DNA from: Haloplanus sp. XH21
GTDB lineage: Archaea > Halobacteriota > Halobacteria > Halobacteriales > Haloferacaceae
Assembly: GCF_023276355.1 (NCBI RefSeq)
Contig: NZ_JALLPL010000001.1
Coordinates: forward strand, 248,001 to 312,000
DNA: 64,000 nucleotides
Direction: 5' to 3'
The position numbers and the translations under genes are program-made. Positions 1 through 64,000 of the stretch are shown piece by piece (position 1 is the first letter of the stretch; every line of letters starts with the position of its first letter). Under the pieces are notes generated by a model. It saw nothing but the letters and a program-made list of their open reading frames with translations. It ran no database searches and was not told the DNA's origin.

Positions 1-44
1 CCGCCGGCGAACTTGACGTAGTCGCCAATCTCGAAGTTATTCAT
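1..44 (-). CDS. Partial small protein, N-terminus only
   Basis: Only the first 14-15 codons lie in the window (MNNFEIGDYVKFAG...), reading leftwards out of it. The peptide resembles the start of the 57-aa protein encoded at 758-931 (VNDCVKFAG), so the two look like paralogous small proteins on either side of the divergent TBP gene, in the same orientation. The pattern of a hydrophobic residue, Gly/Asn-Asp, then V-K-F-A-G is compatible with a small SH3- or KOW-like beta barrel, but that is a guess. Function unknown. Confidence 0.4.
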   Translation of the reverse strand, partial: MNNFEIGDYVKFAG

Positions 45-219
45 AGTAAACTACCGATTCGACGGTTCCCCCATCAGCCAAGCCGTAGAGGGTGTGCTCC
101 TTAACCAGAAATTCATCGAGATAATCGAGGTACTCATTGATGGTACGGGTGAATATATTCTTGTGACGATTGTCGATAAACGGGGATACATTCTACAGTA
201 TGATGAAAGAAGAGTCATT

Positions 220-765
220 TCACATTCCAACCCCCTCGAGCAGGGTTATCACCGACTCAATTGTGTCTGCTGCGAGTGATTCGTTTGTTACACCTGTTAT
301 GACCACTTTTCCAGTCGCAAAAACCAGGGCAACTGAATCAATGGATGGAGGACGAAAAATAAGACCAGGGAACTGCTCGGGCTCGTACTCAACATTTTCT
401 AGTCCGGCGTGGATAGCTAATGCCGACAAATTAATACTGTTTTCAAGGTCGCATGTGAATACCATATTCTTGATGGAAAAATGTAGATCTTCTTGACTGC
501 TTGTAACGCCCATCTCTTCAAGTAAATCAAGAACATTTGAGCGTGTGTTTTGTAGCCCATCTTTCGATGTTGCACCACTGATAATATACTTTCCAGTTCG
601 TGCTACAACAACGGTTGGGCCTTCGTCTTTAAATTTGAAATATAGTCCTGGGCCTTTGATATAGACAATTTCAAGCGGCAAATCATCAGCTAATCTACGG
701 AGGTCTATTTCAACGTCAAGTGCCCCAGAACCTACTATATTAACAACTTCTAATTTATTATTCAT
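220..765 (-). CDS. tbp: Divergent TATA-box binding protein (TBP paralogue)
   Basis: A 181-aa protein with the two direct repeats of the TBP saddle. The second repeat is typical (EYEPEQFPGL, VALVFATGKVVITG) and closely matches the canonical TBP encoded at 56024-56584. The first repeat has diverged. At the two positions where TBPs carry the DNA-intercalating phenylalanines it has Gly38 (in KGPGLYF) and Ala55 (in VVVARTGK), while the second-repeat pair is kept. The gene is much more AT-rich than most of the window. It is last in an apparent minus-strand operon with the restriction-modification gene; the preceding 57-aa reading frame ends just inside its start. It may be a specialised or altered-specificity TBP. 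Family assignment is firm; the functional difference is inferred. Confidence 0.9.
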   Translation of the reverse strand: MNNKLEVVNIVGSGALDVEIDLRRLADDLPLEIVYIKGPGLYFKFKDEGPTVVVARTGKYIISGATSKDGLQNTRSNVLDLLEEMGVTSSQEDLHFSIKNMVFTCDLENSINLSALAIHAGLENVEYEPEQFPGLIFRPPSIDSVALVFATGKVVITGVTNESLAADTIESVITLLEGVGM

Positions 766-931
766 ATTTGACCAACTGTCTTGTCGGGGAAGGCCACGGG
801 GGATTTGCGAAGCTGTCCCTCTGTAGTGGAGACATAAGGAGGTGACCGCCGTTCAGTTGTTCTTCGATCTTCGTGACTTCTCTATGTCTACCAGCGAATT
901 TGACGCAATCATTGACAACGAAGCCAGTCAT
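758..931 (-). CDS. 57-aa protein bridging the R-M and TBP genes
   Basis: The frame opens with ATG at 931, overlapping the stop of the large restriction-modification gene in an ATGA junction. It runs 57 codons (MTGFVVNDCVKFAG... ...QLVKYE) and stops inside the first codons of the TBP gene. Overlaps at both ends are the usual sign of translational coupling, which supports it as a real gene despite its size. The N-terminus resembles the partial gene at the left edge of the window. There are no recognised motifs beyond a possible small beta-barrel start and a proline/tryptophan-rich stretch (NPPWPSPT). Function unknown. Confidence 0.55.
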   Translation of the reverse strand: MTGFVVNDCVKFAGRHREVTKIEEQLNGGHLLMSPLQRDSFANPPWPSPTRQLVKYE

Positions 932-3900
932 CCTTCTTCTGACTCAACGACTTCTATTTCCTCATCGGTCAACCCGTAGAGATCATAGACGATTTCGTCG
1001 ATGAGTCGGTCAGTCTTTACGATCTTCTCGTCCAACTCTTCGGCACGCTCTTTTGTTTTAATATACCTCCGGAGATCGTCAACGACCTCGTCGGGGTCAG
1101 GGAGTGTGATGACCTTCAGCCGATCAATTAGCGAGTTGGTCTTCGTGGCATTGTCTCGGAAGCCTGCAAAGCCGTCGGCCTCCTCAACTGCGACAGGGAC
1201 GAACGCTCCAACCAGCGCGGCCTCCTCCTCGCTGAGGTCGGTTAGTGCGAACGCTTCTTTGTAGTCGGTTTCCGTGTATCCCCACTGATCTGTGTCGTGT
1301 TCATTCTCGTTCTCGGGCTTGTATCGGGCCGTTGCGTAGATGGTAACGCGGCGACCGTCACGTTCGGTTTTCACATCGCCGACACGAAGGTTCTCGTAGT
1401 CTTCGGTGGTGGCGTTAAGGATGCTGGAGTTAGTAGGCTGAAAGAGCCCGATATCGGGAAGAGTAGGGCCATCAGTGTAGTTGCCCAGGTAGTCGAGGAG
1501 ATCGAGGTTGAGATCTCGAAGTGAGTCATAATCTGATTCGATACTCTGTGCTAAGAAGGACAAAACATCGTGCTTAGTTCGGTCTGTTTGTTGGCGGAGG
1601 TGATCGACGAATTGTTTCAGTGAGGTATCCGAATTGATATACTCCATATACTCTGAGTTAATGTTGTAGTCATCAGACTCCGAAGAAGTCAAATCAAGAT
1701 CTTTTATTGGGAGTTTTCGTAGATGAGACGGTTTGACTTCATATTCGTCAAATACCCAATTGAAGTACGAATCAAGCAACTCCGAGTTCAGGAGTGCTAA
1801 AATATAACCTAAGTCATAGTTCACTTCGTCATTCAATACAACGTTAGATACACGATTTAGGTTGTAATACTGTTCGCGGTCAAGAGTTGCAACCAATTTC
1901 CGAGCAAGCCCCCGTCGGGTTCTCTGAAGTAGAATTTTGTCATCTGTAAAAATATACTCAGGAGGAAGTGTACGGGCTTTATCGCCATACTCTTCAATTA
2001 ACTCGGGATCATAACATATCCACTCGCCACTCCATTCTAGGTGATATCGATCAATATCCCTGCCCGAAACCATCCGATGATACCGATCATCTTCTTTTTC
2101 GTCACTCACCATCACATCGCGTATATACCCCGTATTTATTCCTACAGTCACATATGCCAATTTTTCCAGCAGAATTTCGCTTTCCATTTTGTCGACAATA
2201 TTTCGGCGTTCAGGCGAAATTGAAATATTGAAAATTTTATTTTCTGAGGACTCAAATTCGGATTGATGGATGTCGTATTCTTGGTTCGGAGATCGTAGGT
2301 CCTGTCCATCTTCGTTGAACCGAATCCGGGTATCCGTGGGTTCACCACCCACTTCTAGTGTCTGGATTACGCTTTCAAGAGTTACACCATCAAACACCCC
2401 CTGACCAAGATAGTATATTTCCTTTATTGATGAGCTGTTTAGAATATATTCGCGGAACCTCTCCATCTTATCGGCAGATAGATAGGTATTTGGAATTATA
2501 TACGAGGTCCTTTTGCCATCTTTTGCCAACTTAATCGCCTTCTCAGTGAAATAGATATAGTTCTCATAATTATACTGATGTGAATCATACACTGAAGAGA
2601 GGTAGTCTTTCTCAGCATCACTCGGAATCTCTCGGTATCCATATGGGGGATTACCAATAACGGCATCAAACCCTGCGTCAGCTGATCGTTCACCCGCTTC
2701 TCCATAGTAAGCGACCGGGAACTCAAGCTCCCAGTGGAAGAACTTCTCCTCTTCGGCTATCGCCTGAGCGCTCTCAAACCAGTCTTGCTTTTTGATTTCT
2801 TCCCACGTATCGTCCCGGAGTGCCTCGGCCATCCGTTTGTAGGCGTCCTCTGGGATATCCACCCCGAACGTTTCAGCAGTGTGGACATTCGCCATTGCCA
2901 ACAGGCGCTGATATAACGGATCGTCCTTGACGTCCTCGAAGGCCGCCTCCATCTCCTTAACGTCCGCTAGGGATTCGTTGTCGATAGAGAGCAAGTCTTG
3001 AAAACGATCCATCACGTGCTCCAGAGCCTGTTGACGCGTGCGTGCGAACGACTGCTGGAGGGTAAGCTGTCCGTCCTCAGTCCCAGACTCGCCGTTGTCG
3101 AGCACATCCTCGATGTCGCTCCCGATGAGCGAGTTGCCCGTCTTCAGATGGTGGTCGAGGAATGCAAGTGGCTGTTCAGCGGCGAGGGTACGGAGCCACA
3201 GCGACACCTTTGCTAATTCCACCGCGAGCGGGTTTAGATCGACACCGTAGATACAACGCTGGGCGACCTGCCGGCGCGCCCAGTTGATGTCACGTGACTG
3301 GTCGATAGACTCAATTCCTTGCTGTTCAGCCTGTCGCTCTTGTGCGTTGATAATCTCACGGGCGAGGTAATCAATCGCGTTCGTCAGGAAATGTCCGCTC
3401 CCCATCGCTGGGTCAAGAATTTTCAACTCGAACACCCGTTCTGCGAAATCCTCGGCAAACTGGCCTCCACCCTCCTTCCCCCAAGGATCACTAGCTAACA
3501 GGTCCTGGTAGATATCGTCGACGAGTGGTCCAAGCGTCTCCTCGACGATGTACTCAACGACGTACTCCGGCGTGTAGTACGACCCTGTGGCTTTCCGTTC
3601 GCCAGAACCAGTCGAAAGGTGGACTTCACCCTCCTCGACGATCACCTCGTCACCCTCGTCGGCAGGGACGTACTCACCGTCCTCCAGTGCGAGCGGTTCG
3701 TCAGCGACGTCGAGCTGATACTCGAGAAGTCCCTCGTAGATGCTCCCCAGGTGGCGGACGTCCAGCGACGAGTAGTCGACGAAAATCTTCCCGCCGCCGT
3801 TGCCGTTCTGACTCCTGGTGAGCAGTTCGATGACCTCAGCGAGATAGGCATCCCCGACCTGGTGGTTCGCGAGGAACCGGGCTTCGACGCTGTCGTCCTG

Positions 3901-5031
3901 GTCCGGGTCAGTTCTGAACAGCCCACCGTTGTACGCCGGGATGTAGAGGTCCTCCTCCGGAATACCGCGCGATTTGCTCCCCTGGTCGATGAGTTTGAAC
4001 AGCTCGTCCAGCCGGTCCCAGAGGTTGTCTTGCCAGTCGCGATACTTCGGATTCGGGCTGTCGAGTTCTTCAGCGACGTCCTGTTTGAGCGTGTTCAGAC
4101 TGTAGGATTCCTCGTAGATCTCGTTGTTCGTGTCGAGCAGGTCACGACCCTCACTCTCTGCGTAGAGCACGAAGATGAGCCGGTAGAGGTAGATGAGCGA
4201 ACTGTCGTGAATGAGGTCGAGATCGTCTTCGGAGAGGTCGTTATCCGGGTACTGCATGAACCCCTCCGAGAGGACCTTGATTGCCTCGTAGATGTTGTCC
4301 TGTAGGTCCTCTCCCAACTCCTGAGCGAAGACATTGGACTCGTCGTAGACTTCGTCCAGGAAGCACTCGCCGCTGGAGTCCTCGAGGAATGCGCCGTGCC
4401 TGAAGAAGAGGTAGAAGTATTTGAAGTCTTCAAGATCGCCCTTTTCGAGGACGGTCGGCAGGTCGATCTCGTAGTAGGAGTCGAGGCGATGGCTCGTCGG
4501 GCCGTAGTAGAGCCGCCACTTCTTCCCGTCGGTGAGGACGGCCCACCGCGCCGGCGTCTCCTGCAGGTAGACGTGAATCTGGTAGCTCGGGTTCTCGAAG
4601 TCCCGTTCGTGTTCTCCACTCCCGCGGGTGTCGAGTGGCCGATCCCAGCGCTTGGCGTCCGCGACGGCGACGGCGTCCTTGTAGAAATCGCCACCTTCCT
4701 CGCGGCGCTCGAACGCGCCACGTGCGGCGTCCTCGGACTCGAAGAAGCCGTAGTCGGGCCGACGTTGGGTCCGGCTGGTGCTCTCCTCAACCTCGAAGGG
4801 AATGCCCAGCTTCCGGAACATCGGCCGGATGAACTTTTCCTCGAGCTGGGACTCGTTGCGCTTGGGAGCCGTCCCCCTCTCGCGCTCCCACAGGTCCATG
4901 ATGTCCGCTTTCGCCTCGCGGAGTTCGTCCTCGCTGAGTTCGTCCCACGCCTCGGTCTCGGGGAGGTGCTCGTCGAGGTAGTAGTTCGAGAACAGGTCGC
5001 GATTCGTTCGGTAGGTGAGTGCCGTTTGCAT
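928..5031 (-). CDS. Type IIG-like restriction-modification enzyme (nuclease plus N6-adenine methyltransferase)
   Basis: 1,367 aa. Near the N-terminus a PD-(D/E)XK-like nuclease pattern is visible (PDYGFF at residues 92-97, then VADAKRW around 123-129). The centre holds the gamma-type methyltransferase motifs: motif I DPAMGSGHF near residue 538 and catalytic NPPYGYR near 790. The C-terminal third should contain the target-recognition domain. This is the Eco57I/MmeI-type layout, in which one chain methylates adenine and cleaves unmodified DNA. BREX PglX has a similar methyltransferase core but normally lacks the N-terminal nuclease, so type IIG is preferred. The recognition region (about 1,560-2,640) is strikingly AT-rich compared with the GC-rich N-terminal half, suggesting domain exchange. 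It follows a 63-aa AbrB-like gene by 3 nt and overlaps the next gene. Confidence 0.87.
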   Translation of the reverse strand: MQTALTYRTNRDLFSNYYLDEHLPETEAWDELSEDELREAKADIMDLWERERGTAPKRNESQLEEKFIRPMFRKLGIPFEVEESTSRTQRRPDYGFFESEDAARGAFERREEGGDFYKDAVAVADAKRWDRPLDTRGSGEHERDFENPSYQIHVYLQETPARWAVLTDGKKWRLYYGPTSHRLDSYYEIDLPTVLEKGDLEDFKYFYLFFRHGAFLEDSSGECFLDEVYDESNVFAQELGEDLQDNIYEAIKVLSEGFMQYPDNDLSEDDLDLIHDSSLIYLYRLIFVLYAESEGRDLLDTNNEIYEESYSLNTLKQDVAEELDSPNPKYRDWQDNLWDRLDELFKLIDQGSKSRGIPEEDLYIPAYNGGLFRTDPDQDDSVEARFLANHQVGDAYLAEVIELLTRSQNGNGGGKIFVDYSSLDVRHLGSIYEGLLEYQLDVADEPLALEDGEYVPADEGDEVIVEEGEVHLSTGSGERKATGSYYTPEYVVEYIVEETLGPLVDDIYQDLLASDPWGKEGGGQFAEDFAERVFELKILDPAMGSGHFLTNAIDYLAREIINAQERQAEQQGIESIDQSRDINWARRQVAQRCIYGVDLNPLAVELAKVSLWLRTLAAEQPLAFLDHHLKTGNSLIGSDIEDVLDNGESGTEDGQLTLQQSFARTRQQALEHVMDRFQDLLSIDNESLADVKEMEAAFEDVKDDPLYQRLLAMANVHTAETFGVDIPEDAYKRMAEALRDDTWEEIKKQDWFESAQAIAEEEKFFHWELEFPVAYYGEAGERSADAGFDAVIGNPPYGYREIPSDAEKDYLSSVYDSHQYNYENYIYFTEKAIKLAKDGKRTSYIIPNTYLSADKMERFREYILNSSSIKEIYYLGQGVFDGVTLESVIQTLEVGGEPTDTRIRFNEDGQDLRSPNQEYDIHQSEFESSENKIFNISISPERRNIVDKMESEILLEKLAYVTVGINTGYIRDVMVSDEKEDDRYHRMVSGRDIDRYHLEWSGEWICYDPELIEEYGDKARTLPPEYIFTDDKILLQRTRRGLARKLVATLDREQYYNLNRVSNVVLNDEVNYDLGYILALLNSELLDSYFNWVFDEYEVKPSHLRKLPIKDLDLTSSESDDYNINSEYMEYINSDTSLKQFVDHLRQQTDRTKHDVLSFLAQSIESDYDSLRDLNLDLLDYLGNYTDGPTLPDIGLFQPTNSSILNATTEDYENLRVGDVKTERDGRRVTIYATARYKPENENEHDTDQWGYTETDYKEAFALTDLSEEEAALVGAFVPVAVEEADGFAGFRDNATKTNSLIDRLKVITLPDPDEVVDDLRRYIKTKERAEELDEKIVKTDRLIDEIVYDLYGLTDEEIEVVESEEG

Positions 5032-5034
5032 GGA

Positions 5035-5226
5035 TTATCGGGGAGTGACGATGAGAAATCGATCCGCGTCCTTGCTGTCGATAAGCGCGTGAGCGACGTC
5101 TTTCGTGTCGGCAACGTCGACGTCGACTTCGTCGCCGATCTCGGCCTTGAGCTCTTCGAGCTCGGAGCCGGAGATGTTGACTCGCCCGGAGTTGCCCGAG
5201 TTCCGGGCGATTGATTTACGAGTCAT
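5035..5226 (-). CDS. Small AbrB/SpoVT-like DNA-binding protein
   Basis: 63 aa, rich in acidic residues. The segment RVNISGSELEELKAEIGDEV has the swapped-hairpin AbrB look: a short strand, a helix, then G-D-E-V before another strand. Such proteins bind DNA as dimers and often regulate their own operons or act as antitoxins. Its stop lies 3 nt before the restriction-modification gene, so the two are almost certainly co-transcribed and this is a candidate controller of the R-M operon. A 7-bp inverted repeat overlaps its promoter. Fold assignment comes from pattern only. Confidence 0.6.
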   Translation of the reverse strand: MTRKSIARNSGNSGRVNISGSELEELKAEIGDEVDVDVADTKDVAHALIDSKDADRFLIVTPR

Positions 5227-5255
5227 CTCGGATACTAAGCCTGTTTCAGCCCCCC

Positions 5256-5278
5256 AATATAGTCTTTACTTAGACTAT
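5256..5278 (-). promoter_or_regulatory. Promoter with palindromic operator for the R-M operon
   Basis: On the minus strand a TATA-like TATATT lies about 30 nt before the ATG at 5226. Overlapping it is an inverted repeat with arms ATAGTCT (5259-5265) and AGACTAT (5272-5278) and a 6-nt spacer. A symmetric site on the TATA element upstream of an AbrB-like gene suggests autorepression. The repeat is seen; the regulatory role is inferred. Confidence 0.45.
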
Positions 5279-5347
5279 TCTACCTCGCCCTCAACTGCAA
5301 AACACACCGACCGAGTCTGTGGATCTTGGATGGCTAGCTGAATCGCA

Positions 5348-6436
5348 TTAGGAGAGTCTCTCGATTTTGTCCTTGTCAGCGTCGGTGAGTAGCTGAACGT
5401 CGTACTCCTCCTCGAGCGCAGAGATACTCTGTAGCAGCTGAAGGGCTGTCTCCTCGTCGCCCTCCTTCAAGTGGTACTTCGCTTGTTTTCGCTCGACCTT
5501 GGCAACCCCCTTCCTTCCGTCGTGCCAGGATACGATTTCGTAATAGTACTGCTTCGCCTGGTTAAGATGTGACCACCATGCGTCGGTGTCCCCGTCCTCT
5601 TTGCGGATCTCTTTCGACAGATCCCAGTGAGCATCTGCCAGTTTATTTGCAATCGATTTCTTTCTGTTCTGGTCGTCGACGAGTTCGTATGCCTCCTCAA
5701 GGAGTTCAATAGCCTCCTCCAAATCTGCCTCGTCACTGCTGTCCAGAAGTTCATTGATACGGTCCTGATTCTTGAGGGACTGGCTCTTCCAGACTGTATT
5801 ACCGTCGAGGTCGATACCCCGGTACCGTTCGTCCTCGTCTAAGAGGTATAGAACAATCTCGCCGTCAATCTCTCCGAACTCCTGTGCTGGACTGTTGAGA
5901 TCTGGCGTGTCGAATTTGGTGGCCAGCTCGCCTGACCCGACGTCAAAGATGTACACTGAGCGATCAGGATTGTGGGTCGCTGTGGAGGCGTACTGGCCGT
6001 CTTCGGTAATCGCACACTCCCAGATGTTCGCATCGAATTCGTGCTCAATACGTGGCTGACCATCAGGGGCGACGACATCGAACGTCCCACCGAGATCCTG
6101 ATCGTCGGCTTCTCCGATGTCGGTGACGCCAACATGACCGGTATCGGCGACGACAACGTCCTGTGCTCGCGTTACAGTGAATGCGTGTTGTACCTCTCTA
6201 TCCCCCGTTATCACTATGATTGGGGTACCACCATTCATTCCAGAGCGTCCATATAAACATCTCCACCCGCCGTTTGGCGATGACACTGATGAGAAAGTGA
6301 CCCGTTCGCCGCGGAATTGTCCGTGGATGAATTCGCTGTCCAATGAGTCCTCAATCACGATCTCCGGTTCCGGTTCTGGATCGTTCTTTGAATTAGAGTC
6401 TCCATCTCCTCCGAACAAGCGACTGAACAATCCCAT
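5348..6436 (-). CDS. Hypothetical protein: beta-propeller-like N-half, helical repeat C-half
   Basis: 362 aa from the ATG at 6436; an upstream in-frame ATG at 6493 is possible, but MGLFSRLFGGDGD at 6436 is a more natural start. Residues about 40-230 contain repeated strand-rich segments ending in D-x-G-type turns (for example VYIFDVGSGE), as in WD40/PQQ-like propellers. Residues about 240-360 are helical and charged, resembling TPR repeats (LEEAIELLEEAYELVDDQNRK). The start with an amphipathic MGLFSRLFG could contact membrane. It is the last gene of the minus-strand run after the SbcC-like ATPase, separated by about 180 nt containing a strong inverted repeat. No family recognised. Confidence 0.7.
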   Translation of the reverse strand: MGLFSRLFGGDGDSNSKNDPEPEPEIVIEDSLDSEFIHGQFRGERVTFSSVSSPNGGWRCLYGRSGMNGGTPIIVITGDREVQHAFTVTRAQDVVVADTGHVGVTDIGEADDQDLGGTFDVVAPDGQPRIEHEFDANIWECAITEDGQYASTATHNPDRSVYIFDVGSGELATKFDTPDLNSPAQEFGEIDGEIVLYLLDEDERYRGIDLDGNTVWKSQSLKNQDRINELLDSSDEADLEEAIELLEEAYELVDDQNRKKSIANKLADAHWDLSKEIRKEDGDTDAWWSHLNQAKQYYYEIVSWHDGRKGVAKVERKQAKYHLKEGDEETALQLLQSISALEEEYDVQLLTDADKDKIERLS

Positions 6437-6511
6437 GAGACTAGTCACCGTGGGTCGTGGAATAAAGATTGTCAATAGGTTTGGGTATGTCAAATGTGGA
6501 CTGGTATTTTC

Positions 6512-6559
6512 TTCTTACCAAACAAAGGCTCCCAACTGCATCTTTGTGTTTGGTAAGAA
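6512..6559. repeat. 13-bp perfect inverted repeat between SbcC-like gene and next gene
   Basis: Arms TTCTTACCAAACA (6512-6524) and TGTTTGGTAAGAA (6547-6559) are separated by 22 nt, in the roughly 180-bp gap between two minus-strand genes. It could be a transcription terminator for the upstream operon or an operator for the downstream gene. Its arm sequence and spacing resemble the inverted repeat before the Argonaute gene. Confidence 0.6.
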
Positions 6560-6614
6560 TCTAATACGGTACGTCTCGACCCGCAGAAGTCGTGAGATCC
6601 ATCCATTAGCACGT

Positions 6615-8921
6615 TCAGCTGAGCGGGTCAAGCATCCGGCAATGCAAATCGTGCGTCTCGACGAGATCGTTTCCAACCTCGTCCTTGGCAGTGAAGTAGA
6701 GGATTTGCCATCCATCATCAGCGAGCTCTCGAAGAACCTCGAATCCTTCCTGAAGCCGTGTACGGTCTGCTGGGAGGAAGGCGTCGTCCAGAAGGAAGAA
6801 CCCAGGTTCGGAGCTCAGTAACTGCTCTGCGAGCCCAACACGAGCTGAGAAATACAGCTGTTCGGTCGTCCCGTGGCTGAGTTGCTTAGGTGTGAGGACC
6901 TCCTGTCCGTCCCTGTGGACCTGCAGGATCCTCTCCTCAGCATCGTAGGTAACACCCGTGTATCGGTCGTCAGTAATCGCCTGGAACACGTCTGTAGCCC
7001 GGCTTTTAGTGCCAAAGAGGTCCGTGATCTTCTGTTCCTCTTCCGCCTCAATGCCGTCGAAGATATCGAGCGCTTCCCGGGCAATATCTGCGTCACGCTC
7101 GATCTGCTCTACAAACTGATTCAAGTCGTGGACGACGTCTTGAAGCCCTTCGATAGAGCGCGACGGCAACGATACGGATTCATCAAGGAATGGCTCAGCA
7201 GAGAGGGCCTGAATCCGCTCGTCAAACTCACGCAGTCGTCGGTCGTGAGTCTCTAACTGCTCTGTGAGCTCATCGCGACGGTGGGTCAATTCCTCCTGTT
7301 GCTTGCGAAGTGTGGCTAGTCGATCCGGGTCGTACTCGTCCGCGTCCACGCTCTCATCGACGTCCGCGACCATCGCATCGAGTTCTGATTCCCAGTACTC
7401 GAGTTTCGCCTCTTGATCTGGTGTCGTCGTGCTCGGCGTGCCAAGAGCGTCTGTGAGACTTTGCGCTGCTTGGTCATGCTTCCGTTCGAGGGCCTCCTGT
7501 GCGGTCACACGCTCGCGGTACTCCTCGATGTCGGCGGCGTCTACCTCCTGAAGCAGCGTTTGTTTCTTCTCTTGGTTCGAGCGTCGCTCTTCCCGCTCTG
7601 TTTCGAGGTCGTCGTTACGCTCCTCGATGAGTTCGTCCTTGACCTCGATTTGTCGTTCGAGTTCGTCGCGACGATCTTGCAAGCCGGCTAACTCGTCGCG
7701 AAATGCTCTGATCGCTGGCCCGATTTCGTCGGTGGTAGTGACATCGAGCCCTGCGTCCTGCGCTTGCTGGAGAACCTGTTCCTGCTCTCGTTCCGCGGCC
7801 GCTACTGATCGATGTTGCAGACCATACCAGCCCGCAGCGATGGCGCCGATTACCGTAAGGAGAATGCCCGCAATCGTGCTCCCGACGATTGCTGCGACCC
7901 CGCCCAGTCCGAGCCCAACGAGTGCAGTGTACTTCGCGAAACGCATCCCCCGGGATGCCCCGACCGCCTCACCGTGGGACTCCCTGAATGACGCAAGCGC
8001 TTGTTCAACTTCATCAATATCGTCGGCCCGTGCCTCCAGCGGTGCCAGCTCTGCTTCGACGGAGTCTTTCTCGGTCTTGAGCTGTGTCCGCTCCTCACGT
8101 AGCGATGAACGCTTGTTTTCGAGGTCCTCAATCTCGTCCTCGGCTGCAACGATCTCGCGGTTGAGCTGTTCTAACTCTTTGAGGGTCGATTGGGACACCT
8201 CATCGTCGAGCTGCTCGATTGCCTCTCTATACGTGGTCAGCCGTTCCGTAAGTATCGCGTGGGTGTCCCACGTTTCGGCGGCCTCCTGTGTCTCAAGCTC
8301 GTCTTCACACCGCTGGAGTTCAGTTGTGACGGCGACGACCTCTCGCTCGACTGCTGCGATATCGTTCGCTTCGGCGTCAGCGATATACTCCTGGATGTCC
8401 ACGGCGAGGTCGTCTGCCTGATCACGCACATCTGCTGCATTCGATCGGCTGCGGGCCGACGACAGCCCTCGGCCACTGACGCTGGTCAGTCGTCCGTGCT
8501 CAACGAGTCGAGACTGGATCGCGTCGATCTCGTTCGTGTGGAGGTCGCCGATCTGCTGGGTGACCGAATCGTAGAACTCGTGTTCATCGCGAAGTTGCAG
8601 GTCACTATCCCGGATGACGAAGATGTTTCGAAGATGTTGTGGCGAGAGGTCCACCAGATCGCTGAGAACCGATCCGTCGCCGAGTTTCTGTTCGGTGCCG
8701 CCGGTCTCGACGACAACATGGCCGCTCGGGGATTCGTCAACTCGGGAGACGTGCGGGATCGCGCTTTCAATATCCGGCTCGAGTAATTTGAGTACGGCTT
8801 CTAATAGCAGTGTCTTCCCGGACTCATTCGGCCCATAGAAGACTTCGAAGTTGTCTCCACACTCGTGAGTGAAGCGGGGAAGTGGCCCGTAGCGATCGAT
8901 TTGGATGTCGGTCAGCTTCAT
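6615..8921 (-). CDS. SbcC/Rad50-type (YhaN-like) coiled-coil ATPase
   Basis: 768 aa. Walker A is GPNESGKT at residues 30-37. Long coiled coils follow (about 190-320 and 370-640). A signature-type LSHGTTEQLYFSARVGL lies near 680 and a Walker B FFLLDDAF near 707. Between the coiled coils, around residues 325-368, lie two hydrophobic glycine/alanine-rich stretches that look like a membrane hairpin. A hydrophobic insert in place of a zinc hook is a feature of YhaN-type ATPases rather than classical Rad50/SbcC. The start overlaps the stop of the SbcD-like gene by 4 nt (ATGA), so they form an operon and probably a complex that processes DNA ends. A defence role is inferred from the neighbourhood. 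Confidence 0.87.
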   Translation of the reverse strand: MKLTDIQIDRYGPLPRFTHECGDNFEVFYGPNESGKTLLLEAVLKLLEPDIESAIPHVSRVDESPSGHVVVETGGTEQKLGDGSVLSDLVDLSPQHLRNIFVIRDSDLQLRDEHEFYDSVTQQIGDLHTNEIDAIQSRLVEHGRLTSVSGRGLSSARSRSNAADVRDQADDLAVDIQEYIADAEANDIAAVEREVVAVTTELQRCEDELETQEAAETWDTHAILTERLTTYREAIEQLDDEVSQSTLKELEQLNREIVAAEDEIEDLENKRSSLREERTQLKTEKDSVEAELAPLEARADDIDEVEQALASFRESHGEAVGASRGMRFAKYTALVGLGLGGVAAIVGSTIAGILLTVIGAIAAGWYGLQHRSVAAAEREQEQVLQQAQDAGLDVTTTDEIGPAIRAFRDELAGLQDRRDELERQIEVKDELIEERNDDLETEREERRSNQEKKQTLLQEVDAADIEEYRERVTAQEALERKHDQAAQSLTDALGTPSTTTPDQEAKLEYWESELDAMVADVDESVDADEYDPDRLATLRKQQEELTHRRDELTEQLETHDRRLREFDERIQALSAEPFLDESVSLPSRSIEGLQDVVHDLNQFVEQIERDADIAREALDIFDGIEAEEEQKITDLFGTKSRATDVFQAITDDRYTGVTYDAEERILQVHRDGQEVLTPKQLSHGTTEQLYFSARVGLAEQLLSSEPGFFLLDDAFLPADRTRLQEGFEVLRELADDGWQILYFTAKDEVGNDLVETHDLHCRMLDPLS

Positions 8922-10003
8922 GTGAGCTTCCCCTCCGCGGCCAGATCGGCGAAGATCGCGAGCATTTCTTCCCAGACGTCGTCCTGGAAGCCCTCCACAT
9001 CGTAATCGTCGCGCTCCTCGACAGCGTGGAGTTGCTCACGCTCCTCGAGCCGCTGTTGAAACGTCTCGAACAGGGGATGTGACAGGATATGTTCGACTGT
9101 TCGGGTGCTGTTCTCGACGTAGATGTCGCCACTCACATCAGAGAGGGCTGCACTGAACGCCGTTTCATCCATCTCAGTGAATCCGTCGACGCTGATCTTC
9201 GGTTCGACGTGCCGGTTGTCCCAGGTGGTTACTTGCGATTGGATTTCTTCGAGGACACGCTCCTCGTCCCCGGGAGTGACCCGGAGATCGAGCGTATCAT
9301 AGTGGAACGAGTCGAGGGGCTGGAGCTGGACGTCCTGGGCTGCTTCGGTGTCGATGAGGACACTCGTCCGTCGACCTATCTCTTTCCGTGTTACCGACGC
9401 TGGAGTGCCGGGATAGACGAACGTTCCTCCATTCGAGAGTTCAGTTCGGTGCTGTGAGTGGTAGTGCCCCGCGAGATAGTAGTCGAAATCCAATTCGGCA
9501 AGTTCCTCTTTGGTGATGGGGAAATACCGTTGTTCGCCCTCGTCTCCGACGCCACCCTGAACAGGAGCTTCCAAGCTACAGTGTAACAGAAGGGCTTCTG
9601 TCCCGTCGAATGGTTCTCTATCACGCAATCCAACGAGGAGCTCGTCAGTCGCCTGTGGTGTATACGGGAGCGCGGTAACTCGAGTGTCGTGGATGACGAA
9701 CTGGTCGAAAGGCGTCTCGGTTGCGGGCGTGAACGATTCGCCGAAGAAGAGGTTACTGCGGAACGCATCGGCGTCGTGATTACCTGGAATCGTCAGGATT
9801 GGATACGAACGGTCAGAAAATAATTCTCGGAGGGATTCCCGTAGCTGCTCCGCTGCGACATCACTATCGAAGAGATCGCCACCGATCGTAACGAGATCGA
9901 CATCACTGGTATCCGCTTGTGAAAGGACAGTTTCTAACGCCGCCTGGCGTTCATCAGCGTCTGGTGTGAGATGAATATCTGCAGTATGTAGGATTCGTAC
10001 CAT
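8918..10003 (-). CDS. SbcD/Mre11-type metallophosphoesterase
   Basis: 361 aa. The calcineurin-like phosphoesterase metal motifs are complete: D9-x-H11 in HTADIH, GGDLFD (Asp43), PGNHD (75-77), a later LLLHCS and the GHYHSQH motif. The family supplies the Mn-dependent nuclease of SbcCD/Mre11-Rad50 complexes. It precedes and overlaps the SbcC-like gene, and the two products should work together on DNA ends or hairpins. At 361 aa with a short C-terminal capping region it is closer in size to SbcD/YhaO than to the longer archaeal Mre11. This suggests an accessory rather than the housekeeping copy, though the housekeeping Mre11-Rad50 genes are not in the window. Confidence 0.9.
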   Translation of the reverse strand: MVRILHTADIHLTPDADERQAALETVLSQADTSDVDLVTIGGDLFDSDVAAEQLRESLRELFSDRSYPILTIPGNHDADAFRSNLFFGESFTPATETPFDQFVIHDTRVTALPYTPQATDELLVGLRDREPFDGTEALLLHCSLEAPVQGGVGDEGEQRYFPITKEELAELDFDYYLAGHYHSQHRTELSNGGTFVYPGTPASVTRKEIGRRTSVLIDTEAAQDVQLQPLDSFHYDTLDLRVTPGDEERVLEEIQSQVTTWDNRHVEPKISVDGFTEMDETAFSAALSDVSGDIYVENSTRTVEHILSHPLFETFQQRLEEREQLHAVEERDDYDVEGFQDDVWEEMLAIFADLAAEGKLT

Positions 10004-10080
10004 CTAATTACCGTGTCATCTCACTCAATTCCACGACTGAGTAAAAGGCGTTAGGGTAAGCTGATTCTTTGTGTCCCGCC

Positions 10081-10584
10081 TCAGTAGGTATCGAGCTCTT
10101 CACGAAGCCGGTACTCCATATGAGAGAGCCGTTCTTCCAATTCAGATACTTCCTCGTCGAGGTCGCTCTCGATCTGTCGAAAACGACTTGAGAGGGTTCC
10201 AAATGGTGATTCCGGATTTGGGTCACTCACTTCATCAAGTTCTGCAATAGGGTTGAGCCCTGGACCATCCCAGGTGAAGTAGAGTCCAGCGTCTGAATCT
10301 CTATCTCCGGAAATGTACTGGAAAGCCACCTCTGAGCGCCAGTATCGATATTCAAGAATATTTGCGATAATCGATTGTCGGGCTGCTTTTGCTCCTTCGA
10401 GAGCGTCGTCGCCTACCAACTGGTTAGGAAATAGGTGCTGATGATCCTCAAGGAGGTGCTCCTCTATCTCCTTGATCGAGAACGCTTGGTCCTCGTTGTT
10501 TGAGAGAAGTGAGTTGATCTCGACGGTGATTGGATCATATCTGCCTGCGTGTTTCCACTCTTCAGAGTCAGTATCTACCGGCAT
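10081..10584 (-). CDS. Hypothetical winged-helix/coiled-coil protein
   Basis: 167 aa from the ATG at 10584 (MPVDTDSEEW...); a longer frame extends upstream but reads poorly. Residues about 28-75 (FSIKEIEEHLLEDHQHLFP...) resemble a helix-turn-helix segment asking whether a condition is met, common in haloarchaeal regulators. The C-terminal 40 residues form an acidic coiled coil. It lies about 75 nt upstream of the SbcD-like gene in the same direction and could be its first operon gene. No specific family recognised. Confidence 0.6.
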   Translation of the reverse strand: MPVDTDSEEWKHAGRYDPITVEINSLLSNNEDQAFSIKEIEEHLLEDHQHLFPNQLVGDDALEGAKAARQSIIANILEYRYWRSEVAFQYISGDRDSDAGLYFTWDGPGLNPIAELDEVSDPNPESPFGTLSSRFRQIESDLDEEVSELEERLSHMEYRLREELDTY

Positions 10585-10766
10585 ATGTCCCTTCAGATAG
10601 CGTTCCAATAAAACCGTACCGCCGGCATATAATTCGATATCAAAACAGACGTATCGCAAGGTCTTCACCCCCACTGGAACTCTCAAATTCGCTGAGAGAG
10701 GGAGACCGTGCTAAGATTGACAGAATTATGTAGTGACAGTGAGCAGGCCAGGGTAAGAACGAGTTT

Positions 10767-12494
10767 ATGAATGCCCGCAACTGGCGAGGGGTACTTCCGG
10801 AGTGGACTCACCTACTCATAGTTCGGTACACTCTCCTCACGCTCGCTACGGTTGCGGTGGTCGCGACGCTGACTGCTCTCCTCAACCCGGCTGTTCAGAC
10901 CGAGAATATCAGGGCGCTACTGACGACGTTAGCGACGGCAGAAGCCTCCGTCTTGGCGATCGTATTCTCCGTGACCGTCGTCGCCCTACAGCTCGTTGTG
11001 ACGCGATATTCGGCCCGCCTCACCTCACTGTTCATCAAGGAGCCGCTGTTCCGTACGACATTCGCGCTCTTCGTTGGCGCTATTGCGTTCAACCTGCTGG
11101 TCGTCTATCTGCTCCCGATACAGAACAGCCGCCTACTGAACGCAGTCGTCGGAATCGCGTTTGCGCTTGCTGCTGTCTCCACGTTTGCGCTCTACCAATT
11201 CATCCAGCTGATGATCCAGCGCAGCTCCCCCGACGATCTCATCTCGGTGTTGGTCGAACGGGAACTCGCACCGGACGAATACCTTCCAGCGACCGCAACG
11301 GAATTCACCGAAATCGAGGTCCATCCGATTCGGCCACTGTACCGAACGATTGCTCGAGCCATCGAGCTGGGCGAATACCAAACCGCAGAACAGGGGATCT
11401 ACGGACTTCGGACGGTTCTCATCCGGACGTTCGAGCACCTCGAAAGCGAACACTCCGAAGAAGACGCCGCCCAGTACGCATCGGCTGTTTCGACTGAGGT
11501 CCTCACAGAGTATATCCCGCTGATCTTGGAGCAAGCATACACCCACGAGCAAAACGACCTGGTTTCGGACGCAGTCGACGATGTCGAGGCGGTCGCTCTC
11601 GACGGGCTCGACCACGGCTTTACTGACGTCGCCGAGGACGCTGCTGAGGGACTCGGAGACGCGTTCGATGCGGCGCCCTTGACGTGGGAGGGGAATCGGC
11701 TTCGGAGCCCAGTCAAAGAATCGCTGCTCGAACTAACGAAAGCCACAGGCAGCGATGCTGAGTATACGACGTTCTTGGCGGTATCGCACCATCTGGATCA
11801 TCAGATGGCTGTTCTTCTCCGACGACGACCGGATGCGAACGTCACACACCGGCTCGTCGGTGACTACTACAGCCGGGAGGTGGGCGAGATATTCGAAGTC
11901 CTCGTTAACCGGTACGGCGCCGACGTGCAAGACCAAGATATCAATTGGATCTCCCCTACTGAGGGTCGAAAGTGGACACTCCCCGATGAGGCGGAGCCAC
12001 TGCGACACGTCTGGCGCGAATATGCCAGCTTCACGCAGACCGTTCTCCGATATCGCGCCTCGGAGGAGGAGGAGTACCCATTTGTCGAAGGGTCCATCGA
12101 CGATGGCTGGAAACGAATCACCGAATCTGCTGCCGATGCCGGGATTGATGGCCTGGCAACGCTGTGCTGTATTACGACGATTCAACTTGCCTATCGTGTT
12201 GATCAGCTCGAAGACGGCCGTCTCGGGATGTGGACAAACAACCTTGGGCTCCTAAGGCGTGATTACGACCCGACAATCGTCGACCGGGCATTTGCGCTCC
12301 TCAAAGCGGGTGAGCAGCCGGAGGGACGCAACATCTCAGTTCGAACCTTTGATCCTGCCTCCGATGACACAAACGAAGGATTCATCCAACGGTTCTTCGG
12401 AACTGACGAGGAAGACACACCATTCGAGGAGTGGCTCGTCGAGTTCGAGAAAGACGTCCACGAACGAACGGAGTATCTCCGGGAGCGAGAATGA
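10767..12494 (+). CDS. DUF2254-like integral membrane protein
   Basis: 575 aa. Four hydrophobic segments lie in the first 150 residues (about 20-42, 55-78, 97-118, 122-145), including the phrase FSVTVVALQLVVTRYSARL, which resembles the DUF2254 family. The remaining 420 residues are soluble, acidic and helical. The gene diverges from the SbcCD-like operon and overlaps the next small gene by 4 nt. DUF2254 proteins have no established activity. Placement in a defence island makes a membrane effector conceivable, but nothing in the sequence shows it. Confidence 0.72.
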   Translation: MNARNWRGVLPEWTHLLIVRYTLLTLATVAVVATLTALLNPAVQTENIRALLTTLATAEASVLAIVFSVTVVALQLVVTRYSARLTSLFIKEPLFRTTFALFVGAIAFNLLVVYLLPIQNSRLLNAVVGIAFALAAVSTFALYQFIQLMIQRSSPDDLISVLVERELAPDEYLPATATEFTEIEVHPIRPLYRTIARAIELGEYQTAEQGIYGLRTVLIRTFEHLESEHSEEDAAQYASAVSTEVLTEYIPLILEQAYTHEQNDLVSDAVDDVEAVALDGLDHGFTDVAEDAAEGLGDAFDAAPLTWEGNRLRSPVKESLLELTKATGSDAEYTTFLAVSHHLDHQMAVLLRRRPDANVTHRLVGDYYSREVGEIFEVLVNRYGADVQDQDINWISPTEGRKWTLPDEAEPLRHVWREYASFTQTVLRYRASEEEEYPFVEGSIDDGWKRITESAADAGIDGLATLCCITTIQLAYRVDQLEDGRLGMWTNNLGLLRRDYDPTIVDRAFALLKAGEQPEGRNISVRTFDPASDDTNEGFIQRFFGTDEEDTPFEEWLVEFEKDVHERTEYLRERE

Positions 12495-12718
12495 CCGACC
12501 ACCAGTTCGAGGAGGGTGACCGTGTGCGAATCGAAATTCCTGATGAGACGGACCTGGATTATGACCGGCTACACGGGCGATACGGCGAAATCATCGCTAT
12601 CTTAGAGGACGACGCCGGCGCCGTCACGGGTGATGATCGCGACGCCGTGCTGTACCGTGTTCAGCTGGACGACGGGACAAAAACGGATGTTCGGTGGCGC
12701 GATCTCCGGCCACCCTGA
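12491..12718 (+). CDS. 75-aa SH3/KOW-like acidic protein
   Basis: The ATG at 12491 overlaps the stop of the membrane-protein gene (ATGA), so the pair is translationally coupled. The peptide has a typical small barrel pattern: EGDRVRIEIPDETDLDYDRL, then GRYGEIIAI, then a strand and a final RVQLDDGTKTDVRWRDLRPP. Similar short haloarchaeal proteins are common and uncharacterised. Possibly a nucleic-acid or partner-binding accessory of the membrane protein. Confidence 0.65.
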   Translation: MTDHQFEEGDRVRIEIPDETDLDYDRLHGRYGEIIAILEDDAGAVTGDDRDAVLYRVQLDDGTKTDVRWRDLRPP

Positions 12719-12804
12719 GGGCACGTTATCCAGAATTTGATGGATTAGGGTGGGAAAGGGAGACTCAGCCGAAGGACTATCTGTACTTGGCATAGAGGGA
12801 CATT

Positions 12805-14226
12805 ATGATCGATTTCGACCCATTTGGAAAGCCTCTGAAGGATGTCGAATTGGAGGATTTAGATCGCCTTTCAGAAGAGAACGTGTCCGAAGGCACCTAT
12901 ATTGAATACAAGCGGAGGTTTCCCGATTCTCAGAGTATTGCAAAGGTTATTGCTTCATTTGCAAATACTCACGGTGGATATTTCCTTATTGGCCTTGCTG
13001 AAGAAGATCTCACAAATATAGCCTCGGGACAGATCGGGGTTAATGTTGAGGAATATCCCAATCCAAAAGAGACCATACGAAATATTGTACGGGATCACCT
13101 AAACCCATCACCGAATTTCACCAGTCGGGTGATACGGCGACCGGATTACGATGATTACGTGATCGTTCTGATTGAAGTTCCCGAAAGTCATAACGCACCC
13201 CACATACACAGCAGCGGGAAAATTTATACACGTACAGGCGAGGGTAGTGACCCAATCTCGCCTGAAACTGATCGCTGGACCCTCGACAAACTGTATGAAC
13301 GAAGAAATGAGTGGAACGAACGAGTACAACAATTTTGTCATCCAGATATAACTCTAACCCGCGGACAATCAGGGGAAACAGAACATCAGGCCGATGGCTG
13401 GCCATTTCTTGAGATATATGGGGTGCCCTCTACACTGGGGGACCCGATCTGTTCTGAGGTGCTGGATGATATTGAGGGTTTCAAATCAATTCTTGAGCAA
13501 TCTGAATTAGTTCTACCAGAGTTCGACGACGTGGAGACTGATGAAGAAACTGCAGAAGGATCACTTGGGATGGGGCGGACCTACGCTGCTTATCGGGCAA
13601 GTAGTGACGCGGTGGTAGCTCAACAATGGTTCCAGGAAGAGGATAGTGGCCGAATAGATACAGCGAGCGCACCTGAAACGGTCAAATTCTTCGATGATGG
13701 GGGCTTAAAAGCACTTCTTGCTGTTCCTCAACTCTCATTTCCTGAACCAGCTTACGGAGCATGGTCAACCCTCGATCAATCTGTTGATGGAAATATCGAT
13801 TATATCCGATTTCTTGATGGTGGGGCCCTCCTTCTCAACACGTTCGTCCTTTTGAACTCCTATCTGAATCTACTGGATGAATACAACTGGATGGATAACG
13901 CGACGCGAGAACTGCATTTCAAAGCCCGCATCAGAAACGGAAATCGGACAGTATTGATGTTCGAAAGCGAGTGGTTCAGTGATCTTATTGATGAGTTTGG
14001 CCCACCGATATCATATGAAGATGTTATTGAGATTCCTCGAACAGGAACGCGAATTCTATATCACGAGGAAGGATCTGAATTTTCTGCATTGCTCCGCTGT
14101 CTAACTCTGATTATGGAAGGATTCGGCCTCCCTTGGGAACGCCGTGATCGTGGTACAGAGGAGCTTTGGGATTTGATTTTTGAAATCGGAAATTTCGAGA
14201 GCGAGAAAGATACTGATACACACTAA
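12805..14226 (+). CDS. Schlafen-type AlbA_2 domain protein
   Basis: 473 aa. Residues about 20-150 match the AlbA_2/Schlafen core: EGTYIEYKRRF (29-39), then SFANTHGGYFLIGL (51-64), and later a VIVLIEVPES strand followed by the IYTRTGEG segment. In bacteria and archaea this domain is joined to varied C-terminal regions and is found in regulators and defence proteins. In eukaryotic Schlafens it can be a tRNA/RNA nuclease. The C-terminal 300 residues are unrecognised. The gene is distinctly AT-rich with codon use unlike the flanking GC-rich genes, a sign of separate acquisition. A TATA-poor gap of 86 nt precedes it. Confidence 0.8.
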   Translation: MIDFDPFGKPLKDVELEDLDRLSEENVSEGTYIEYKRRFPDSQSIAKVIASFANTHGGYFLIGLAEEDLTNIASGQIGVNVEEYPNPKETIRNIVRDHLNPSPNFTSRVIRRPDYDDYVIVLIEVPESHNAPHIHSSGKIYTRTGEGSDPISPETDRWTLDKLYERRNEWNERVQQFCHPDITLTRGQSGETEHQADGWPFLEIYGVPSTLGDPICSEVLDDIEGFKSILEQSELVLPEFDDVETDEETAEGSLGMGRTYAAYRASSDAVVAQQWFQEEDSGRIDTASAPETVKFFDDGGLKALLAVPQLSFPEPAYGAWSTLDQSVDGNIDYIRFLDGGALLLNTFVLLNSYLNLLDEYNWMDNATRELHFKARIRNGNRTVLMFESEWFSDLIDEFGPPISYEDVIEIPRTGTRILYHEEGSEFSALLRCLTLIMEGFGLPWERRDRGTEELWDLIFEIGNFESEKDTDTH

Positions 14227-14295
14227 ATAATACTAACCGGCTAAATTGAACGGCTGAACCTTGAAAATCAGTAACTATTGGTGAACACGCTGTGA

Positions 14296-14918
14296 TTAGC
14301 TCTCGCTGAGCGGCGTGGGGATTCCGTCTGCAGTAAAGCGAGCGACCGCTCCGCAGTTCGCACATTCATCGACGAACGCACAGACTAGAAGCGAGGTTTC
14401 TAACTCGCGAACGCCACCGCACACGGAACACTCGTATGCGGTGCGATACTGGACTGACGGACAGTGCTGTTGCCATCGTGTGCGGGGGTTCGCTGTCGGT
14501 GTCGCCTTGCCGTGAGACGCTGCTGTCGGGGATCGCTCCCGGTTCGTCATGGACTGCTCGTGATCGAGCTGCCACGCTGAATCAGGAAGCGTGTCGTAGA
14601 TGCGATCTGGCTTACTGGTGCCCACATCGAGAGCAGCAGACTCGGCTGGCTCGCGTGCGTCATCTGATTGGGATTCCTCGACTGGGCCCCGTCGACGTGT
14701 GATGCATCTCGGTACCTGGGAGAAACCGTCTGTGCCCACGCGCCGAGTTCGACGGCCTCCGCTTCCTCGTAGAGCACGCCGTCGATGGCAGCCGCCAGTT
14801 CGGCGAGTGGCTCGGAGATCGCGGACTCGCCGTGTTTCTCGACAGCGTTCTCGAACAACCACTCTCGGAGCGTCGCTGCAGTCTCTCTATCGACCGTGTA
14901 CGATGGAACTGCCTTCAT
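14296..14918 (-). pseudogene. Probable frameshifted zinc-ribbon protein gene
   Basis: The first about 75 codons from the ATG at 14918 (MKAVPSYTVDRETAATL...) read as a normal acidic helical protein, then degenerate. Sensible coding resumes in another frame near 14,700 (EESQSDDAREPAESAALD...) and ends at 14296 after a zinc-binding CSVCGG...CANCG pair. One missing base (or two added) near 14,690-14,710 would join them into a protein of about 207 aa. Alternatively these are two genes: a short N-terminal one, and an 84-aa zinc-ribbon protein starting at the ATG at 14550 (MTNRERSPTAAS). No function recognised. Confidence 0.5.
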
Positions 14919-14926
14919 TCGTTTCT

Positions 14927-15587
14927 CACTCCGCTCCTCGTGGGTACGACAAACCTACAGAGATCATAGGCACCGTCGAGAGCGTCCCTGTTGGAATCAC
15001 CTCGATTAGAGAGAGCCGACGGTGAAATAGTCCGTATGCCCTCTCAAACCGACCATAACTTCGATTAATGTGGACGTCTAACGTAGACATACCCGTGTCC
15101 GCCTTCCAGGGGAGGTAGCCGGGGTTCAAATCCCTGGAGGGGAATGGGTTTGACTCCCAGTCGGTAGGGAAGGCGCTATTGAAACTGGGCAAGGTGGCGG
15201 TCACGGGCGGCGTCGAGGAGGTGTTCATCTACATTACGAAACAGATGATGTACAAGATTGCGTCGAGGCTGAATGAGAAGTACAGCATCAAATCAAAAGC
15301 GGCCACGTGGGGCAAGAAGGTCGTTAATCGGGCGAAGGCCCGTTCCCCCCACACTCCCCTCTCCCTGCCGGCAACCCGGCTAGTGGATACACTGCAGCTT
15401 TCGGATTCGTCCCCCGAACGAACCCTCTTCTAAAGTATCAACAGAGGTCCCGAGAGGTGTATGACACGGCTGTAAGCGAGGTTGTGGCTGCGCGCACAGC
15501 GACCGCAGGGAGCGAGCACGGAGCGGTGGGTGGGGTGGAGGGGCGTCCACGGGCGGCGGTCGCCACTAAAACGGGGGAACGACCCGC
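14927..15587. other. Mostly non-coding gap with an orphan reading frame and T-arm-like hairpins
   Basis: No convincing gene. On the plus strand a frame without ATG runs from 15119 to 15433; its middle (EEVFIYITKQMMYKIASRL, then KKVVNRAKAR) has plausible protein composition and could be a decayed gene fragment, starting at best from TTG at 15179. Inside 15,115-15,165 are two successive stretches resembling tRNA T-arms (CCGGGGTTCAAATCCCTGG, then TGGGTTTGACTCCCA), but no acceptor or anticodon arm accompanies them. 15,434-15,587 holds GC-rich sequence downstream of the TFB gene with nothing recognisable. Confidence 0.35.
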
Positions 15588-16667
15588 TCAGCGCAGGGTG
15601 TCCCGCTCGTCCCCGAGGCCGACACCCGGGTCGTCGGTGCCGTGTTCGGCTTTGTAGGCATCGACGAGCTCGCGACTGTACCGCGCGATCCGATTTCGGG
15701 ACGTCGGCACGATCGTGCTCGCCGCCGCGGCGACCTGCCCCTGGGTGAGGTGCTTGCGCGAGAGCAGCCGATCCGCCGCGTACAGCGCCGACGCCGCGAC
15801 GGTGCGTCGTGGCGTCCCCGGTCCAACCGGCACCTGGTCGCCGAGTTGCATCAGGTGTTGGGCCAGCCGCCACGTCCGCACCGCCCGCGCCCCGGAAATC
15901 GTGTCTTCCTCAAGTGCGTCGACCACCGTCATCACGGCGTCCCTCCGGATGACCGGTGCATCGAACCCGCATTCACACCGGATCTTCCGGGCGGCAGCGC
16001 ACACCCGCTCGTGGGGCGCCTTGGTGTGCGTCGCGACCGCGATATCGATCTCGTTTCGGTCGATCGATGAGGCCCGCACAGCCAGCAAGACGGCGCCGCC
16101 GGCGAGTGCCTCCCAGGCCATCCGCCCGCCGGGGAGCCGTGCTTCCGAGGCACTTTGGAGGTACCGTGCTGCCGTCTTAACGACGTGGTCGGGTAGGTCC
16201 AGGTTGCCGCCGATCATCTCGATGTCGCGCAGCCCCTCGTTGAGCCGCTTGGTCCGCTTGCGCTTCTTGCAGAACTGGTAGCGCTTGTGCCACTTCCGGA
16301 GACGCTGGAACTTCTCCCACTGCTCGTTGCTGAGGGGATTGCCGTGGCCATCGGTGGACTTCCCGATCTTCGTGTGGAGGCCCTTGTCCGTCCGGAGCGG
16401 GTCCACGGTTTCGATGCTCTGGTCGGCGTCACCGACCATTCCGAGGTCGTTCAGCGTCGGGCTCAGATCTACCCATTGGTCAGCGACGATCAGCCCGCAA
16501 ACCGTACAGAACGACTCCTCGTCTTCGGTGATCACCTGGCCTTCGCACTCCGGACATGTCGACCGCGCCGACGGTTCGTGCTCGACCTGAAACGTGCGAC
16601 TGCGCTGCTCGGTAGTTGACGTCTGTCCGTCCGAAACCAGTAGTTCGCGAGCGTTGTAACTCGACAT
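15588..16667 (-). CDS. tfb: Transcription initiation factor IIB (TFB), divergent
   Basis: 359 aa. The N-terminal zinc ribbon has Cys38/Cys41 and Cys54/Cys57. The helical linker (GLHTKIGKSTDGHGNPLS) and two cyclin-like repeats follow. The segment after the ribbon, which normally reads ID-GPEWR-F and enters the polymerase cleft (B-reader), is replaced here by a longer VDLSPTLNDLGMVGDADQS-type sequence. This is therefore probably a specialised TFB. Haloarchaea usually carry several TFB genes, used in different TBP pairings. It has a structured 5' leader almost identical in layout to that of the RPA-like gene at 42.7 kb. Confidence 0.93.
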   Translation of the reverse strand: MSSYNARELLVSDGQTSTTEQRSRTFQVEHEPSARSTCPECEGQVITEDEESFCTVCGLIVADQWVDLSPTLNDLGMVGDADQSIETVDPLRTDKGLHTKIGKSTDGHGNPLSNEQWEKFQRLRKWHKRYQFCKKRKRTKRLNEGLRDIEMIGGNLDLPDHVVKTAARYLQSASEARLPGGRMAWEALAGGAVLLAVRASSIDRNEIDIAVATHTKAPHERVCAAARKIRCECGFDAPVIRRDAVMTVVDALEEDTISGARAVRTWRLAQHLMQLGDQVPVGPGTPRRTVAASALYAADRLLSRKHLTQGQVAAAASTIVPTSRNRIARYSRELVDAYKAEHGTDDPGVGLGDERDTLR

Positions 16668-16681
16668 CGGTTGGTTAGCAC

Positions 16682-16729
16682 CCGAAGGCGCTCACCAGAG
16701 CACGACACCGCGATGTCTCAGTATCGCGG
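16682..16729 (-). promoter_or_regulatory. 5' leader hairpin of the TFB gene
   Basis: Just before the TFB start (on the minus strand) lies a stem of 7 bp (CCGCGAT/ATCGCGG at 16708-16714 and 16723-16729, loop 8 nt), then about 12 nt, then the 14-mer seen on the plus strand as CCGAAGGCGCTCAC (16682-16695), then 14 nt to the ATG. The same arrangement with the same 14-mer and stem occurs at 42717-42761 before the RPA-like gene. It is probably a transcribed leader. Confidence 0.5.
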
Positions 16730-16948
16730 ATCTCTGACATCCAGAATGGACAGGACTGACTACACGCTCTCGTGCGCTTTCGCGAGCGCCTTCACCCCTC
16801 GCGGGCGCGAGCAACAACTCTCGGCGGCGCTTCTATTGGGTATCCTGTGTATGAGGCAAAGGAGGACTACCGCAGAAGTCTGGATCAGGAGTCGCTCTCG
16901 CCCATTCGCAGGTGGTAACCGACGATCAGGAGGGCGTCTTCTCCGCGA

Positions 16949-16990
16949 TTAACCAACACCCGCGCGATGGACGCTGCGAGTGTTGGTTAA
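16949..16990. repeat. 11-bp perfect inverted repeat upstream of Argonaute
   Basis: Arms TTAACCAACAC (16949-16959) and GTGTTGGTTAA (16980-16990), spacer 20 nt, ending 50 nt before the Argonaute ATG. Position suggests an operator; a hairpin in the leader is also possible. The rest of 16,730-17,040 shows no gene. Confidence 0.6.
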
Positions 16991-17040
16991 CACATTTCAT
17001 CGAGTCGAACACCCACCCCCGAAACGCCTAACTTAGCCCC

Positions 17041-19260
17041 ATGACACTGATTACGAAAATGGGGCAGTTCCTCAGCTCATTCCAGATAGCGGTTCCCGAG
17101 ATTCCTGCTGAGATCTACGAGATATCTGCAAAACTCCCGGACAACCCTTACTCGGAACTAGCTCACTTTGAGAATATTCTGGCGGACAGGTCATGGGGAG
17201 AGGCCCACCGCATTCGAGGGGACGATGGAGAATGGTGTATCGCAGTCTTTGGGCACGAACACGAACCTGAGGAGGTCGATGCCGACGGGATAACCCTTAG
17301 CTTGGAGGATCAGACCACCCTGAATCCGGAGAATCCACGGCATAGAGGTGCTCTTGGCCAAGCTCTTCGAGATGGATTCGGATCATTCCTGACGTCAGTC
17401 CTCGACTGCTGGGAGTACAACGAGCGGGGGAACTTCTACGAGGCCGAGCCAATTCGGACCGTTCGAGGCGAAGAAGCGACCTTCGAGATGTTCCGCGGGG
17501 TCCGGACTAGCATCGATTACCGATCCGGTTCCGGGTTCATGCTCAGCCTCGACCCCACCCGGAAATTCGTCGACGAACGGACGCTCGCGGATCGCCTCGA
17601 AGCACAGGGCGAATCCGCGGTCATCGACCAGTTTGCGGACGGACGGCGCTACTTCTTCTTCAACCGTCCTGAACCACAACCAGTACAACTGCACTCAGTT
17701 TCCGACGCAACCGTCACTGACGAAACGATGAACATCGATGGAGAACCAACCTCGGTGCTCTCGTTCGTCGAAGACAACTACGGGAGTGACTGGGCCGGGA
17801 AAATCGATCCAACCGAACCGGTTGTGAAGTACAAGTATTCGGGCGGAGACCGAACCTACGACGCTGCACCGTCACTCCTTCGTCTGATCCCCAATCAAGA
17901 GGAGGTCACGACCCAGGCATCGACGCTCGATGCGTACGAACGCTGGGAGGAAGTCCAGGAGTGGATGCGCCCGGTTCATTATATCCGCCTCGGAGACCAC
18001 GAAGCCGATGTCGCTGACGAACCGATCCAAGAGGGCGTAGATACATTCGATTTCCCGCCGCTCACCTTCGGGGACGATACGGTATTGGAGGTCGGTTCAT
18101 CCGACTTGACAAGCTCAGGCGACGTGACCAGAGATGTCTGGGAGTATCGAACCCTCGACTATCTCGAAGAGTTCGGACCGAAGCGAAAGCCGATGGACGA
18201 GCCATGGGTCGCCGTGCTCCATACAGATTCGACCCGGCAAACGGCATTCGACGCGTTCGACGACGTCCGGGAGTACGTGAAGCGGTACGCTGATCTTGAT
18301 CTGAAAGAGCAGCCTGGCGGTGTAAGCTTCGAGAGTAGAGCTGAATACGACCAGTGGAAAGAAGAATTTGCTCCAAAGGTTACGGGCGCGTTCGCGTACC
18401 TGACCGGTGATGGCCAAACGGAATACTACGACGTGATCAACGCAGTGGCCGGGAAGCCGGTCCAACACATTCGCCACGATAACTATCAACAGGAGCGCAA
18501 CCGGGATGAGAGTTATTCGCTTAGGAATACAGCGACAGATCTAGCGTCGAAACTCGGTGTGCGACCGTTCCTGTTAGAGGGAGGGCTGTCCGCAGATGTC
18601 GTCATCGGCCTGAGTGTAACCGGGGACCAAAGCACCACTGCCTGCTCGGTTACTGTGTCTGGAGAATCGGGGGACGTAATCGACTGGACGAAACAAGCAC
18701 ACGGACGAGGAGATAAGACGGTAGACAATTTCGACCACGCCGAGAAGCTAATTGGCGACGGGATCGTCGAAGCAATCGATCATAACGAGGGGGCCGTCGA
18801 CTCACTGGTGGTCCACCGGAATGGAACCTACGGAAACGAGGAAATTGCGGGGATCCAATCAGCCGTCGAGAGCCTGAAGGAAGAAGGATACATCGACGAC
18901 GACTTCAGCTGGAGTGCAGTCGAGCTACGGGATAGTACGTCGTATCGGATATTTTCCGATGACACTGACTGTGAGTGCCAAACCGGAGCGTACGCTGAGG
19001 TGGATGGATCCACGATGGTCCTGGCTCCCTCTGGAGGCGAATACACGTATCAGGGAACGCCACGGACATTCCGGATCCAAGAAAAAGCAGGAACGAGTGA
19101 CATCGATATCGCGGAAATCGGCCAAGACGTCTTCGACCTCTCGTTCTTGGTCTGGTGGTCGCCTGGCTCGAAGATCAGCGATCCGATCACGACCAGATAT
19201 CCTGCGGAGATGCACAAGTTGTTCGAGAGGTGCCCCCAGCTCAAATTCCTGCCCAGCTAA
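17041..19260 (+). CDS. ago: Prokaryotic Argonaute (long form, probably catalytically inactive)
   Basis: 739 aa, the right size for a long pAgo. Residues about 150-300 look like the linker/PAZ region (SGSGFMLSLDPTRKFVDERTL, YDAAPSLLRLIPNQEE). The MID/PIWI half runs from about 385: NTATDLASKLGVRPFLLEGG (496-515), the first PIWI strand VIGLSVTGDQ (521-530), the second catalytic strand VVHRNGTYGNEE (590-601), and the C-terminal SDPITTRYPAEMHKLFERC (713-731). The Asp of the usual IGxDV is Ser525 and the Asp of HRDG is Asn594, so two of the DEDX catalytic positions are missing. That points to guide-directed binding rather than slicing, as in long-B pAgos, which act with partner effectors. Its 3' end overlaps a convergent gene by 4 nt. 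Alternatives to Argonaute are unlikely given the ordered motifs. Confidence 0.85.
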   Translation: MTLITKMGQFLSSFQIAVPEIPAEIYEISAKLPDNPYSELAHFENILADRSWGEAHRIRGDDGEWCIAVFGHEHEPEEVDADGITLSLEDQTTLNPENPRHRGALGQALRDGFGSFLTSVLDCWEYNERGNFYEAEPIRTVRGEEATFEMFRGVRTSIDYRSGSGFMLSLDPTRKFVDERTLADRLEAQGESAVIDQFADGRRYFFFNRPEPQPVQLHSVSDATVTDETMNIDGEPTSVLSFVEDNYGSDWAGKIDPTEPVVKYKYSGGDRTYDAAPSLLRLIPNQEEVTTQASTLDAYERWEEVQEWMRPVHYIRLGDHEADVADEPIQEGVDTFDFPPLTFGDDTVLEVGSSDLTSSGDVTRDVWEYRTLDYLEEFGPKRKPMDEPWVAVLHTDSTRQTAFDAFDDVREYVKRYADLDLKEQPGGVSFESRAEYDQWKEEFAPKVTGAFAYLTGDGQTEYYDVINAVAGKPVQHIRHDNYQQERNRDESYSLRNTATDLASKLGVRPFLLEGGLSADVVIGLSVTGDQSTTACSVTVSGESGDVIDWTKQAHGRGDKTVDNFDHAEKLIGDGIVEAIDHNEGAVDSLVVHRNGTYGNEEIAGIQSAVESLKEEGYIDDDFSWSAVELRDSTSYRIFSDDTDCECQTGAYAEVDGSTMVLAPSGGEYTYQGTPRTFRIQEKAGTSDIDIAEIGQDVFDLSFLVWWSPGSKISDPITTRYPAEMHKLFERCPQLKFLPS

Positions 19261-20330
19261 ATCTCGTCCAACCAATACCGATTTGCCTTCAGTCGATAAT
19301 CGAACTCGGGTACAGTAGAAGGATTGGCCCCATTCTGGATGTGATCACAGAGCTCATCGAGCTGGTGGTTGACACTCGCCGCATCTGAAATGACTGCCTC
19401 GACCAATTCGTCATCAGCCCATTCGTCGTAAAAGGGGCGCTTTGATTCCTCATAGCACTGTAGGTGTTGAGAATATTCCGCTCGGACACCCTCAAGCGGG
19501 TCCTGGAGTTCCTCCGGGAGATACTCGTCTGCGAGGTCAGTAATGACCTCCACTCGTAATGCGTCTGGGGGATGAAGAAATTCGTCCTCAACACCGACGT
19601 CGCGTTGAATGAAGTACGGATTCTGGGAGAGGAGATGGTGGAGTTGGGCACACACGTAGCTTGGACCGAACGCAAAGAAGCCAGCGACGTCGCAAAAGAG
19701 CTCGTCGTACCAGTGAATCCAGTTCCCATGAAAATCTCGTTCAGTTCTATCAGAATCCATCTGCCGCCGAAGTTCACCGAACCGTTGGCTGAACTCGCGA
19801 GATCGGGAAGAACGCTGGTCCAACAATGCGTGCGCCACTTCGTGTGCCAGGATCGGCGTCGTCGGGACGATATCTCTTCCACGAGGGACGAATATTACGT
19901 AGAACTCATCGTCAAGTAGTGGTAAGAGCGCGTAGTTCTCGCGGATGACGGGGAAGCAGGTCACCGAGAGCCCGATCGCATCGGTGAGTTCCTCGCAGAT
20001 CTCTTCGACATGTTGAATCCGGTCCGACCAACGCTCCCGATGATGGGTGAACAAGTCGAGATGAGTGAGTACGAGCTCCAGATCCGAGATGTCGGCCTCT
20101 GCGGAGATGACCTTCGAAAGGTACCGCTGATACAGTGCTTCGTTATCCGGATTGGCCTCGACGTCCGATCGGCGGCTGTCGATTGCTTCGAACGTCCCTC
20201 GGATATCGGTGAAATACTCGTCAAACGCAGTTCGAATCGGGAGGTCAGAAAAGCGCTCGGCCTCCTCCTGAAGATGTTCAAACCGCTCCGCTAGATCATC
20301 CTCGCGGTGATCAATGATCCGTGTGGGCAA
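19257..20330 (-). CDS. HEXXH zinc-metallopeptidase-like protein
   Basis: 357 aa. The core has AHEVAHALL with the zinc motif at residues 163-167 and a downstream YDELFCDVAG (Glu210/Asp214) suitable for the third ligand, as in gluzincin-type peptidases. The N-terminal 120 residues are helical with many acidic and arginine residues. Its start overlaps the end of the 148-aa gene by 20 nt, and its 3' end meets the Argonaute gene head-on with a 4-nt overlap. It could be a protease effector or a structural zinc protein. Substrate unknown. The tight packing around Argonaute and the AddAB-like genes makes a shared system worth considering. Confidence 0.7.
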   Translation of the reverse strand: MPTRIIDHREDDLAERFEHLQEEAERFSDLPIRTAFDEYFTDIRGTFEAIDSRRSDVEANPDNEALYQRYLSKVISAEADISDLELVLTHLDLFTHHRERWSDRIQHVEEICEELTDAIGLSVTCFPVIRENYALLPLLDDEFYVIFVPRGRDIVPTTPILAHEVAHALLDQRSSRSREFSQRFGELRRQMDSDRTERDFHGNWIHWYDELFCDVAGFFAFGPSYVCAQLHHLLSQNPYFIQRDVGVEDEFLHPPDALRVEVITDLADEYLPEELQDPLEGVRAEYSQHLQCYEESKRPFYDEWADDELVEAVISDAASVNHQLDELCDHIQNGANPSTVPEFDYRLKANRYWLDEI

Positions 20331-20757
20331 CGTAATCCCGTAGTTGTTCTGCGTCCTGGTCGGTCGTTCTCGTCGCCAACTCCTCGACTAACTCCAACAC
20401 CTCTACGACCTCGTCGAGGTCACCGCGATACTCCAGATCATCCTTCGTCCGTCCTAAAAGGTCCAAATACCGGTTTAGACGGTTGATCGCGTACTTGTCG
20501 ATATCGCCGTAGTGTTCTCGTACCCGGCGGGCCAAGGTGTACGCGTAGTTGTCAGCCTCCTCCGGGTGCTCCAACGCATCACGGAGCGTTCGGAGAACAG
20601 CTTTCCCGTCTTCGAGGTTGTCACGGAGTTCGTCGGCGCGCGTTCTCGTGACGGACCCGTTGCTCTGGAGAAGGGCAAGCGCGTACAGGGCATCATCAGC
20701 CTGATCACTGATGTGGCGCCCCGTCTCGTAGCGCCGTTTGGATCTCCAGAGACTCAT
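20311..20757 (-). CDS. Hypothetical helical protein partnered with the metallopeptidase
   Basis: 148 aa, almost entirely helical and charged (ADELRDNLEDGKAVLRTLRDAL..., VVEVLELVEELATR). No motif recognised. It overlaps the downstream metallopeptidase gene, so both should be translated together, like a two-gene toxin-antitoxin or regulator-protease cassette. A TAATATTATAAC stretch lies just before the ATG, nearer than a normal TATA element, so either the true start is further in or this is an operator. The 220 nt upstream separate it from the AddA-like gene; no gene is visible there. Confidence 0.6.
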   Translation of the reverse strand: MSLWRSKRRYETGRHISDQADDALYALALLQSNGSVTRTRADELRDNLEDGKAVLRTLRDALEHPEEADNYAYTLARRVREHYGDIDKYAINRLNRYLDLLGRTKDDLEYRGDLDEVVEVLELVEELATRTTDQDAEQLRDYVAHTDH

Positions 20758-20977
20758 TCCGTTATAATATTAGAAGGGGTGCTAAATCAGTTTTGCCCAG
20801 TGTCCTCAGACGGCCAAACGGGCCCATTTCGACCTATTCACCCGCCTTAGATCCAATTTCTCGGAGTCGTTCGAACTCTATCGAGTTGTGGCTCGCAGCC
20901 TTCCAGTGAGTCATGGGTTCCAGACCGCGTTAAATCCTCCAACTCCGTGGCTATCTCTGTAGATGAGGTCGTGTTAC

Positions 20978-23900
20978 TCACAGATGAGTCGAGAGTCGCG
21001 AACAGACGGTAGCGTCAAGCTCAGTTTCCAGATCTTCGAGCTCCTCAGGACTCCACAGGAATGATCGTTGGGCCCCAGCCTCGGTAAAGAGCAGCGTTGC
21101 CTCGACGTCCATCTGCGGATTAGACTGGTGAAGCGCCACAGCGTACGCCTTCATCTGCCACTCGTAGTAGTCTGACTTTGCTTCGATCTGATGTGGACGT
21201 GAGATGTCGTTGGTCTTGTAGTCGACGACGTGGTATCCGCCATCCGTTTTCGAGATGTGGTCGACGTATCCGTACAGTTGTCCCGAATCCAGCATCGCTC
21301 GGACCATTTTCTCGTCTACGGTGCCACCCTCATCGAGGGAGTTCAGATACTCCGATGCCGTAGCCACGTGACGCGATATATCTGAAAGGTCGGTTTGCGT
21401 CACGTTGTCGGAGGAAACTTCGTGTTGAGTCGCGACCTGTTCGGTCAATCGCAGGAGGGTGGACTCGTCGTCGGGATTAACACGCAACTCGACGGCCTTG
21501 TGTACGACGTCGCCGAAAACGTTCCGAGGAAGACCCGTAGACTCACTGCCTGAAGAACTGGTATCTGAACCCGAATCGTTCTCTGGGGGTTCGTAAGATA
21601 CGTACCGTCCAGTGTGGTCGACGACGATGTCCCCGGGCGCCCCATCCTCGATGAGCGAACCCAAGTACGACGCCGCAATATCGTACTCCGGTTCAACCTC
21701 GTACGCATCGACGTCAGGTTCCAGGGAGATGGGTTCAGCGGCATCGGTTGAGGCGGACTCTGCGCTCATTCTGGGAAACCGCACTGTTACCGGGGTTTCT
21801 CTCTCCTCCGGAACCGCTGTCGATCCGGCCACAGCGAGTTCTTCGAGAACGTCGTTGGAGAGTATCTCTGGTGCAACGATATCGTACCAGTTCGACGGTT
21901 CGCCTCGATCACCGGTATCCAGTGATTCGACCGACTCGTCGTCGCTTCCAGCGGTGCCGATCAGGAAGAGGTGGTCCCTGGCGCGCGTCGCAGCGACGTA
22001 GAGGATCCGTTTCTCCTCGGCAACGGCTTCGCGTTTCCTGGAGAAGTTGAGTCGTCGTTTGAGGATCGTGTCTTGCTGCTCGAAGACGTCAACGGTTCCT
22101 GGTGCACGGATGCCAAGCAATGGCTGCCGGTCGTCTGTCAGCGGGTCCTCGATGATTTCGAACTCAGCGATGTTCTCGCCATAGCCAGGTCGAAGGTTGA
22201 AGTCCGTCGAGAGGCCCGGGACGAATACAGCCGGGAACTCCTGACCCTTCGCGTCGTGCACGGTCATGATCCTGACGCCATCGGCATCCTCAGGTACTGC
22301 CGCTTCGCCCTCCCGGCTCGAGAGCTCGACCTCACGATCGATTCGGTCGACGACTTCTGGGAGGGTCTGTAGTCCGTCTTCGCCCCACTCTCGAAGGCGA
22401 TCGCGGAACTTCTCGACGTTTGCGATAGCCTGCTGGCCGCGCTCGTCGAGTGCGAGACTCGCAAGATACCCGGTGTCTTCGATTATCCGGCCGAGTAACG
22501 CGTCCCAGGTTTCCACTAGTGGCGTCGGCCCGCTACAGCCAGCGAGTCGGCGCCAGGTTTCGATACGCTCTCGAGCAGTGGTCAGTCGGTCGTGGTCAGT
22601 TCGCTGGAGCGCGCGCCAAAGTTCACCATCACCGATGTCGTCGCGCTCGATACTATCCCAGAGGCCGACCACGTCCGTGTCTTCGAAGCCGAATAGAGGT
22701 GAGCGCAAGACGCCGAACAGTGCGAGATCATCGATTGGATCCTGAAGTACTGCGAGGAGATTCCTGATGGCCGTGATCTCCGTGCTCTCGTAGAACCCGA
22801 TCCCCGAAGCCACCGTGTAGGGAACGTTGAGCGAGGCGAGAGCTCGTTCGTACGATTCGAGGTGAGTCCGTTTCCGCAGTAAAATAGCCACGTCCTTCGG
22901 TTCCAGCTCGACAGGTTCCTCGACGGGGTCGCCATCCTCGTAGCCAGTAACTTCGTAGCGCTCAGGTGCGTCATCGAGGAAAGCTGCAACCTCGGCAGCT
23001 AATGCTCGTGCATCGAGGGTGGCGCCATCTTCGGGGAGTGCACGAAGCTGGTGATCTTCAGTGAGGGCTTCCTCCCGCACTGGCCGCTCTTCCGGTACGA
23101 GGACGAAGGTCGCACCCAGGCCGATCTCGGCCTCGTCAGTTCTATCGGGGGCCAGACGTTGTGGATCTGGCTCGAAGGAAGTATCGTCCCCACGGATCCC
23201 CGGCGGCGCATCCTGATGGGTTTGAGGGACCTGGCCGAAGAGGTCATCGAACAGCTCGTTTATCGGTTCGAGAACACCCGGGAGTGACCGGAAGTTACGC
23301 GACAGATCTCTCCCTTCCCCCACCTCATAGGTTTCTTCGAGCGGTGGAACCGACGCCTGCTGGTTTGCCTGGGCGAGTCTCTCGCGTTCTACCGCATACT
23401 GTGTAACGTCAGCGCCTCGGAAGCGGAAGATGCTCTGTTTTTCGTCGCCGACCACGAAGACGTTCAGCCCGTCGTACTCGGCGTCCAGGGAGGTCAACAA
23501 CTCGACCAGTTCCCATTGTCTCGGGTCCGTGTCCTGAACCTCGTCGAGCATGACGTGGTCGAATGATTCTCGAACGTCTGCCCGAACTGTCGGAGACGAT
23601 CGTAGTAGATCGATACAACCGTCGATCAGGTCGGCGAAGTCGAGGACACGCTCACGTCGCTTGCGATCTTCGTATTCGTCGTGAAGATCACGGAAGAGCG
23701 ATGCGAGACTAATGTAGTACGGGGCGGCGTTGCGCTCGACGGCAAGCCGTCCTGGAATGGCCCATCGTTCGACAGGGAGTGCCTCCACTAGCGCGGACGT
23801 TGCTTCGTCGTATCGTTCGGCGTTCTCGTCGTCCCAGTCGTCATGTCCGCCGTAACACCAACTGTCCCAGCTACCATAGTACGGCGTTCGGTCCGAGGTG

Positions 23901-24733
23901 AGAGCTTCACAGAGAGCAGCTGCAGCGTCATGGGTAGCGACGTCATTCAGAGCCGCGCCGATGATATCGTGCGTCTCGACGGCTGTTGCAACGTTCTGGG
24001 CGATACTGATCCGATTTCCGCCCGCGCTCTCTTCGTCCGCCACCTGCCGGATGTCCCGGAGTGCCTCCTCGACGTCTGGACGGTCAAGTAGCGTCCGTGC
24101 TTCGCCAACGTCGATAGGTGAGTAACGCTCGCGGACGAATTCGACGTAGTCCGACGGCTCTTGATCCGCCCACTCGTCCGCCCATTCCCGAGCGTGTTGA
24201 TGTTCCTCCAGTAAATCCCCGAGAAGGTCTTCCAGCCTGTCTCGGTAGTAGATATGAGTCAACTCCTCGATTCGTTCGTCGTCCAGGTGATCCTCAACGA
24301 ACGACTCCACGGTCTCGAGTTGGTGTCCCCGGGCCGCCGTCTCTTCGATGACGTCGAAGCCGACCGGGACATCGGCTTCGAGGGCATGCTCATGGAGGAG
24401 TCGCGAACAGAAGCCGTGAATCGTGTGGATGTACGCTTCCGGGAGTGCATCGTGGTACTCACGCCACCGTTCGTACCCATCGCCATCTGTTTCGTCCAAT
24501 CGATCGCTAACGGACTCTCGTACCCGCTCCTTGAGTTCTGCCGCACCGCTTTCAGTGAAGGTGATTGCGGCGGTCGAATGCGGGTCGGCGTCGGTGGTTT
24601 CGAGAAGCTTCAGATACCGCATCGCAAAGGTCGTCGTCTTGCCACTGCCGGCCCCGGCTGTGACAGCATAGTTGCGGTCGTGGGCCAGAGCCGCCAGTTT
24701 CTGTGGGTCTTCCAAGTGCCTGAACTCCACCAT
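20978..24733 (-). CDS. AddA-like UvrD-family helicase with C-terminal PD-(D/E)XK nuclease
   Basis: 1,251 aa. Superfamily-1A motifs: Walker A TAGAGSGKTTTFAMRY (25-40), ITFTESGAAELKERV, motif II LDEVQDT near 401, VGDEKQSIFRFRGAD, later IMTVHDAKGQEFPAVF and LYVAATRARDHLFL. Near residue 1,168 the RecB-type nuclease motif appears (YGYVDHISKT...VVDYKTND, then a YEWQMKAYAVAL helix). This is the order of AddA in AddAB. The ATG shares a base with the stop of the AddB-like gene upstream. Such complexes unwind and degrade duplex ends. RecBCD/AddAB are bacterial recombination enzymes and not standard in haloarchaea, so an accessory or defence role is likely. Confidence 0.9.
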   Translation of the reverse strand: MVEFRHLEDPQKLAALAHDRNYAVTAGAGSGKTTTFAMRYLKLLETTDADPHSTAAITFTESGAAELKERVRESVSDRLDETDGDGYERWREYHDALPEAYIHTIHGFCSRLLHEHALEADVPVGFDVIEETAARGHQLETVESFVEDHLDDERIEELTHIYYRDRLEDLLGDLLEEHQHAREWADEWADQEPSDYVEFVRERYSPIDVGEARTLLDRPDVEEALRDIRQVADEESAGGNRISIAQNVATAVETHDIIGAALNDVATHDAAAALCEALTSDRTPYYGSWDSWCYGGHDDWDDENAERYDEATSALVEALPVERWAIPGRLAVERNAAPYYISLASLFRDLHDEYEDRKRRERVLDFADLIDGCIDLLRSSPTVRADVRESFDHVMLDEVQDTDPRQWELVELLTSLDAEYDGLNVFVVGDEKQSIFRFRGADVTQYAVERERLAQANQQASVPPLEETYEVGEGRDLSRNFRSLPGVLEPINELFDDLFGQVPQTHQDAPPGIRGDDTSFEPDPQRLAPDRTDEAEIGLGATFVLVPEERPVREEALTEDHQLRALPEDGATLDARALAAEVAAFLDDAPERYEVTGYEDGDPVEEPVELEPKDVAILLRKRTHLESYERALASLNVPYTVASGIGFYESTEITAIRNLLAVLQDPIDDLALFGVLRSPLFGFEDTDVVGLWDSIERDDIGDGELWRALQRTDHDRLTTARERIETWRRLAGCSGPTPLVETWDALLGRIIEDTGYLASLALDERGQQAIANVEKFRDRLREWGEDGLQTLPEVVDRIDREVELSSREGEAAVPEDADGVRIMTVHDAKGQEFPAVFVPGLSTDFNLRPGYGENIAEFEIIEDPLTDDRQPLLGIRAPGTVDVFEQQDTILKRRLNFSRKREAVAEEKRILYVAATRARDHLFLIGTAGSDDESVESLDTGDRGEPSNWYDIVAPEILSNDVLEELAVAGSTAVPEERETPVTVRFPRMSAESASTDAAEPISLEPDVDAYEVEPEYDIAASYLGSLIEDGAPGDIVVDHTGRYVSYEPPENDSGSDTSSSGSESTGLPRNVFGDVVHKAVELRVNPDDESTLLRLTEQVATQHEVSSDNVTQTDLSDISRHVATASEYLNSLDEGGTVDEKMVRAMLDSGQLYGYVDHISKTDGGYHVVDYKTNDISRPHQIEAKSDYYEWQMKAYAVALHQSNPQMDVEATLLFTEAGAQRSFLWSPEELEDLETELDATVCSRLSTHL

Positions 24734-27700
24734 TAGTCATCCCCCATTGGAGCGTATGCGTCGAGCTCCAGTTCTACGTCCCGAGCCCGCTCCGAAACGT
24801 AGTGGCGGGTTTCGTCCAACCCTGCGATGGTGTCTTGCTGATGGTGGTGACGAACGTCGCAAGTATCCCTGAAGGAGCAATCCTCACAGTTCGCGAGGTC
24901 CTCGGAAAGCAGCGTCGGGTGGAAGGCTCCGTTTTCGATCCCGGTCGCGATCTTTCCAAGACGGGCAGGAGTTACATCGCGAACGAGACGGGTGAACTCT
25001 CTGCGTGAGTCGAACGGCAGCCGCCAAGGCTGCGACGGCGGCGGAAGCATTGGGGTGCCAGTCTCGTCATCGACGGCCTCGCGGGAGGAAACCTTTGCAG
25101 TGGTGGCGCCGATGTCCTCGGGCGATTTGAGCTTGTAGTACGAGCCACCGAGCATCTCGTGAGAAATCCCAGTTTCCTCTTCCAAGACGGACTCAAGGAC
25201 GAGCCCATACATTGGCAACTGGAGCTTCGTTCCGAGAGTGACATCGTTCCGGGACGGCGTGCTACCGGTCTTGTAGTCACGGACGTGGATTCCCCGCGAG
25301 TCCCCATCGACGACGTCGACCCGATCCGCGATCCCGTGAACCTCCACCTGGCCGTGTGGGGTGTCTACGCTAACGGGCCCGTCCTGGAGTAATTCGACGT
25401 CTTCGTAATCGAGATTTATCGCGGCCTCGAAGTAGGTCGCTCGGGCTTGAGCCGATTCGTGGGCGGCGAGCTCCTCGTCGAGAAAGCGGCCGAAAAGACC
25501 TCTCACGTCATCGCTACCGTGCGTTCCATAGTACGGGTTGTCCACGGGCGATCCGAGTCCGGCGAGTAATCGAGTGACTGTTCGTTGGGCAAACAGCGTT
25601 TCGACGTCGCCGAGAGTATCAAGTCGGTCGAGGGCTGCGTGGAGTAGCGCATCCTCGAGGCGGTCCTCGTCGAACCGGTTCAGGTCGACGGGGACGTGGG
25701 TGTCCTCACGGAGTTCGCGGTAAAATTCCGCCAGCACGTCGTGTACGTAGGTTCCCCGGTCGGCACGACTGATGTCGTTTTCTTCGCCGTAATCCTCTTC
25801 GAAGCCGAGAACGCGCTTTGCCAGGAAAACGAACGGGCACCTCGCGTAATCTTCCAGCGCACTGGGGCTATACGGACCCCGGCGCCAAGCTGGGAACACG
25901 TCGTCGAGGATCTCCTCGATCTGTGCATCGTGGGCGGTCAGTTCAGGCCGAGAACGTCGCCAGGCCGTATTCAATCCCTGAATAGCGAAGGCTTGAGCAT
26001 CATCTGAGAGGGCCTCGGCGGTGTTCAGGCCATCAACAGCACGGGTCGGGGAGTCGAACTGTTGATCTCCAGCCCACGTTGCATATTCTCGTTGGACGTC
26101 TTCAGCGGAGACGATGGGTGCTCGGTCAGACGGCTCTTCGGATTCCTCCGGTGCTTGGACGGATTCCTGGAGTTCCGATACCACCGGTGCGGGGACGTGT
26201 TCAGTACCGTCGACGGTGTGGCGGGGCGTCGAGAGGACTACGTTTCCGGACCCGGTCAACAGCGTCCCCAAGATGTACCGTGCTCGTCGGCCGGTATGGG
26301 CCCGGCTGAACTCCTCGTCGGCATCGTTGATTGCGCCAAAGAACGCCATAGTGTCCTGTTCGCTGGGGAAGTAGCCTGACGTCAATCCCAAGACGAATAA
26401 GTGATCGAACGACGTCATTTCAGCTTCGGCCAGCGGAAGGACACGGACGTATCCATCTCGTTGGTCTGGCCCACCCACGAGCTCCGCTCGGAGTGCCCGA
26501 CGGACGCGGCCCGGTTGGTCGCCATCAGGAAGATGAGGGGCGATCGTTTCGAGGGACGAGAGCACAGTCTCTATGGACGACCACGCTGATTTTTCGTAAG
26601 CAGGCCGGTGTGACCCGGTTGGTTCGTCCGGCGAACCATATCCTTCGACGGCATCTTCGATGCCGAGACGCGAAAGCATCTCTCGAAGCGACCTCGCGTA
26701 CTCCGCGAGGGAATCGTCAGCTGGGGTGACCGCGTCGTTGAGACGGACGATACCCTCTGCTGTCTCAGTGGCTCCAGCCTCTTCGAGTTCCTCGAGAATT
26801 TCCGGAAGCGAGTCCGTAGAGGCATTGTCTCGGGCAGAGTTGAGAGATGGCGCGTCGATGTCGAAGTCACTCAACGAAACAAAGACGTTCGAGCAAAGGG
26901 CTCCGAGTGAGCTGCCCTTCGGATCGTCGTCAGCGAGGTCGAGGAGCGTTTCGAGAGCACCCCCGACGAGCGTCTGTTCGATACCGATGTCGTTCGTGAA
27001 CGTGAACGGGACATCGTACCCGGTGAGCGTTTCGCTCAAGATGCCCCGGTAGGTCGACCGGTCGGTAACAACGATGCCGATATCGGCAGGCTTGACGCTA
27101 TCACGCGCAAGCAGCTCCCGAACGCGTCGAGCGGTCGTCCGCACCTCCTCTCGTTCCGTCGATGGCTCAAGCCATTCTATCCCCACGTCGGTTGGGTAGT
27201 ACGTTGATTCAGTGTGAGTGGGGGTTTGGAGGCTTCTGACGGCGTCGATTCGCTCGTGGTCAGTAGACGTTGGGGTACTGTAATCGAGTGTAAAGCCGAT
27301 CGAGAGAAACACCTGGAGTGCGCGTTTTACACCGAGATCGATCCCAGTACCGCTCATCGAATCGTGTACAAGCGGGACGACCGCTACAGTAGGACGATTC
27401 CTCGCGATTCGGGCGATTGCCTCTCGCTCAGCGGGCGCAAGTCGAGTCAACCCGTCCAAAATTACAGCGTCGACGGAAGCCGGGAGTGTGTCTACGAGGA
27501 GTTCCTGGTCAAGTAACTCCAGGTATTGTTCCGGGGCTTCTGCCGTCCACGACGGGTGGATTTCGTCACGTAGCTCTCGATACGCCGAATAGAGATCGGA
27601 GACGGTCGTTGCCTGCTCGGCGAGTGCTCCGTTAAGGGTGTCAGGTTCCTCGTCGCGGAACGATCCATAGAGCTCGGGATCGATCCTCTCATCGCCCATC

Positions 27701-28149
27701 GTTCCCGCGCAATGTAGTGCGTGTTCGATTGCATCTGAAGAGGAGTACCCGGCGTACTCAAGTAACGAGAACAACCCCTGCACCTGATCAACGAGGTCGT
27801 TCGACGGCTGTTGAACGTTGGAAAACGGGCCACTATCCGCCTCGAATCGTTCGATTGTTGCTTCAACGAGACGAAGCCGATCAGGCTTCGCCAGGGAACT
27901 CCTGGCAACTGAGGCACTCGCCCGTTCGTACAGCGTACCGATGTGCTGGTCTACCGTTGTTGCGGTGAAACGAACAGGATCTTCCTCTTCTCGCCATTGG
28001 CGTGAAAGATGGTCCGCTCGTTCGCGACTTTGTGTCAAACAAAGAATGGTGTTGGGATCATCCGCAGCCGTATCGGAAGCCCAGCTGAATGCTCGCTTTG
28101 TCGCTTCGGCCGGATCGGGTCCTGAAATCAGCGAGAAAGGCTCGGTCAC
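24733..28149 (-). CDS. AddB-like helicase-nuclease with probable 4Fe-4S nuclease domain
   Basis: 1,138 aa from a GTG start at 28149. The N-terminal helicase fold is degenerate: the P-loop position reads SGPDPAEATKRAF, without the GKT lysine. The nuclease motifs near residue 950 (VHGIADRVDVVD..., VRDYKTGS) are intact. One cysteine before the nuclease (DYARCPFVFLAKR, about 770) and three after it (NCEDCSFRDTC, about 1,090) match the iron-sulphur staple of AddB and Cas4-type nucleases. It is encoded immediately before the AddA-like subunit with a 1-nt overlap, so the two probably form one complex. The pairing is well supported; the biological role is inferred. Confidence 0.87.
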   Translation of the reverse strand: MTEPFSLISGPDPAEATKRAFSWASDTAADDPNTILCLTQSRERADHLSRQWREEEDPVRFTATTVDQHIGTLYERASASVARSSLAKPDRLRLVEATIERFEADSGPFSNVQQPSNDLVDQVQGLFSLLEYAGYSSSDAIEHALHCAGTMGDERIDPELYGSFRDEEPDTLNGALAEQATTVSDLYSAYRELRDEIHPSWTAEAPEQYLELLDQELLVDTLPASVDAVILDGLTRLAPAEREAIARIARNRPTVAVVPLVHDSMSGTGIDLGVKRALQVFLSIGFTLDYSTPTSTDHERIDAVRSLQTPTHTESTYYPTDVGIEWLEPSTEREEVRTTARRVRELLARDSVKPADIGIVVTDRSTYRGILSETLTGYDVPFTFTNDIGIEQTLVGGALETLLDLADDDPKGSSLGALCSNVFVSLSDFDIDAPSLNSARDNASTDSLPEILEELEEAGATETAEGIVRLNDAVTPADDSLAEYARSLREMLSRLGIEDAVEGYGSPDEPTGSHRPAYEKSAWSSIETVLSSLETIAPHLPDGDQPGRVRRALRAELVGGPDQRDGYVRVLPLAEAEMTSFDHLFVLGLTSGYFPSEQDTMAFFGAINDADEEFSRAHTGRRARYILGTLLTGSGNVVLSTPRHTVDGTEHVPAPVVSELQESVQAPEESEEPSDRAPIVSAEDVQREYATWAGDQQFDSPTRAVDGLNTAEALSDDAQAFAIQGLNTAWRRSRPELTAHDAQIEEILDDVFPAWRRGPYSPSALEDYARCPFVFLAKRVLGFEEDYGEENDISRADRGTYVHDVLAEFYRELREDTHVPVDLNRFDEDRLEDALLHAALDRLDTLGDVETLFAQRTVTRLLAGLGSPVDNPYYGTHGSDDVRGLFGRFLDEELAAHESAQARATYFEAAINLDYEDVELLQDGPVSVDTPHGQVEVHGIADRVDVVDGDSRGIHVRDYKTGSTPSRNDVTLGTKLQLPMYGLVLESVLEEETGISHEMLGGSYYKLKSPEDIGATTAKVSSREAVDDETGTPMLPPPSQPWRLPFDSRREFTRLVRDVTPARLGKIATGIENGAFHPTLLSEDLANCEDCSFRDTCDVRHHHQQDTIAGLDETRHYVSERARDVELELDAYAPMGDD

Positions 28150-28395
28150 AAAGGGTCACTACAAACAACTTTCTAGCCAGCCATATCAATGTAAGGCAGT
28201 AGTAGATTACGTACCAATTCATGAAGGACCGGTTGAAATGGTGCCAAAGGATCCTCTTCAGGAGATATCTCCTCGCCTGGTTGCACCTATTCAAGATGTT
28301 TCGAACTGTGGGGCTTCGACTTTAACCCGAACCGCGGATCCAGTTGTGACGACCCCAAGTTCGGTCGCTCGCACAATACGTCAGCAAATTCAAAT

Positions 28396-29115
28396 TCAAA
28401 TACAGAGACTCTTTTCCCGGACAGATGCTGCATTTTCAAGATTCAGTAGGTCGTCGGCCGACGCCACGTTGTCAGCTACGTTCTTTAGTTGATAGCCCTT
28501 GACTTGAGTCCAGGTCGTGCCAAGCGCATCTCGTTCTGTTTCAGTCGATGGAACCCATTGACAATCACCGATTAAGTCTCGATTCCCCTCCGCAGCGAAA
28601 GCGAACGCCGTGCAGTCTTCTGGGATCGACGAAAGGCTAGAGCCAGCTGCGTTCAAATAGTCCTCCCCAAGCACCACGAAAGCGACGTCAATCCCGTCAT
28701 CGAGAGCCGCCTCTATCTCGTCGGAGATCCCTAGCTCGTTGGCTACTCGCTGGACTTGCTCCTGTTGTGTTAGGGAATCCGGATCGTACCCCATTCGCTC
28801 TACGCGTCGGCGGACCGAGTCCGTATTCCGAAAGGTACACTCGTAGGCGGGGAGCTCCGTATCAGGTCGGACGAGACCGAACCCAGCAGAGATAATGCGC
28901 CAGTCGACATCAGCAATCGCCTTGAAGCGATCAACAGCCTCTGTTACGTGCCCATGCTCGTCCCCAGTATACAGAGACCGCGCCGGCAAGGACTTGTCTG
29001 GATGCCTGTTGACCAACTCCTCCTTCGATGAGCCATCGATGTCCGCGCAGGTTACCACCTCGTCGACCGCCTTCTCCCCGGAGCATGCGGACAGAATCAA
29101 GATGCTAGGTCCCAT
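28396..29115 (-). CDS. DUF6884 domain protein
   Basis: 239 aa from the ATG at 29115 (MGPSILILSACSGEK); an upstream GTG-type extension would overlap the divergent gene. Motifs follow the DUF6884 pattern: LSACSGEK near the N-terminus, ARSLYTGDEH, then IISAGFGLVRPDTELPAYE, and AFVVLGEDYL. DUF6884 proteins resemble a nucleoside-binding TGT/YaaA-like fold but have no assigned reaction here. It is divergent from a GIY-YIG-like gene, sharing a 60-nt promoter region. The 246 nt downstream (28,150-28,395) hold no gene that I can support. Confidence 0.75.
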   Translation of the reverse strand: MGPSILILSACSGEKAVDEVVTCADIDGSSKEELVNRHPDKSLPARSLYTGDEHGHVTEAVDRFKAIADVDWRIISAGFGLVRPDTELPAYECTFRNTDSVRRRVERMGYDPDSLTQQEQVQRVANELGISDEIEAALDDGIDVAFVVLGEDYLNAAGSSLSSIPEDCTAFAFAAEGNRDLIGDCQWVPSTETERDALGTTWTQVKGYQLKNVADNVASADDLLNLENAASVREKSLCI

Positions 29116-29174
29116 GTGATTGTGCTCATCGGTTACCAGGAAAATCTTGGTGCTTCGTGACAAACCCTTCGCCA

Positions 29175-29885
29175 ATGTCCAGATTGGACGATCTCGACCG
29201 GTTCTATGGCCTCTTGGAGAATCTCGAAGAGCGTGTCGACGGGATGCAGCGATTGCACGAATGCACCGGTTACATGAATTGGCCCGACCGCGGCGTCTAC
29301 TTCTTTTTCGCCGACAACGAGTGGCGGAGAGATACCGATCACCGTCGGCTCACGAGAGTCGGGACCCACGCCGTATCGGCCGGTTCAGGCACTTCTCTTT
29401 GGAACCGCCTCCGGACCCATCGCGGTGCGAATAGCGGGACGTACGAGGATGGCGGAAACCACCGTGGGTCGGTGTTCCGAAAGCGTATCGGCGAGGCCTT
29501 GATCGAGAGAGATGACCTCTCTAACGAGTACCCTCACTGGGGAGAGGGGTCGAGCGCGGGCCGGGAGCGACGCCTCAGCGAGTTGGAACATGAGCGCAGA
29601 GTGAGCGAATCCATCAGAGAGCTCCCATTCCTCTGGATCAACGTAGACGATGAGCCCGGACCAGAAAGTGACCGGGCCTATATCGAGCGGAACGCGATTG
29701 CCCTCGTTAGTAACTTCGAATGTGAATCGATCGATCCACGGGATGAGGACTGGGTGGGGCAATCGAGCCCGTGCGAAGAAATCCGTCGGTCCGGTCTGTG
29801 GAACGTGAACCACGTCGACGAAGAGTACGACCCGTCATTTCTCGATCGATTAGAAATTGCCGTCGAAGAAACAAAGCCACTCTAA
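29175..29885 (+). CDS. GIY-YIG nuclease-like protein
   Basis: 236 aa from the ATG at 29175 (a GTG at 29157 is possible). The N-terminal region has a GIY-YIG-like order: DRGVYFFFADNEW (38-50), then LTRVGTHAV (59-67), then the helix SLWNRLRTHRG with Arg78/Arg80. The GIY and YIG tripeptides are replaced by GVY and VGT, and I cannot point to the catalytic glutamate with certainty. It may therefore be an active nuclease or an inactive relative. The head-to-head arrangement with the DUF6884 gene suggests a two-gene module. Between 29,886 and 30,060 I see no gene. Confidence 0.6.
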   Translation: MSRLDDLDRFYGLLENLEERVDGMQRLHECTGYMNWPDRGVYFFFADNEWRRDTDHRRLTRVGTHAVSAGSGTSLWNRLRTHRGANSGTYEDGGNHRGSVFRKRIGEALIERDDLSNEYPHWGEGSSAGRERRLSELEHERRVSESIRELPFLWINVDDEPGPESDRAYIERNAIALVSNFECESIDPRDEDWVGQSSPCEEIRRSGLWNVNHVDEEYDPSFLDRLEIAVEETKPL

Positions 29886-30060
29886 GCACTCGAGGGTCGA
29901 CAAACGCCGACTCGGAAGCTCCGAGACATGGATCTGATTGACCGAACCTCTCGTCAACGCAATCATAGTGCGCATTACCCGTTCCGTCCGCCCGTCTTCC
30001 GACCATCTCGATGGACGATTCCGGTCGGTCGAAGTACGGGTGATCGTTTGATCCACCCGG

Positions 30061-31353
30061 TTAGTCGCTAAAATGCTCGTACACGGGAAGAAGTGTCTCG
30101 AAGAATTCCAAGGTGTGGTCGACCAGTTCCTTCTTGTCGATGAAATCTGAATCGTAGGGGATCTGTTTCTCAATTACGAATGACTTCTCTTGGCCAATTT
30201 CAGCGTTCGTGGCCTCCCGTACGGATCGCGAAATGAGGGACAATCGTTGGTCAAGTCCCGTCTCGTCGGTCATTCCGGGAGCATACACAACGGAATCCGT
30301 GGGAAAGGTGAATGTGTCATAGAAAGAATCATTCGGTTGTTGAATGTTCCGCTGGTAGCGCATGTAGATGAATGGGTTATCATCGGTAGTGAGCTGGATG
30401 TCCTCCAGATTCTGCAGGGCCGATTTCATGACCCGAACAAACTCTGGGGCAGGCTCAATAGCTCCTCTTTGAGTGATGTTCCCGACGACTCGTCTTGTGA
30501 TGTAGAGCTGGACACTGAACCGGCCAGCGTGCCAGAATCCCGCGGAGAAGTGATTCAGTTTGGGGAAGGGATAGTCCTTCAGTGCCTCCTCCTCGGCGAG
30601 GTGGACTTCTCTACTCTTCTGATTCGATGTAGCCATGAACGCTTCGAGTCCATAGGCATCCCGTTTATCGTATAGAGACTGGGAGAAGATTCCCGTATTG
30701 TTCTGGTCAACTCCACGGAGGAGTTCTTGCTTGTACTCTGTACTTCCTGGACCTCTCAGTCGTTCTCGGTCGAATCCTCTGAATGGTACCATTCTCATCA
30801 GCTCCAGGTAATCGGTGAATTCCTTCAGTAGAAACCGGTCGACATCACGTGCTGCTTGATCTCGGTGGACTTCCAGCAGTTCATAGGCGTCCAGCCAGCT
30901 TACTCCGTGGCACAATTGGTCCGATTCAATACCGAGTTCGCCACGATATTTCCCCATCTGTTCATGGCCCAAGGTATCCCGCTCGGTCTTGACCTCGATA
31001 ACGATCGCAATGGGTGAGTCCTCCGAATGAATAGTAATGACACCATCCACCAGACCATCACCGGACTGTGGCTCTGCATCCGCTGCAACATTCTGTCCTT
31101 CGTAGGACAGCCCCACAAGGTGGACGAATTGGTCAGTTGGGGCGATATCATCTAACCCAACCTGAGCATCGTATTCGAACTCTGCGTTCTCGAGATTCAG
31201 ATCAAGAAATTGCTGCAGAAACTCATCGGTAAGTCGGTCCTCCGACTCCTGAAGGATCTTCAGGAATCCCTTCGTGGTATTGTTCTCCAGTTGCTCCTTC
31301 CCCTCGTCATTGGCCCGCTGGTACCAGAAGAGATTGTCCCACTTGGCTTTCAC
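30061..31353 (-). CDS. PD-(D/E)XK nuclease superfamily protein
   Basis: 430 aa from a GTG start. The N-terminal third holds a nuclease-like core: VDGVITIHS (Asp103) and IVIEVKTERDTL (Glu120, Lys122), followed by a HEQMGKY helix. This is the arrangement of many stand-alone defence nucleases. The C-terminal 250 residues are unrecognised. On the minus strand a TATA-like CTATATG lies near 31,380-31,388, about 28 nt before the start, so the transcript may be leaderless. A short inverted repeat (GTGTAG/CTACAC, 31362-31381) sits between them and could be an operator. Confidence 0.75.
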   Translation of the reverse strand: MKAKWDNLFWYQRANDEGKEQLENNTTKGFLKILQESEDRLTDEFLQQFLDLNLENAEFEYDAQVGLDDIAPTDQFVHLVGLSYEGQNVAADAEPQSGDGLVDGVITIHSEDSPIAIVIEVKTERDTLGHEQMGKYRGELGIESDQLCHGVSWLDAYELLEVHRDQAARDVDRFLLKEFTDYLELMRMVPFRGFDRERLRGPGSTEYKQELLRGVDQNNTGIFSQSLYDKRDAYGLEAFMATSNQKSREVHLAEEEALKDYPFPKLNHFSAGFWHAGRFSVQLYITRRVVGNITQRGAIEPAPEFVRVMKSALQNLEDIQLTTDDNPFIYMRYQRNIQQPNDSFYDTFTFPTDSVVYAPGMTDETGLDQRLSLISRSVREATNAEIGQEKSFVIEKQIPYDSDFIDKKELVDHTLEFFETLLPVYEHFSD

Positions 31354-31474
31354 ACACTTGGTGTAGACGGTTACCTACACATATAGATTCAGGAGCGACT
31401 GATCCACGATGACTCAAATTTTGTCCTACTCCCAAACATATCTTGGATTTCCTTCCGCTTTCGAAGGTCCAGCC

Positions 31475-32401
31475 TCAGCCACCAAGCACCCCAATGATCT
31501 CTTCTGCCGTTCGACTGATCCGCTCGAGTCGCTCCTGAATCACTTCGGTATCATCGGAATTCCACGCCGCCAGATAGAACGCCGACCCGCTCGTGTCGAG
31601 CCCGCAGTATCGCCCGACGATGTACGCGACCGCTTCGGCCTCGACCTCCCGCTTTGCACGCTCGGTCCCGTCGTCGACGTCGAAGTGTAGCAGGGCATGC
31701 GCGAACTCGTGAAGAAGCGTCACCGCGAGGTCGGCCTGATTCTCTCGGTCCTGCACTTCGACGAGCGGCTGGAGCGAATGCGGGCTCCGATCGGTGCAGA
31801 CACCTTTCGCAGCCCCATGCTCCCACTCGTCGGCCGGAACGATCCGGACGTCGACGCCTAGTTCGTCAGCCCCGTCACACAGCGACGACACGAGGTCTCC
31901 GACTTCACCGGCTGCTTCCGTGTCGAGATCGGGGAGTGGCTCACCCTCGGTCTGGGACACGTCGAACACCGTGGTCGGTTTGAACCCGACGAGGCCCTTC
32001 GACCACTCCTCGGGCGGCGTCTCGTCGTATTCGCAGTCACTACTCTCGTGATACGAGGGAGAGTTCCCGCAGTCAGGACACTGCTTGGCGATGATCGGCG
32101 CCCAGATCCAGATCGCCTGCTCACCTTCCCGTACGTGCCGATCGAACTCCGCCTGCCACGTCCGGTACCCCGCGACCTTCGTCGCTTCGGGACACTGGAG
32201 CTTGATGAGCAGTGAATTGCGGTGAGAGTAGTCGTGAAAGCGACTCTGGACATCGAGCCACTCTCGGAACTCCTCGCTCGCGGCGGCCTCATCGACGAGG
32301 TCGATCAGCTCCTCGACCCACGCCTCGAGCTGGCTGTGCATCTCGTCGTACCGGCTGTCGGCATCATCGAAGGATGCCGCCGGCTGATTGGTCGTACCCA
32401 T
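31475..32401 (-). CDS. ArdC-like protein with HEXXH metallopeptidase domain
   Basis: 308 aa from the ATG at 32401 (a GTG three codons upstream is possible). The N-terminal part has the ArdC-type single-strand-binding pattern (FHDYSHRNSLLIKLQ, VAGYRTWQAEFDRHVREGEQAIWIWAP). A CPDCG...C insert follows. The C-terminal part has a zinc-peptidase HEFAH (231-235) with an EAEAVAYIVG glutamate motif downstream. ArdC proteins of plasmids and conjugative elements protect incoming DNA from restriction, and their gene position usually marks mobile DNA. It begins the plasmid-like region of this window. Its leader carries the TCACCGAACGA motif shared with neighbouring genes. Confidence 0.85.
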   Translation of the reverse strand: MGTTNQPAASFDDADSRYDEMHSQLEAWVEELIDLVDEAAASEEFREWLDVQSRFHDYSHRNSLLIKLQCPEATKVAGYRTWQAEFDRHVREGEQAIWIWAPIIAKQCPDCGNSPSYHESSDCEYDETPPEEWSKGLVGFKPTTVFDVSQTEGEPLPDLDTEAAGEVGDLVSSLCDGADELGVDVRIVPADEWEHGAAKGVCTDRSPHSLQPLVEVQDRENQADLAVTLLHEFAHALLHFDVDDGTERAKREVEAEAVAYIVGRYCGLDTSGSAFYLAAWNSDDTEVIQERLERISRTAEEIIGVLGG

Positions 32402-32485
32402 GGATATCACCGAACGAAGTCGGCACTCGCTGCATCTCAGCGAGCGCCTCGCCCCTCCTGGGCGCAGAAAAACTCGCGGTGGCGA

Positions 32486-32833
32486 TCACCGCAGTTCGTG
32501 TTTCTCGGTTGCAAAGCCCACCGAGACGAGATACTCGAGGAACTCGTCGAACTGGACTACATCGCTCGGTGCGTCGGTTGCGAGGTGGTGTGCCCACTCG
32601 ATGGCCCACCGAAACGCGGGATCCGTTCCACCGTTGCCGTGGACGTACCACCAGCGAGCCGCTTTAAGAACGACGAGTGGGTTCGTCGGTGGGTGCGCGC
32701 CGGCGAGCCCACGCGTGATCGACTCGATCTCGTCGGGAACCTCGGTGGGATCGACGTCGCCTGATTGCGTGTTCGCGATATCGACCGGAATGTCGTCGAT
32801 CGAGACGTTATTCGCACTCTGTTGTTCACTCAC
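32486..32833 (-). CDS. Hypothetical haloarchaeal element protein
   Basis: 115 aa, acidic N-terminus, then a helical region with conserved-looking tryptophans (LKAARWWYVHGNGGTDPAFRW, IEWAHHLA). No domain recognised. It precedes the ArdC-like gene in the same direction with about 85 nt between. Its leader shares the GAACGAGGACC block with the TFB gene at 39.5 kb, preceding a GGTGA Shine-Dalgarno-like sequence (on the minus strand). Probably an accessory of the integrated element. Confidence 0.6.
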   Translation of the reverse strand: MSEQQSANNVSIDDIPVDIANTQSGDVDPTEVPDEIESITRGLAGAHPPTNPLVVLKAARWWYVHGNGGTDPAFRWAIEWAHHLATDAPSDVVQFDEFLEYLVSVGFATEKHELR

Positions 32834-33044
32834 AGGAAGTCACCTCTGAACGAGGACCCTCGGTGGAGCCCTCGCCCTCTCCGACGGGCGCGAAAACCGC
32901 TCGCGGCGTCACGCTGGGGGAAGTTGACGCTCTGCTAGCCGGCGTCCTCTCGATGTTGGTTTCAGCGCTAATACTGTATATCGGGGATGTATCGAGCACG
33001 ACTTCCGGGACCTATCAACGGTTTCTGAGGTCAACGAGACTGCT

Positions 33045-33066
33045 AATCCAAATTTGGATTTATACC
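33045..33066 (+). promoter_or_regulatory. 16-bp perfect palindrome overlapping a TATA element
   Basis: AATCCAAATTTGGATT (33045-33060) is a perfect palindrome whose right end runs into TTTATACC, a good haloarchaeal TATA element about 28 nt before the ATG at 33091. The transcript should be leaderless, and the palindrome is well placed to act as an operator blocking TBP/TFB. Confidence 0.55.
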
Positions 33067-33090
33067 TCCTTTCGATAGGGGTACTGACCC

Positions 33091-33522
33091 ATGGAGAACT
33101 GTAAATACTGTCAGCAGAACCAGGTAGTTCCCGTCCTTGACGAAGAGATTGAACAGCGACCGCGGCCTGGAAACAAATTCCGGCGGTTCTGTCAGTCCTG
33201 TGAACGCTGGCTCCCGATGTGTTCCGCGAAATATTTTCGAACGCATCCCACTCCCCATGTTCTCCCGATCGACGAAGAGAACCCGATTCCCCTCTCTGAG
33301 TCCGAAACAGTTGAGAGGTATCCGATATCGGCCCTTGCCGGAAGAACAAGCGAGACGTCCCAACCGGCTCTTGAGGACCACAGAGGAGATCAAGGCCAAG
33401 AGACGCGGGACGAGATACTGCTTGAATGCATTCTCGATCTGACGAAGGAAGGGATCATAGACAAAGAGGCAGCCCACCAGTACCTATCGAAGATGCTCAG
33501 AGGTTCAAAAAACAGGACGTAG
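33091..33522 (+). CDS. Small zinc-finger protein, hypothetical
   Basis: 143 aa. Two CxxC knuckles lie in the first 45 residues (CKYCQQN and CQSCERW), compatible with one zinc ribbon. A proline-rich linker and a charged helical C-terminus follow. The start lies at the expected distance from a TATA element, so it is probably leaderless. No family recognised. The zinc ribbon and palindromic promoter suggest a regulator, but that is inference. Confidence 0.65.
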   Translation: MENCKYCQQNQVVPVLDEEIEQRPRPGNKFRRFCQSCERWLPMCSAKYFRTHPTPHVLPIDEENPIPLSESETVERYPISALAGRTSETSQPALEDHRGDQGQETRDEILLECILDLTKEGIIDKEAAHQYLSKMLRGSKNRT

Positions 33523-33575
33523 CTGCGTTCGGCAACGTATTTGGCAGTTGCAACGTACTGTCCACATAATTCGGG

Positions 33576-34940
33576 ATGGCTGTACTAGACGATCTCTCGG
33601 GCTTCGAGTTCGAAGACCTCATGGAGGACGTGTTCCGGAATCTCGGCTACGTGAACGTCCGCCAGGCCGAGCGCACGGCCGACGAGGGCCGGGACGTCCT
33701 CATGGAGGAGGTCGTCGACGGCACCCGGCGGTCGATCGTCGTCGAGTGCAAGCATACCGCGACCGCCGGCCGCCCGGTCGTCCAGAAACTGCACTCTGCG
33801 ATCGCCACATTCGACGCCGCCGGCCCGAAACGCGGCATGGTCGTCACGACAGGCCGCTTCACGAACCCCGCCCGGGAGTATGCCGACCGGCTCCAGCAGA
33901 ACGACGACCCCCACCCCATCGAACTCATCGACGGGCAGGACCTCCGGGAGATCGCCGACGAGATCGGGCTCGACCTCTACAACGGCCGTATCGAAATTCT
34001 CTGTGACGAAACGCTCCGTCCGCACGACCCGACGACGCCTCGTTAGAAGCCCGTCGACGACGCATTCAGCGACATCGAGAACATCGACGCCGTTGACCGC
34101 CCCGACCCACACGCGGAAGTGGCCTTCCGCCCAGTGGTCGCGATCACCGCCGACACGAACGCCGTCTTCGAGACCTCCGTCGGCGTCGTCCACCGGATTA
34201 ACGAGCGCACGGAGTTCGTCGCGCACGCCGACCGGGGACGTCCCGACGTCGCCGACACCGAGGTTGCGACGCTCGTCACTGACAACCTCCACGCGACGGT
34301 GGACCTCGACACCGAGCAGTTCCAGGACACGTTCGACACGGTCGAGGAGCGCCGGTTCGGGCAGACCCAAACGGAGTACAAAGAGTGGGCCGTCGAGCGG
34401 CTCCAGCAGCACCATACGACGACGGTGACCTACACCGGCGACAACAACGTCACGTACAACAAAACCTGTGACCCGAACCGCTCGGACATCTCCGTCCAAT
34501 CGATCGAACCAGTGTACCTCCCCGAGGTTCGACAGACGACCGAACTCCAGGAGTACACCTACCCTTACGAGTACTACGCGGCAGGACCGTCACGGGTGAC
34601 CGCCGAGGACGGCGTCCATCGCTGCGTCCACTGTGACACGAGCGGCGTCGACGAGACGTACACGTACTGTCCCAACTGTGGGGCGATCGCCAGCACCAGC
34701 CACACCAAAACGGTGCGTCTGGAGGGCGAGCCGGTCTGCACGGGCTGTGCAGTCACTGGGCGGTTCGCACTGAAGACGAAATACTTCTACGACGAGGAGA
34801 ACCTCGAGGCGTTCCGCGAGGAGTACGCCGAGATGCCGCTCCACGAGAAGGCGATGGAGAACAAGTGGCTGGCCGGCGGGAGCGTAGTCGCGACGCTGCT
34901 GCTCGTCGTTGGCCTGCTCGTCATCGGCGGCGTCATTTAG
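33576..34940 (+). pseudogene. Mrr-type restriction endonuclease gene interrupted by an in-frame TAG
   Basis: Residues 1-156 form an Mrr-like PD-(D/E)XK nuclease: FEFEDLMEDVFRNLGY, then DEGRDVL and the catalytic VVECKH. A TAG stop at 34044-34046 is followed, in the same frame and with normal composition, by about 298 more codons (KPVDDAFSDIENIDAVD...). These encode two zinc knuckles (CVHCD..., CPNCG, CTGCA) and a C-terminal membrane segment (SVVATLLLVVGLLVIGGVI). The intact protein would be about 454 residues. Either the gene is inactivated by a nonsense mutation, or the nuclease half is made alone while a second product restarts at the ATG at 34119. Amber read-through is not expected in haloarchaea. 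Confidence 0.75.
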
Positions 34941-34953
34941 ACCGGTCGCGCTC

Positions 34954-35529
34954 TCACGCCGGCTCAGCAACCAGCTCTTCGAGTGCGTCCTCCAGCGGAC
35001 CGTGGAACTGCCAGCTGGCCCGCTCGAAGGCTTCTTCGGTTGGACCGTCCCAGCGGGGAAACGCGGAGTGACCGCTCACCTTGACGGTCCACTCTGCGGG
35101 CTCGTCGAACGCGTTCTCCGTCGGGAGTTCGACCACGTAGAGGTACTCCTCGTCACCGTGAATGCCGTCGGCCGGATCCTCAACGCCGTGGCCCAGCAGG
35201 TACAGTGGCTGGTCGAGGTGTTCCATGTTGGCCGGATCGAGGAGGTCCGCTGGCTGGACCGCGTCGATCGTTCGTTCCGAGTCACCATCCAGATAGAGGC
35301 CGACCGTCGAGAGCTTGTCGAGGAACACGAACGTCGCCGCCGTGTAGCCCGGTCCGCGTTCGGTACGAGTCGCATCGAGAAGCTCCTTCAGCTGAGTGAG
35401 ATCCCTGAGGACGCTCGCCGGGTAGCCGTCCGAATGCCGGTACACCTGCGCGACGCGGGCGGCGCTGCCAGCTGTTTCATCAGGCTGTTCGACTCGTTGG
35501 ACGAATCGGAGTTGGCTCCGTGTCGACAT
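34954..35529 (-). CDS. Hypothetical haloarchaeal element protein
   Basis: 191 aa from the ATG at 35529 (MSTRSQLRF); the frame continues upstream into the leader hairpin, which should not be coding. Acidic, mixed alpha/beta, no recognised motif. It ends 14 nt from the convergent nuclease remnant. Its leader holds a GC-rich hairpin identical over 26 bp to that at 37002-37027, before another element gene. Confidence 0.6.
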   Translation of the reverse strand: MSTRSQLRFVQRVEQPDETAGSAARVAQVYRHSDGYPASVLRDLTQLKELLDATRTERGPGYTAATFVFLDKLSTVGLYLDGDSERTIDAVQPADLLDPANMEHLDQPLYLLGHGVEDPADGIHGDEEYLYVVELPTENAFDEPAEWTVKVSGHSAFPRWDGPTEEAFERASWQFHGPLEDALEELVAEPA

Positions 35530-35548
35530 CGATACTCCCCGGCGCGTG

Positions 35549-35574
35549 TGCGCCGGCACCCATCGCCGGCGCAG
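35549..35574 (-). repeat. Leader hairpin, copy 1 of an identical pair
   Basis: A 26-bp GC-rich sequence with arms TGCGCCGGC and GCCGGCGCA forms a hairpin about 20 nt before the ATG of the 191-aa gene. An identical copy lies at 37002-37027. Confidence 0.65.
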
Positions 35575-35611
35575 GAACAACACCACACAGTCGTTGCGAG
35601 ATTAAAATCCG

Positions 35612-36007
35612 CTACGCTAGATGTGACACCTCGTCTGGTTCCTCCACATCGTCGAACTCACCACGCTCGACCGGCTCCCAGTCGTCGTCAGGTTTTGGAC
35701 TCCACCAGTCGACCTCGTTTGTGCCCGGTGCGCCGAGAACCTTCACCCGTGCCGAGCCGTCAGGCAGGTCGCAACGCAGTTTCTCGTCGACGTGGAGGTT
35801 CCACGTCGAGTCGGTGTCGAAGCAGGCGAGCACAACCTCCTCGTAGCCGCGTGTTTCTCGGGATTCTTGGAGTACGACCTGCGTGTTGCAGTTCTTGCAG
35901 AACACTCCCTCGAAGGGAATGTGACTGAACACCTCGTGCCCGCAAACCGGACACCAGAGGAACTCGAACAGTGCTTCGCTGTGGCGATCGATGACTTCCA
36001 GACTCAT
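35612..36007 (-). CDS. Zinc-ribbon protein, hypothetical
   Basis: 131 aa. A four-cysteine ribbon is complete near the N-terminus (CPVCGHE...CKNCNT), followed by a strand-rich domain (VVLACFDTDSTWNLHV) and an acidic tail. It belongs to the cluster of small zinc proteins in the same orientation at 34.9-37.0 kb, whose typical location is haloarchaeal plasmids and integrated elements. Function unknown. The 5' leader has a GCCCG/CGGGC stem. Confidence 0.65.
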   Translation of the reverse strand: MSLEVIDRHSEALFEFLWCPVCGHEVFSHIPFEGVFCKNCNTQVVLQESRETRGYEEVVLACFDTDSTWNLHVDEKLRCDLPDGSARVKVLGAPGTNEVDWWSPKPDDDWEPVERGEFDDVEEPDEVSHLA

Positions 36008-36083
36008 CGGTGAACCTAGCCCGCTCAGGACGGGCCACCCATCTCAGCCCAGAAATAGACCTACAGTAGTTGCGCACACATCT

Positions 36084-36449
36084 TCAGCGCTCAGCGCCGT
36101 ATACGATTTTCGATGGTGCTTCGTAACCGCATTCGGGGCAGTCGAACCAGCGCTGTACCTTTGATCCATCTGCCGATTTCTCGCCGACGAAGACGGTTTC
36201 GCTCTGACACTCGGGACAGCACAGTTCGGGAGTCGGCCGGTCCCGGAGTGCATCCCGAAACGTGATCGTCTCCTTCGTGTCGAATCCACGCGACCAAATC
36301 GGGTAGCCGTCGACGAGAATGGCCGCGCGCCACTTGGAGGCGTACGAGTCTGGCGCTCGATGCAAGACGGCTCGCGCACCGGTCTCGGTGTTCCGGTACG
36401 CGAGTGTGGGCGTTCGACTCTCCAGGCTCCAGTTGGTGATTCGGGGCAT
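36084..36449 (-). CDS. Zinc-ribbon protein of the DUF7568 type, hypothetical
   Basis: 121 aa. The N-terminus has a strand-rich region (ITNWSLESRTPTLAYRNTETG) and the C-terminus a ribbon with CCPECQSE and FDCPECGYE, giving two CxxC pairs. Such proteins occur in haloarchaeal accessory regions without a known activity. It is 6 nt from the gene upstream, so it is probably co-transcribed with it. The DUF7568 assignment is from memory of its pattern and is tentative. Confidence 0.65.
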   Translation of the reverse strand: MPRITNWSLESRTPTLAYRNTETGARAVLHRAPDSYASKWRAAILVDGYPIWSRGFDTKETITFRDALRDRPTPELCCPECQSETVFVGEKSADGSKVQRWFDCPECGYEAPSKIVYGAER

Positions 36450-36455
36450 GTCTGC

Positions 36456-36947
36456 TCAAAAGTGGACGTCCGCGGGCACGATCCAGAGCTCTTCACTCTC
36501 CTCGAGGAGTCGATCCAGCTGTCCACGGTGGCGAATGCCGGTTGCGTGCTCGGTGTACAGGAACACCGTCGGTCCGTCGTACGCCCCCACTTGGTGGAAC
36601 GCGTGCCGGGCGAGATCCTCGTCACGCATGATCTCCTCATCGGAGAGCTCGTCGATGGCCTCCTTCACCCGGTCGAGATTGCGCTCGAACTCCTCCTTCG
36701 TCGCCTCCCACCCACGCTCGAGCAATGCCTGACCGTCATCGGAATCGACCGGGGCCGCAGTCGGAAGCTCACCCCATCGCGCCTTGCCCGCGACCGTCGT
36801 GTCCTCCTGTTCGAACGTGACAAAGTAATCGAAGACGGCGCAGGAGTGCGGGTCTGCGCCGACCAGCCGGTCGAACACCGTCTTTCCGGTGGCCAGCGCT
36901 TTGTCTTGCGTCGATGCCTCTACGATGGCGTAAATGACCATATGCAT
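36456..36947 (-). CDS. Hypothetical haloarchaeal element protein
   Basis: 163 aa. The ATG at 36947 is chosen because GAGGTGA, a good Shine-Dalgarno match, lies 5 nt before it; an ATG at 36941 is also possible. The protein has a ferredoxin-like start (MVIYAIVEASTQDKALATGK...) and a helical centre. No catalytic motif is visible. The leader contains the second copy of the 26-bp hairpin. It lies divergent from the AbiE-like operon. Confidence 0.62.
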   Translation of the reverse strand: MHMVIYAIVEASTQDKALATGKTVFDRLVGADPHSCAVFDYFVTFEQEDTTVAGKARWGELPTAAPVDSDDGQALLERGWEATKEEFERNLDRVKEAIDELSDEEIMRDEDLARHAFHQVGAYDGPTVFLYTEHATGIRHRGQLDRLLEESEELWIVPADVHF

Positions 36948-37001
36948 CGTACTCACCTCAACACGCCGACGCGGTGGAACGGATCCGATCGGTACCCCTG
37001 C

Positions 37002-37027
37002 TGCGCCGGCACCCATCGCCGGCGCAG
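37002..37027 (-). repeat. Leader hairpin, copy 2 of an identical pair
   Basis: Identical over 26 bp to 35549-35574. Here it lies about 55 nt upstream of the ATG at 36947, with a GAGGTGA ribosome-binding sequence between. Confidence 0.65.
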
Positions 37028-37074
37028 AACAAATGAGCTGAACTGAGAAGACAGGCTTGAAACGTTCCGGTTCA

Positions 37075-37118
37075 GTATTTAAGTTCCTCGTAGTACCGGA
37101 ATTCCGGTTACATATATA
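37075..37118 (+). promoter_or_regulatory. AbiE-like operon promoter with palindromic operator
   Basis: TATTTAAG at about 37076-37083 is a good TATA element. A 14-bp perfect palindrome ACCGGAATTCCGGT (37095-37108) follows where transcription should start. A second TATA-like ATATATAAG lies against the ATG at 37122. The palindrome is a natural site for autorepression by the AbiEi-like protein. Confidence 0.5.
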
Positions 37119-37121
37119 AGT

Positions 37122-37754
37122 ATGGCCGATAACCTAGACACAATGCTACTCGAGAAACCAGCGCGTGAGCGCGGGTTCAAGAAGGAACGCCTCCACCGAG
37201 TGCTGCTGAATCACGATGCTGGTGAGCTGAGCCGCTATGCAGTCGCCAACGAGGCGGACGTCTCCACGTCGTGGGCGTACGACTACCTCGACCAGCTCGA
37301 AGATGACGGACTCGTCGAGGACACCACCGTCCTCGACCCAGCAGCCCTCTATGACCGCTGGGTGGAGACGCGGATCGAGCCGAACGCGGTGCGCGTCTCG
37401 CTCCAACAGCCGCTGGAGACCATTCGCGAGGCGGGACTCGACTATGCGCTGACGACCGACGAAGCCGAACAGGTACACCAGGGATTTCTGTTCGCGTCGA
37501 CGACGGCACTCTACGTGCGAGAGGAGGACATCGACGACTGGCTGAACGTAATCGAACAGAAGGGGTTCGTCGGCGGCGGAAACACCGAACTCCGCGCAAC
37601 CGACGAGCACGTCTTCTACAATACGCAGACGGTCGACGAGGTCACGACTGTCTCGGTCCCACAGTTGATCGTCGATCTTCTCGACGAGGACGGTCCGGCA
37701 GTCGAAGCCGCGAATCGCCTCCTGAAGCAATACCACGGGCTGACCGATGAGTAA
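37122..37754 (+). CDS. abiEi: AbiEi-like antitoxin / winged-helix regulator
   Basis: 210 aa. Residues about 20-65 form a winged helix ([42 protein letters not shown]). The middle region resembles the AbiEi C-terminal domain ([14 protein letters not shown]..., [31 protein letters not shown]). In AbiE systems the antitoxin represses its own promoter and counteracts the nucleotidyltransferase toxin. The next gene overlaps its end by 8 nt and encodes that nucleotidyltransferase. A palindromic site in the promoter fits autoregulation. Confidence 0.75.
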
Positions 37755-38574
37755 CGCGGATCGCAGCCAGTACGCCGAGCCGGTGACATCCCTCTCGGAA
37801 GGCGAACTGCAGGACGTCCTCTCGGCTGCCGAACCCCCCGTCTGTCTGCTCGGCGGGTGGGCGGTCCACCTCCAGGTCACGGACGGCTTTCAAGCCGCCC
37901 ACGACCGCGCGTACATTGGCTCCCGGGACATTGACCTCGGGATCCACGTCGACCCAGCGTGGTCGACTGACGAACTGCAGACAGCGCCGGTTGCAACCAC
38001 GCTCGAGCGTATCGAGAACGACCTCGGATACAGCCGCGGCCGGTTCGGCTTCTACCAGCAGTTCCACAGGGACACACACGAGCGCCTCGACGACGCAGCG
38101 GCGCGCGACCAGCCGGCACACAACGTCTTCCGGGTCGACATCGACATCATCCCGGATACGACAGCACTCGACGTCTTTCAGGACACCTTTGGATTTCGTC
38201 CACCGGCTGAACCCCTGCTCGAACCAGTGTTCGAGGCAGACGCGGGAGAGCCGCTCGCCGACTACGTCGACTGGGAGCAGCCGCCTGACTCGTTCATCGC
38301 CCCAGCCGAACTCCTCGCAGCGATGAAGGTCCGGGCGTTTCCGGACCGCGACAAGAGCCACAAGCAACTGAAGGATCTCGCGGACCTGCACGCACTCCTC
38401 TGGTACGTGACCGACTATGCCGACATTCGGTCAGCGGTTCGAGCACGCCTGACCGACGAGGACATTACAGCGTTCGAGTCGATGACGAGCGACGATCTCT
38501 ACGACCGGACAGCCGGCCTCATCGAGGTCGATCCGACCATCGTCCGGCAGTCGATAGAGCGGCTGTTAGCTTGA
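37747..38574 (+). CDS. abiEii: AbiEii-like nucleotidyltransferase toxin
   Basis: 275 aa. The nucleotidyltransferase signature is intact: LLGGWAVHL (Gly36-Gly37-Trp38) followed by [10 protein letters not shown] with Asp61 and Asp63, and a later FRVDIDIIP that can supply the third carboxylate. A helical C-terminal part contains [18 protein letters not shown]. AbiEii-type enzymes arrest growth by nucleotidylating tRNA or related targets. The target here is unknown. The gene overlaps its antitoxin gene by 8 nt and ends 14 nt from the convergent TFB gene. Confidence 0.8.
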
Positions 38575-38587
38575 CGGAATCCGTTGT

Positions 38588-39532
38588 TCAGTCGCCGTCA
38601 TCGTCGACGAGCGTACGGAGTTCGTCCCATCGTGCGCGAATCGTGACAGGGGTCACGTCCGCAACCTCGGCGAGGTCGGCCTGGGTGACCCGCTCGCACC
38701 GCTCTTGAGCTGCCATATACAGACAGGCCGCCGCGAGTCCACTCGGAGTACACCCTTGCGCGAGTTGCTCGTCGCTCGCTTTTGCTGCGAGTGCCTCCGC
38801 CCGGTGCCGTGTCCCAGCCGAGAGCCCAAGTGCAGACGCGAATCGGGGAACGTAGGCTCCGGGCGGCGTCGGCATGGCCGGGAGTCCGAGTTCGCGATTG
38901 AGGACGCCGTAGGCGTGCTCGACGCGCTCGGCGGCGACCTTCGCGACGCCACCAACCTCCGGAAGTGTGCGTGGAAGGACGTTACAGCGACACGCCGCGT
39001 AGACGCTCGCGGCGGCGATCGCTTCGATGGAACGACCAGGAAGGAGGTCCTCGCTGGATGCACTGCGGTAGAGCGCACAGGCCTGATCACGAATGCTCTC
39101 CGGGATGTCAAGCGCGCTCGCGACACGGCGCGTCTCGGCCAGGCCGTGTGCGAGATTCCGTTCGGCTTTCGAGCGCCAGCGACCGCGGTTGTGTTCCCGT
39201 CTGAGTCTGCCCAACTGGCAGCGTTTCTGCCCTGAGAGCGTGTTCCCGTTGCCGTCGGTCCTGCGACCGATTTCGGTCGACAGGCCGCGATCGTGGCGGG
39301 TCGGCGTCAGCGGCGCGCCGGTTCGCTCGGGATCTGTCTCGTCATCTTCGAAGGTTCGCCATTCCGGGCCGTGGTCGATCGGCTGTGCGTCGAGTACCAG
39401 CCCACAGGCCTCACAGAACGTTTCCACGGCGTTCGTTGTGACGTGACCGCCGCACTCGGGGCACTGGTTCGCGCTTGCGTCAGCCTGTCCGTCCTCGTCG
39501 AACGTTCTCTCGTAGATGTCTCTACTTGCCAT
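38588..39532 (-). CDS. tfb: Transcription initiation factor IIB (TFB)
   Basis: 314 aa from the ATG at 39532 (MASRDIYERTF). The zinc ribbon has Cys24/Cys27 and Cys40/Cys43. The B-reader is typical (IDHGPEWRTF, then RHDRGLSTEIG), and two cyclin repeats and a C-terminal TRARWDEL-type helix follow. This is a conventional TFB, in contrast to the divergent copy at 15.6-16.7 kb. Finding it inside plasmid-like DNA fits the haloarchaeal habit of carrying extra TFBs on mobile elements. The leader has a GGTGA motif 6 nt before the ATG and the GAACGAGGACC block. Confidence 0.93.
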   Translation of the reverse strand: MASRDIYERTFDEDGQADASANQCPECGGHVTTNAVETFCEACGLVLDAQPIDHGPEWRTFEDDETDPERTGAPLTPTRHDRGLSTEIGRRTDGNGNTLSGQKRCQLGRLRREHNRGRWRSKAERNLAHGLAETRRVASALDIPESIRDQACALYRSASSEDLLPGRSIEAIAAASVYAACRCNVLPRTLPEVGGVAKVAAERVEHAYGVLNRELGLPAMPTPPGAYVPRFASALGLSAGTRHRAEALAAKASDEQLAQGCTPSGLAAACLYMAAQERCERVTQADLAEVADVTPVTIRARWDELRTLVDDDGD

Positions 39533-39845
39533 GGTTTTCACCGGAGAACGAGGACCGCGTCGTGGCAGGGCCCTCACCAATCAGGGGCCGACAAAATTAA
39601 TCTCGATGCGTTGCTGAGAGTGGCTTCAAACCGCAGGTTATGAATTTACAGCTCCGTTGAAATCATCGAAATCTGATAATACCAGCCTGCTTCATACAGT
39701 GCGCATAGTCAGTACGGCACCGGCCTGAATGGGAGCGAGGGTTATCTGTAACGACAAGCGAAGCAGGGAACAAAGGCCTTGTAGTTAGCCACATACAATT
39801 GACGTAGCCCACTCTTTTATCCTCTCCAGCTAGGTAGACCGTTTC

Positions 39846-40325
39846 ATGCAGCGAACATCCACGGACCATGTGGCGAACCAACGGCTGGTTGAACGCGAGG
39901 CGGAACCCGGCCCACCAGCAACGGAGTACGATTCAAAGATGGTGATGCTCCGAGCGGAACGTGGTGATAACATCCAGATTGTTGACGTGGTATCCCGCCT
40001 CGGACAGCATGGCGACATTCCGTCGGAGACCACGGTTGTCAAACGTACAACGCCGTATTTTGGTCCCAAACTGGTTCTGACCACCGGCGACGAGAGCTAT
40101 CTATTGACTGCACCGGGACCAGACACACAGCTTCTCCTCTGGAGTGGCAATTATCTCGACGACGGCGAACGATACGGATGGGAGAAACTCGCCGAAGTCA
40201 CCGCACAGTTCGCTGATGACCAACCACAGTACGACCTCTGTCCAGAGTGCGGTCAACCGATGCAAACGATAGAACACGAACGAAAAGCGGCTGTCGGTCG
40301 GTGTCCAGGTCCGGACACCCAGTAG
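39846..40325 (+). CDS. Hypothetical protein with C-terminal zinc knuckle
   Basis: 159 aa. Strand-rich centre (NIQIVDVVSRLGQHGDIPSE, KLVLTTGDESYLLTAPG) and a C-terminal CPECGQP...GRCPG that could bind zinc. No family recognised. CTTTTATCC at 39814-39822 lies about 28 nt before the ATG, so a leaderless transcript is expected. It converges on the next gene. The 265 nt upstream (39,581-39,845) hold no other visible gene. Confidence 0.62.
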   Translation: MQRTSTDHVANQRLVEREAEPGPPATEYDSKMVMLRAERGDNIQIVDVVSRLGQHGDIPSETTVVKRTTPYFGPKLVLTTGDESYLLTAPGPDTQLLLWSGNYLDDGERYGWEKLAEVTAQFADDQPQYDLCPECGQPMQTIEHERKAAVGRCPGPDTQ

Positions 40326-40330
40326 TTACC

Positions 40331-41551
40331 TCAGAACTCGCCAACGCCCGATTGCCGGAATCGCTCTTCGTCAAACCCAGCTCGTGCCTTTTTGTAAGCC
40401 GACTGTGTCTGGTCGGTTACTCCGATCTTCGTAATGACTTTCGAATAGGCCTTCTCGGACGCCAGCGCGTCTCGGAGGTCGTTGGCCGCTAACGCCTTTT
40501 GCTCGCCATTGACCAGCTTCTGCAAGCGGTACTTAGCGTTCGTGGGTGAGCGACGAACGCGAGCAGCGACACCCTCCGCGTCGAAGGCGGTTTCGTCGGG
40601 GAACACATCCGGTAGATCGCTCACCGGAATGTCACGGTAGACCCAGTCCGCCCTGTCGAACAGGCGGAACTCGGGTTCGCCATCCTCGCCCTGTTCCGAT
40701 TCCATCTCCTCGAACGCTTCCTCGGGCATCCGGGGCGACACATGGCATCCGCCGATGATGTCGAAGCCGAGACCGACTGAAGCGATGTCGGAAGCAGGCC
40801 GGGCACCGATTGCCTGCTGTCTCGTACCCGGTGAGGGATTGATGGCGTAGAACAGGGTATGTTCCTCGATACCTCGGTTCGCTATGCTCTGCATCAGCGG
40901 CGCGACCATTGACAACTGCGTGCCGGTGGTCACCTTACACCGGTCGAAGTCGAAGGCGTAGGTCGTCACGTCGTGGGCCTCGTATACCTCCAGCAGATCG
41001 TCGATGAACTCCCACCCCAAGCGCGGGATGAGGCCCATGACAGGGGCGTCAGGATGTCGCTCTTCGACCTGGTTCAGGAAGGCGACGGCGCTCTTCTTGA
41101 ACGAACGATAGGACGGGTCGTTGAGTCCGTCCTCGACGTTTCTCACCAGCTTCGGCATCAGGGGGATAGTGAGTATGTCGGAGTAGGCGGCGTGGATGTC
41201 CGACAGGTACTGGGCGTGGGCTACACCGAGCGTACTTGCTTCGGTGTACTTTGTGAAAGTGACCTTCAACGAGTCGTCGGGTGCGCTGGAATACTGACTT
41301 TCGAGGTCAGAGTTGATTGTACTTCCCTCGGGATCGCGCATCGCCTCATCGAGGTCGTCGCCCCCCACGGTCCGGTATAGCTCACTTACACCGCCGCTGT
41401 CTGGATGGAACTCCTCGTGCTGACGGAGTTTCCCAGGTAGCGTAGCTGCGGTCGGTGTCTGTATCTTCTTTCCCTCCACGCGGATGTTCCGTAGCGGGAA
41501 AATGCCGTTCCGGTCGAAGTCGTTGACGGTGGTGATTTTCAAATCCGTCAC
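40331..41551 (-). CDS. Hypothetical 406-aa protein, possibly TIM-barrel-like
   Basis: The start is taken as GTG at 41551 (VTDLKITTV) because a TATA-like TTTTAAT lies about 28 nt before it, as for a leaderless gene; the open frame continues upstream into sequence with poor composition. The middle reads as alternating strands and helices (VMGLIPRLGWEFIDDLLEVY, VTTYAFDFDRCKVTTG, IASVGLGFDIIGGCHVS), which recalls a barrel fold. The C-terminus is helical and may be DNA-binding (VAARVRRSPTNAKYRLQKL). I do not recognise the family and give no function. Confidence 0.62.
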   Translation of the reverse strand: MTDLKITTVNDFDRNGIFPLRNIRVEGKKIQTPTAATLPGKLRQHEEFHPDSGGVSELYRTVGGDDLDEAMRDPEGSTINSDLESQYSSAPDDSLKVTFTKYTEASTLGVAHAQYLSDIHAAYSDILTIPLMPKLVRNVEDGLNDPSYRSFKKSAVAFLNQVEERHPDAPVMGLIPRLGWEFIDDLLEVYEAHDVTTYAFDFDRCKVTTGTQLSMVAPLMQSIANRGIEEHTLFYAINPSPGTRQQAIGARPASDIASVGLGFDIIGGCHVSPRMPEEAFEEMESEQGEDGEPEFRLFDRADWVYRDIPVSDLPDVFPDETAFDAEGVAARVRRSPTNAKYRLQKLVNGEQKALAANDLRDALASEKAYSKVITKIGVTDQTQSAYKKARAGFDEERFRQSGVGEF

Positions 41552-41825
41552 TGTGCTTCGATTGAAGGTACCGCAAGCATTAAAACTGAGGTCACCGAGG
41601 TGAAAGTGAAATTTTGACGTAAAAATCGTATGACTGCGTGCGGAATTGAAGCCGAAACAAAGGGGTTTTCCGGTGGAAATATGCGTCCGACTGCCCTCAG
41701 CAACGCAGTTCAAGCGACACCGGGGTCGTGGCTGCCGGCCGACCGCAGGGAGGCCGGGAGCGGAGGGTGGGGTGGCGGGGCTCGGGCCGGTTCGGCACAC
41801 ATCAAAAAGAGGGGCGCTTAGTCCA

Positions 41826-42701
41826 CTACCCCTTCCACCACTGCCGGTCGCGCTCCGGGAACACGATCCGGCTGTCGTAGGTCAGTGCGATGCTGCACCG
41901 GCCCCGGTACCAGTTCTTCTTCGCGTATTTGATCTGGACGCGATCGCCCTCTCTGACCCCTTTCTGGTCGCTCTTCGACCAGCTGGTGAACTTGATTTTG
42001 CCGCTCTCGTCCGCGATCAGCCCGACCTGACTGATGGCCGAACTACTCGGTCGCCACAGCTCGATGATCTGACCGCTGACGCTCACCTCGCTGACCGGCA
42101 CGTCCGGCACCTCGTCGATCGGGATGATGACACCGGGCATCTGCTTCACGGCGTCGAGCGTGTCGAACACCGCATCGGTGATTCCCTGCCCGTCCACGAC
42201 CTTGTCGGCGAGGAGTCGGGCGATCGCCGCCCGACTGGGACCGTGCTCGATCTTTTCGGCAATCCGGTGTGCCTCCTGGTTGACCGTTGCGAGATGCTCT
42301 TGCGAAAGGGCTTCCCGTGGATCAGCGGTATCTCCGTGCTGTCCCCGGTCCGAGTTCGCTCTCGTCCGTCGGCGGACCTGCTCGGTGACGACCGCACGCG
42401 TGCGCTCCGCCCGTCCGTGTTGCGTTCCGAGTTCGGCCTGCGCACTGATGCGCTCCAGTTCTGCTTCCCTGGCACGAATGCGCTCTTCCTGGGCCAGCGG
42501 CAGGTGTGAGAAGTCCTGGACGATCCCGTCCGGATGGTTCGAATCCACCTTCGCCTGCGTCTCCTGCTCGACCGTCGCTCTGAGCTCCGGTGTCCCATCG
42601 ACCACCTCGAAGCCGTCCTCGTCGACGCCGGCGTCTTCAGTTCGTTCGAATGCCTGTTCATCCACCGTAACGACCTTGCTACTAGAGCTGTTACTTGACA
42701 T
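41826..42701 (-). CDS. RPA/OB-fold single-strand DNA-binding-like protein
   Basis: 291 aa from the ATG at 42701 (MSSNSSSSKVVTVD). The C-terminal 110 residues resemble an RPA-type OB fold: SVSGQIIELWRPSSSAISQV, then GKIKFTSWSKSD, GDRVQIKYAKKNWYRGRCSIAL. The N-terminal half is acidic and helical. Haloarchaeal plasmids often carry such proteins, and it lies close to a primase-like gene, so a role in element replication is likely. Its leader is the closest match to the TFB leader at 16.7 kb. Confidence 0.78.
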   Translation of the reverse strand: MSSNSSSSKVVTVDEQAFERTEDAGVDEDGFEVVDGTPELRATVEQETQAKVDSNHPDGIVQDFSHLPLAQEERIRAREAELERISAQAELGTQHGRAERTRAVVTEQVRRRTRANSDRGQHGDTADPREALSQEHLATVNQEAHRIAEKIEHGPSRAAIARLLADKVVDGQGITDAVFDTLDAVKQMPGVIIPIDEVPDVPVSEVSVSGQIIELWRPSSSAISQVGLIADESGKIKFTSWSKSDQKGVREGDRVQIKYAKKNWYRGRCSIALTYDSRIVFPERDRQWWKG

Positions 42702-42716
42702 TGGTCTCACCAAAGA

Positions 42717-43313
42717 CCGAAGGCGCTCACGCGCCGCCACCGCGATGCTCCTACATCGCGGTTTTCCGACGACGTCGACGACCGATAGCACCGACTGCGC
42801 GCTCTCGCTCGCGCCTTCGCGAGCGCCCTACCGGGCGCGAGCGAGAGCGCGCCCGAGCGAGGTGGCCCCAACCAGCAGCGCGCGCCGACCCGCCCGGAGC
42901 GAGCGTCCAGCGCATTCCCCGTTCGCCGCGACGCAACCACGTCCGTCGCGGTCGGCTTTGCCGAGGTCCGGAGGACCCGAACGGGTGAAGCGCTGGCGAC
43001 GAGGGCACATGCACTTTAGCCCGGAACGGGCGCGAGCGGTGCGGAGAGCGCCCGCACGCCCGGAATGGTCGGTCGCGAGCGACGCGGAGGGCGGCAGCGG
43101 CGAGCGGGGCGGGCCGGTACGTACACATCTGTCCAGCCGGCCACGTCGCTCGGTGAACCATCCACCTCCCTGGCGGACTCAGAAAGGGCGCGGCCGCCTC
43201 GGTCGTCCCCCGACCCCGCAAGCACCGAAGGGACGAGGCGCGCAGCGTGGGTCGCGGGATGCCGAGCGGCCGTGGGCTTTCAAGGATGATCCACGGTTTT
43301 GATCGCAGACCAC
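42717..43313 (-). promoter_or_regulatory. Leader hairpin of the RPA-like gene and GC-rich non-coding region
   Basis: Closest to the start lies the 14-mer CCGAAGGCGCTCAC (42717-42730) and an 8-bp stem CCGCGATG/CATCGCGG (42740-42761), matching the leader before the TFB gene at 16.7 kb. Beyond it, to 43,313, is about 550 nt of very GC-rich sequence with repeated short CGAGCG/GCGCGAGCG blocks and self-complementary patches. I see no gene there. It could be a replication or regulatory region of the element. Confidence 0.45.
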
Positions 43314-43577
43314 CTACTGATCCGTAGAATCGGACGTTTCGTCGTCAATCAGGACGTCGACGCTCTCTGGAGTCACCGCAAGGCGGTGCCCTTCCACCGT
43401 AAACTGTACTTCCACGTTTCCACCCGACGAGTTCACGATCTGTTCGAGTGCTTCGACGTCGATAGCGTCGTACAGCTGGTACTCGTCCCGATCTACCCCG
43501 CACGCTTCGAGCGTCTCGATAATCTCGACGACGAGATCCGGCGATGCCCCAGGTCCCGTGCTTGAAGAGCAATTCAT
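43314..43577 (-). CDS. HalOD1 output-domain protein
   Basis: 87 aa consisting of one domain of the HalOD1 type: a helix (SPDLVVEIIETLEACGVDRDE), the YDAIDVEALEQIV segment, and two strands (VEVQFTVEGHRLAVTPESV). This domain is widespread in haloarchaeal signal-transduction proteins and as stand-alone proteins; its ligand is unknown. CTTTAAATG near 43,600-43,608 on the minus strand is about 28 nt before the ATG, so a leaderless transcript is likely. Confidence 0.75.
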   Translation of the reverse strand: MNCSSSTGPGASPDLVVEIIETLEACGVDRDEYQLYDAIDVEALEQIVNSSGGNVEVQFTVEGHRLAVTPESVDVLIDDETSDSTDQ

Positions 43578-43692
43578 CTCAACGCTCGAAACTTAGGACG
43601 GCCGGCATTTAAAGGGTTATGAGTCAATTATAGTTGCTTATAGATTTTCTGGTTGACTTAGCGCGTTCGGGATAGCGTCGGCGCAACCACAA

Positions 43693-43959
43693 GTGATTAT
43701 GCGCTTTGACGCCGACTGGATGTCTCGCGCCGATGACCGCATTCTAGAGCATCTCTCTGAAGCCGGCCCCGATACCCCGAAAGAAATGGCGGACAGCGAT
43801 CGGGTTCGATTCTCACGCCAACACATCAACGCCCGCTGCAAGACACTCGTTACCTACGGCCTCATCGTCCACCTCGGAAACGGCGTCTACGACATCACTC
43901 GTCGGGGAGAGCAGTATCTCACCGGCGAACTCGACGCTCGCGAACTTGAAGCCGAATGA
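43693..43959 (+). CDS. PhiH1-repressor-like winged-helix regulator
   Basis: 88 aa from the ATG at 43693; an ATG two codons later (43699) is equally possible. The whole protein is a winged helix: MSRADDRILEHLSEAG, ADSDRVRFSRQHINARCKTL, and a wing GLIVHLGNGVYDITRRGEQYL. This pattern is found in the PhiH1-repressor-like family of haloarchaeal viruses and plasmids. It is divergent from the HalOD1 gene and may control that promoter and the element's genes. Confidence 0.8.
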   Translation: MIMRFDADWMSRADDRILEHLSEAGPDTPKEMADSDRVRFSRQHINARCKTLVTYGLIVHLGNGVYDITRRGEQYLTGELDARELEAE

Positions 43960-44007
43960 ACTCACCTTGTGGCAAACCTCGGTCGAAGCCGTTGCAGTCC
44001 ACCGGGG

Positions 44008-45252
44008 CTACGTAGCATCACTTTCGAGCCACCGTTTCGTCCGGTCCCACACGGACGCCTCCCCGGCTTCGTCATCCTCCTCAGCAGCATCGACAGTGCG
44101 TGCGTCTCGGGAATTCCCAGGCTCTCGGTCACCAGCTGCAAGTGCTTCCTCAAGCCGCTCGATCTCCGCTTCGAGGGCGTCGATGCGCTCGTTTTTCCGG
44201 GCGAGCGTCGCCTCGAGTTCGTTGACCCGGGCAGTCAAGAGCCGCGTCTTCTCGGTGAGATACGCGTGACTGCGGTCGGGTTCCTCACGACCGGCCCCAG
44301 TAGGTACCTCACCTGACGTGGAACGGTCGTCATCGGCGTCGTCGCTGGACGATGGGTCGTAGAACTCCGACGTGTTCGCAATCGCCCGCTCGATGGTTTT
44401 CTCCCCGTACGTCGACCCATCGGCGTAGTGGACCTCGTCCCACTTCTCGCGCATCAGCCCGGACTGGCGGAACAGCGAATCCATCCGTGCCGCATCACCT
44501 CCCGTCCAGAACGCCAGGTGCATACACAGCGCCATGTCCGCCTCCGAGTGGGAGTCGTAGCCGCTGGTCTGTCCCCGCCAGAGCGCGTCGAATCGGTCGC
44601 CGTTCTCGGCGGCCCGGGCCCGCTCGAGCAGCTCCGAATCGTCGAGATCGACGTCCCCGACGTCAGTTCTCGGCGGGACATCCTCGTCCTCGTCGGCGTC
44701 GTCAGCGGTCGTGTCCTTGACGTAATCGGCGTGAATGTCCCGAATCGCGTCGTCGCGGCGGTCCACCGTGTTCGGCGTCGCATCGAGGTGGTCGCCGGTG
44801 ACGGTGAAGAACCGGCTCGTCTCGTACATCTCGACGTCACCCGAGCGGCTCCGGCCCTCTGGGAGGTCGCCCTCGACGATGACGTGGACGCCGGTTCCCG
44901 ACGGCGACACCTCCGCGTACGAGTCCAGACGGGTGACGACGTCTCGTGCCCACTCGTCGATCTTCCCGCTGTCGGGATCGCGGCAGTCGTCGAGGTCGAC
45001 GCCGACGATCGGATCGTCGTCAGTGAACACGAAACCGATGCCGTCCGCGTCGGCGCCCTCGGTCGACGCGAGCGCCGTCTCGACGCTCGTCCAGGTCGAC
45101 CCATCGGTCGTGGAGGCGTAGCCGCCCGTCGACGGCTCGACCGGCACCTTCGTCGCCTTGCCGTCGCGGTCCTCGCGCCGCCAGCACACCCACTGGTCGC
45201 GCGCCGTCAGCGCGTCCGGCAGGCCGTCGACGTCACGCATCTGCATCGGCAT
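44008..45252 (-). CDS. Phage NrS-1 polymerase/PrimPol-like protein
   Basis: 414 aa from the ATG at 45252, chosen because GGGGGTGAT lies just upstream; ATGs at 45258 and 45246 are alternatives. The N-terminal half has the archaeo-eukaryotic primase-like pattern of this family: QWVCWRRE, VPVEPSTGGYAS, then IVGVDLDDCRDP and SPSGTGVHVIVEG. A middle region resembles its helicase-binding part (MALCMHLAFWTGGDAARMDSL...). A C-terminal coiled coil follows (about 320-380). No helicase domain is attached. It probably primes or controls replication of the integrated element. Confidence 0.78.
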   Translation of the reverse strand: MPMQMRDVDGLPDALTARDQWVCWRREDRDGKATKVPVEPSTGGYASTTDGSTWTSVETALASTEGADADGIGFVFTDDDPIVGVDLDDCRDPDSGKIDEWARDVVTRLDSYAEVSPSGTGVHVIVEGDLPEGRSRSGDVEMYETSRFFTVTGDHLDATPNTVDRRDDAIRDIHADYVKDTTADDADEDEDVPPRTDVGDVDLDDSELLERARAAENGDRFDALWRGQTSGYDSHSEADMALCMHLAFWTGGDAARMDSLFRQSGLMREKWDEVHYADGSTYGEKTIERAIANTSEFYDPSSSDDADDDRSTSGEVPTGAGREEPDRSHAYLTEKTRLLTARVNELEATLARKNERIDALEAEIERLEEALAAGDREPGNSRDARTVDAAEEDDEAGEASVWDRTKRWLESDAT

Positions 45253-45381
45253 GGCCATCACCCCCTCGTGGGGCCCGAACAACCAACTCCAATCTTTCAC
45301 CCCTCCATTTCCACTCCACCACCGATTCGCCTCCCCACCACCCATTTGCGCTCAAAACGCCACCTATACTAGTCGATTGAT

Positions 45382-45556
45382 GGCTCTTAGGTCGGCAAGT
45401 GGCCGGGGGAAATCGCGTGACACAACTGCCTAAGAGCCAGCAGTCGTCCCTCAGACCCAGAGACCCCGCAGCCAGTTGCCTCTGAGGAACCGCCGTCGGG
45501 CGATCCACGTGGCATCGGGATCTGGCTCTGAGGTGACCAGACGTCATCCTCTGAGG
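45382..45556. repeat. Inverted repeat and three CTCTGAGG direct repeats between HerA-like and PrimPol-like genes
   Basis: Arms GGCTCTTAGG (45382-45391) and CCTAAGAGCC (45429-45438) are perfect over 10 bp with a 37-nt spacer. Three copies of CTCTGAGG follow at 45480-45487, 45526-45533 and 45549-45556. The whole non-coding stretch 45,346-45,570 sits next to a primase-like gene, so iterons of an origin are conceivable. A terminator or operator is also possible. Confidence 0.45.
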
Positions 45557-45570
45557 CTCCGTCTTCGCCC

Positions 45571-48500
45571 TCATTCGCCCCGGTCACCTCGTTGGGCACC
45601 GCTGTCAACCAGATCAACGCCGATGTAGCACTGCTGGGTCTCGCCGTCGAACCACTTCGATTGGCTCTCGACCGTAATGTGCTCCTTGAGTGCGGGTGTG
45701 AGGTGAGTGTCCGGCTTGGGCTCGAACTCGTTCGCCTCCACGAAGAACTCGTATGCGTCGTAGACTTCCCGGAACGGGATGACGTTCCCCTCATCCTCGA
45801 CGAGCCGTTCAGATGCGAACGATTCCACGCCTGCTGCCGCGCTGTCCGGCGACGATGAGTTCGTCTCCGCAGTGGATGTTGATTGAGCCTCTCCCTGCCT
45901 ACCTGCAAAATCCTGCTCGCACGCGCCGCCATCAGCCGTTACTGTGGCGGGTTGTTCAGAACCGTGGACGTCGTCTGGGTGGGAACGCGCAGCTCGAAGC
46001 TCGCCCGTCTGGAGGGCTTCGGTGAGCCCCTGAACCGGGTGGAGTGCGCTGTCCTGGTAGATGGCCACGTCCTCGTTCCGTTTCTCGGTGGCTCGGTCAC
46101 CATCACGGAGCACGCCGATCACATACGTCTCCGGATCGTACTCCGCCACAGGCAGATCACTCTCCGGGAGGACCGGGCGCTTGACCGGCACCCAGTCCTC
46201 GCGGAACGCCGCTTCCGACTCGTACGTCCGGGGGAGTTCACCCGGGACCGAGACCGTCACCGTTCCAGAGTCCCGGTCGATACTGTACGTGGCGGGGAAC
46301 TGCTCTTTTGGTGCCGCATCCACGTCCGCCACCCGGGCGTGCTCGGTCCCATCCTCATCGGTGAGGACGTACTCCCTACCCTCCCTGCGCCACCGGGTCC
46401 GATTCGATGTCGTGTCGGTCTCCGACGCGACGGGTCGGACGGCCGTGACGCCGTTGTCGGCCTCGGCCCCGCCGTTGAAGGTAACGTGGTCGGTCCCGAC
46501 GTACAACTCGACCTCGCCTCGCTTCCGTGTCTTGACCGGATCCTCGAGGATGTTCGCAACGCGTTGAGCGATGGCACTCTCGGCGTCGTCGCCGGGAGGA
46601 ACCACAAACACCGGGACGACACCGTGTTCTTGAGCTCGGGCCAGATTGGTCAGCACCTTCGCGGGCTTCGTGTGCGTCGTGGTTTCGACCTCGAGGGCGA
46701 TCGGAACCTCGGCCTCGGGATGGACCGCCCACGCATCCGGCTGCGCGCTCCCGTCCTGTCGAACCGGTGCAACCAGGAAGCCCGCACGGGTGAACGCGGC
46801 CTCAACCCGGCCGATCGCGTCGTCATGGGCAGCCGTGCCGGCCGCCTGCACCGTGCCGGTTTCCGGCTCGGAAGTCTGTTCGCCCGTCTCGGTCAGCCGC
46901 ATTACAGTCTCGTTTCGGTCGGTGTCGACCGACAGCTCGAACAGCGGTGAGCGATCCCGGATCTCGGCGAGCGCCTCACGCGAAGGCACGTTGCGGTCCC
47001 CTTCGTCATTTGCATCTGAATCCGATCCAGGGAGCTGGGTATCGTACCACGTCTCGAGGAGGTCGTCCACCGCCCGCACGGACACCGGCTCGTTCGTCTC
47101 CCGAACTCCCTCCCGGAGCTGGACATAGCGGCTCAATACCGCGAGCAACTCGTCGAGACTGTCCGTGGCGAGTTCGAGTGTCTCCTGGAGGGGCTCCGGC
47201 ACGCGGGCGGTCGGCTCGTTCCCGTCCACAGGAACGCCGTAGTCGGCCTGCGTCCGCTCGTGTACGGTGTCGAGGGCGTCCCCGAAGCGCGCTTCCTCGG
47301 CAGCCGTAAGCGGCACCTCGCTCTCCGGGTGGCCCGCCGGAATCGGCAAGGGATCGATACTGAACGGCATCGGTCCGGTCTCGCCGAATTCCGGGCTCGG
47401 AACTTGGGCGATCCACTCCCCGCGCGGGAGCGCCCGGACCCGGTTCCGAAACTCGGTAGGGTCCATGTCTTCGTGAGCAAGGGCCCGGGCGATCTCGTCG
47501 TCGACGGCGATCTTGCCGACGATCGGGGCACCGATGTTGTTCAGTACGTTCAGGTAGACCTCGCGGTCGCCTTCGAGTTCCATCTGCTCGGGGAACTGCG
47601 AGACCAGCTCCACGGACAGGTTGAATTCGCGACCCTTCTCGAGGAGGTCGTTGAACACGTCCGACACCACGATCGACGACGCCTCGTCGATCAGGAGATT
47701 GGCGACGTAGTCGTCTGGGGTCGCCGCCAGCTCCGCGGACCCACGTTCCGTGACCGCGTCGTACAGGTTCGTCAGGATGACGCCCGCCATCACCGTCGCC
47801 GCATCCGCCCGTAGGTCCCCGAGGTCGAAGATGACAACGACGTCCTCGTCGAGTAGGTTCCTGATGTCGAAGCACGGCTCGGTCGTGTCGAAAATCTGCC
47901 GGAGGAACGGGTCGGCCGTGATGTAGTCCATCCGGTTGCTCACCCCGCCCATGATGTTCGCGAACGTCTGTGGGTCGGCCATCAGGTGCCGGTGAATCTT
48001 CGAGGTGACCTCCTCGCTGCTGGATTGTGGTGCCTCCTCCGGCGCGGCCTGTGGCGGGCCGGCCGCGTAGAGCTGGTCGACCACCTGCTCCAACTGTGAT
48101 TGCCCGAAGTAGTCCACCGACTCGCGGTAGCGACCGTGGTCGAGGCCGTGCTCCGCATCGTACATGAGCCGAATGAGATATTTCAGGAGGTTTGGCGAGA
48201 CGACCGCCTGCTCGTAGCGTTCCGCACCCATCGTCATCTTGAGTACCTCCACGTAGTGGTCCACGCGGTCCTTGATCGCCTGTTGCCGTGGGACGCCGTT
48301 CGCGAGCGCGGGTTCGATGTTGAAGAACGCAAAGCCCGGAAGCAACTCCGGGATGTCGAAGTGGAGGACGTTCTCCTCGAGGTCCTCGAAGCCGAAGCGC
48401 TTCGCGTGGGCGCGCATGTAGTTATCGGGCAGCCCGCCGCCCTTCGTGTCGATGAGGAACACGGGGCCCGAGGTCTGCTCGTACACCGAGAGCGCGTCGT

Positions 48501-50010
48501 TGATCAGCGCGATTGACTTGCCGGCGCCGGTCTTGGCGAACCGGCCGACGTGAAACGGGAGCAGATCCGGTGGGATTCTGAGTGGCTCGTCCTCGGGGTC
48601 GCGATTCTCGTCGAGCAGGTATCCGAGTTCTAAGCCCGGTCGTCGCAGTTGGCGGGTGATATCGTGGGTCGGGCGCGGGAGCGGGTTGCGGCTCCGCTGC
48701 TCGGCGCGCGTGCCACGGCTGCCTTCGACAGTGAGGTCCGCCGCCGACGGGACGACGATGAGATTCGCGAGTTCCTCGGCGTTCAGCACGAGGTCCAGCC
48801 GACTGTCCGCCCGGTTCGTCGGCCTCGGAAGATGGTCGCGTCGGCGCGTCGCGATCGAGCGGGTCCGGAACCGCTCCAGTGCTGAGCGAGCGCGTGTGTC
48901 CGCCGTGCGATCCAACAACCCCCGATCCCGGAACCGTTCGCCCTCGATCTCGTAGTATGGCCCATCGAGAGGGTCGAAGACCGAGCACAGGGTGTCGAGG
49001 CGTGTCTCCAGCTCGTCGATGTCGTCATCCGTCGAGAGTGCGAGCAGTCGGGCGTTCACGGTGAAGGTTCGCTTCGGCGTGTTCTCGCGGAGGTGGTCGA
49101 GCCGCGTCTCGGTCTCCTGGTCCCGTTCGCGGTCGCGCATCTTCGTCTGGGATGGCCGTCGACGGTCCCGACCGACACCATGGCGGTGGCGTTCGTGTCG
49201 GTTCCCCGTCGATGTGCGATGAGAATCGTGTCGCCGACCAGGTGATTCGATCGAGAGGAGTTTCTGGAGGAGCGTGTCCTTCCCAGCGAGGAGCGCTCCC
49301 GAGCGCCGTCGAGCCTGCCTCGACCAGTCCGGTTTCCGCTGGAACACCACCTGGAAGGCCAGCGGCTGTGCAGCGTCCGTCAGTTGGTCGATCAACGGGG
49401 CGAGGGGTGCGCGACCCGAATGCGGATTCTCCTCGTCCGCGTGATTGGGCGTGGGCGTGATGGTCTCCGAGAAGTCGGTCAGGGAAGTCATCCAATCCTT
49501 CCGCCGGTCGACGCTTCCCCGCCAGCGCACACCGTAGGGAGTGACGTCCTCTAGCGACGGCCGTGCCCGAACCGTCCCACCGTCCGTCCCAATCGGCGGG
49601 TTCCGGTCGGTGGGCGGATCAGCCGCGTCTGGATCAAGAAGCCGCTCCTCCTCCAGCCCCCCATCAAATTCAGCGGGCTGCTGCTCGACGGGCTGAATGA
49701 GCTTCCGCACGATGTCGATGTCGACACGATCGATGTCGAAGGAGTCGGGGTAGATGGATCGCAGGCGCTGCTGGAGAACGTCAAGCTTGGTGTCGGCCCC
49801 GTAGTAGAACTCCACCGGCTCGTTTGTCCCGTCGCTAATCGCGAGGAACTCGAACGTCACCGGCTGTTCGCTCCGGAACGGAGTTAGGCGCGCGATGACG
49901 CCGTCCGAGTCGGTCGCCGAAAGCTTGTGCAGGCTGGTGATTGCGGTGGAAACGACGTCAGGTTCGAGCCCTGCGGACGTAGGGGTCACGCGAAGGTACT
50001 CCCGAGTCAT
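45571..50010 (-). CDS. HerA/TraG-like conjugation-type ATPase with C-terminal nuclease-like domain
   Basis: 1,479 aa. The ATPase core begins near residue 485 with HVGRFAKTGAGKSIAL (Walker A), VFLIDTKGGGLP, later VVVIFDLGDLRADAATVMAG and ANLLIDEAS (Walker B). The order fits the HerA/VirB4-TraG superfamily that pumps DNA in conjugation and plasmid partition. Residues about 1-480 are unrecognised and include a long arginine/histidine-rich low-complexity stretch (about 255-305). Near 1,080-1,160, GFLVAPVRQDGSAQPDAWAV and PIALEVETTTHTKPAK resemble a PD-(D/E)XK-like fold. It is the largest gene of the element and lies next to tRNA-Cys. Confidence 0.82.
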   Translation of the reverse strand: MTREYLRVTPTSAGLEPDVVSTAITSLHKLSATDSDGVIARLTPFRSEQPVTFEFLAISDGTNEPVEFYYGADTKLDVLQQRLRSIYPDSFDIDRVDIDIVRKLIQPVEQQPAEFDGGLEEERLLDPDAADPPTDRNPPIGTDGGTVRARPSLEDVTPYGVRWRGSVDRRKDWMTSLTDFSETITPTPNHADEENPHSGRAPLAPLIDQLTDAAQPLAFQVVFQRKPDWSRQARRRSGALLAGKDTLLQKLLSIESPGRRHDSHRTSTGNRHERHRHGVGRDRRRPSQTKMRDRERDQETETRLDHLRENTPKRTFTVNARLLALSTDDDIDELETRLDTLCSVFDPLDGPYYEIEGERFRDRGLLDRTADTRARSALERFRTRSIATRRRDHLPRPTNRADSRLDLVLNAEELANLIVVPSAADLTVEGSRGTRAEQRSRNPLPRPTHDITRQLRRPGLELGYLLDENRDPEDEPLRIPPDLLPFHVGRFAKTGAGKSIALINDALSVYEQTSGPVFLIDTKGGGLPDNYMRAHAKRFGFEDLEENVLHFDIPELLPGFAFFNIEPALANGVPRQQAIKDRVDHYVEVLKMTMGAERYEQAVVSPNLLKYLIRLMYDAEHGLDHGRYRESVDYFGQSQLEQVVDQLYAAGPPQAAPEEAPQSSSEEVTSKIHRHLMADPQTFANIMGGVSNRMDYITADPFLRQIFDTTEPCFDIRNLLDEDVVVIFDLGDLRADAATVMAGVILTNLYDAVTERGSAELAATPDDYVANLLIDEASSIVVSDVFNDLLEKGREFNLSVELVSQFPEQMELEGDREVYLNVLNNIGAPIVGKIAVDDEIARALAHEDMDPTEFRNRVRALPRGEWIAQVPSPEFGETGPMPFSIDPLPIPAGHPESEVPLTAAEEARFGDALDTVHERTQADYGVPVDGNEPTARVPEPLQETLELATDSLDELLAVLSRYVQLREGVRETNEPVSVRAVDDLLETWYDTQLPGSDSDANDEGDRNVPSREALAEIRDRSPLFELSVDTDRNETVMRLTETGEQTSEPETGTVQAAGTAAHDDAIGRVEAAFTRAGFLVAPVRQDGSAQPDAWAVHPEAEVPIALEVETTTHTKPAKVLTNLARAQEHGVVPVFVVPPGDDAESAIAQRVANILEDPVKTRKRGEVELYVGTDHVTFNGGAEADNGVTAVRPVASETDTTSNRTRWRREGREYVLTDEDGTEHARVADVDAAPKEQFPATYSIDRDSGTVTVSVPGELPRTYESEAAFREDWVPVKRPVLPESDLPVAEYDPETYVIGVLRDGDRATEKRNEDVAIYQDSALHPVQGLTEALQTGELRAARSHPDDVHGSEQPATVTADGGACEQDFAGRQGEAQSTSTAETNSSSPDSAAAGVESFASERLVEDEGNVIPFREVYDAYEFFVEANEFEPKPDTHLTPALKEHITVESQSKWFDGETQQCYIGVDLVDSGAQRGDRGE

Positions 50011-50198
50011 CGAGTCTCACCCCGGTCCAAAATCGGCCGGGCTGAAGGGGTCGCCGTCGACGTTCGAGCCTCAACATTTATCGAGTGAAAGACCGATAGT
50101 GCGATAGTGGAGGAGCTACCTGTGCTCGAACAGGTTGTAAACCGGTGGAATGGATTTGGTGAATGCCGCTGCTGTCTGTCGATTTCTCCGAACGATAC

Positions 50199-50234
50199 CC
50201 CACTTAAGTAGTGGGATTGTGTAACAAAAGTTAC
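50199..50234 (-). terminator. Probable terminator beyond the rRNA operon
   Basis: A short stem GTAAC-AAAA-GTTAC (50221-50234) directly follows tRNA-Cys, and a CCCACT/AGTGGG hairpin (50199-50215) comes next in the direction of transcription. Both are immediately downstream of the operon's last tRNA. Termination is inferred from position. Confidence 0.4.
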
Positions 50235-50235
50235 A

Positions 50236-50311
50236 AGCCAAGGGCCGGATTTGAACCGGCGATGGGCGGCTCTGCAGGCCGCTGCGTTAGGCCGAACTCT
50301 GCCACCTTGGC
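50236..50311 (-). tRNA. tRNA-Cys (GCA)
   Basis: 76 nt on the minus strand. The 7-bp acceptor stem GCCAAGG/CCTTGGC, the anticodon loop CTGCAGA with anticodon GCA, the T-arm CCGGTTCAAATCCGG and the discriminator U expected for cysteine are all present. It closes the rRNA operon after 5S, the usual haloarchaeal arrangement. The plasmid-like region begins immediately beyond its 3' end, but I found no second copy of that end in the window. Confidence 0.95.
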
Positions 50312-50455
50312 ACGTTCGATAGTATCGGAGTCCGTCGCTTAAGCCTAGCGGTCGGGCGTCGGCGCCGATCCTCGTACTGCGTGACGCGTTCGATATGAGA
50401 AAAGCCGAGCGACTGTGAGTACACGCAGTGCTCGGCGGGTGAATGAAGTATGAAT

Positions 50456-50578
50456 GGGAGGCGGCGAATCGGCACTCCCAGAGGGTCGCCCACTCCAGTA
50501 CTGCCCGATACGCAGGCAGGCTTAACGTCCGTGTTCGGGATGGGTACGGGTGTGTCCCTGCCGCTATGGCCGCCTTCA
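50456..50578 (-). rRNA. rrf: 5S rRNA
   Basis: About 123 nt. The terminal helix GAAGGCGGC/GCCGCCT and the internal CCGTACCCATCCCGAACACGG block match archaeal 5S rRNA. It lies between 23S and tRNA-Cys. The ends are estimated to within a few bases. Confidence 0.94.
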
Positions 50579-50642
50579 TGCCGACCAACGGAATCGAACC
50601 GTTGCAATGCCAGCGTCGGTGGGTCAAAACGACCGTATATCC

Positions 50643-50693
50643 GTGCGATTCCAGTTAACGCCTGGACCCGATAGTCAAATCGAATCGGGTCAC
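50643..50693 (-). other. 23S rRNA processing stem (3' half)
   Basis: This segment is largely complementary to 53648-53692 on the other side of 23S. The two pair into the long stem that archaea cut at a bulge-helix-bulge site to release 23S rRNA. Confidence 0.7.
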
Positions 50694-50708
50694 AGTGCGA
50701 AATCCAAT

Positions 50709-53630
<2,922 letters not shown>

Positions 53631-53849
53631 GATGGTTTGTCACACTAGTGACCCGGTTTGACTGTCGGGTCCAGTGGACGCCTGGAATCGCACGTACATA
53701 CGGTCGTCATCACGCTCTCGTGGGTTGCGCGAGCGTTCGACCCTTCCCATCCGCGTTCGCACGGGATGGTGCATCGGTCTGGACCAGTTCTATCCCCCTT
53801 GACCACTTAAGCAGCGTGGTTCGCGTCGGGCGATTTTCCCGGTCCGGCA

Positions 53850-53921
53850 TGGACCCGCTGGGATTTGAACCCAGGGCGTCCTCCTTGCAAAGGAGGTGCT
53901 CTACCGCTGAGCTACGGGCCC
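53850..53921 (-). tRNA. tRNA-Ala (TGC)
   Basis: 72 nt on the minus strand in the 16S-23S spacer. Acceptor GGGCCCG/CGGGTCC with one G-U pair, anticodon loop TTTGCAA with TGC, T-arm CTGGGTTCAAATCCCAG and discriminator A. An alanine tRNA in this spacer is standard for haloarchaea. Confidence 0.96.
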
Positions 53922-53948
53922 TGTCCCTTCCTGGGACGAGCGTAATAT

Positions 53949-54002
53949 GTGAGCCATGGTGGTTCTTCGGTGCCCGGTCGGCGTGGTGGGCGAACGGCCA
54001 CC
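53949..54002 (-). other. 16S rRNA processing stem (3' half)
   Basis: The sequence here (GTGAGCCATGGTGGTTC... on the plus strand) is complementary to 55607-55662 upstream of 16S. Together they form the precursor stem cleaved during 16S maturation. Confidence 0.7.
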
Positions 54003-54060
54003 TGTGGTACCGTCAGTGGGACGTGGTGGGCTCTCCCCAGAAGGGAGAGTCCCGATCAGT

Positions 54061-55531
<1,471 letters not shown>

Positions 55532-55739
55532 GGGCTCACTCCGTGTGGAGTGAGGGGTGGCGGGAAGACTCGTTGTCTTCTCGTCGTATAGACCACTGAG
55601 GTCCAAGGTGGCGGTTCGGTCCACCGCGTCGACCGGGTGACACCGAACCACCATGGCTCACATCAGATCCCGTCTTACGGCGGACCGCAGGGGTGGGATC
55701 CTCATGTTTCGTCCGGACCTGAACCGAAGACGGCGACCA

Positions 55740-55862
55740 TCATAAACCCGTTGATCGGGCGTTGACGGGCGGCCGGTTCATCGGCGTTCCAGTCCGGGCC
55801 GAGGACGTTCGTGCCCTCGCTTCTTCGCATTACATTCAGAGTGGAGGTTATTACTTAACCCC
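55740..55862 (-). promoter_or_regulatory. rRNA operon promoter region
   Basis: On the minus strand, TTAAGTAA near 55,853-55,860, followed about 25 nt later by a TGCGAAG start-like sequence, and GGGTTTATGATGG near 55,740 are two plausible promoters. Haloarchaeal rRNA operons usually have tandem promoters. The rest of 55,532-56,023 holds leader sequence, the 16S processing stem and the divergent TBP promoter, with no gene. Confidence 0.45.
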
Positions 55863-55987
55863 TCTGATTTCCCGCGAGATCGCCAGACGCGTTGATATTT
55901 GCGTGGTGATCACTGTCGTGGGGCACTCCACCACAAAACACACTGGACGGACAAACACGGCAGTGAGCGCATGTCTCAGCAGGGGTG

Positions 55988-55997
55988 GTTTATAAGG
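55988..55997 (+). promoter_or_regulatory. TATA element of the canonical TBP gene
   Basis: GTTTATAAGG lies 27-36 nt before the ATG at 56024, a textbook haloarchaeal spacing for a transcript that is leaderless or has a very short leader. Confidence 0.6.
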
Positions 55998-56023
55998 ATG
56001 GGGCGTGCATTTGGTGGCATACG

Positions 56024-56584
56024 ATGAGTGACCCGGCAGATTCGATAGAGATTCAGAACGTGGTGGCGTCGACCGGCATCGGACAGGAACTCGATCTCGA
56101 AGCGTTGGCCGAGGACCTACCCGGCGCCGACTTCAACCCCGACAACTTCCCAGGGCTGGTGTATCGGACGCAGGATCCGAAGGCCGCGGCCCTCATCTTC
56201 CGGTCCGGGAAGATCGTATGCACGGGCGCGAAAAGCATCGACGATGTCCACGAGGCATTGGATATCATCTTCCAGAAACTCCGTGACCTCCAGATTCCGG
56301 TCGAGGAAGACCCGGAGATTACGGTCCAGAACATCGTCTCCAGCGCGGACCTGGGGCACACGCTCAACCTCAACGCCCTCGCCATCGGGCTGGGCCTCGA
56401 AGATGTCGAGTACGAACCGGAGCAGTTCCCGGGGCTCGTCTATCGGATGGACGATCCGGACGTCGTCATCCTGCTGTTCGGCAGCGGAAAAATCGTCATC
56501 ACGGGCGGGAAGCGGACCGCCGACGCCGCCGAAGCAGTCGAGGAGATTGTCGAGCGGATCGACGACCTGGGCCTGCTGGGATAA
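56024..56584 (+). CDS. tbp: TATA-box binding protein (canonical)
   Basis: 186 aa, the standard haloarchaeal length, from the ATG at 56024 (MSDPADSIEIQNVVAST). Both repeats have the full DNA-binding set: NFPGLVYR with ALIFRSGK in the first, QFPGLVYR with ILLFGSGK in the second, so all four intercalating phenylalanines are present. It binds TATA elements and recruits TFB and RNA polymerase. It lies upstream of, and divergent from, the rRNA operon in core chromosome. It provides the reference for the divergent copy at the left end of the window. Confidence 0.97.
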   Translation: MSDPADSIEIQNVVASTGIGQELDLEALAEDLPGADFNPDNFPGLVYRTQDPKAAALIFRSGKIVCTGAKSIDDVHEALDIIFQKLRDLQIPVEEDPEITVQNIVSSADLGHTLNLNALAIGLGLEDVEYEPEQFPGLVYRMDDPDVVILLFGSGKIVITGGKRTADAAEAVEEIVERIDDLGLLG

Positions 56585-56704
56585 CCGTAACACGCGCCCG
56601 CAACGATCATCACAGCGAGACGAGTGATCGGTCGGCCACACCCTGAGCCGTGCCGTCGCCGACTGGTCACAACGCGTTTCTCCGTCGGGACCCTACAGTG
56701 GCCG

Positions 56705-58543
56705 ATGACCGACGAGTCCGTCGATGACGGCGAAGAATCCGACATCGACACCGACGCTGTCACACGAAAGACGTTCCACGACGCGCTACAGGCGGAAGGG
56801 CGGCCCGTCGCGACCGCCCAACAGATCGCCCGCCGGCTCGACTGTTCGCAGGCCGCCGCTAGCGAGGCACTCGACCGATTGGCCGCCGACGGCGCCGCCG
56901 ACCGCCTCGACGTGGAAGCCGATCCAGTCGTCTGGTATCCGACCGAGTGGCGCGACCTCGCGGACCGCGAGCGCGTGATCCTGTTTCCCGAGCGCCGCGA
57001 ACTCGTCGTCGACCAGCCGAGCCAGTACACCCGCGCACAGCTATCACGGTTCGCCCACCTCGTCGACACCTCGGGCACCAAGGGGTATCTCTACCGCGTG
57101 CGCCAGGAGGACGTGTGGGCGGCGCCGTTCGACGATCTGAGCGCCCTCCTCCAGACGGTGCGCACCGTGCTGCCCCGTCGCTCGCCCCACCTGGAGGAGT
57201 GGATCGAGCGCCAGTGGACCCGCGCCCGGCAGTTCACGCTCACCACCCACGAGGACGGCTACACGGTCCTCGAAGCCGCGAGCGAGAGCCTGATGGGCAA
57301 CGTCGCCCGACAGAAACTCGACGAGGAACACCTGCACGCCCCCATCTCTGACACCGAAAGCTGGGTCGTCGAGGGGAGCGAGGCCGCGATCAAGCGCATC
57401 CTCTACGAGGCGGGCTACCCCGTCGTCGACGAGCGCGATCTGGAGACGGGCGACCCTCTCGATATCGATCTGACGACCTCGCTCCGTGACTACCAGCAGG
57501 ACTGGGTGGACCGCTTTCTGGACCAGCGCGCGGGTGTGTTCGTCGGCCCGTCGGGGAGCGGGAAGACCGTCGCCGCCATCGGCGCGCTCACCGCCATCGG
57601 CGGCGAGACGCTGATCCTCGTCCCGAGCCGCGAGCTCGCCGGCCAGTGGCGGACGGAACTGCTCGAACACACGACGCTCGCCCCCGAACAGATCGGCGAG
57701 TACCACGGCGGACAGAAGGACATCCGCCCGGTCACTATCGCCACCTATCAGGTCGCCGGGATGGACCGTCACCGATCGCTGTTCGACCGCCGAGAGTGGG
57801 GACTCATCGTCTACGACGAGGTCCACCACATCCCGAGCGAAGTGTATCGCCGGAGCGCAGACCTCCAGAGCAAACACCGTCTCGGCCTCTCGGCCACGCC
57901 CGTCCGGGAAGACGACCGCGAGACGGACATCTACACGTTGGTCGGCCCGCCCATCGGCACCGACTGGGACGCGCTCTTCGACGCCGGCTACGTTCAGGAG
58001 CCGGAGGTCGAAATCCGCTACCTGCCGTGGGCGAGCGACGAGGAACGAAACGCGTACGCGAGCGCGGAACCGCGGCAGAAACACCGCGTCGCCGCGGAGA
58101 ATCCGGCGAAGATCGACGAGGTTCGGCATCTGCTCGCCGAGCAGCCGACGGCGAAGGCGCTGGTGTTCGTCGACTGGCTGGATCAGGGCCGAGAGATCGC
58201 GGACGCCATCGACGCCCCCTTCGTGAGCGGGGAGACGCCCCATCACGAACGCGACCGCCTGTTCGCGGAGTTCCGGGACGGCGAGCGCCGGACGCTCGTC
58301 GTCTCCCGCGTCGGCGACGAGGGGATCGACCTGCCGAACGCGGAGCTCGCCATCGTCGCCTCGGGACTCGGCGGGTCGCGCCGCCAGGGAGCCCAGCGGG
58401 CCGGACGGACGATGCGTCCCGCCGGGAGCGCGACGGTGTACGTGCTGGCGACCCGCGGCACGAGCGAGGAGGAGTTCGCCCAGCGGCAGATGCGCCACCT
58501 CGCCGAGAAGGGGATCCGCGTGACCGAACAGGGTATCGAGTGA
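56705..58543 (+). CDS. XPB-type superfamily 2 DNA helicase
   Basis: 612 aa from the ATG at 56705. An N-terminal helix-turn-helix (ATAQQIARRLDCSQAAASEALDRL) is followed by an XPB-like region and SF2 motifs: LRDYQQDWV, Walker A VGPSGSGKTVAAIG, ILVPSRELAGQW, DEVHHIPS (DEAH-like box), LGLSATPVR, and VSRVGDEGIDLPNAE then GSRRQGAQRAGRTMRP. The family unwinds DNA in repair and transcription. The extreme GC content creates a long antisense frame that is not a gene. Confidence 0.93.
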   Translation: MTDESVDDGEESDIDTDAVTRKTFHDALQAEGRPVATAQQIARRLDCSQAAASEALDRLAADGAADRLDVEADPVVWYPTEWRDLADRERVILFPERRELVVDQPSQYTRAQLSRFAHLVDTSGTKGYLYRVRQEDVWAAPFDDLSALLQTVRTVLPRRSPHLEEWIERQWTRARQFTLTTHEDGYTVLEAASESLMGNVARQKLDEEHLHAPISDTESWVVEGSEAAIKRILYEAGYPVVDERDLETGDPLDIDLTTSLRDYQQDWVDRFLDQRAGVFVGPSGSGKTVAAIGALTAIGGETLILVPSRELAGQWRTELLEHTTLAPEQIGEYHGGQKDIRPVTIATYQVAGMDRHRSLFDRREWGLIVYDEVHHIPSEVYRRSADLQSKHRLGLSATPVREDDRETDIYTLVGPPIGTDWDALFDAGYVQEPEVEIRYLPWASDEERNAYASAEPRQKHRVAAENPAKIDEVRHLLAEQPTAKALVFVDWLDQGREIADAIDAPFVSGETPHHERDRLFAEFRDGERRTLVVSRVGDEGIDLPNAELAIVASGLGGSRRQGAQRAGRTMRPAGSATVYVLATRGTSEEEFAQRQMRHLAEKGIRVTEQGIE

Positions 58544-58551
58544 CGGCCGGG

Positions 58552-59598
58552 CTACAGTTCGGCGTCGAGCGCGTCCATCGCCCGTTCGACACGGTCGATT
58601 TTGGCGTTGTACCCCATATGTCCGACGCGCAACACGTCGTCTCCGAGCCCGCCGAGCCCCGTCGCGAGCGTCACGTCGTGATCGGCGCGGAGACGCTTCT
58701 GTAAGTCGCCGGCCCGTCCCGGAACGGAAAATGCGGTGACCGTCGGCGAACTTCGCGACGGATCGGGGTACGTCTCCAGCCCCATCCCACGGCCGCGCTC
58801 CCGACAGACAGCGGCCGCCTCGCGGTGGCGGTCGTACACCTCGTCGAGCCCCTCCGTGAGAAGCAGATCGAGAGCCTGATCGAGGGCCACCACGAGCGTC
58901 GTCAGATGCGTGTACGGATAGGGCTGCTCGGCGTCGCGCCAGGGGAGCAGATTCGTGTACAGCGGATCGGGATCCCGTGCCTCGATGCGCTCCCAGGCGG
59001 CGTCGCTGACGGAACAGACGGCGAGCCCAGGTGGCGCGCTGAAGCATTTCTGCGACGCGCCGAGACAGAGGTCGATGCGGTCGGTCGGTACCGGCACCCC
59101 ACCGAGCGAGGAGACGGCGTCGACGACGGTCAACACGCCGTGGTCGTCGAACAGGTCGAGCGCGGCGTCGAGGTCGTTGAGCGTGCCGGTCGGCGTCTCG
59201 CAGTGGACCATCGTCGCGAGATCGAACGTTCCCTCCTCGAGCGTCGATGCCAGCGCGTCGATATCGAGCGGCTGGTCGTAGCCAGCGCCGACAACCGTCG
59301 CCTCGCCGCCGTAGCTCTCGACGAACTCGGCGAACCCGTCGCCGTAGGGGCCGTTCGAGAGACAGAGCACGCGATCGCCGGGGGCGACGGTCGAGGCGAT
59401 GGCCGCCTCCAGGCCGAGGATTCCCTCGCCGCCGAGAACGACGATATCGTCGTCGGTGCCGTACACCACTTCGAGTTTTTCGCGCACGGCGTCGTATCGC
59501 TCGGCGAACGCGGGATCGACGTCGGGGTTGAGCAGTTCGTGGCTCATCACCTCTCTGACCGACGGGGGGAGCGCCGTCGGGCCGGGCGTCAGGAGCAT
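58552..59598 (-). CDS. Class-V aminotransferase (serine-pyruvate/alanine-glyoxylate type)
   Basis: 348 aa from the ATG at 59598 (MLLTPGPTALPPSV); upstream in-frame sequence overlaps the divergent gene and reads as non-coding. The N-terminal TPGPT, the VVDAVSSLGG motif (158-167) and the PLP-lysine loop GASQKCFSAPPG (Lys184) define the class-V fold. It should transfer amino groups between alanine or serine and glyoxylate or pyruvate. The divergent neighbour starts 94 nt away. Substrate choice cannot be read from sequence alone. Confidence 0.93.
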   Translation of the reverse strand: MLLTPGPTALPPSVREVMSHELLNPDVDPAFAERYDAVREKLEVVYGTDDDIVVLGGEGILGLEAAIASTVAPGDRVLCLSNGPYGDGFAEFVESYGGEATVVGAGYDQPLDIDALASTLEEGTFDLATMVHCETPTGTLNDLDAALDLFDDHGVLTVVDAVSSLGGVPVPTDRIDLCLGASQKCFSAPPGLAVCSVSDAAWERIEARDPDPLYTNLLPWRDAEQPYPYTHLTTLVVALDQALDLLLTEGLDEVYDRHREAAAVCRERGRGMGLETYPDPSRSSPTVTAFSVPGRAGDLQKRLRADHDVTLATGLGGLGDDVLRVGHMGYNAKIDRVERAMDALDAEL

Positions 59599-59691
59599 AC
59601 GCGTGTGTTCGGCCCCAGCGGCTTGTAGCGTGTGGCCCAAATCGGTCGCCGGACGGGAAGGCACATGGGCGGGGCGGGCGTAGCGACGCCC

Positions 59692-60660
59692 ATGACCGGA
59701 AAACTCGACCGAGCGGTGCTGTCGGAGTTCGTCCTCCAGCGAACCGGGGCGTCGAGTGCGAATCTGATCGCCGGCCCCGCGTTCGGGGAGGACGCGGCCG
59801 CAGTCCGAGTGGGCGATCGGACGCTCATCGCCAGCACCGATCCCATCTCGCTCGCGGCCGAACGCATCGGGCAACTGGCCGTCGCCGTCGCCGCTAACGA
59901 CGTCGCGGCTGCTGGGGGGCGCCCGGAGTTCCTGCTCAGCACCGTCCTCCTACCCGACGCCGACGTCGACCGCCTCGACACCATCACGGCCCAACTCGAC
60001 ATCGAGGCCGACCGCCTCGGCCTGACCATCGCCGGCGGACACACCGAGGTCGTCGCCGGCCTCGAACGGCCACTCTGCTCGCTCACCTGCTTCGGCGTCG
60101 CCGACCGCTACGTCTCGACCGGCGGCGCGACGCCCGGCGATCACGTCCTCTTGACCAAGGGCGCCGGGGTCGAGGCAACGGGCGTCATCGCCACCGACTT
60201 CCGCGACCGCCTCGACCTCTCCCAGAACGTCGTCGACCGCGCGACGGCCGCCTTCGACGACCTCAGCGTCCTGCGCGAGGCAGCGGTGCTCTCGCCCGTG
60301 GCGACGGCGATGCACGACCCGACCGAGGGCGGTGTGCTCGAGGGCCTGATCGAACTGGCGCTATCCGCGGACGTGACGCTCGATATCGACTCCGAACGGA
60401 TCCACGTGCGCGAGGAAACGCAGGCGGTGTGTGACGCCGTCAGCGTCGACCCGCTCCGCGTCCTCGGGTCGGGCGCCCTGCTGGCGACCGTCCCCGACGG
60501 GGATGTGGCGGACGCGCAGGCCGCGTTGTCCGACGCCGGAATCGAGGCCGTCGATATCGGCCGCGTCGAAGCGGGACCCGCCGGCGTCATTCTCGGAGAA
60601 GAGCGGTACGTCGAACCGATCCGCGACGACATGTACGCGCTGTGGGGCGATGACGAGTGA
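59692..60660 (+). CDS. HypE/AIR-synthase-related protein
   Basis: 322 aa from the ATG at 59692. The AIR-synthase fold is clear: AGPAFGEDAAAVRVG near residues 27-42, ASTDPISLAAERIGQLAVAVAANDVAAAGGRP, the GGHTEV motif, VLLTKGAGVEATGVIA, and MHDPTEGGVLEGLIE. Such proteins bind ATP and act in hydrogenase maturation (HypE), thiamine-phosphate or purine metabolism. The C-terminal Cys of true HypE is absent, so a non-hydrogenase relative is more likely. It is convergent with the next gene. Confidence 0.9.
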   Translation: MTGKLDRAVLSEFVLQRTGASSANLIAGPAFGEDAAAVRVGDRTLIASTDPISLAAERIGQLAVAVAANDVAAAGGRPEFLLSTVLLPDADVDRLDTITAQLDIEADRLGLTIAGGHTEVVAGLERPLCSLTCFGVADRYVSTGGATPGDHVLLTKGAGVEATGVIATDFRDRLDLSQNVVDRATAAFDDLSVLREAAVLSPVATAMHDPTEGGVLEGLIELALSADVTLDIDSERIHVREETQAVCDAVSVDPLRVLGSGALLATVPDGDVADAQAALSDAGIEAVDIGRVEAGPAGVILGEERYVEPIRDDMYALWGDDE

Positions 60661-60678
60661 TCCAGGGCTCCGTTGCCG

Positions 60679-61449
60679 TCACTCGTCCGCGAAATCCGGT
60701 TCAGCCCACGGATCGTCGGCGTCGACGGCATCGAGGGCGTGGGCCACCTCTTCCTCAGTGTAGTCGTACGCGTCGAGCATGAGATACAGGCGCTTCCAGC
60801 GAGCGCCCACATCCGTCTCGCCCACGGGGCCGACGCGGGCGCCGTGGACCCGGAAGAACGGCGAACTCCGGTCCAGTCGCGCGCCCTCACCAGTGTGGCC
60901 GTCGAGCGCGACATCGTATCGGCCGCCCGCCGAGAGGTCGTCGGGCGTCACCGGGAAGGTGTGCGTCGGCTCCTCGCCGGCCGACCGGGCTTCGGCGCGC
61001 TTGTCCGCGATGGCGTGGAAGGCGTTGACCGCGTTCGCCCCCTCGCGGGCGGCGCGAGCGCGGGCGACGACGAGGGCGGCCTGCACCGCCGCCATCTGCC
61101 CGCGCCGGGAGCCCATCTCCCAGCGCTCGGCCAACTCCTCGTAGCGGCCGACGAGCAGGGCGGCCTGCTGATCCGCTTGCAGATCCTCGACGACGAACGT
61201 GTTCAGTCGCTCCCAGAGGTTCCACCCAAACCCCGAGCGGGCGAGTTCCCAGGCACACCACACGGACACCTCCTCGTCGCCGCGACGGATCGCCTTCTGG
61301 AGCAGGCTGACGACCGCGTAGCGGTTGAACCCGCCGTCCGTCTCGTCGGCGCCCGTCTCCTCGCCGAAGTCGTTGGTCCCCGTGGCCTCCGGCGCCTCCG
61401 TCTCCAGTTCGCCGTCCGGACCGAAGGTCGCCTGTCGCTCCTCGTCCAT
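60679..61449 (-). CDS. RarA/MgsA C-terminal-domain-like protein
   Basis: 256 aa. Residues about 45-140 (AVVSLLQKAIRRGDEEVSVWCAWELARSG...) resemble the C-terminal oligomerisation domain of RarA/MgsA ATPases, in which several helices surround an A-I-R-R-G/S-D-E motif. The AAA ATPase module is absent. Stand-alone forms are common in haloarchaea and uncharacterised. The rest is acidic and unrecognised. It ends 18 nt from the HypE-like gene, and its start is 95 nt before tRNA-Tyr. Confidence 0.78.
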   Translation of the reverse strand: MDEERQATFGPDGELETEAPEATGTNDFGEETGADETDGGFNRYAVVSLLQKAIRRGDEEVSVWCAWELARSGFGWNLWERLNTFVVEDLQADQQAALLVGRYEELAERWEMGSRRGQMAAVQAALVVARARAAREGANAVNAFHAIADKRAEARSAGEEPTHTFPVTPDDLSAGGRYDVALDGHTGEGARLDRSSPFFRVHGARVGPVGETDVGARWKRLYLMLDAYDYTEEEVAHALDAVDADDPWAEPDFADE

Positions 61450-61543
61450 GCCGCGGGGAACGTGACCGGCCGACGAAAGCGTTCGGATCGGGCGGCCGAA
61501 TGAGAATCCTTAAGGCCAGTCTGCCGATTAGGTGTAGGTGCGC

Positions 61544-61617
61544 CCGCCCTTAGCTCAGACTGGTAGAGCAGCCGACTGTAGATCGGCTTGCCCCCCGTTC
61601 AAATCGGGGAGGGCGGA
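61544..61617 (+). tRNA. tRNA-Tyr (GTA)
   Basis: 74 nt. Acceptor CCGCCCT/AGGGCGG, D-arm TTAGCTCAGACTGGTAGAGC, anticodon loop CTGTAGA with GTA, T-arm CCCCGTTCAAATCGGGG and discriminator A. It is followed by two displaced copies of its 3' part, so it is a natural integration target. Confidence 0.95.
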
Positions 61618-61649
61618 CTCGTTTTCGAGCCGCATCACAGTTTCCCAAT

Positions 61650-61838
61650 GATCGGCTTGCCCCCCGTCCCCGCGAGCGAAGCGAGCGGGGAACAGCGAGA
61701 CGAGCGAAGCGAGTCTCGCCCGCTTCAAATCGGGGAGGGCGGATTTTCTCCGAAAATCTAACCGAGCCGATTTGAGCTTGTGAGGCGCGCGCAACGAAGT
61801 AAGCACGTCTCACAGTGTTCAAAATCGGGGAGGGCGGA
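61650..61838 (+). repeat. Two displaced copies of the tRNA-Tyr 3' end (attachment-site scars)
   Basis: Copy A repeats GATCGGCTTGCCCCCCG (61650-61666), matching the anticodon-stem to T-arm part of tRNA-Tyr. It is then interrupted by about 57 nt containing two GAGCGAAGCGA-type hairpins, and resumes with TTCAAATCGGGGAGGGCGGA (61724-61743). Copy B (61818-61838) repeats the last 20 nt with one extra A. Such duplicates of tRNA 3' ends are left by tRNA-targeted integrases. The following 61,839-62,144 holds no gene I can support. Confidence 0.7.
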
Positions 61839-62144
61839 TACATTTCACCGCCGAACTACGGCAGAACAGCGATTGCTGTTTTCTGCCGCCTCGATAACCT
61901 GATGCCGCTGATTCCTGTTTCGGTCTTCCCCGTCCGATTCCGAAGTGTGGCGAGCATCAAGTCGGACCGCCTCGCTGCCCTGCGGTTCTTCCAATCGAAC
62001 GGAGGGGATCGTGGTGGCGTGATTTGAATGTGTCACTACCGGTGTCGCGTCTGCAAGTAGCACGCGATCAACGAAGATGGAAAACTCGACTTCGGAAATC
62101 GGTGAAGTCACATGAAAACCCTACTTCAGGCAATGAGACGAGCT

Positions 62145-63356
62145 CTAATCCATCGAGTCCAGTGTCACCTGCTTCGTCGGCCCCCCGATATCTTCTCGCC
62201 GCTCTTCAAATTGATTGATCGGGAGAGAACCAGATCGAAGCGTGCGTATTCGCTCCTGATCTCGCCCGGTCAGCTCCTCGTCATAGACAGCTTCCTTGAG
62301 GTAGTATCCGATCACTTCACCGAGGTACGGAGGAACAGCGTTCCCGATCTGCCGCCGGATAGAGACTAGCCCACCGACGAACTGGTACCGATCCGGGAAC
62401 GTCTGCAAACGCGCCCCCTCGCGTGGCGTGAGCCCGCGATCTTGGAACGGATGAATGCAACGTGCGCTTGAGGGCTTTGACATATTCGACGTGATCGCAA
62501 CGGCGGGCTTCTCGGAGTCAAGCCGCGAGTACGAGTTATGGTATCCGGACGACGGCTGAAGCTCGTCGGGGATCTCCGTTCGATTCCCGCCGTCGGAGAT
62601 ATGCGAAATCATCTCGACCATGTCGTCGTCGTGGTCAGCTGCTTGGTGGATCGTCAGTTCCTGATTGTCGCCGCGGAGATCTCGCTGTAAAACCGTCCGC
62701 GGCGTCTGGTCGTACCTCGTGACTTCCTCTCCCGGTCCGACCTCCGGGAGATCGCCGATACCATCCATCACGCCCGGTGTCTCTATCGGATCGAGTTCGT
62801 AGCCCTCGATCGAGTGAGCTGGCGGTTCGTCCCGAAACGCGAGGACGATGAGACGTCGTCGATGCTGTGGAACTCCAAAGTCCGAGGCAGTAACGACATT
62901 CGGGACGACCTCGTACCCGATGTTGGCGAAAGACTCCTTCACTGCCTCGAAGAACTCGCCGTCGGCAGTGTTCTCCATGCCTCGGACGTTTTCGAACACC
63001 GCCGCTTTCGGTTGTAACTCGTCTACCCACTCGATGAAGTACGTGAAGAGATGGTTCCGCTCGTCGGACCCATCCGGACTCACCACCTCGGAGAACCCCT
63101 GACACGGAGGGCCTCCGGCGACGAGGTCGATGGACGCACCGCCGACTAACTCCGAGATCTCGCCCGAGTCGACCTCCCGGATATCGCCCGTTATCTCCTC
63201 AACTTCGAAGTCATCTCGGTTTTTCGCGAAAGACCTCTGAGCATCTTCATCAACTTCCACGGCGTGAACCGCCTCGAACCCGGCGTTTTCGAGCCCTAAA
63301 GAGAGGCCTCCGGCACCTGCGAATAGATCGACGTACCTCAGCGTCTGAGCACTCAT
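62145..63356 (-). CDS. DNA (cytosine-5) methyltransferase
   Basis: 403 aa from the ATG at 63356; a TTG one codon earlier is possible. The C5 methyltransferase motifs are complete: motif I LRYVDLFAGAGGLSLGL, motif IV GGPPCQGFS with the catalytic Cys85, motif VI FENVRGM, motif VIII QHRRRLIVLAFR, motif IX/X LTPREGARLQTFPD and RQIGNAVPPYLGEVIG. It methylates cytosine at a sequence it recognises. No nuclease partner is seen inside the window, though the unknown genes to the right could include one. It lies in the tRNA-Tyr-associated accessory region. Confidence 0.95.
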   Translation of the reverse strand: MSAQTLRYVDLFAGAGGLSLGLENAGFEAVHAVEVDEDAQRSFAKNRDDFEVEEITGDIREVDSGEISELVGGASIDLVAGGPPCQGFSEVVSPDGSDERNHLFTYFIEWVDELQPKAAVFENVRGMENTADGEFFEAVKESFANIGYEVVPNVVTASDFGVPQHRRRLIVLAFRDEPPAHSIEGYELDPIETPGVMDGIGDLPEVGPGEEVTRYDQTPRTVLQRDLRGDNQELTIHQAADHDDDMVEMISHISDGGNRTEIPDELQPSSGYHNSYSRLDSEKPAVAITSNMSKPSSARCIHPFQDRGLTPREGARLQTFPDRYQFVGGLVSIRRQIGNAVPPYLGEVIGYYLKEAVYDEELTGRDQERIRTLRSGSLPINQFEERREDIGGPTKQVTLDSMD

Positions 63357-63447
63357 CAACTATGCCTACTTTCGTCTATATCGCATTTAACCATTCGCAC
63401 TCCTTGAACCCAGTATTCACAACTGAGCAACTGAAACAGACAGATCA

Positions 63448-63702
63448 ATGGTCGAGATTCCGATTACGGTCGAGGTCAAACAACGGAAGTACGGCACAGA
63501 ACGCTCAATCAATATTCTCGACCAAAACTCTCGGAAGAAGTTCATCGACACCCAGAACTGGCGACTCAAAAAGCTGGAAATCAGCGGTGATCTGCGCGAA
63601 GAATTAGATCTCGATTCAATACCGGAAGCGGAAATGATCGGACACATTGAGGTCGACCCTGAAACCTTCGAATGGGGGTTCATCGACGAGAGGAATCGAT
63701 AA
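63448..63702 (+). CDS. Hypothetical small protein divergent from the methyltransferase
   Basis: 84 aa, strand-rich N-terminus (EIPITVEVKQRKYGTERSI) and a helical acidic middle (LKKLEISGDLREELDLDSI). No family recognised. It starts 91 nt from the methyltransferase start in the opposite direction. It may belong to the same restriction-modification cassette as the frame at the right edge. The 153 nt to that frame hold nothing recognisable. Confidence 0.5.
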   Translation: MVEIPITVEVKQRKYGTERSINILDQNSRKKFIDTQNWRLKKLEISGDLREELDLDSIPEAEMIGHIEVDPETFEWGFIDERNR

Positions 63703-63855
63703 TTCGGGGCACGCGTAGCCTCGGATTCAATCTCTCCCCAACATTCAATTCAGCACTCCGCTAGCGATGTTCTGTATGTACTATTTCGTAGACGCCGTCG
63801 CTGAATATCGACCCTCGACTGCACTCCTCTCTCTCTACTGGGGCGGATCTCAGTC

Positions 63856-64000
63856 ATGAGTTACGAGCGATCCACCCAGGAAAAACTAGCAATCGCCGAC
63901 TTTCTCTCCGACTACTTCCCCGAACGATACGACGAGGTACAGACACAGTTCGATCAAGCTGACGAGGACGGCGGGACGAGGAACTTCGATGAAGAGTTCT
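63856..64000 (+). CDS. Partial gene cut by the window end
   Basis: The ATG at 63856 opens at least 48 codons (MSYERSTQEKLAIADFLSDY...), acidic and helical with normal composition. It runs off the window. Its place after the small gene and the C5 methyltransferase makes a restriction enzyme or other defence component plausible, but too little is visible to say. Confidence 0.5.
   Translation, partial: MSYERSTQEKLAIADFLSDYFPERYDEVQTQFDQADEDGGTRNFDEEF

Follow-up and report, generated by a model that had tools for sequence, protein, structure and literature searches.

An Argonaute without its catalytic tetrad is inherited with a predicted zinc metallopeptidase in haloarchaea

What does an Argonaute do once the residues that cut its target are gone, and which protein acts with it? 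The question is raised by a 739-aa reading frame of Haloplanus sp. XH21, found in a stretch of 64,000 nucleotides that was analysed as a whole and is called the window here (contig NZ_JALLPL010000001.1, positions 248,001 to 312,000). A sequence-only reading had described it as a full-length Argonaute at 17041-19260 of the forward strand, with two catalytic aspartates replaced and with PIWI strands reading VIGLSVTG and HRNG, and had likened it to the non-slicing long-B proteins.

A full-length Argonaute without its catalytic residues

The position, the length of the translation and the wording of both PIWI strands proved correct, while the true start is probably 17059 rather than 17041, because the second methionine is the start in most homologues. 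Residues 9-733 matched the PADLOC profile PprPIWI with an E value of 1.8e-67, and phmmer searches of the PDB returned VbAgo as the best match (5.2e-13) together with 7r8f (1.3e-8), which is PliAgo (PMC9360449), both in the MID-PIWI part, and 8xih (1.2e-10), mostly in the N-terminal half. These matches, along with the alignment to TtAgo, give MID-PIWI homology across the C-terminal half, as expected of a prokaryotic Argonaute (pAgo); neither NCBIfam nor Pfam, the latter at E up to 0.01, gave a match for the 739-aa protein. Since the AlphaFold2 model, made from an input alignment of two sequences, had a mean pLDDT of 32.9, the assignment of a PIWI fold rests on sequence profiles. Relatives were also sought in viral contigs (five scans) and in phages, and none was found there.

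To place the tetrad we used a MAFFT alignment of 40 long pAgos, comprising 13 members of the haloarchaeal family, five bacterial pAgos associated with a zincin, TtAgo, the haloarchaeal NpAgo, five other named proteins and 15 NgAgo-like frames; a near-copy of one family member (L036) and 15 of the 30 NgAgo-like frames were omitted from this table and from the tree. The TtAgo tetrad, which we take to be D478, E512, D546 and D660, indeed shows D, E, D and D in the alignment. In the window protein the same columns hold S525, D558, N594 and A722, so that the loss reported for S525 (D478) and N594 (D546) in fact extends to all four positions. The change at D558 is conservative, from glutamate to aspartate, and keeps an acidic residue; the haloarchaeal relatives have N, S, T, R or Q there. 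The tetrad is missing in all 13 haloarchaeal members and intact, as DEDD, in each of the 27 other pAgos aligned. Position 1 is S in ten members, N in one (L040) and D in two (L033 and L035), for which this first aspartate is the sole tetrad residue retained; E is found in none at position 2, position 3 is N or G, and at position 4 one finds A, S, K, R or T. The window protein thus lacks the DEDX tetrad of an active long-A pAgo, and the alignment lends good support to the earlier view that it does not slice. Haloarchaeal pAgos are stated to contain DEDX consistently (PMC11442185); judged from the aligned sequences, the dead family is an exception to that statement.

The MID pocket is altered as well, the equivalents of TtAgo R418, K422, Q433 and K457 being Y, I or V, Q and K. 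K422, which is the first of the two pocket lysines, is gone in 13 of 13 haloarchaeal members and replaced by Ile or Val, and for this reason the guide chemistry of the haloarchaeal Ago is not to be assumed.

A metallopeptidase and a small protein inherited with the Argonaute

The sequence-only reading had noted no SIR2 or TIR partner beside the gene and had left the effector open. The former observation stands, as neither SIR2 nor TIR was matched among the neighbour proteins scanned; the PLD domain of APAP systems was likewise absent from the nine neighbours scanned between 8918 and 28149. The latter does not, because a predicted metallopeptidase gene and a small-protein gene adjoin the Ago gene, followed on the same strand by AddA- and AddB-like nuclease genes (Table 1). 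The metallopeptidase and Ago genes lie tail to tail with their 3' ends overlapping by 4 bp, and the small-protein gene in turn shares the 20 bp at its 3' end with the beginning of the metallopeptidase gene.

Table 1. Features of the Argonaute locus, with positions counted along the window
Feature	Position	Strand	Basis
Rad50/SbcC/SMC-like ATPase, paired with the Mre11-like gene	6615..8921	-	domain matches
Mre11/SbcD-like phosphoesterase, 7 kb from Ago	8918..10003	-	domain matches
TFB-family transcription factor, divergent from Ago	15588..16667	-	domain match
pAgo, catalytically dead	17041..19260	+	PprPIWI E 1.8e-67, tetrad alignment, dN/dS 0.052
S525, at the position of TtAgo D478	18613..18615	+	MAFFT alignment
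D558, at the position of TtAgo E512 (glutamate finger)	18712..18714	+	MAFFT alignment
N594, at the position of TtAgo D546	18820..18822	+	MAFFT alignment
A722, at the position of TtAgo D660	19204..19206	+	MAFFT alignment
Predicted zinc metallopeptidase, 357 aa, TTG start	19257..20330	-	invariant residues 17/17; hhalign to bacterial zincins
ELFCD, putative third zinc ligand E210 of the metallopeptidase	19689..19703	-	motif, alignment of 17
HEVAH, predicted zinc-binding/catalytic motif of the metallopeptidase	19830..19844	-	motif, alignment of 17
Small protein, 148 aa, probably helical	20311..20757	-	adjoins metallopeptidase gene; in L035 by position only
AddA-like UvrD helicase with C-terminal PDDEXK_1 nuclease, optional accessory	20978..24733	-	domain matches
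AddB-like protein with PDDEXK_1 nuclease, optional accessory	24733..28149	-	domain matches

The 357-aa protein carries the motifs HEVAH, ELFCD and HPPDALR. In an alignment of 17 members (14 haloarchaeal and three bacterial) the residues H163, E164, H167, E210, C213, D214, H253, P254 and R259 are invariant, and the same predicted active-site residues are invariant in five of five bacterial zincins aligned alone. An HExxH helix with a downstream glutamate as candidate ligand, conserved in all 17, is the pattern of a zinc metallopeptidase. Matches to Pfam M78 (IrrE/ImmA) did not reach significance, being seen in 4 of the 17 with a best E of 0.023, so that peptidase activity is predicted from the motifs; pairwise hhalign with one Nostoc ImmA/IrrE protein gave an E of 3.2e-6 around HExxH. 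From the conserved motifs and these weaker matches we therefore name the protein a predicted zincin, distantly M78/IrrE-like. Its AlphaFold2 model, again from two sequences, had a mean pLDDT of 54.3, falling below 50 around the motif. When the profiles of the zincin and of the small protein were searched against the PDB, most matches were to coiled coils or designed helices; the list of weak matches to the zincin profile includes CapP (E 0.71), which is a lead only. The small-protein gene of one locus (L035) was missed by BLAST and assigned by its position.

A full-length match to the window Ago was present in 10 of 391 haloarchaeal genomes, a strong match to the protease was present in the same ten, and the two genes are adjacent in all of them. 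The Ago search had matched 22 genomes, of which 12 were dropped as weak NgAgo-like matches, a fragment or frames of about 1390 aa (those of L024 and L025 read like methylases); the protease search had matched 12, of which G024 and G338, possibly remote zincins, were dropped for their weak matches (E 3e-4, residues 188-282). With a protease profile 40 genomes matched, the ten genomes with the trio of Ago, protease and small protein all below 1e-115 and the next best at 1.1e-6; the 30 dropped genomes matched at 1.1e-6 or weaker, all within profile positions 3-124, the coiled N-terminus. The PprPIWI profile matched 83 of the 391 genomes, and the other 73 have no strong protease match. Similar observations were made with haloarchaeal plasmid records, where the six with this Ago are the same six with this protease (G058 is represented among them by its replicon, the Halorientalis plasmid), and a separate search added one further genome with the trio (G394).

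In 12 of 14 loci the Ago and protease genes share 4-20 bp at their 3' ends; a 1-bp gap separates them in L031, and in Natrinema alone an IS5 transposase and other genes are inserted between them. Distances over 13 loci correlated at r 0.974 for Ago against protease and r 0.956 for Ago against the small protein, as expected of a unit travelling together, though shared descent alone would give the same. The dead pAgo, the small protein and the predicted zinc metallopeptidase are inherited as one module in haloarchaea. With Ago transcribed towards the other two genes, the archaeal module does not form a single operon as the bacterial one does.

With all four catalytic positions altered, and with two broken Ago copies on a Halosimplex plasmid, the gene could still be taken for a decaying relic among unrelated defence-island genes. 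We consider this hardly credible. Against the Natrinema caseinilyticum copy (90% identical) the dN/dS of Ago was 0.052 for the 735 codons compared and 0.035 for MID-PIWI alone, and those of the neighbours were 0.074 (protease) and 0.060 (small protein); three further Ago pairs gave 0.08-0.11, and the pair of the window and L027 was saturated and gave no ratio. A ratio of about 0.05 means that the Ago gene is under purifying selection and not decaying, which excludes decay as its condition, and the grouping of the haloarchaeal Agos as a single clade (100/100) and the co-occurrence of the zincin in ten of ten genomes also speak against a relic.

Other neighbours are less constant. In the 15 haloarchaeal loci inspected (the window, L027-L036, L038, L040, L041 and L134), AddA and AddB homologues occur in six, the window included (in L040 they are in pieces), a UvrD helicase with PDDEXK_1 partners occurs in three more (L028, L033, L035) and an SbcCD-like pair in another two (L027, L029); no helicase-nuclease or SbcCD-like pair was recognised among the ORFs scanned in the remaining four. 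SbcCD-like genes are also present in the window and, by annotation, in L040, and in L027, L029 and, by annotation, L040 they lie directly upstream of Ago on the same strand. AddAB was rejected as an obligate partner, AddB being found in 87 of 391 genomes yet in only three of the ten trio genomes. AddB and a PprPIWI match occur together in 26 genomes and within 8 kb of each other in nine (three trio genomes and six with other pAgos), which is a raw count. A TFB gene lies near Ago in the window, G058 and G394 out of 11 genomes, among the matches listed; with 12-27 TFIIB-repeat matches per genome this proximity was not distinguished from chance, and TFB was set aside as a conserved partner.

Bacterial counterparts and class placement

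Five bacterial plasmids encode a pAgo, a small protein and a zincin in the same direction. A PD-(D/E)XK nuclease gene precedes the pAgo in four of them (Aphanizomenonaceae TIOX110, Runella, Rhizobium and Spirosoma), and the ORF at this position in the Emticicia plasmid had no Pfam match. An HTH gene lies upstream in Runella and Rhizobium and a sigma-70 gene in Emticicia and Spirosoma, with neither kind present in Aphanizomenonaceae. When the Runella zincin was used as query, seven plasmid records were matched, and all seven also match the Runella Ago; no zincin match was present in the plasmid records of the more distant pAgos of Pontibacillus and Hydrogenophilus. A Nostoc plasmid carries PDDEXK and pAgo genes with a divergent ImmA/IrrE and HTH pair. 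The archaeal and bacterial zincin profiles matched each other in hhalign at an E of 5.8e-16. The profiles of the small proteins did not match (E 0.076), and these proteins are therefore treated as positional equivalents only. All five bacterial Agos keep DEDD, and one of them (P0004) matched 8xih at 3e-114 and PliAgo (7r8f) at 7e-73. In sequence the bacterial zincin-linked pAgos resemble the DNA-guided, RNA-targeting class of PliAgo and PnyAgo (PMC9360449).

In a MID-PIWI tree the 13 haloarchaeal Agos formed one group (100/100), as did the five bacterial zincin-associated Agos (100/99), and the two groups fell together on one side of a branch supported at 95/83, with long branches. A topology that forces the haloarchaeal group together with NgAgo-like proteins was rejected at p-AU 0.013; this test was picked with the tree already known. 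The long-B label given earlier fits the inactive tetrad in a long Ago; it is not supported by this tree, built without long-B references, which places the haloarchaeal family beside bacterial pAgos of the D-R type. That grouping carries moderate support and is with the five bacterial relatives, PliAgo itself being absent from the tree. The window Ago departs from D-R pAgos in lacking an intact nuclease site and a PD-(D/E)XK gene before it, where a divergent TFB gene sits instead. The simplest reading is that one ancestral Ago-zincin module existed and that slicing would then have been lost in the archaeal line, a reading we hold provisionally because the branches of the tree are long and long-B sequences are absent from it.

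Proposed mechanism, alternatives and known systems

The co-inheritance of Ago and protease is an observation, and from it we infer a mechanism. Our preferred reading, which we put at even chances, is that the Ago recognises targets for a conserved Argonaute-protease system, with the predicted zinc metallopeptidase as its effector. A bolder form of it, to which we give somewhat less than an even chance, is a guide-directed protease built on an Argonaute, in which a dedicated metallopeptidase would be turned on when the pAgo (dead in archaea, intact in bacteria) recognises its target. The Ago would load short guides, which by kinship with PliAgo and PnyAgo may be DNA guides against RNA targets. 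These guides may be supplied by the helicase-nuclease or SbcCD-like pairs near 11 of the 15 loci (AddAB-like, UvrD with PDDEXK, SbcCD-like); RecBCD and Chi sites are mentioned in connection with guides for CbAgo in the introduction of PMC9360449. On pairing with the nucleic acid of an invader the complex would change while the target stays uncut, and the metallopeptidase, kept inactive until then by either the Ago or the small protein, would be released or activated, the small protein serving as inhibitor or adaptor. The protease would then cleave a host protein or regulator, leading to growth arrest or a transcriptional response. Since the bacterial Ago is catalytically intact, the protease cannot simply be making up for lost slicing, and the keeping of the zincin with intact and dead Agos alike suggests a role that follows target recognition rather than cleavage.

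The same genes could be joined in another way, with the protease as an expression switch. Like ImmA/IrrE or CapP, it would sense DNA damage or invading DNA and cleave a repressor (XRE-type, sigma-associated or TFB-related), thereby turning the system on, and the dead Ago would then block invading plasmids by binding, or recruit the AddAB-like nuclease for their degradation, as DdmE is believed to recruit DdmD. The distant likeness of the zincin to M78/IrrE (4 of 17 members, best E 0.023; E 3.2e-6 with the Nostoc protein) points this way, as do the appearance of CapP among the weak PDB matches, the ImmA/IrrE and HTH pair divergent from the Nostoc pAgo genes, the AddA and AddB homologues that neighbour the dead Ago at 6 of 15 loci and the HTH or sigma-70 gene just upstream in four of five bacterial loci (compare PMC9360449). 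Against it, no constant regulator gene was seen across the haloarchaeal loci, the proximity of TFB is not clearly above chance and many trio loci are without AddAB; we regard the switch as possible and rather doubtful. It is also conceivable, and in our judgement improbable, that the dead Ago works mainly with the helicase-nucleases, its guided binding recruiting AddAB-like, UvrD with PDDEXK or SbcCD-like complexes against invader DNA, and that the zincin only regulates or matures components. The AddAB-like or UvrD with PDDEXK_1 pairs in 9 of 15 loci, the SbcCD-like pairs in two more and the nine genomes, out of 26 with both, in which AddB and a pAgo lie within 8 kb of each other would agree with this, but the type of complex varies, 4 of 15 loci showed none among the ORFs scanned, clustering is usual for defence genes in any case, and no enzyme except the zincin is constant.

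The closest known systems include the D-R pAgos, whose operons, with a PD-(D/E)XK gene before the pAgo and an HTH or sigma-70 gene, are fitted by the bacterial zincin loci (PMC9360449), and whose zincin-associated members are the nearest group to the archaeal Agos in the tree (95/83). PliAgo-type proteins are active nucleases, whereas the archaeal branch has no tetrad and a different MID pocket, and the window has no stand-alone Cas4-like nuclease gene before Ago. The word 'protease' is absent from the main text of PMC9360449, and the part of it available to us says nothing of a gene for a metallopeptidase or for the small protein, which makes the present module a candidate answer to what the bacterial D-R pAgo operons do. 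In long-B systems, too, a full-length Ago that is catalytically dead has a partner of its own (PMC10620215); their partners are SIR2, nuclease or membrane effectors, and those named for dead pAgos in general are nucleases, NADases and transmembrane proteins (PMC11442185), whereas in the present module it is a predicted metallopeptidase that stays constant beside the Ago. APAP systems also pair a haloarchaeal pAgo with an accessory enzyme, but there the pAgo has an intact DEDX and the enzyme is a PLD nuclease (PMC11442185), unlike the dead Ago described here. Long pAgos with a Cas4-like nuclease or a UvrD helicase in the operon have been noted before (PMC2743648, PMC6299218), so that such neighbours are not new, and hydrolases occur in some long-pAgo operons (PMC6299218); 'protease' and 'peptidase' are absent from the main texts of both papers. 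In the open-licence literature, as far as its available text goes, we recognised no description of a metallopeptidase partner of a long pAgo. The nearest case is the fusion of pPIWI-RE to a zincin, which also joins a PIWI protein to a zincin-like metallopeptidase, although pPIWI-RE is a different PIWI family and the fusion is described there as rare and perhaps due to faulty annotation (PMC3702460).

If the proposed mechanism is true, the module would define a protease effector class for Argonautes that is common to Archaea and Bacteria and was overlooked in known D-R operons, and the natural loss of slicing within one module makes the contribution of an Ago besides cutting directly testable. 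DdmDE provides a comparison in which a catalytically dead pAgo works with a helicase-nuclease; the Ago-protease module differs from it in that its constant partner is a metallopeptidase. Closest in manner of working is Craspase, in which the type III-E gRAMP acts with the TPR-CHAT protease, guide-directed recognition is tied to proteolysis and a sigma factor is found nearby in some cases. The likeness is one of working, the proteins being to our knowledge unrelated, and a conserved metallopeptidase would add proteolysis to the effectors of dead pAgos much as Craspase did for CRISPR.

Other window genes and pAgo genes

The window also encodes further proteins (see table), among which the methylase-domain protein probably belongs to restriction-modification. 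Beyond the window, another PIWI-like gene was noticed in the same genome (open frame 764 aa), which matched the PADLOC profile PprPIWI with an E value of 2.7e-24. On the Hydrogenophilus plasmid pTH1, two different pAgos are encoded and both carry the DEDD tetrad. Genes of the AddB-like kind are found within 8 kb of pAgo genes not of the zincin type in six haloarchaeal genomes (G385, G354, G074, G159, G100 and G124).

Coordinates of the features considered
Feature	Location	Remark
1367-aa protein, Eco57I/MmeI-type methylase domains	window 928-5031	
Schlafen AlbA_2 domain protein	window 12805-14226	between Ago gene and SbcCD-like pair
ArdC N-terminal and M78 peptidase domain protein	window 31475-32410	anti-restriction-like; same region
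PIWI-like gene	G000:C1:973952-975352	window's genome
pTH1 pAgos	L131 3414-5705; L130 1414-3681	
PD-(D/E)XK nuclease and pAgo, divergent ImmA/IrrE metallopeptidase and HTH pair	L132 478-4804	Nostoc sp. CENA543 plasmid
Weak zincin-core matches	G024:C2:306976-307263; G338:C60:419541-419813	
Multiubiquitin, ThiF and DUF6527 genes	L055 10561-12740; L059 406-2819	Runella and Spirosoma

Metallopeptidases at other loci

The Nostoc plasmid locus may be an independent association of a pAgo with a metallopeptidase. The zincin-core part of P0002, the window's predicted protease, gave two weak matches (E 3e-4) in genomes lacking the trio, G024 and G338, and these are possibly remote zincins.

Arrangement of the Ago and protease genes

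The trio was observed twice on a single plasmid, unnamed1 of Halosimplex aquaticum (L001 and L002), where the Ago frame is broken in each copy and the protease frame of L002 is shortened. In Runella and Spirosoma the tabulated neighbours were seen close to the Ago-zincin genes. The Ago and protease genes overlap tail to tail in 12 of the 14 haloarchaeal loci, the overlap in the window spanning 19257-19260, whereas the bacterial Ago and zincin genes are co-directional.
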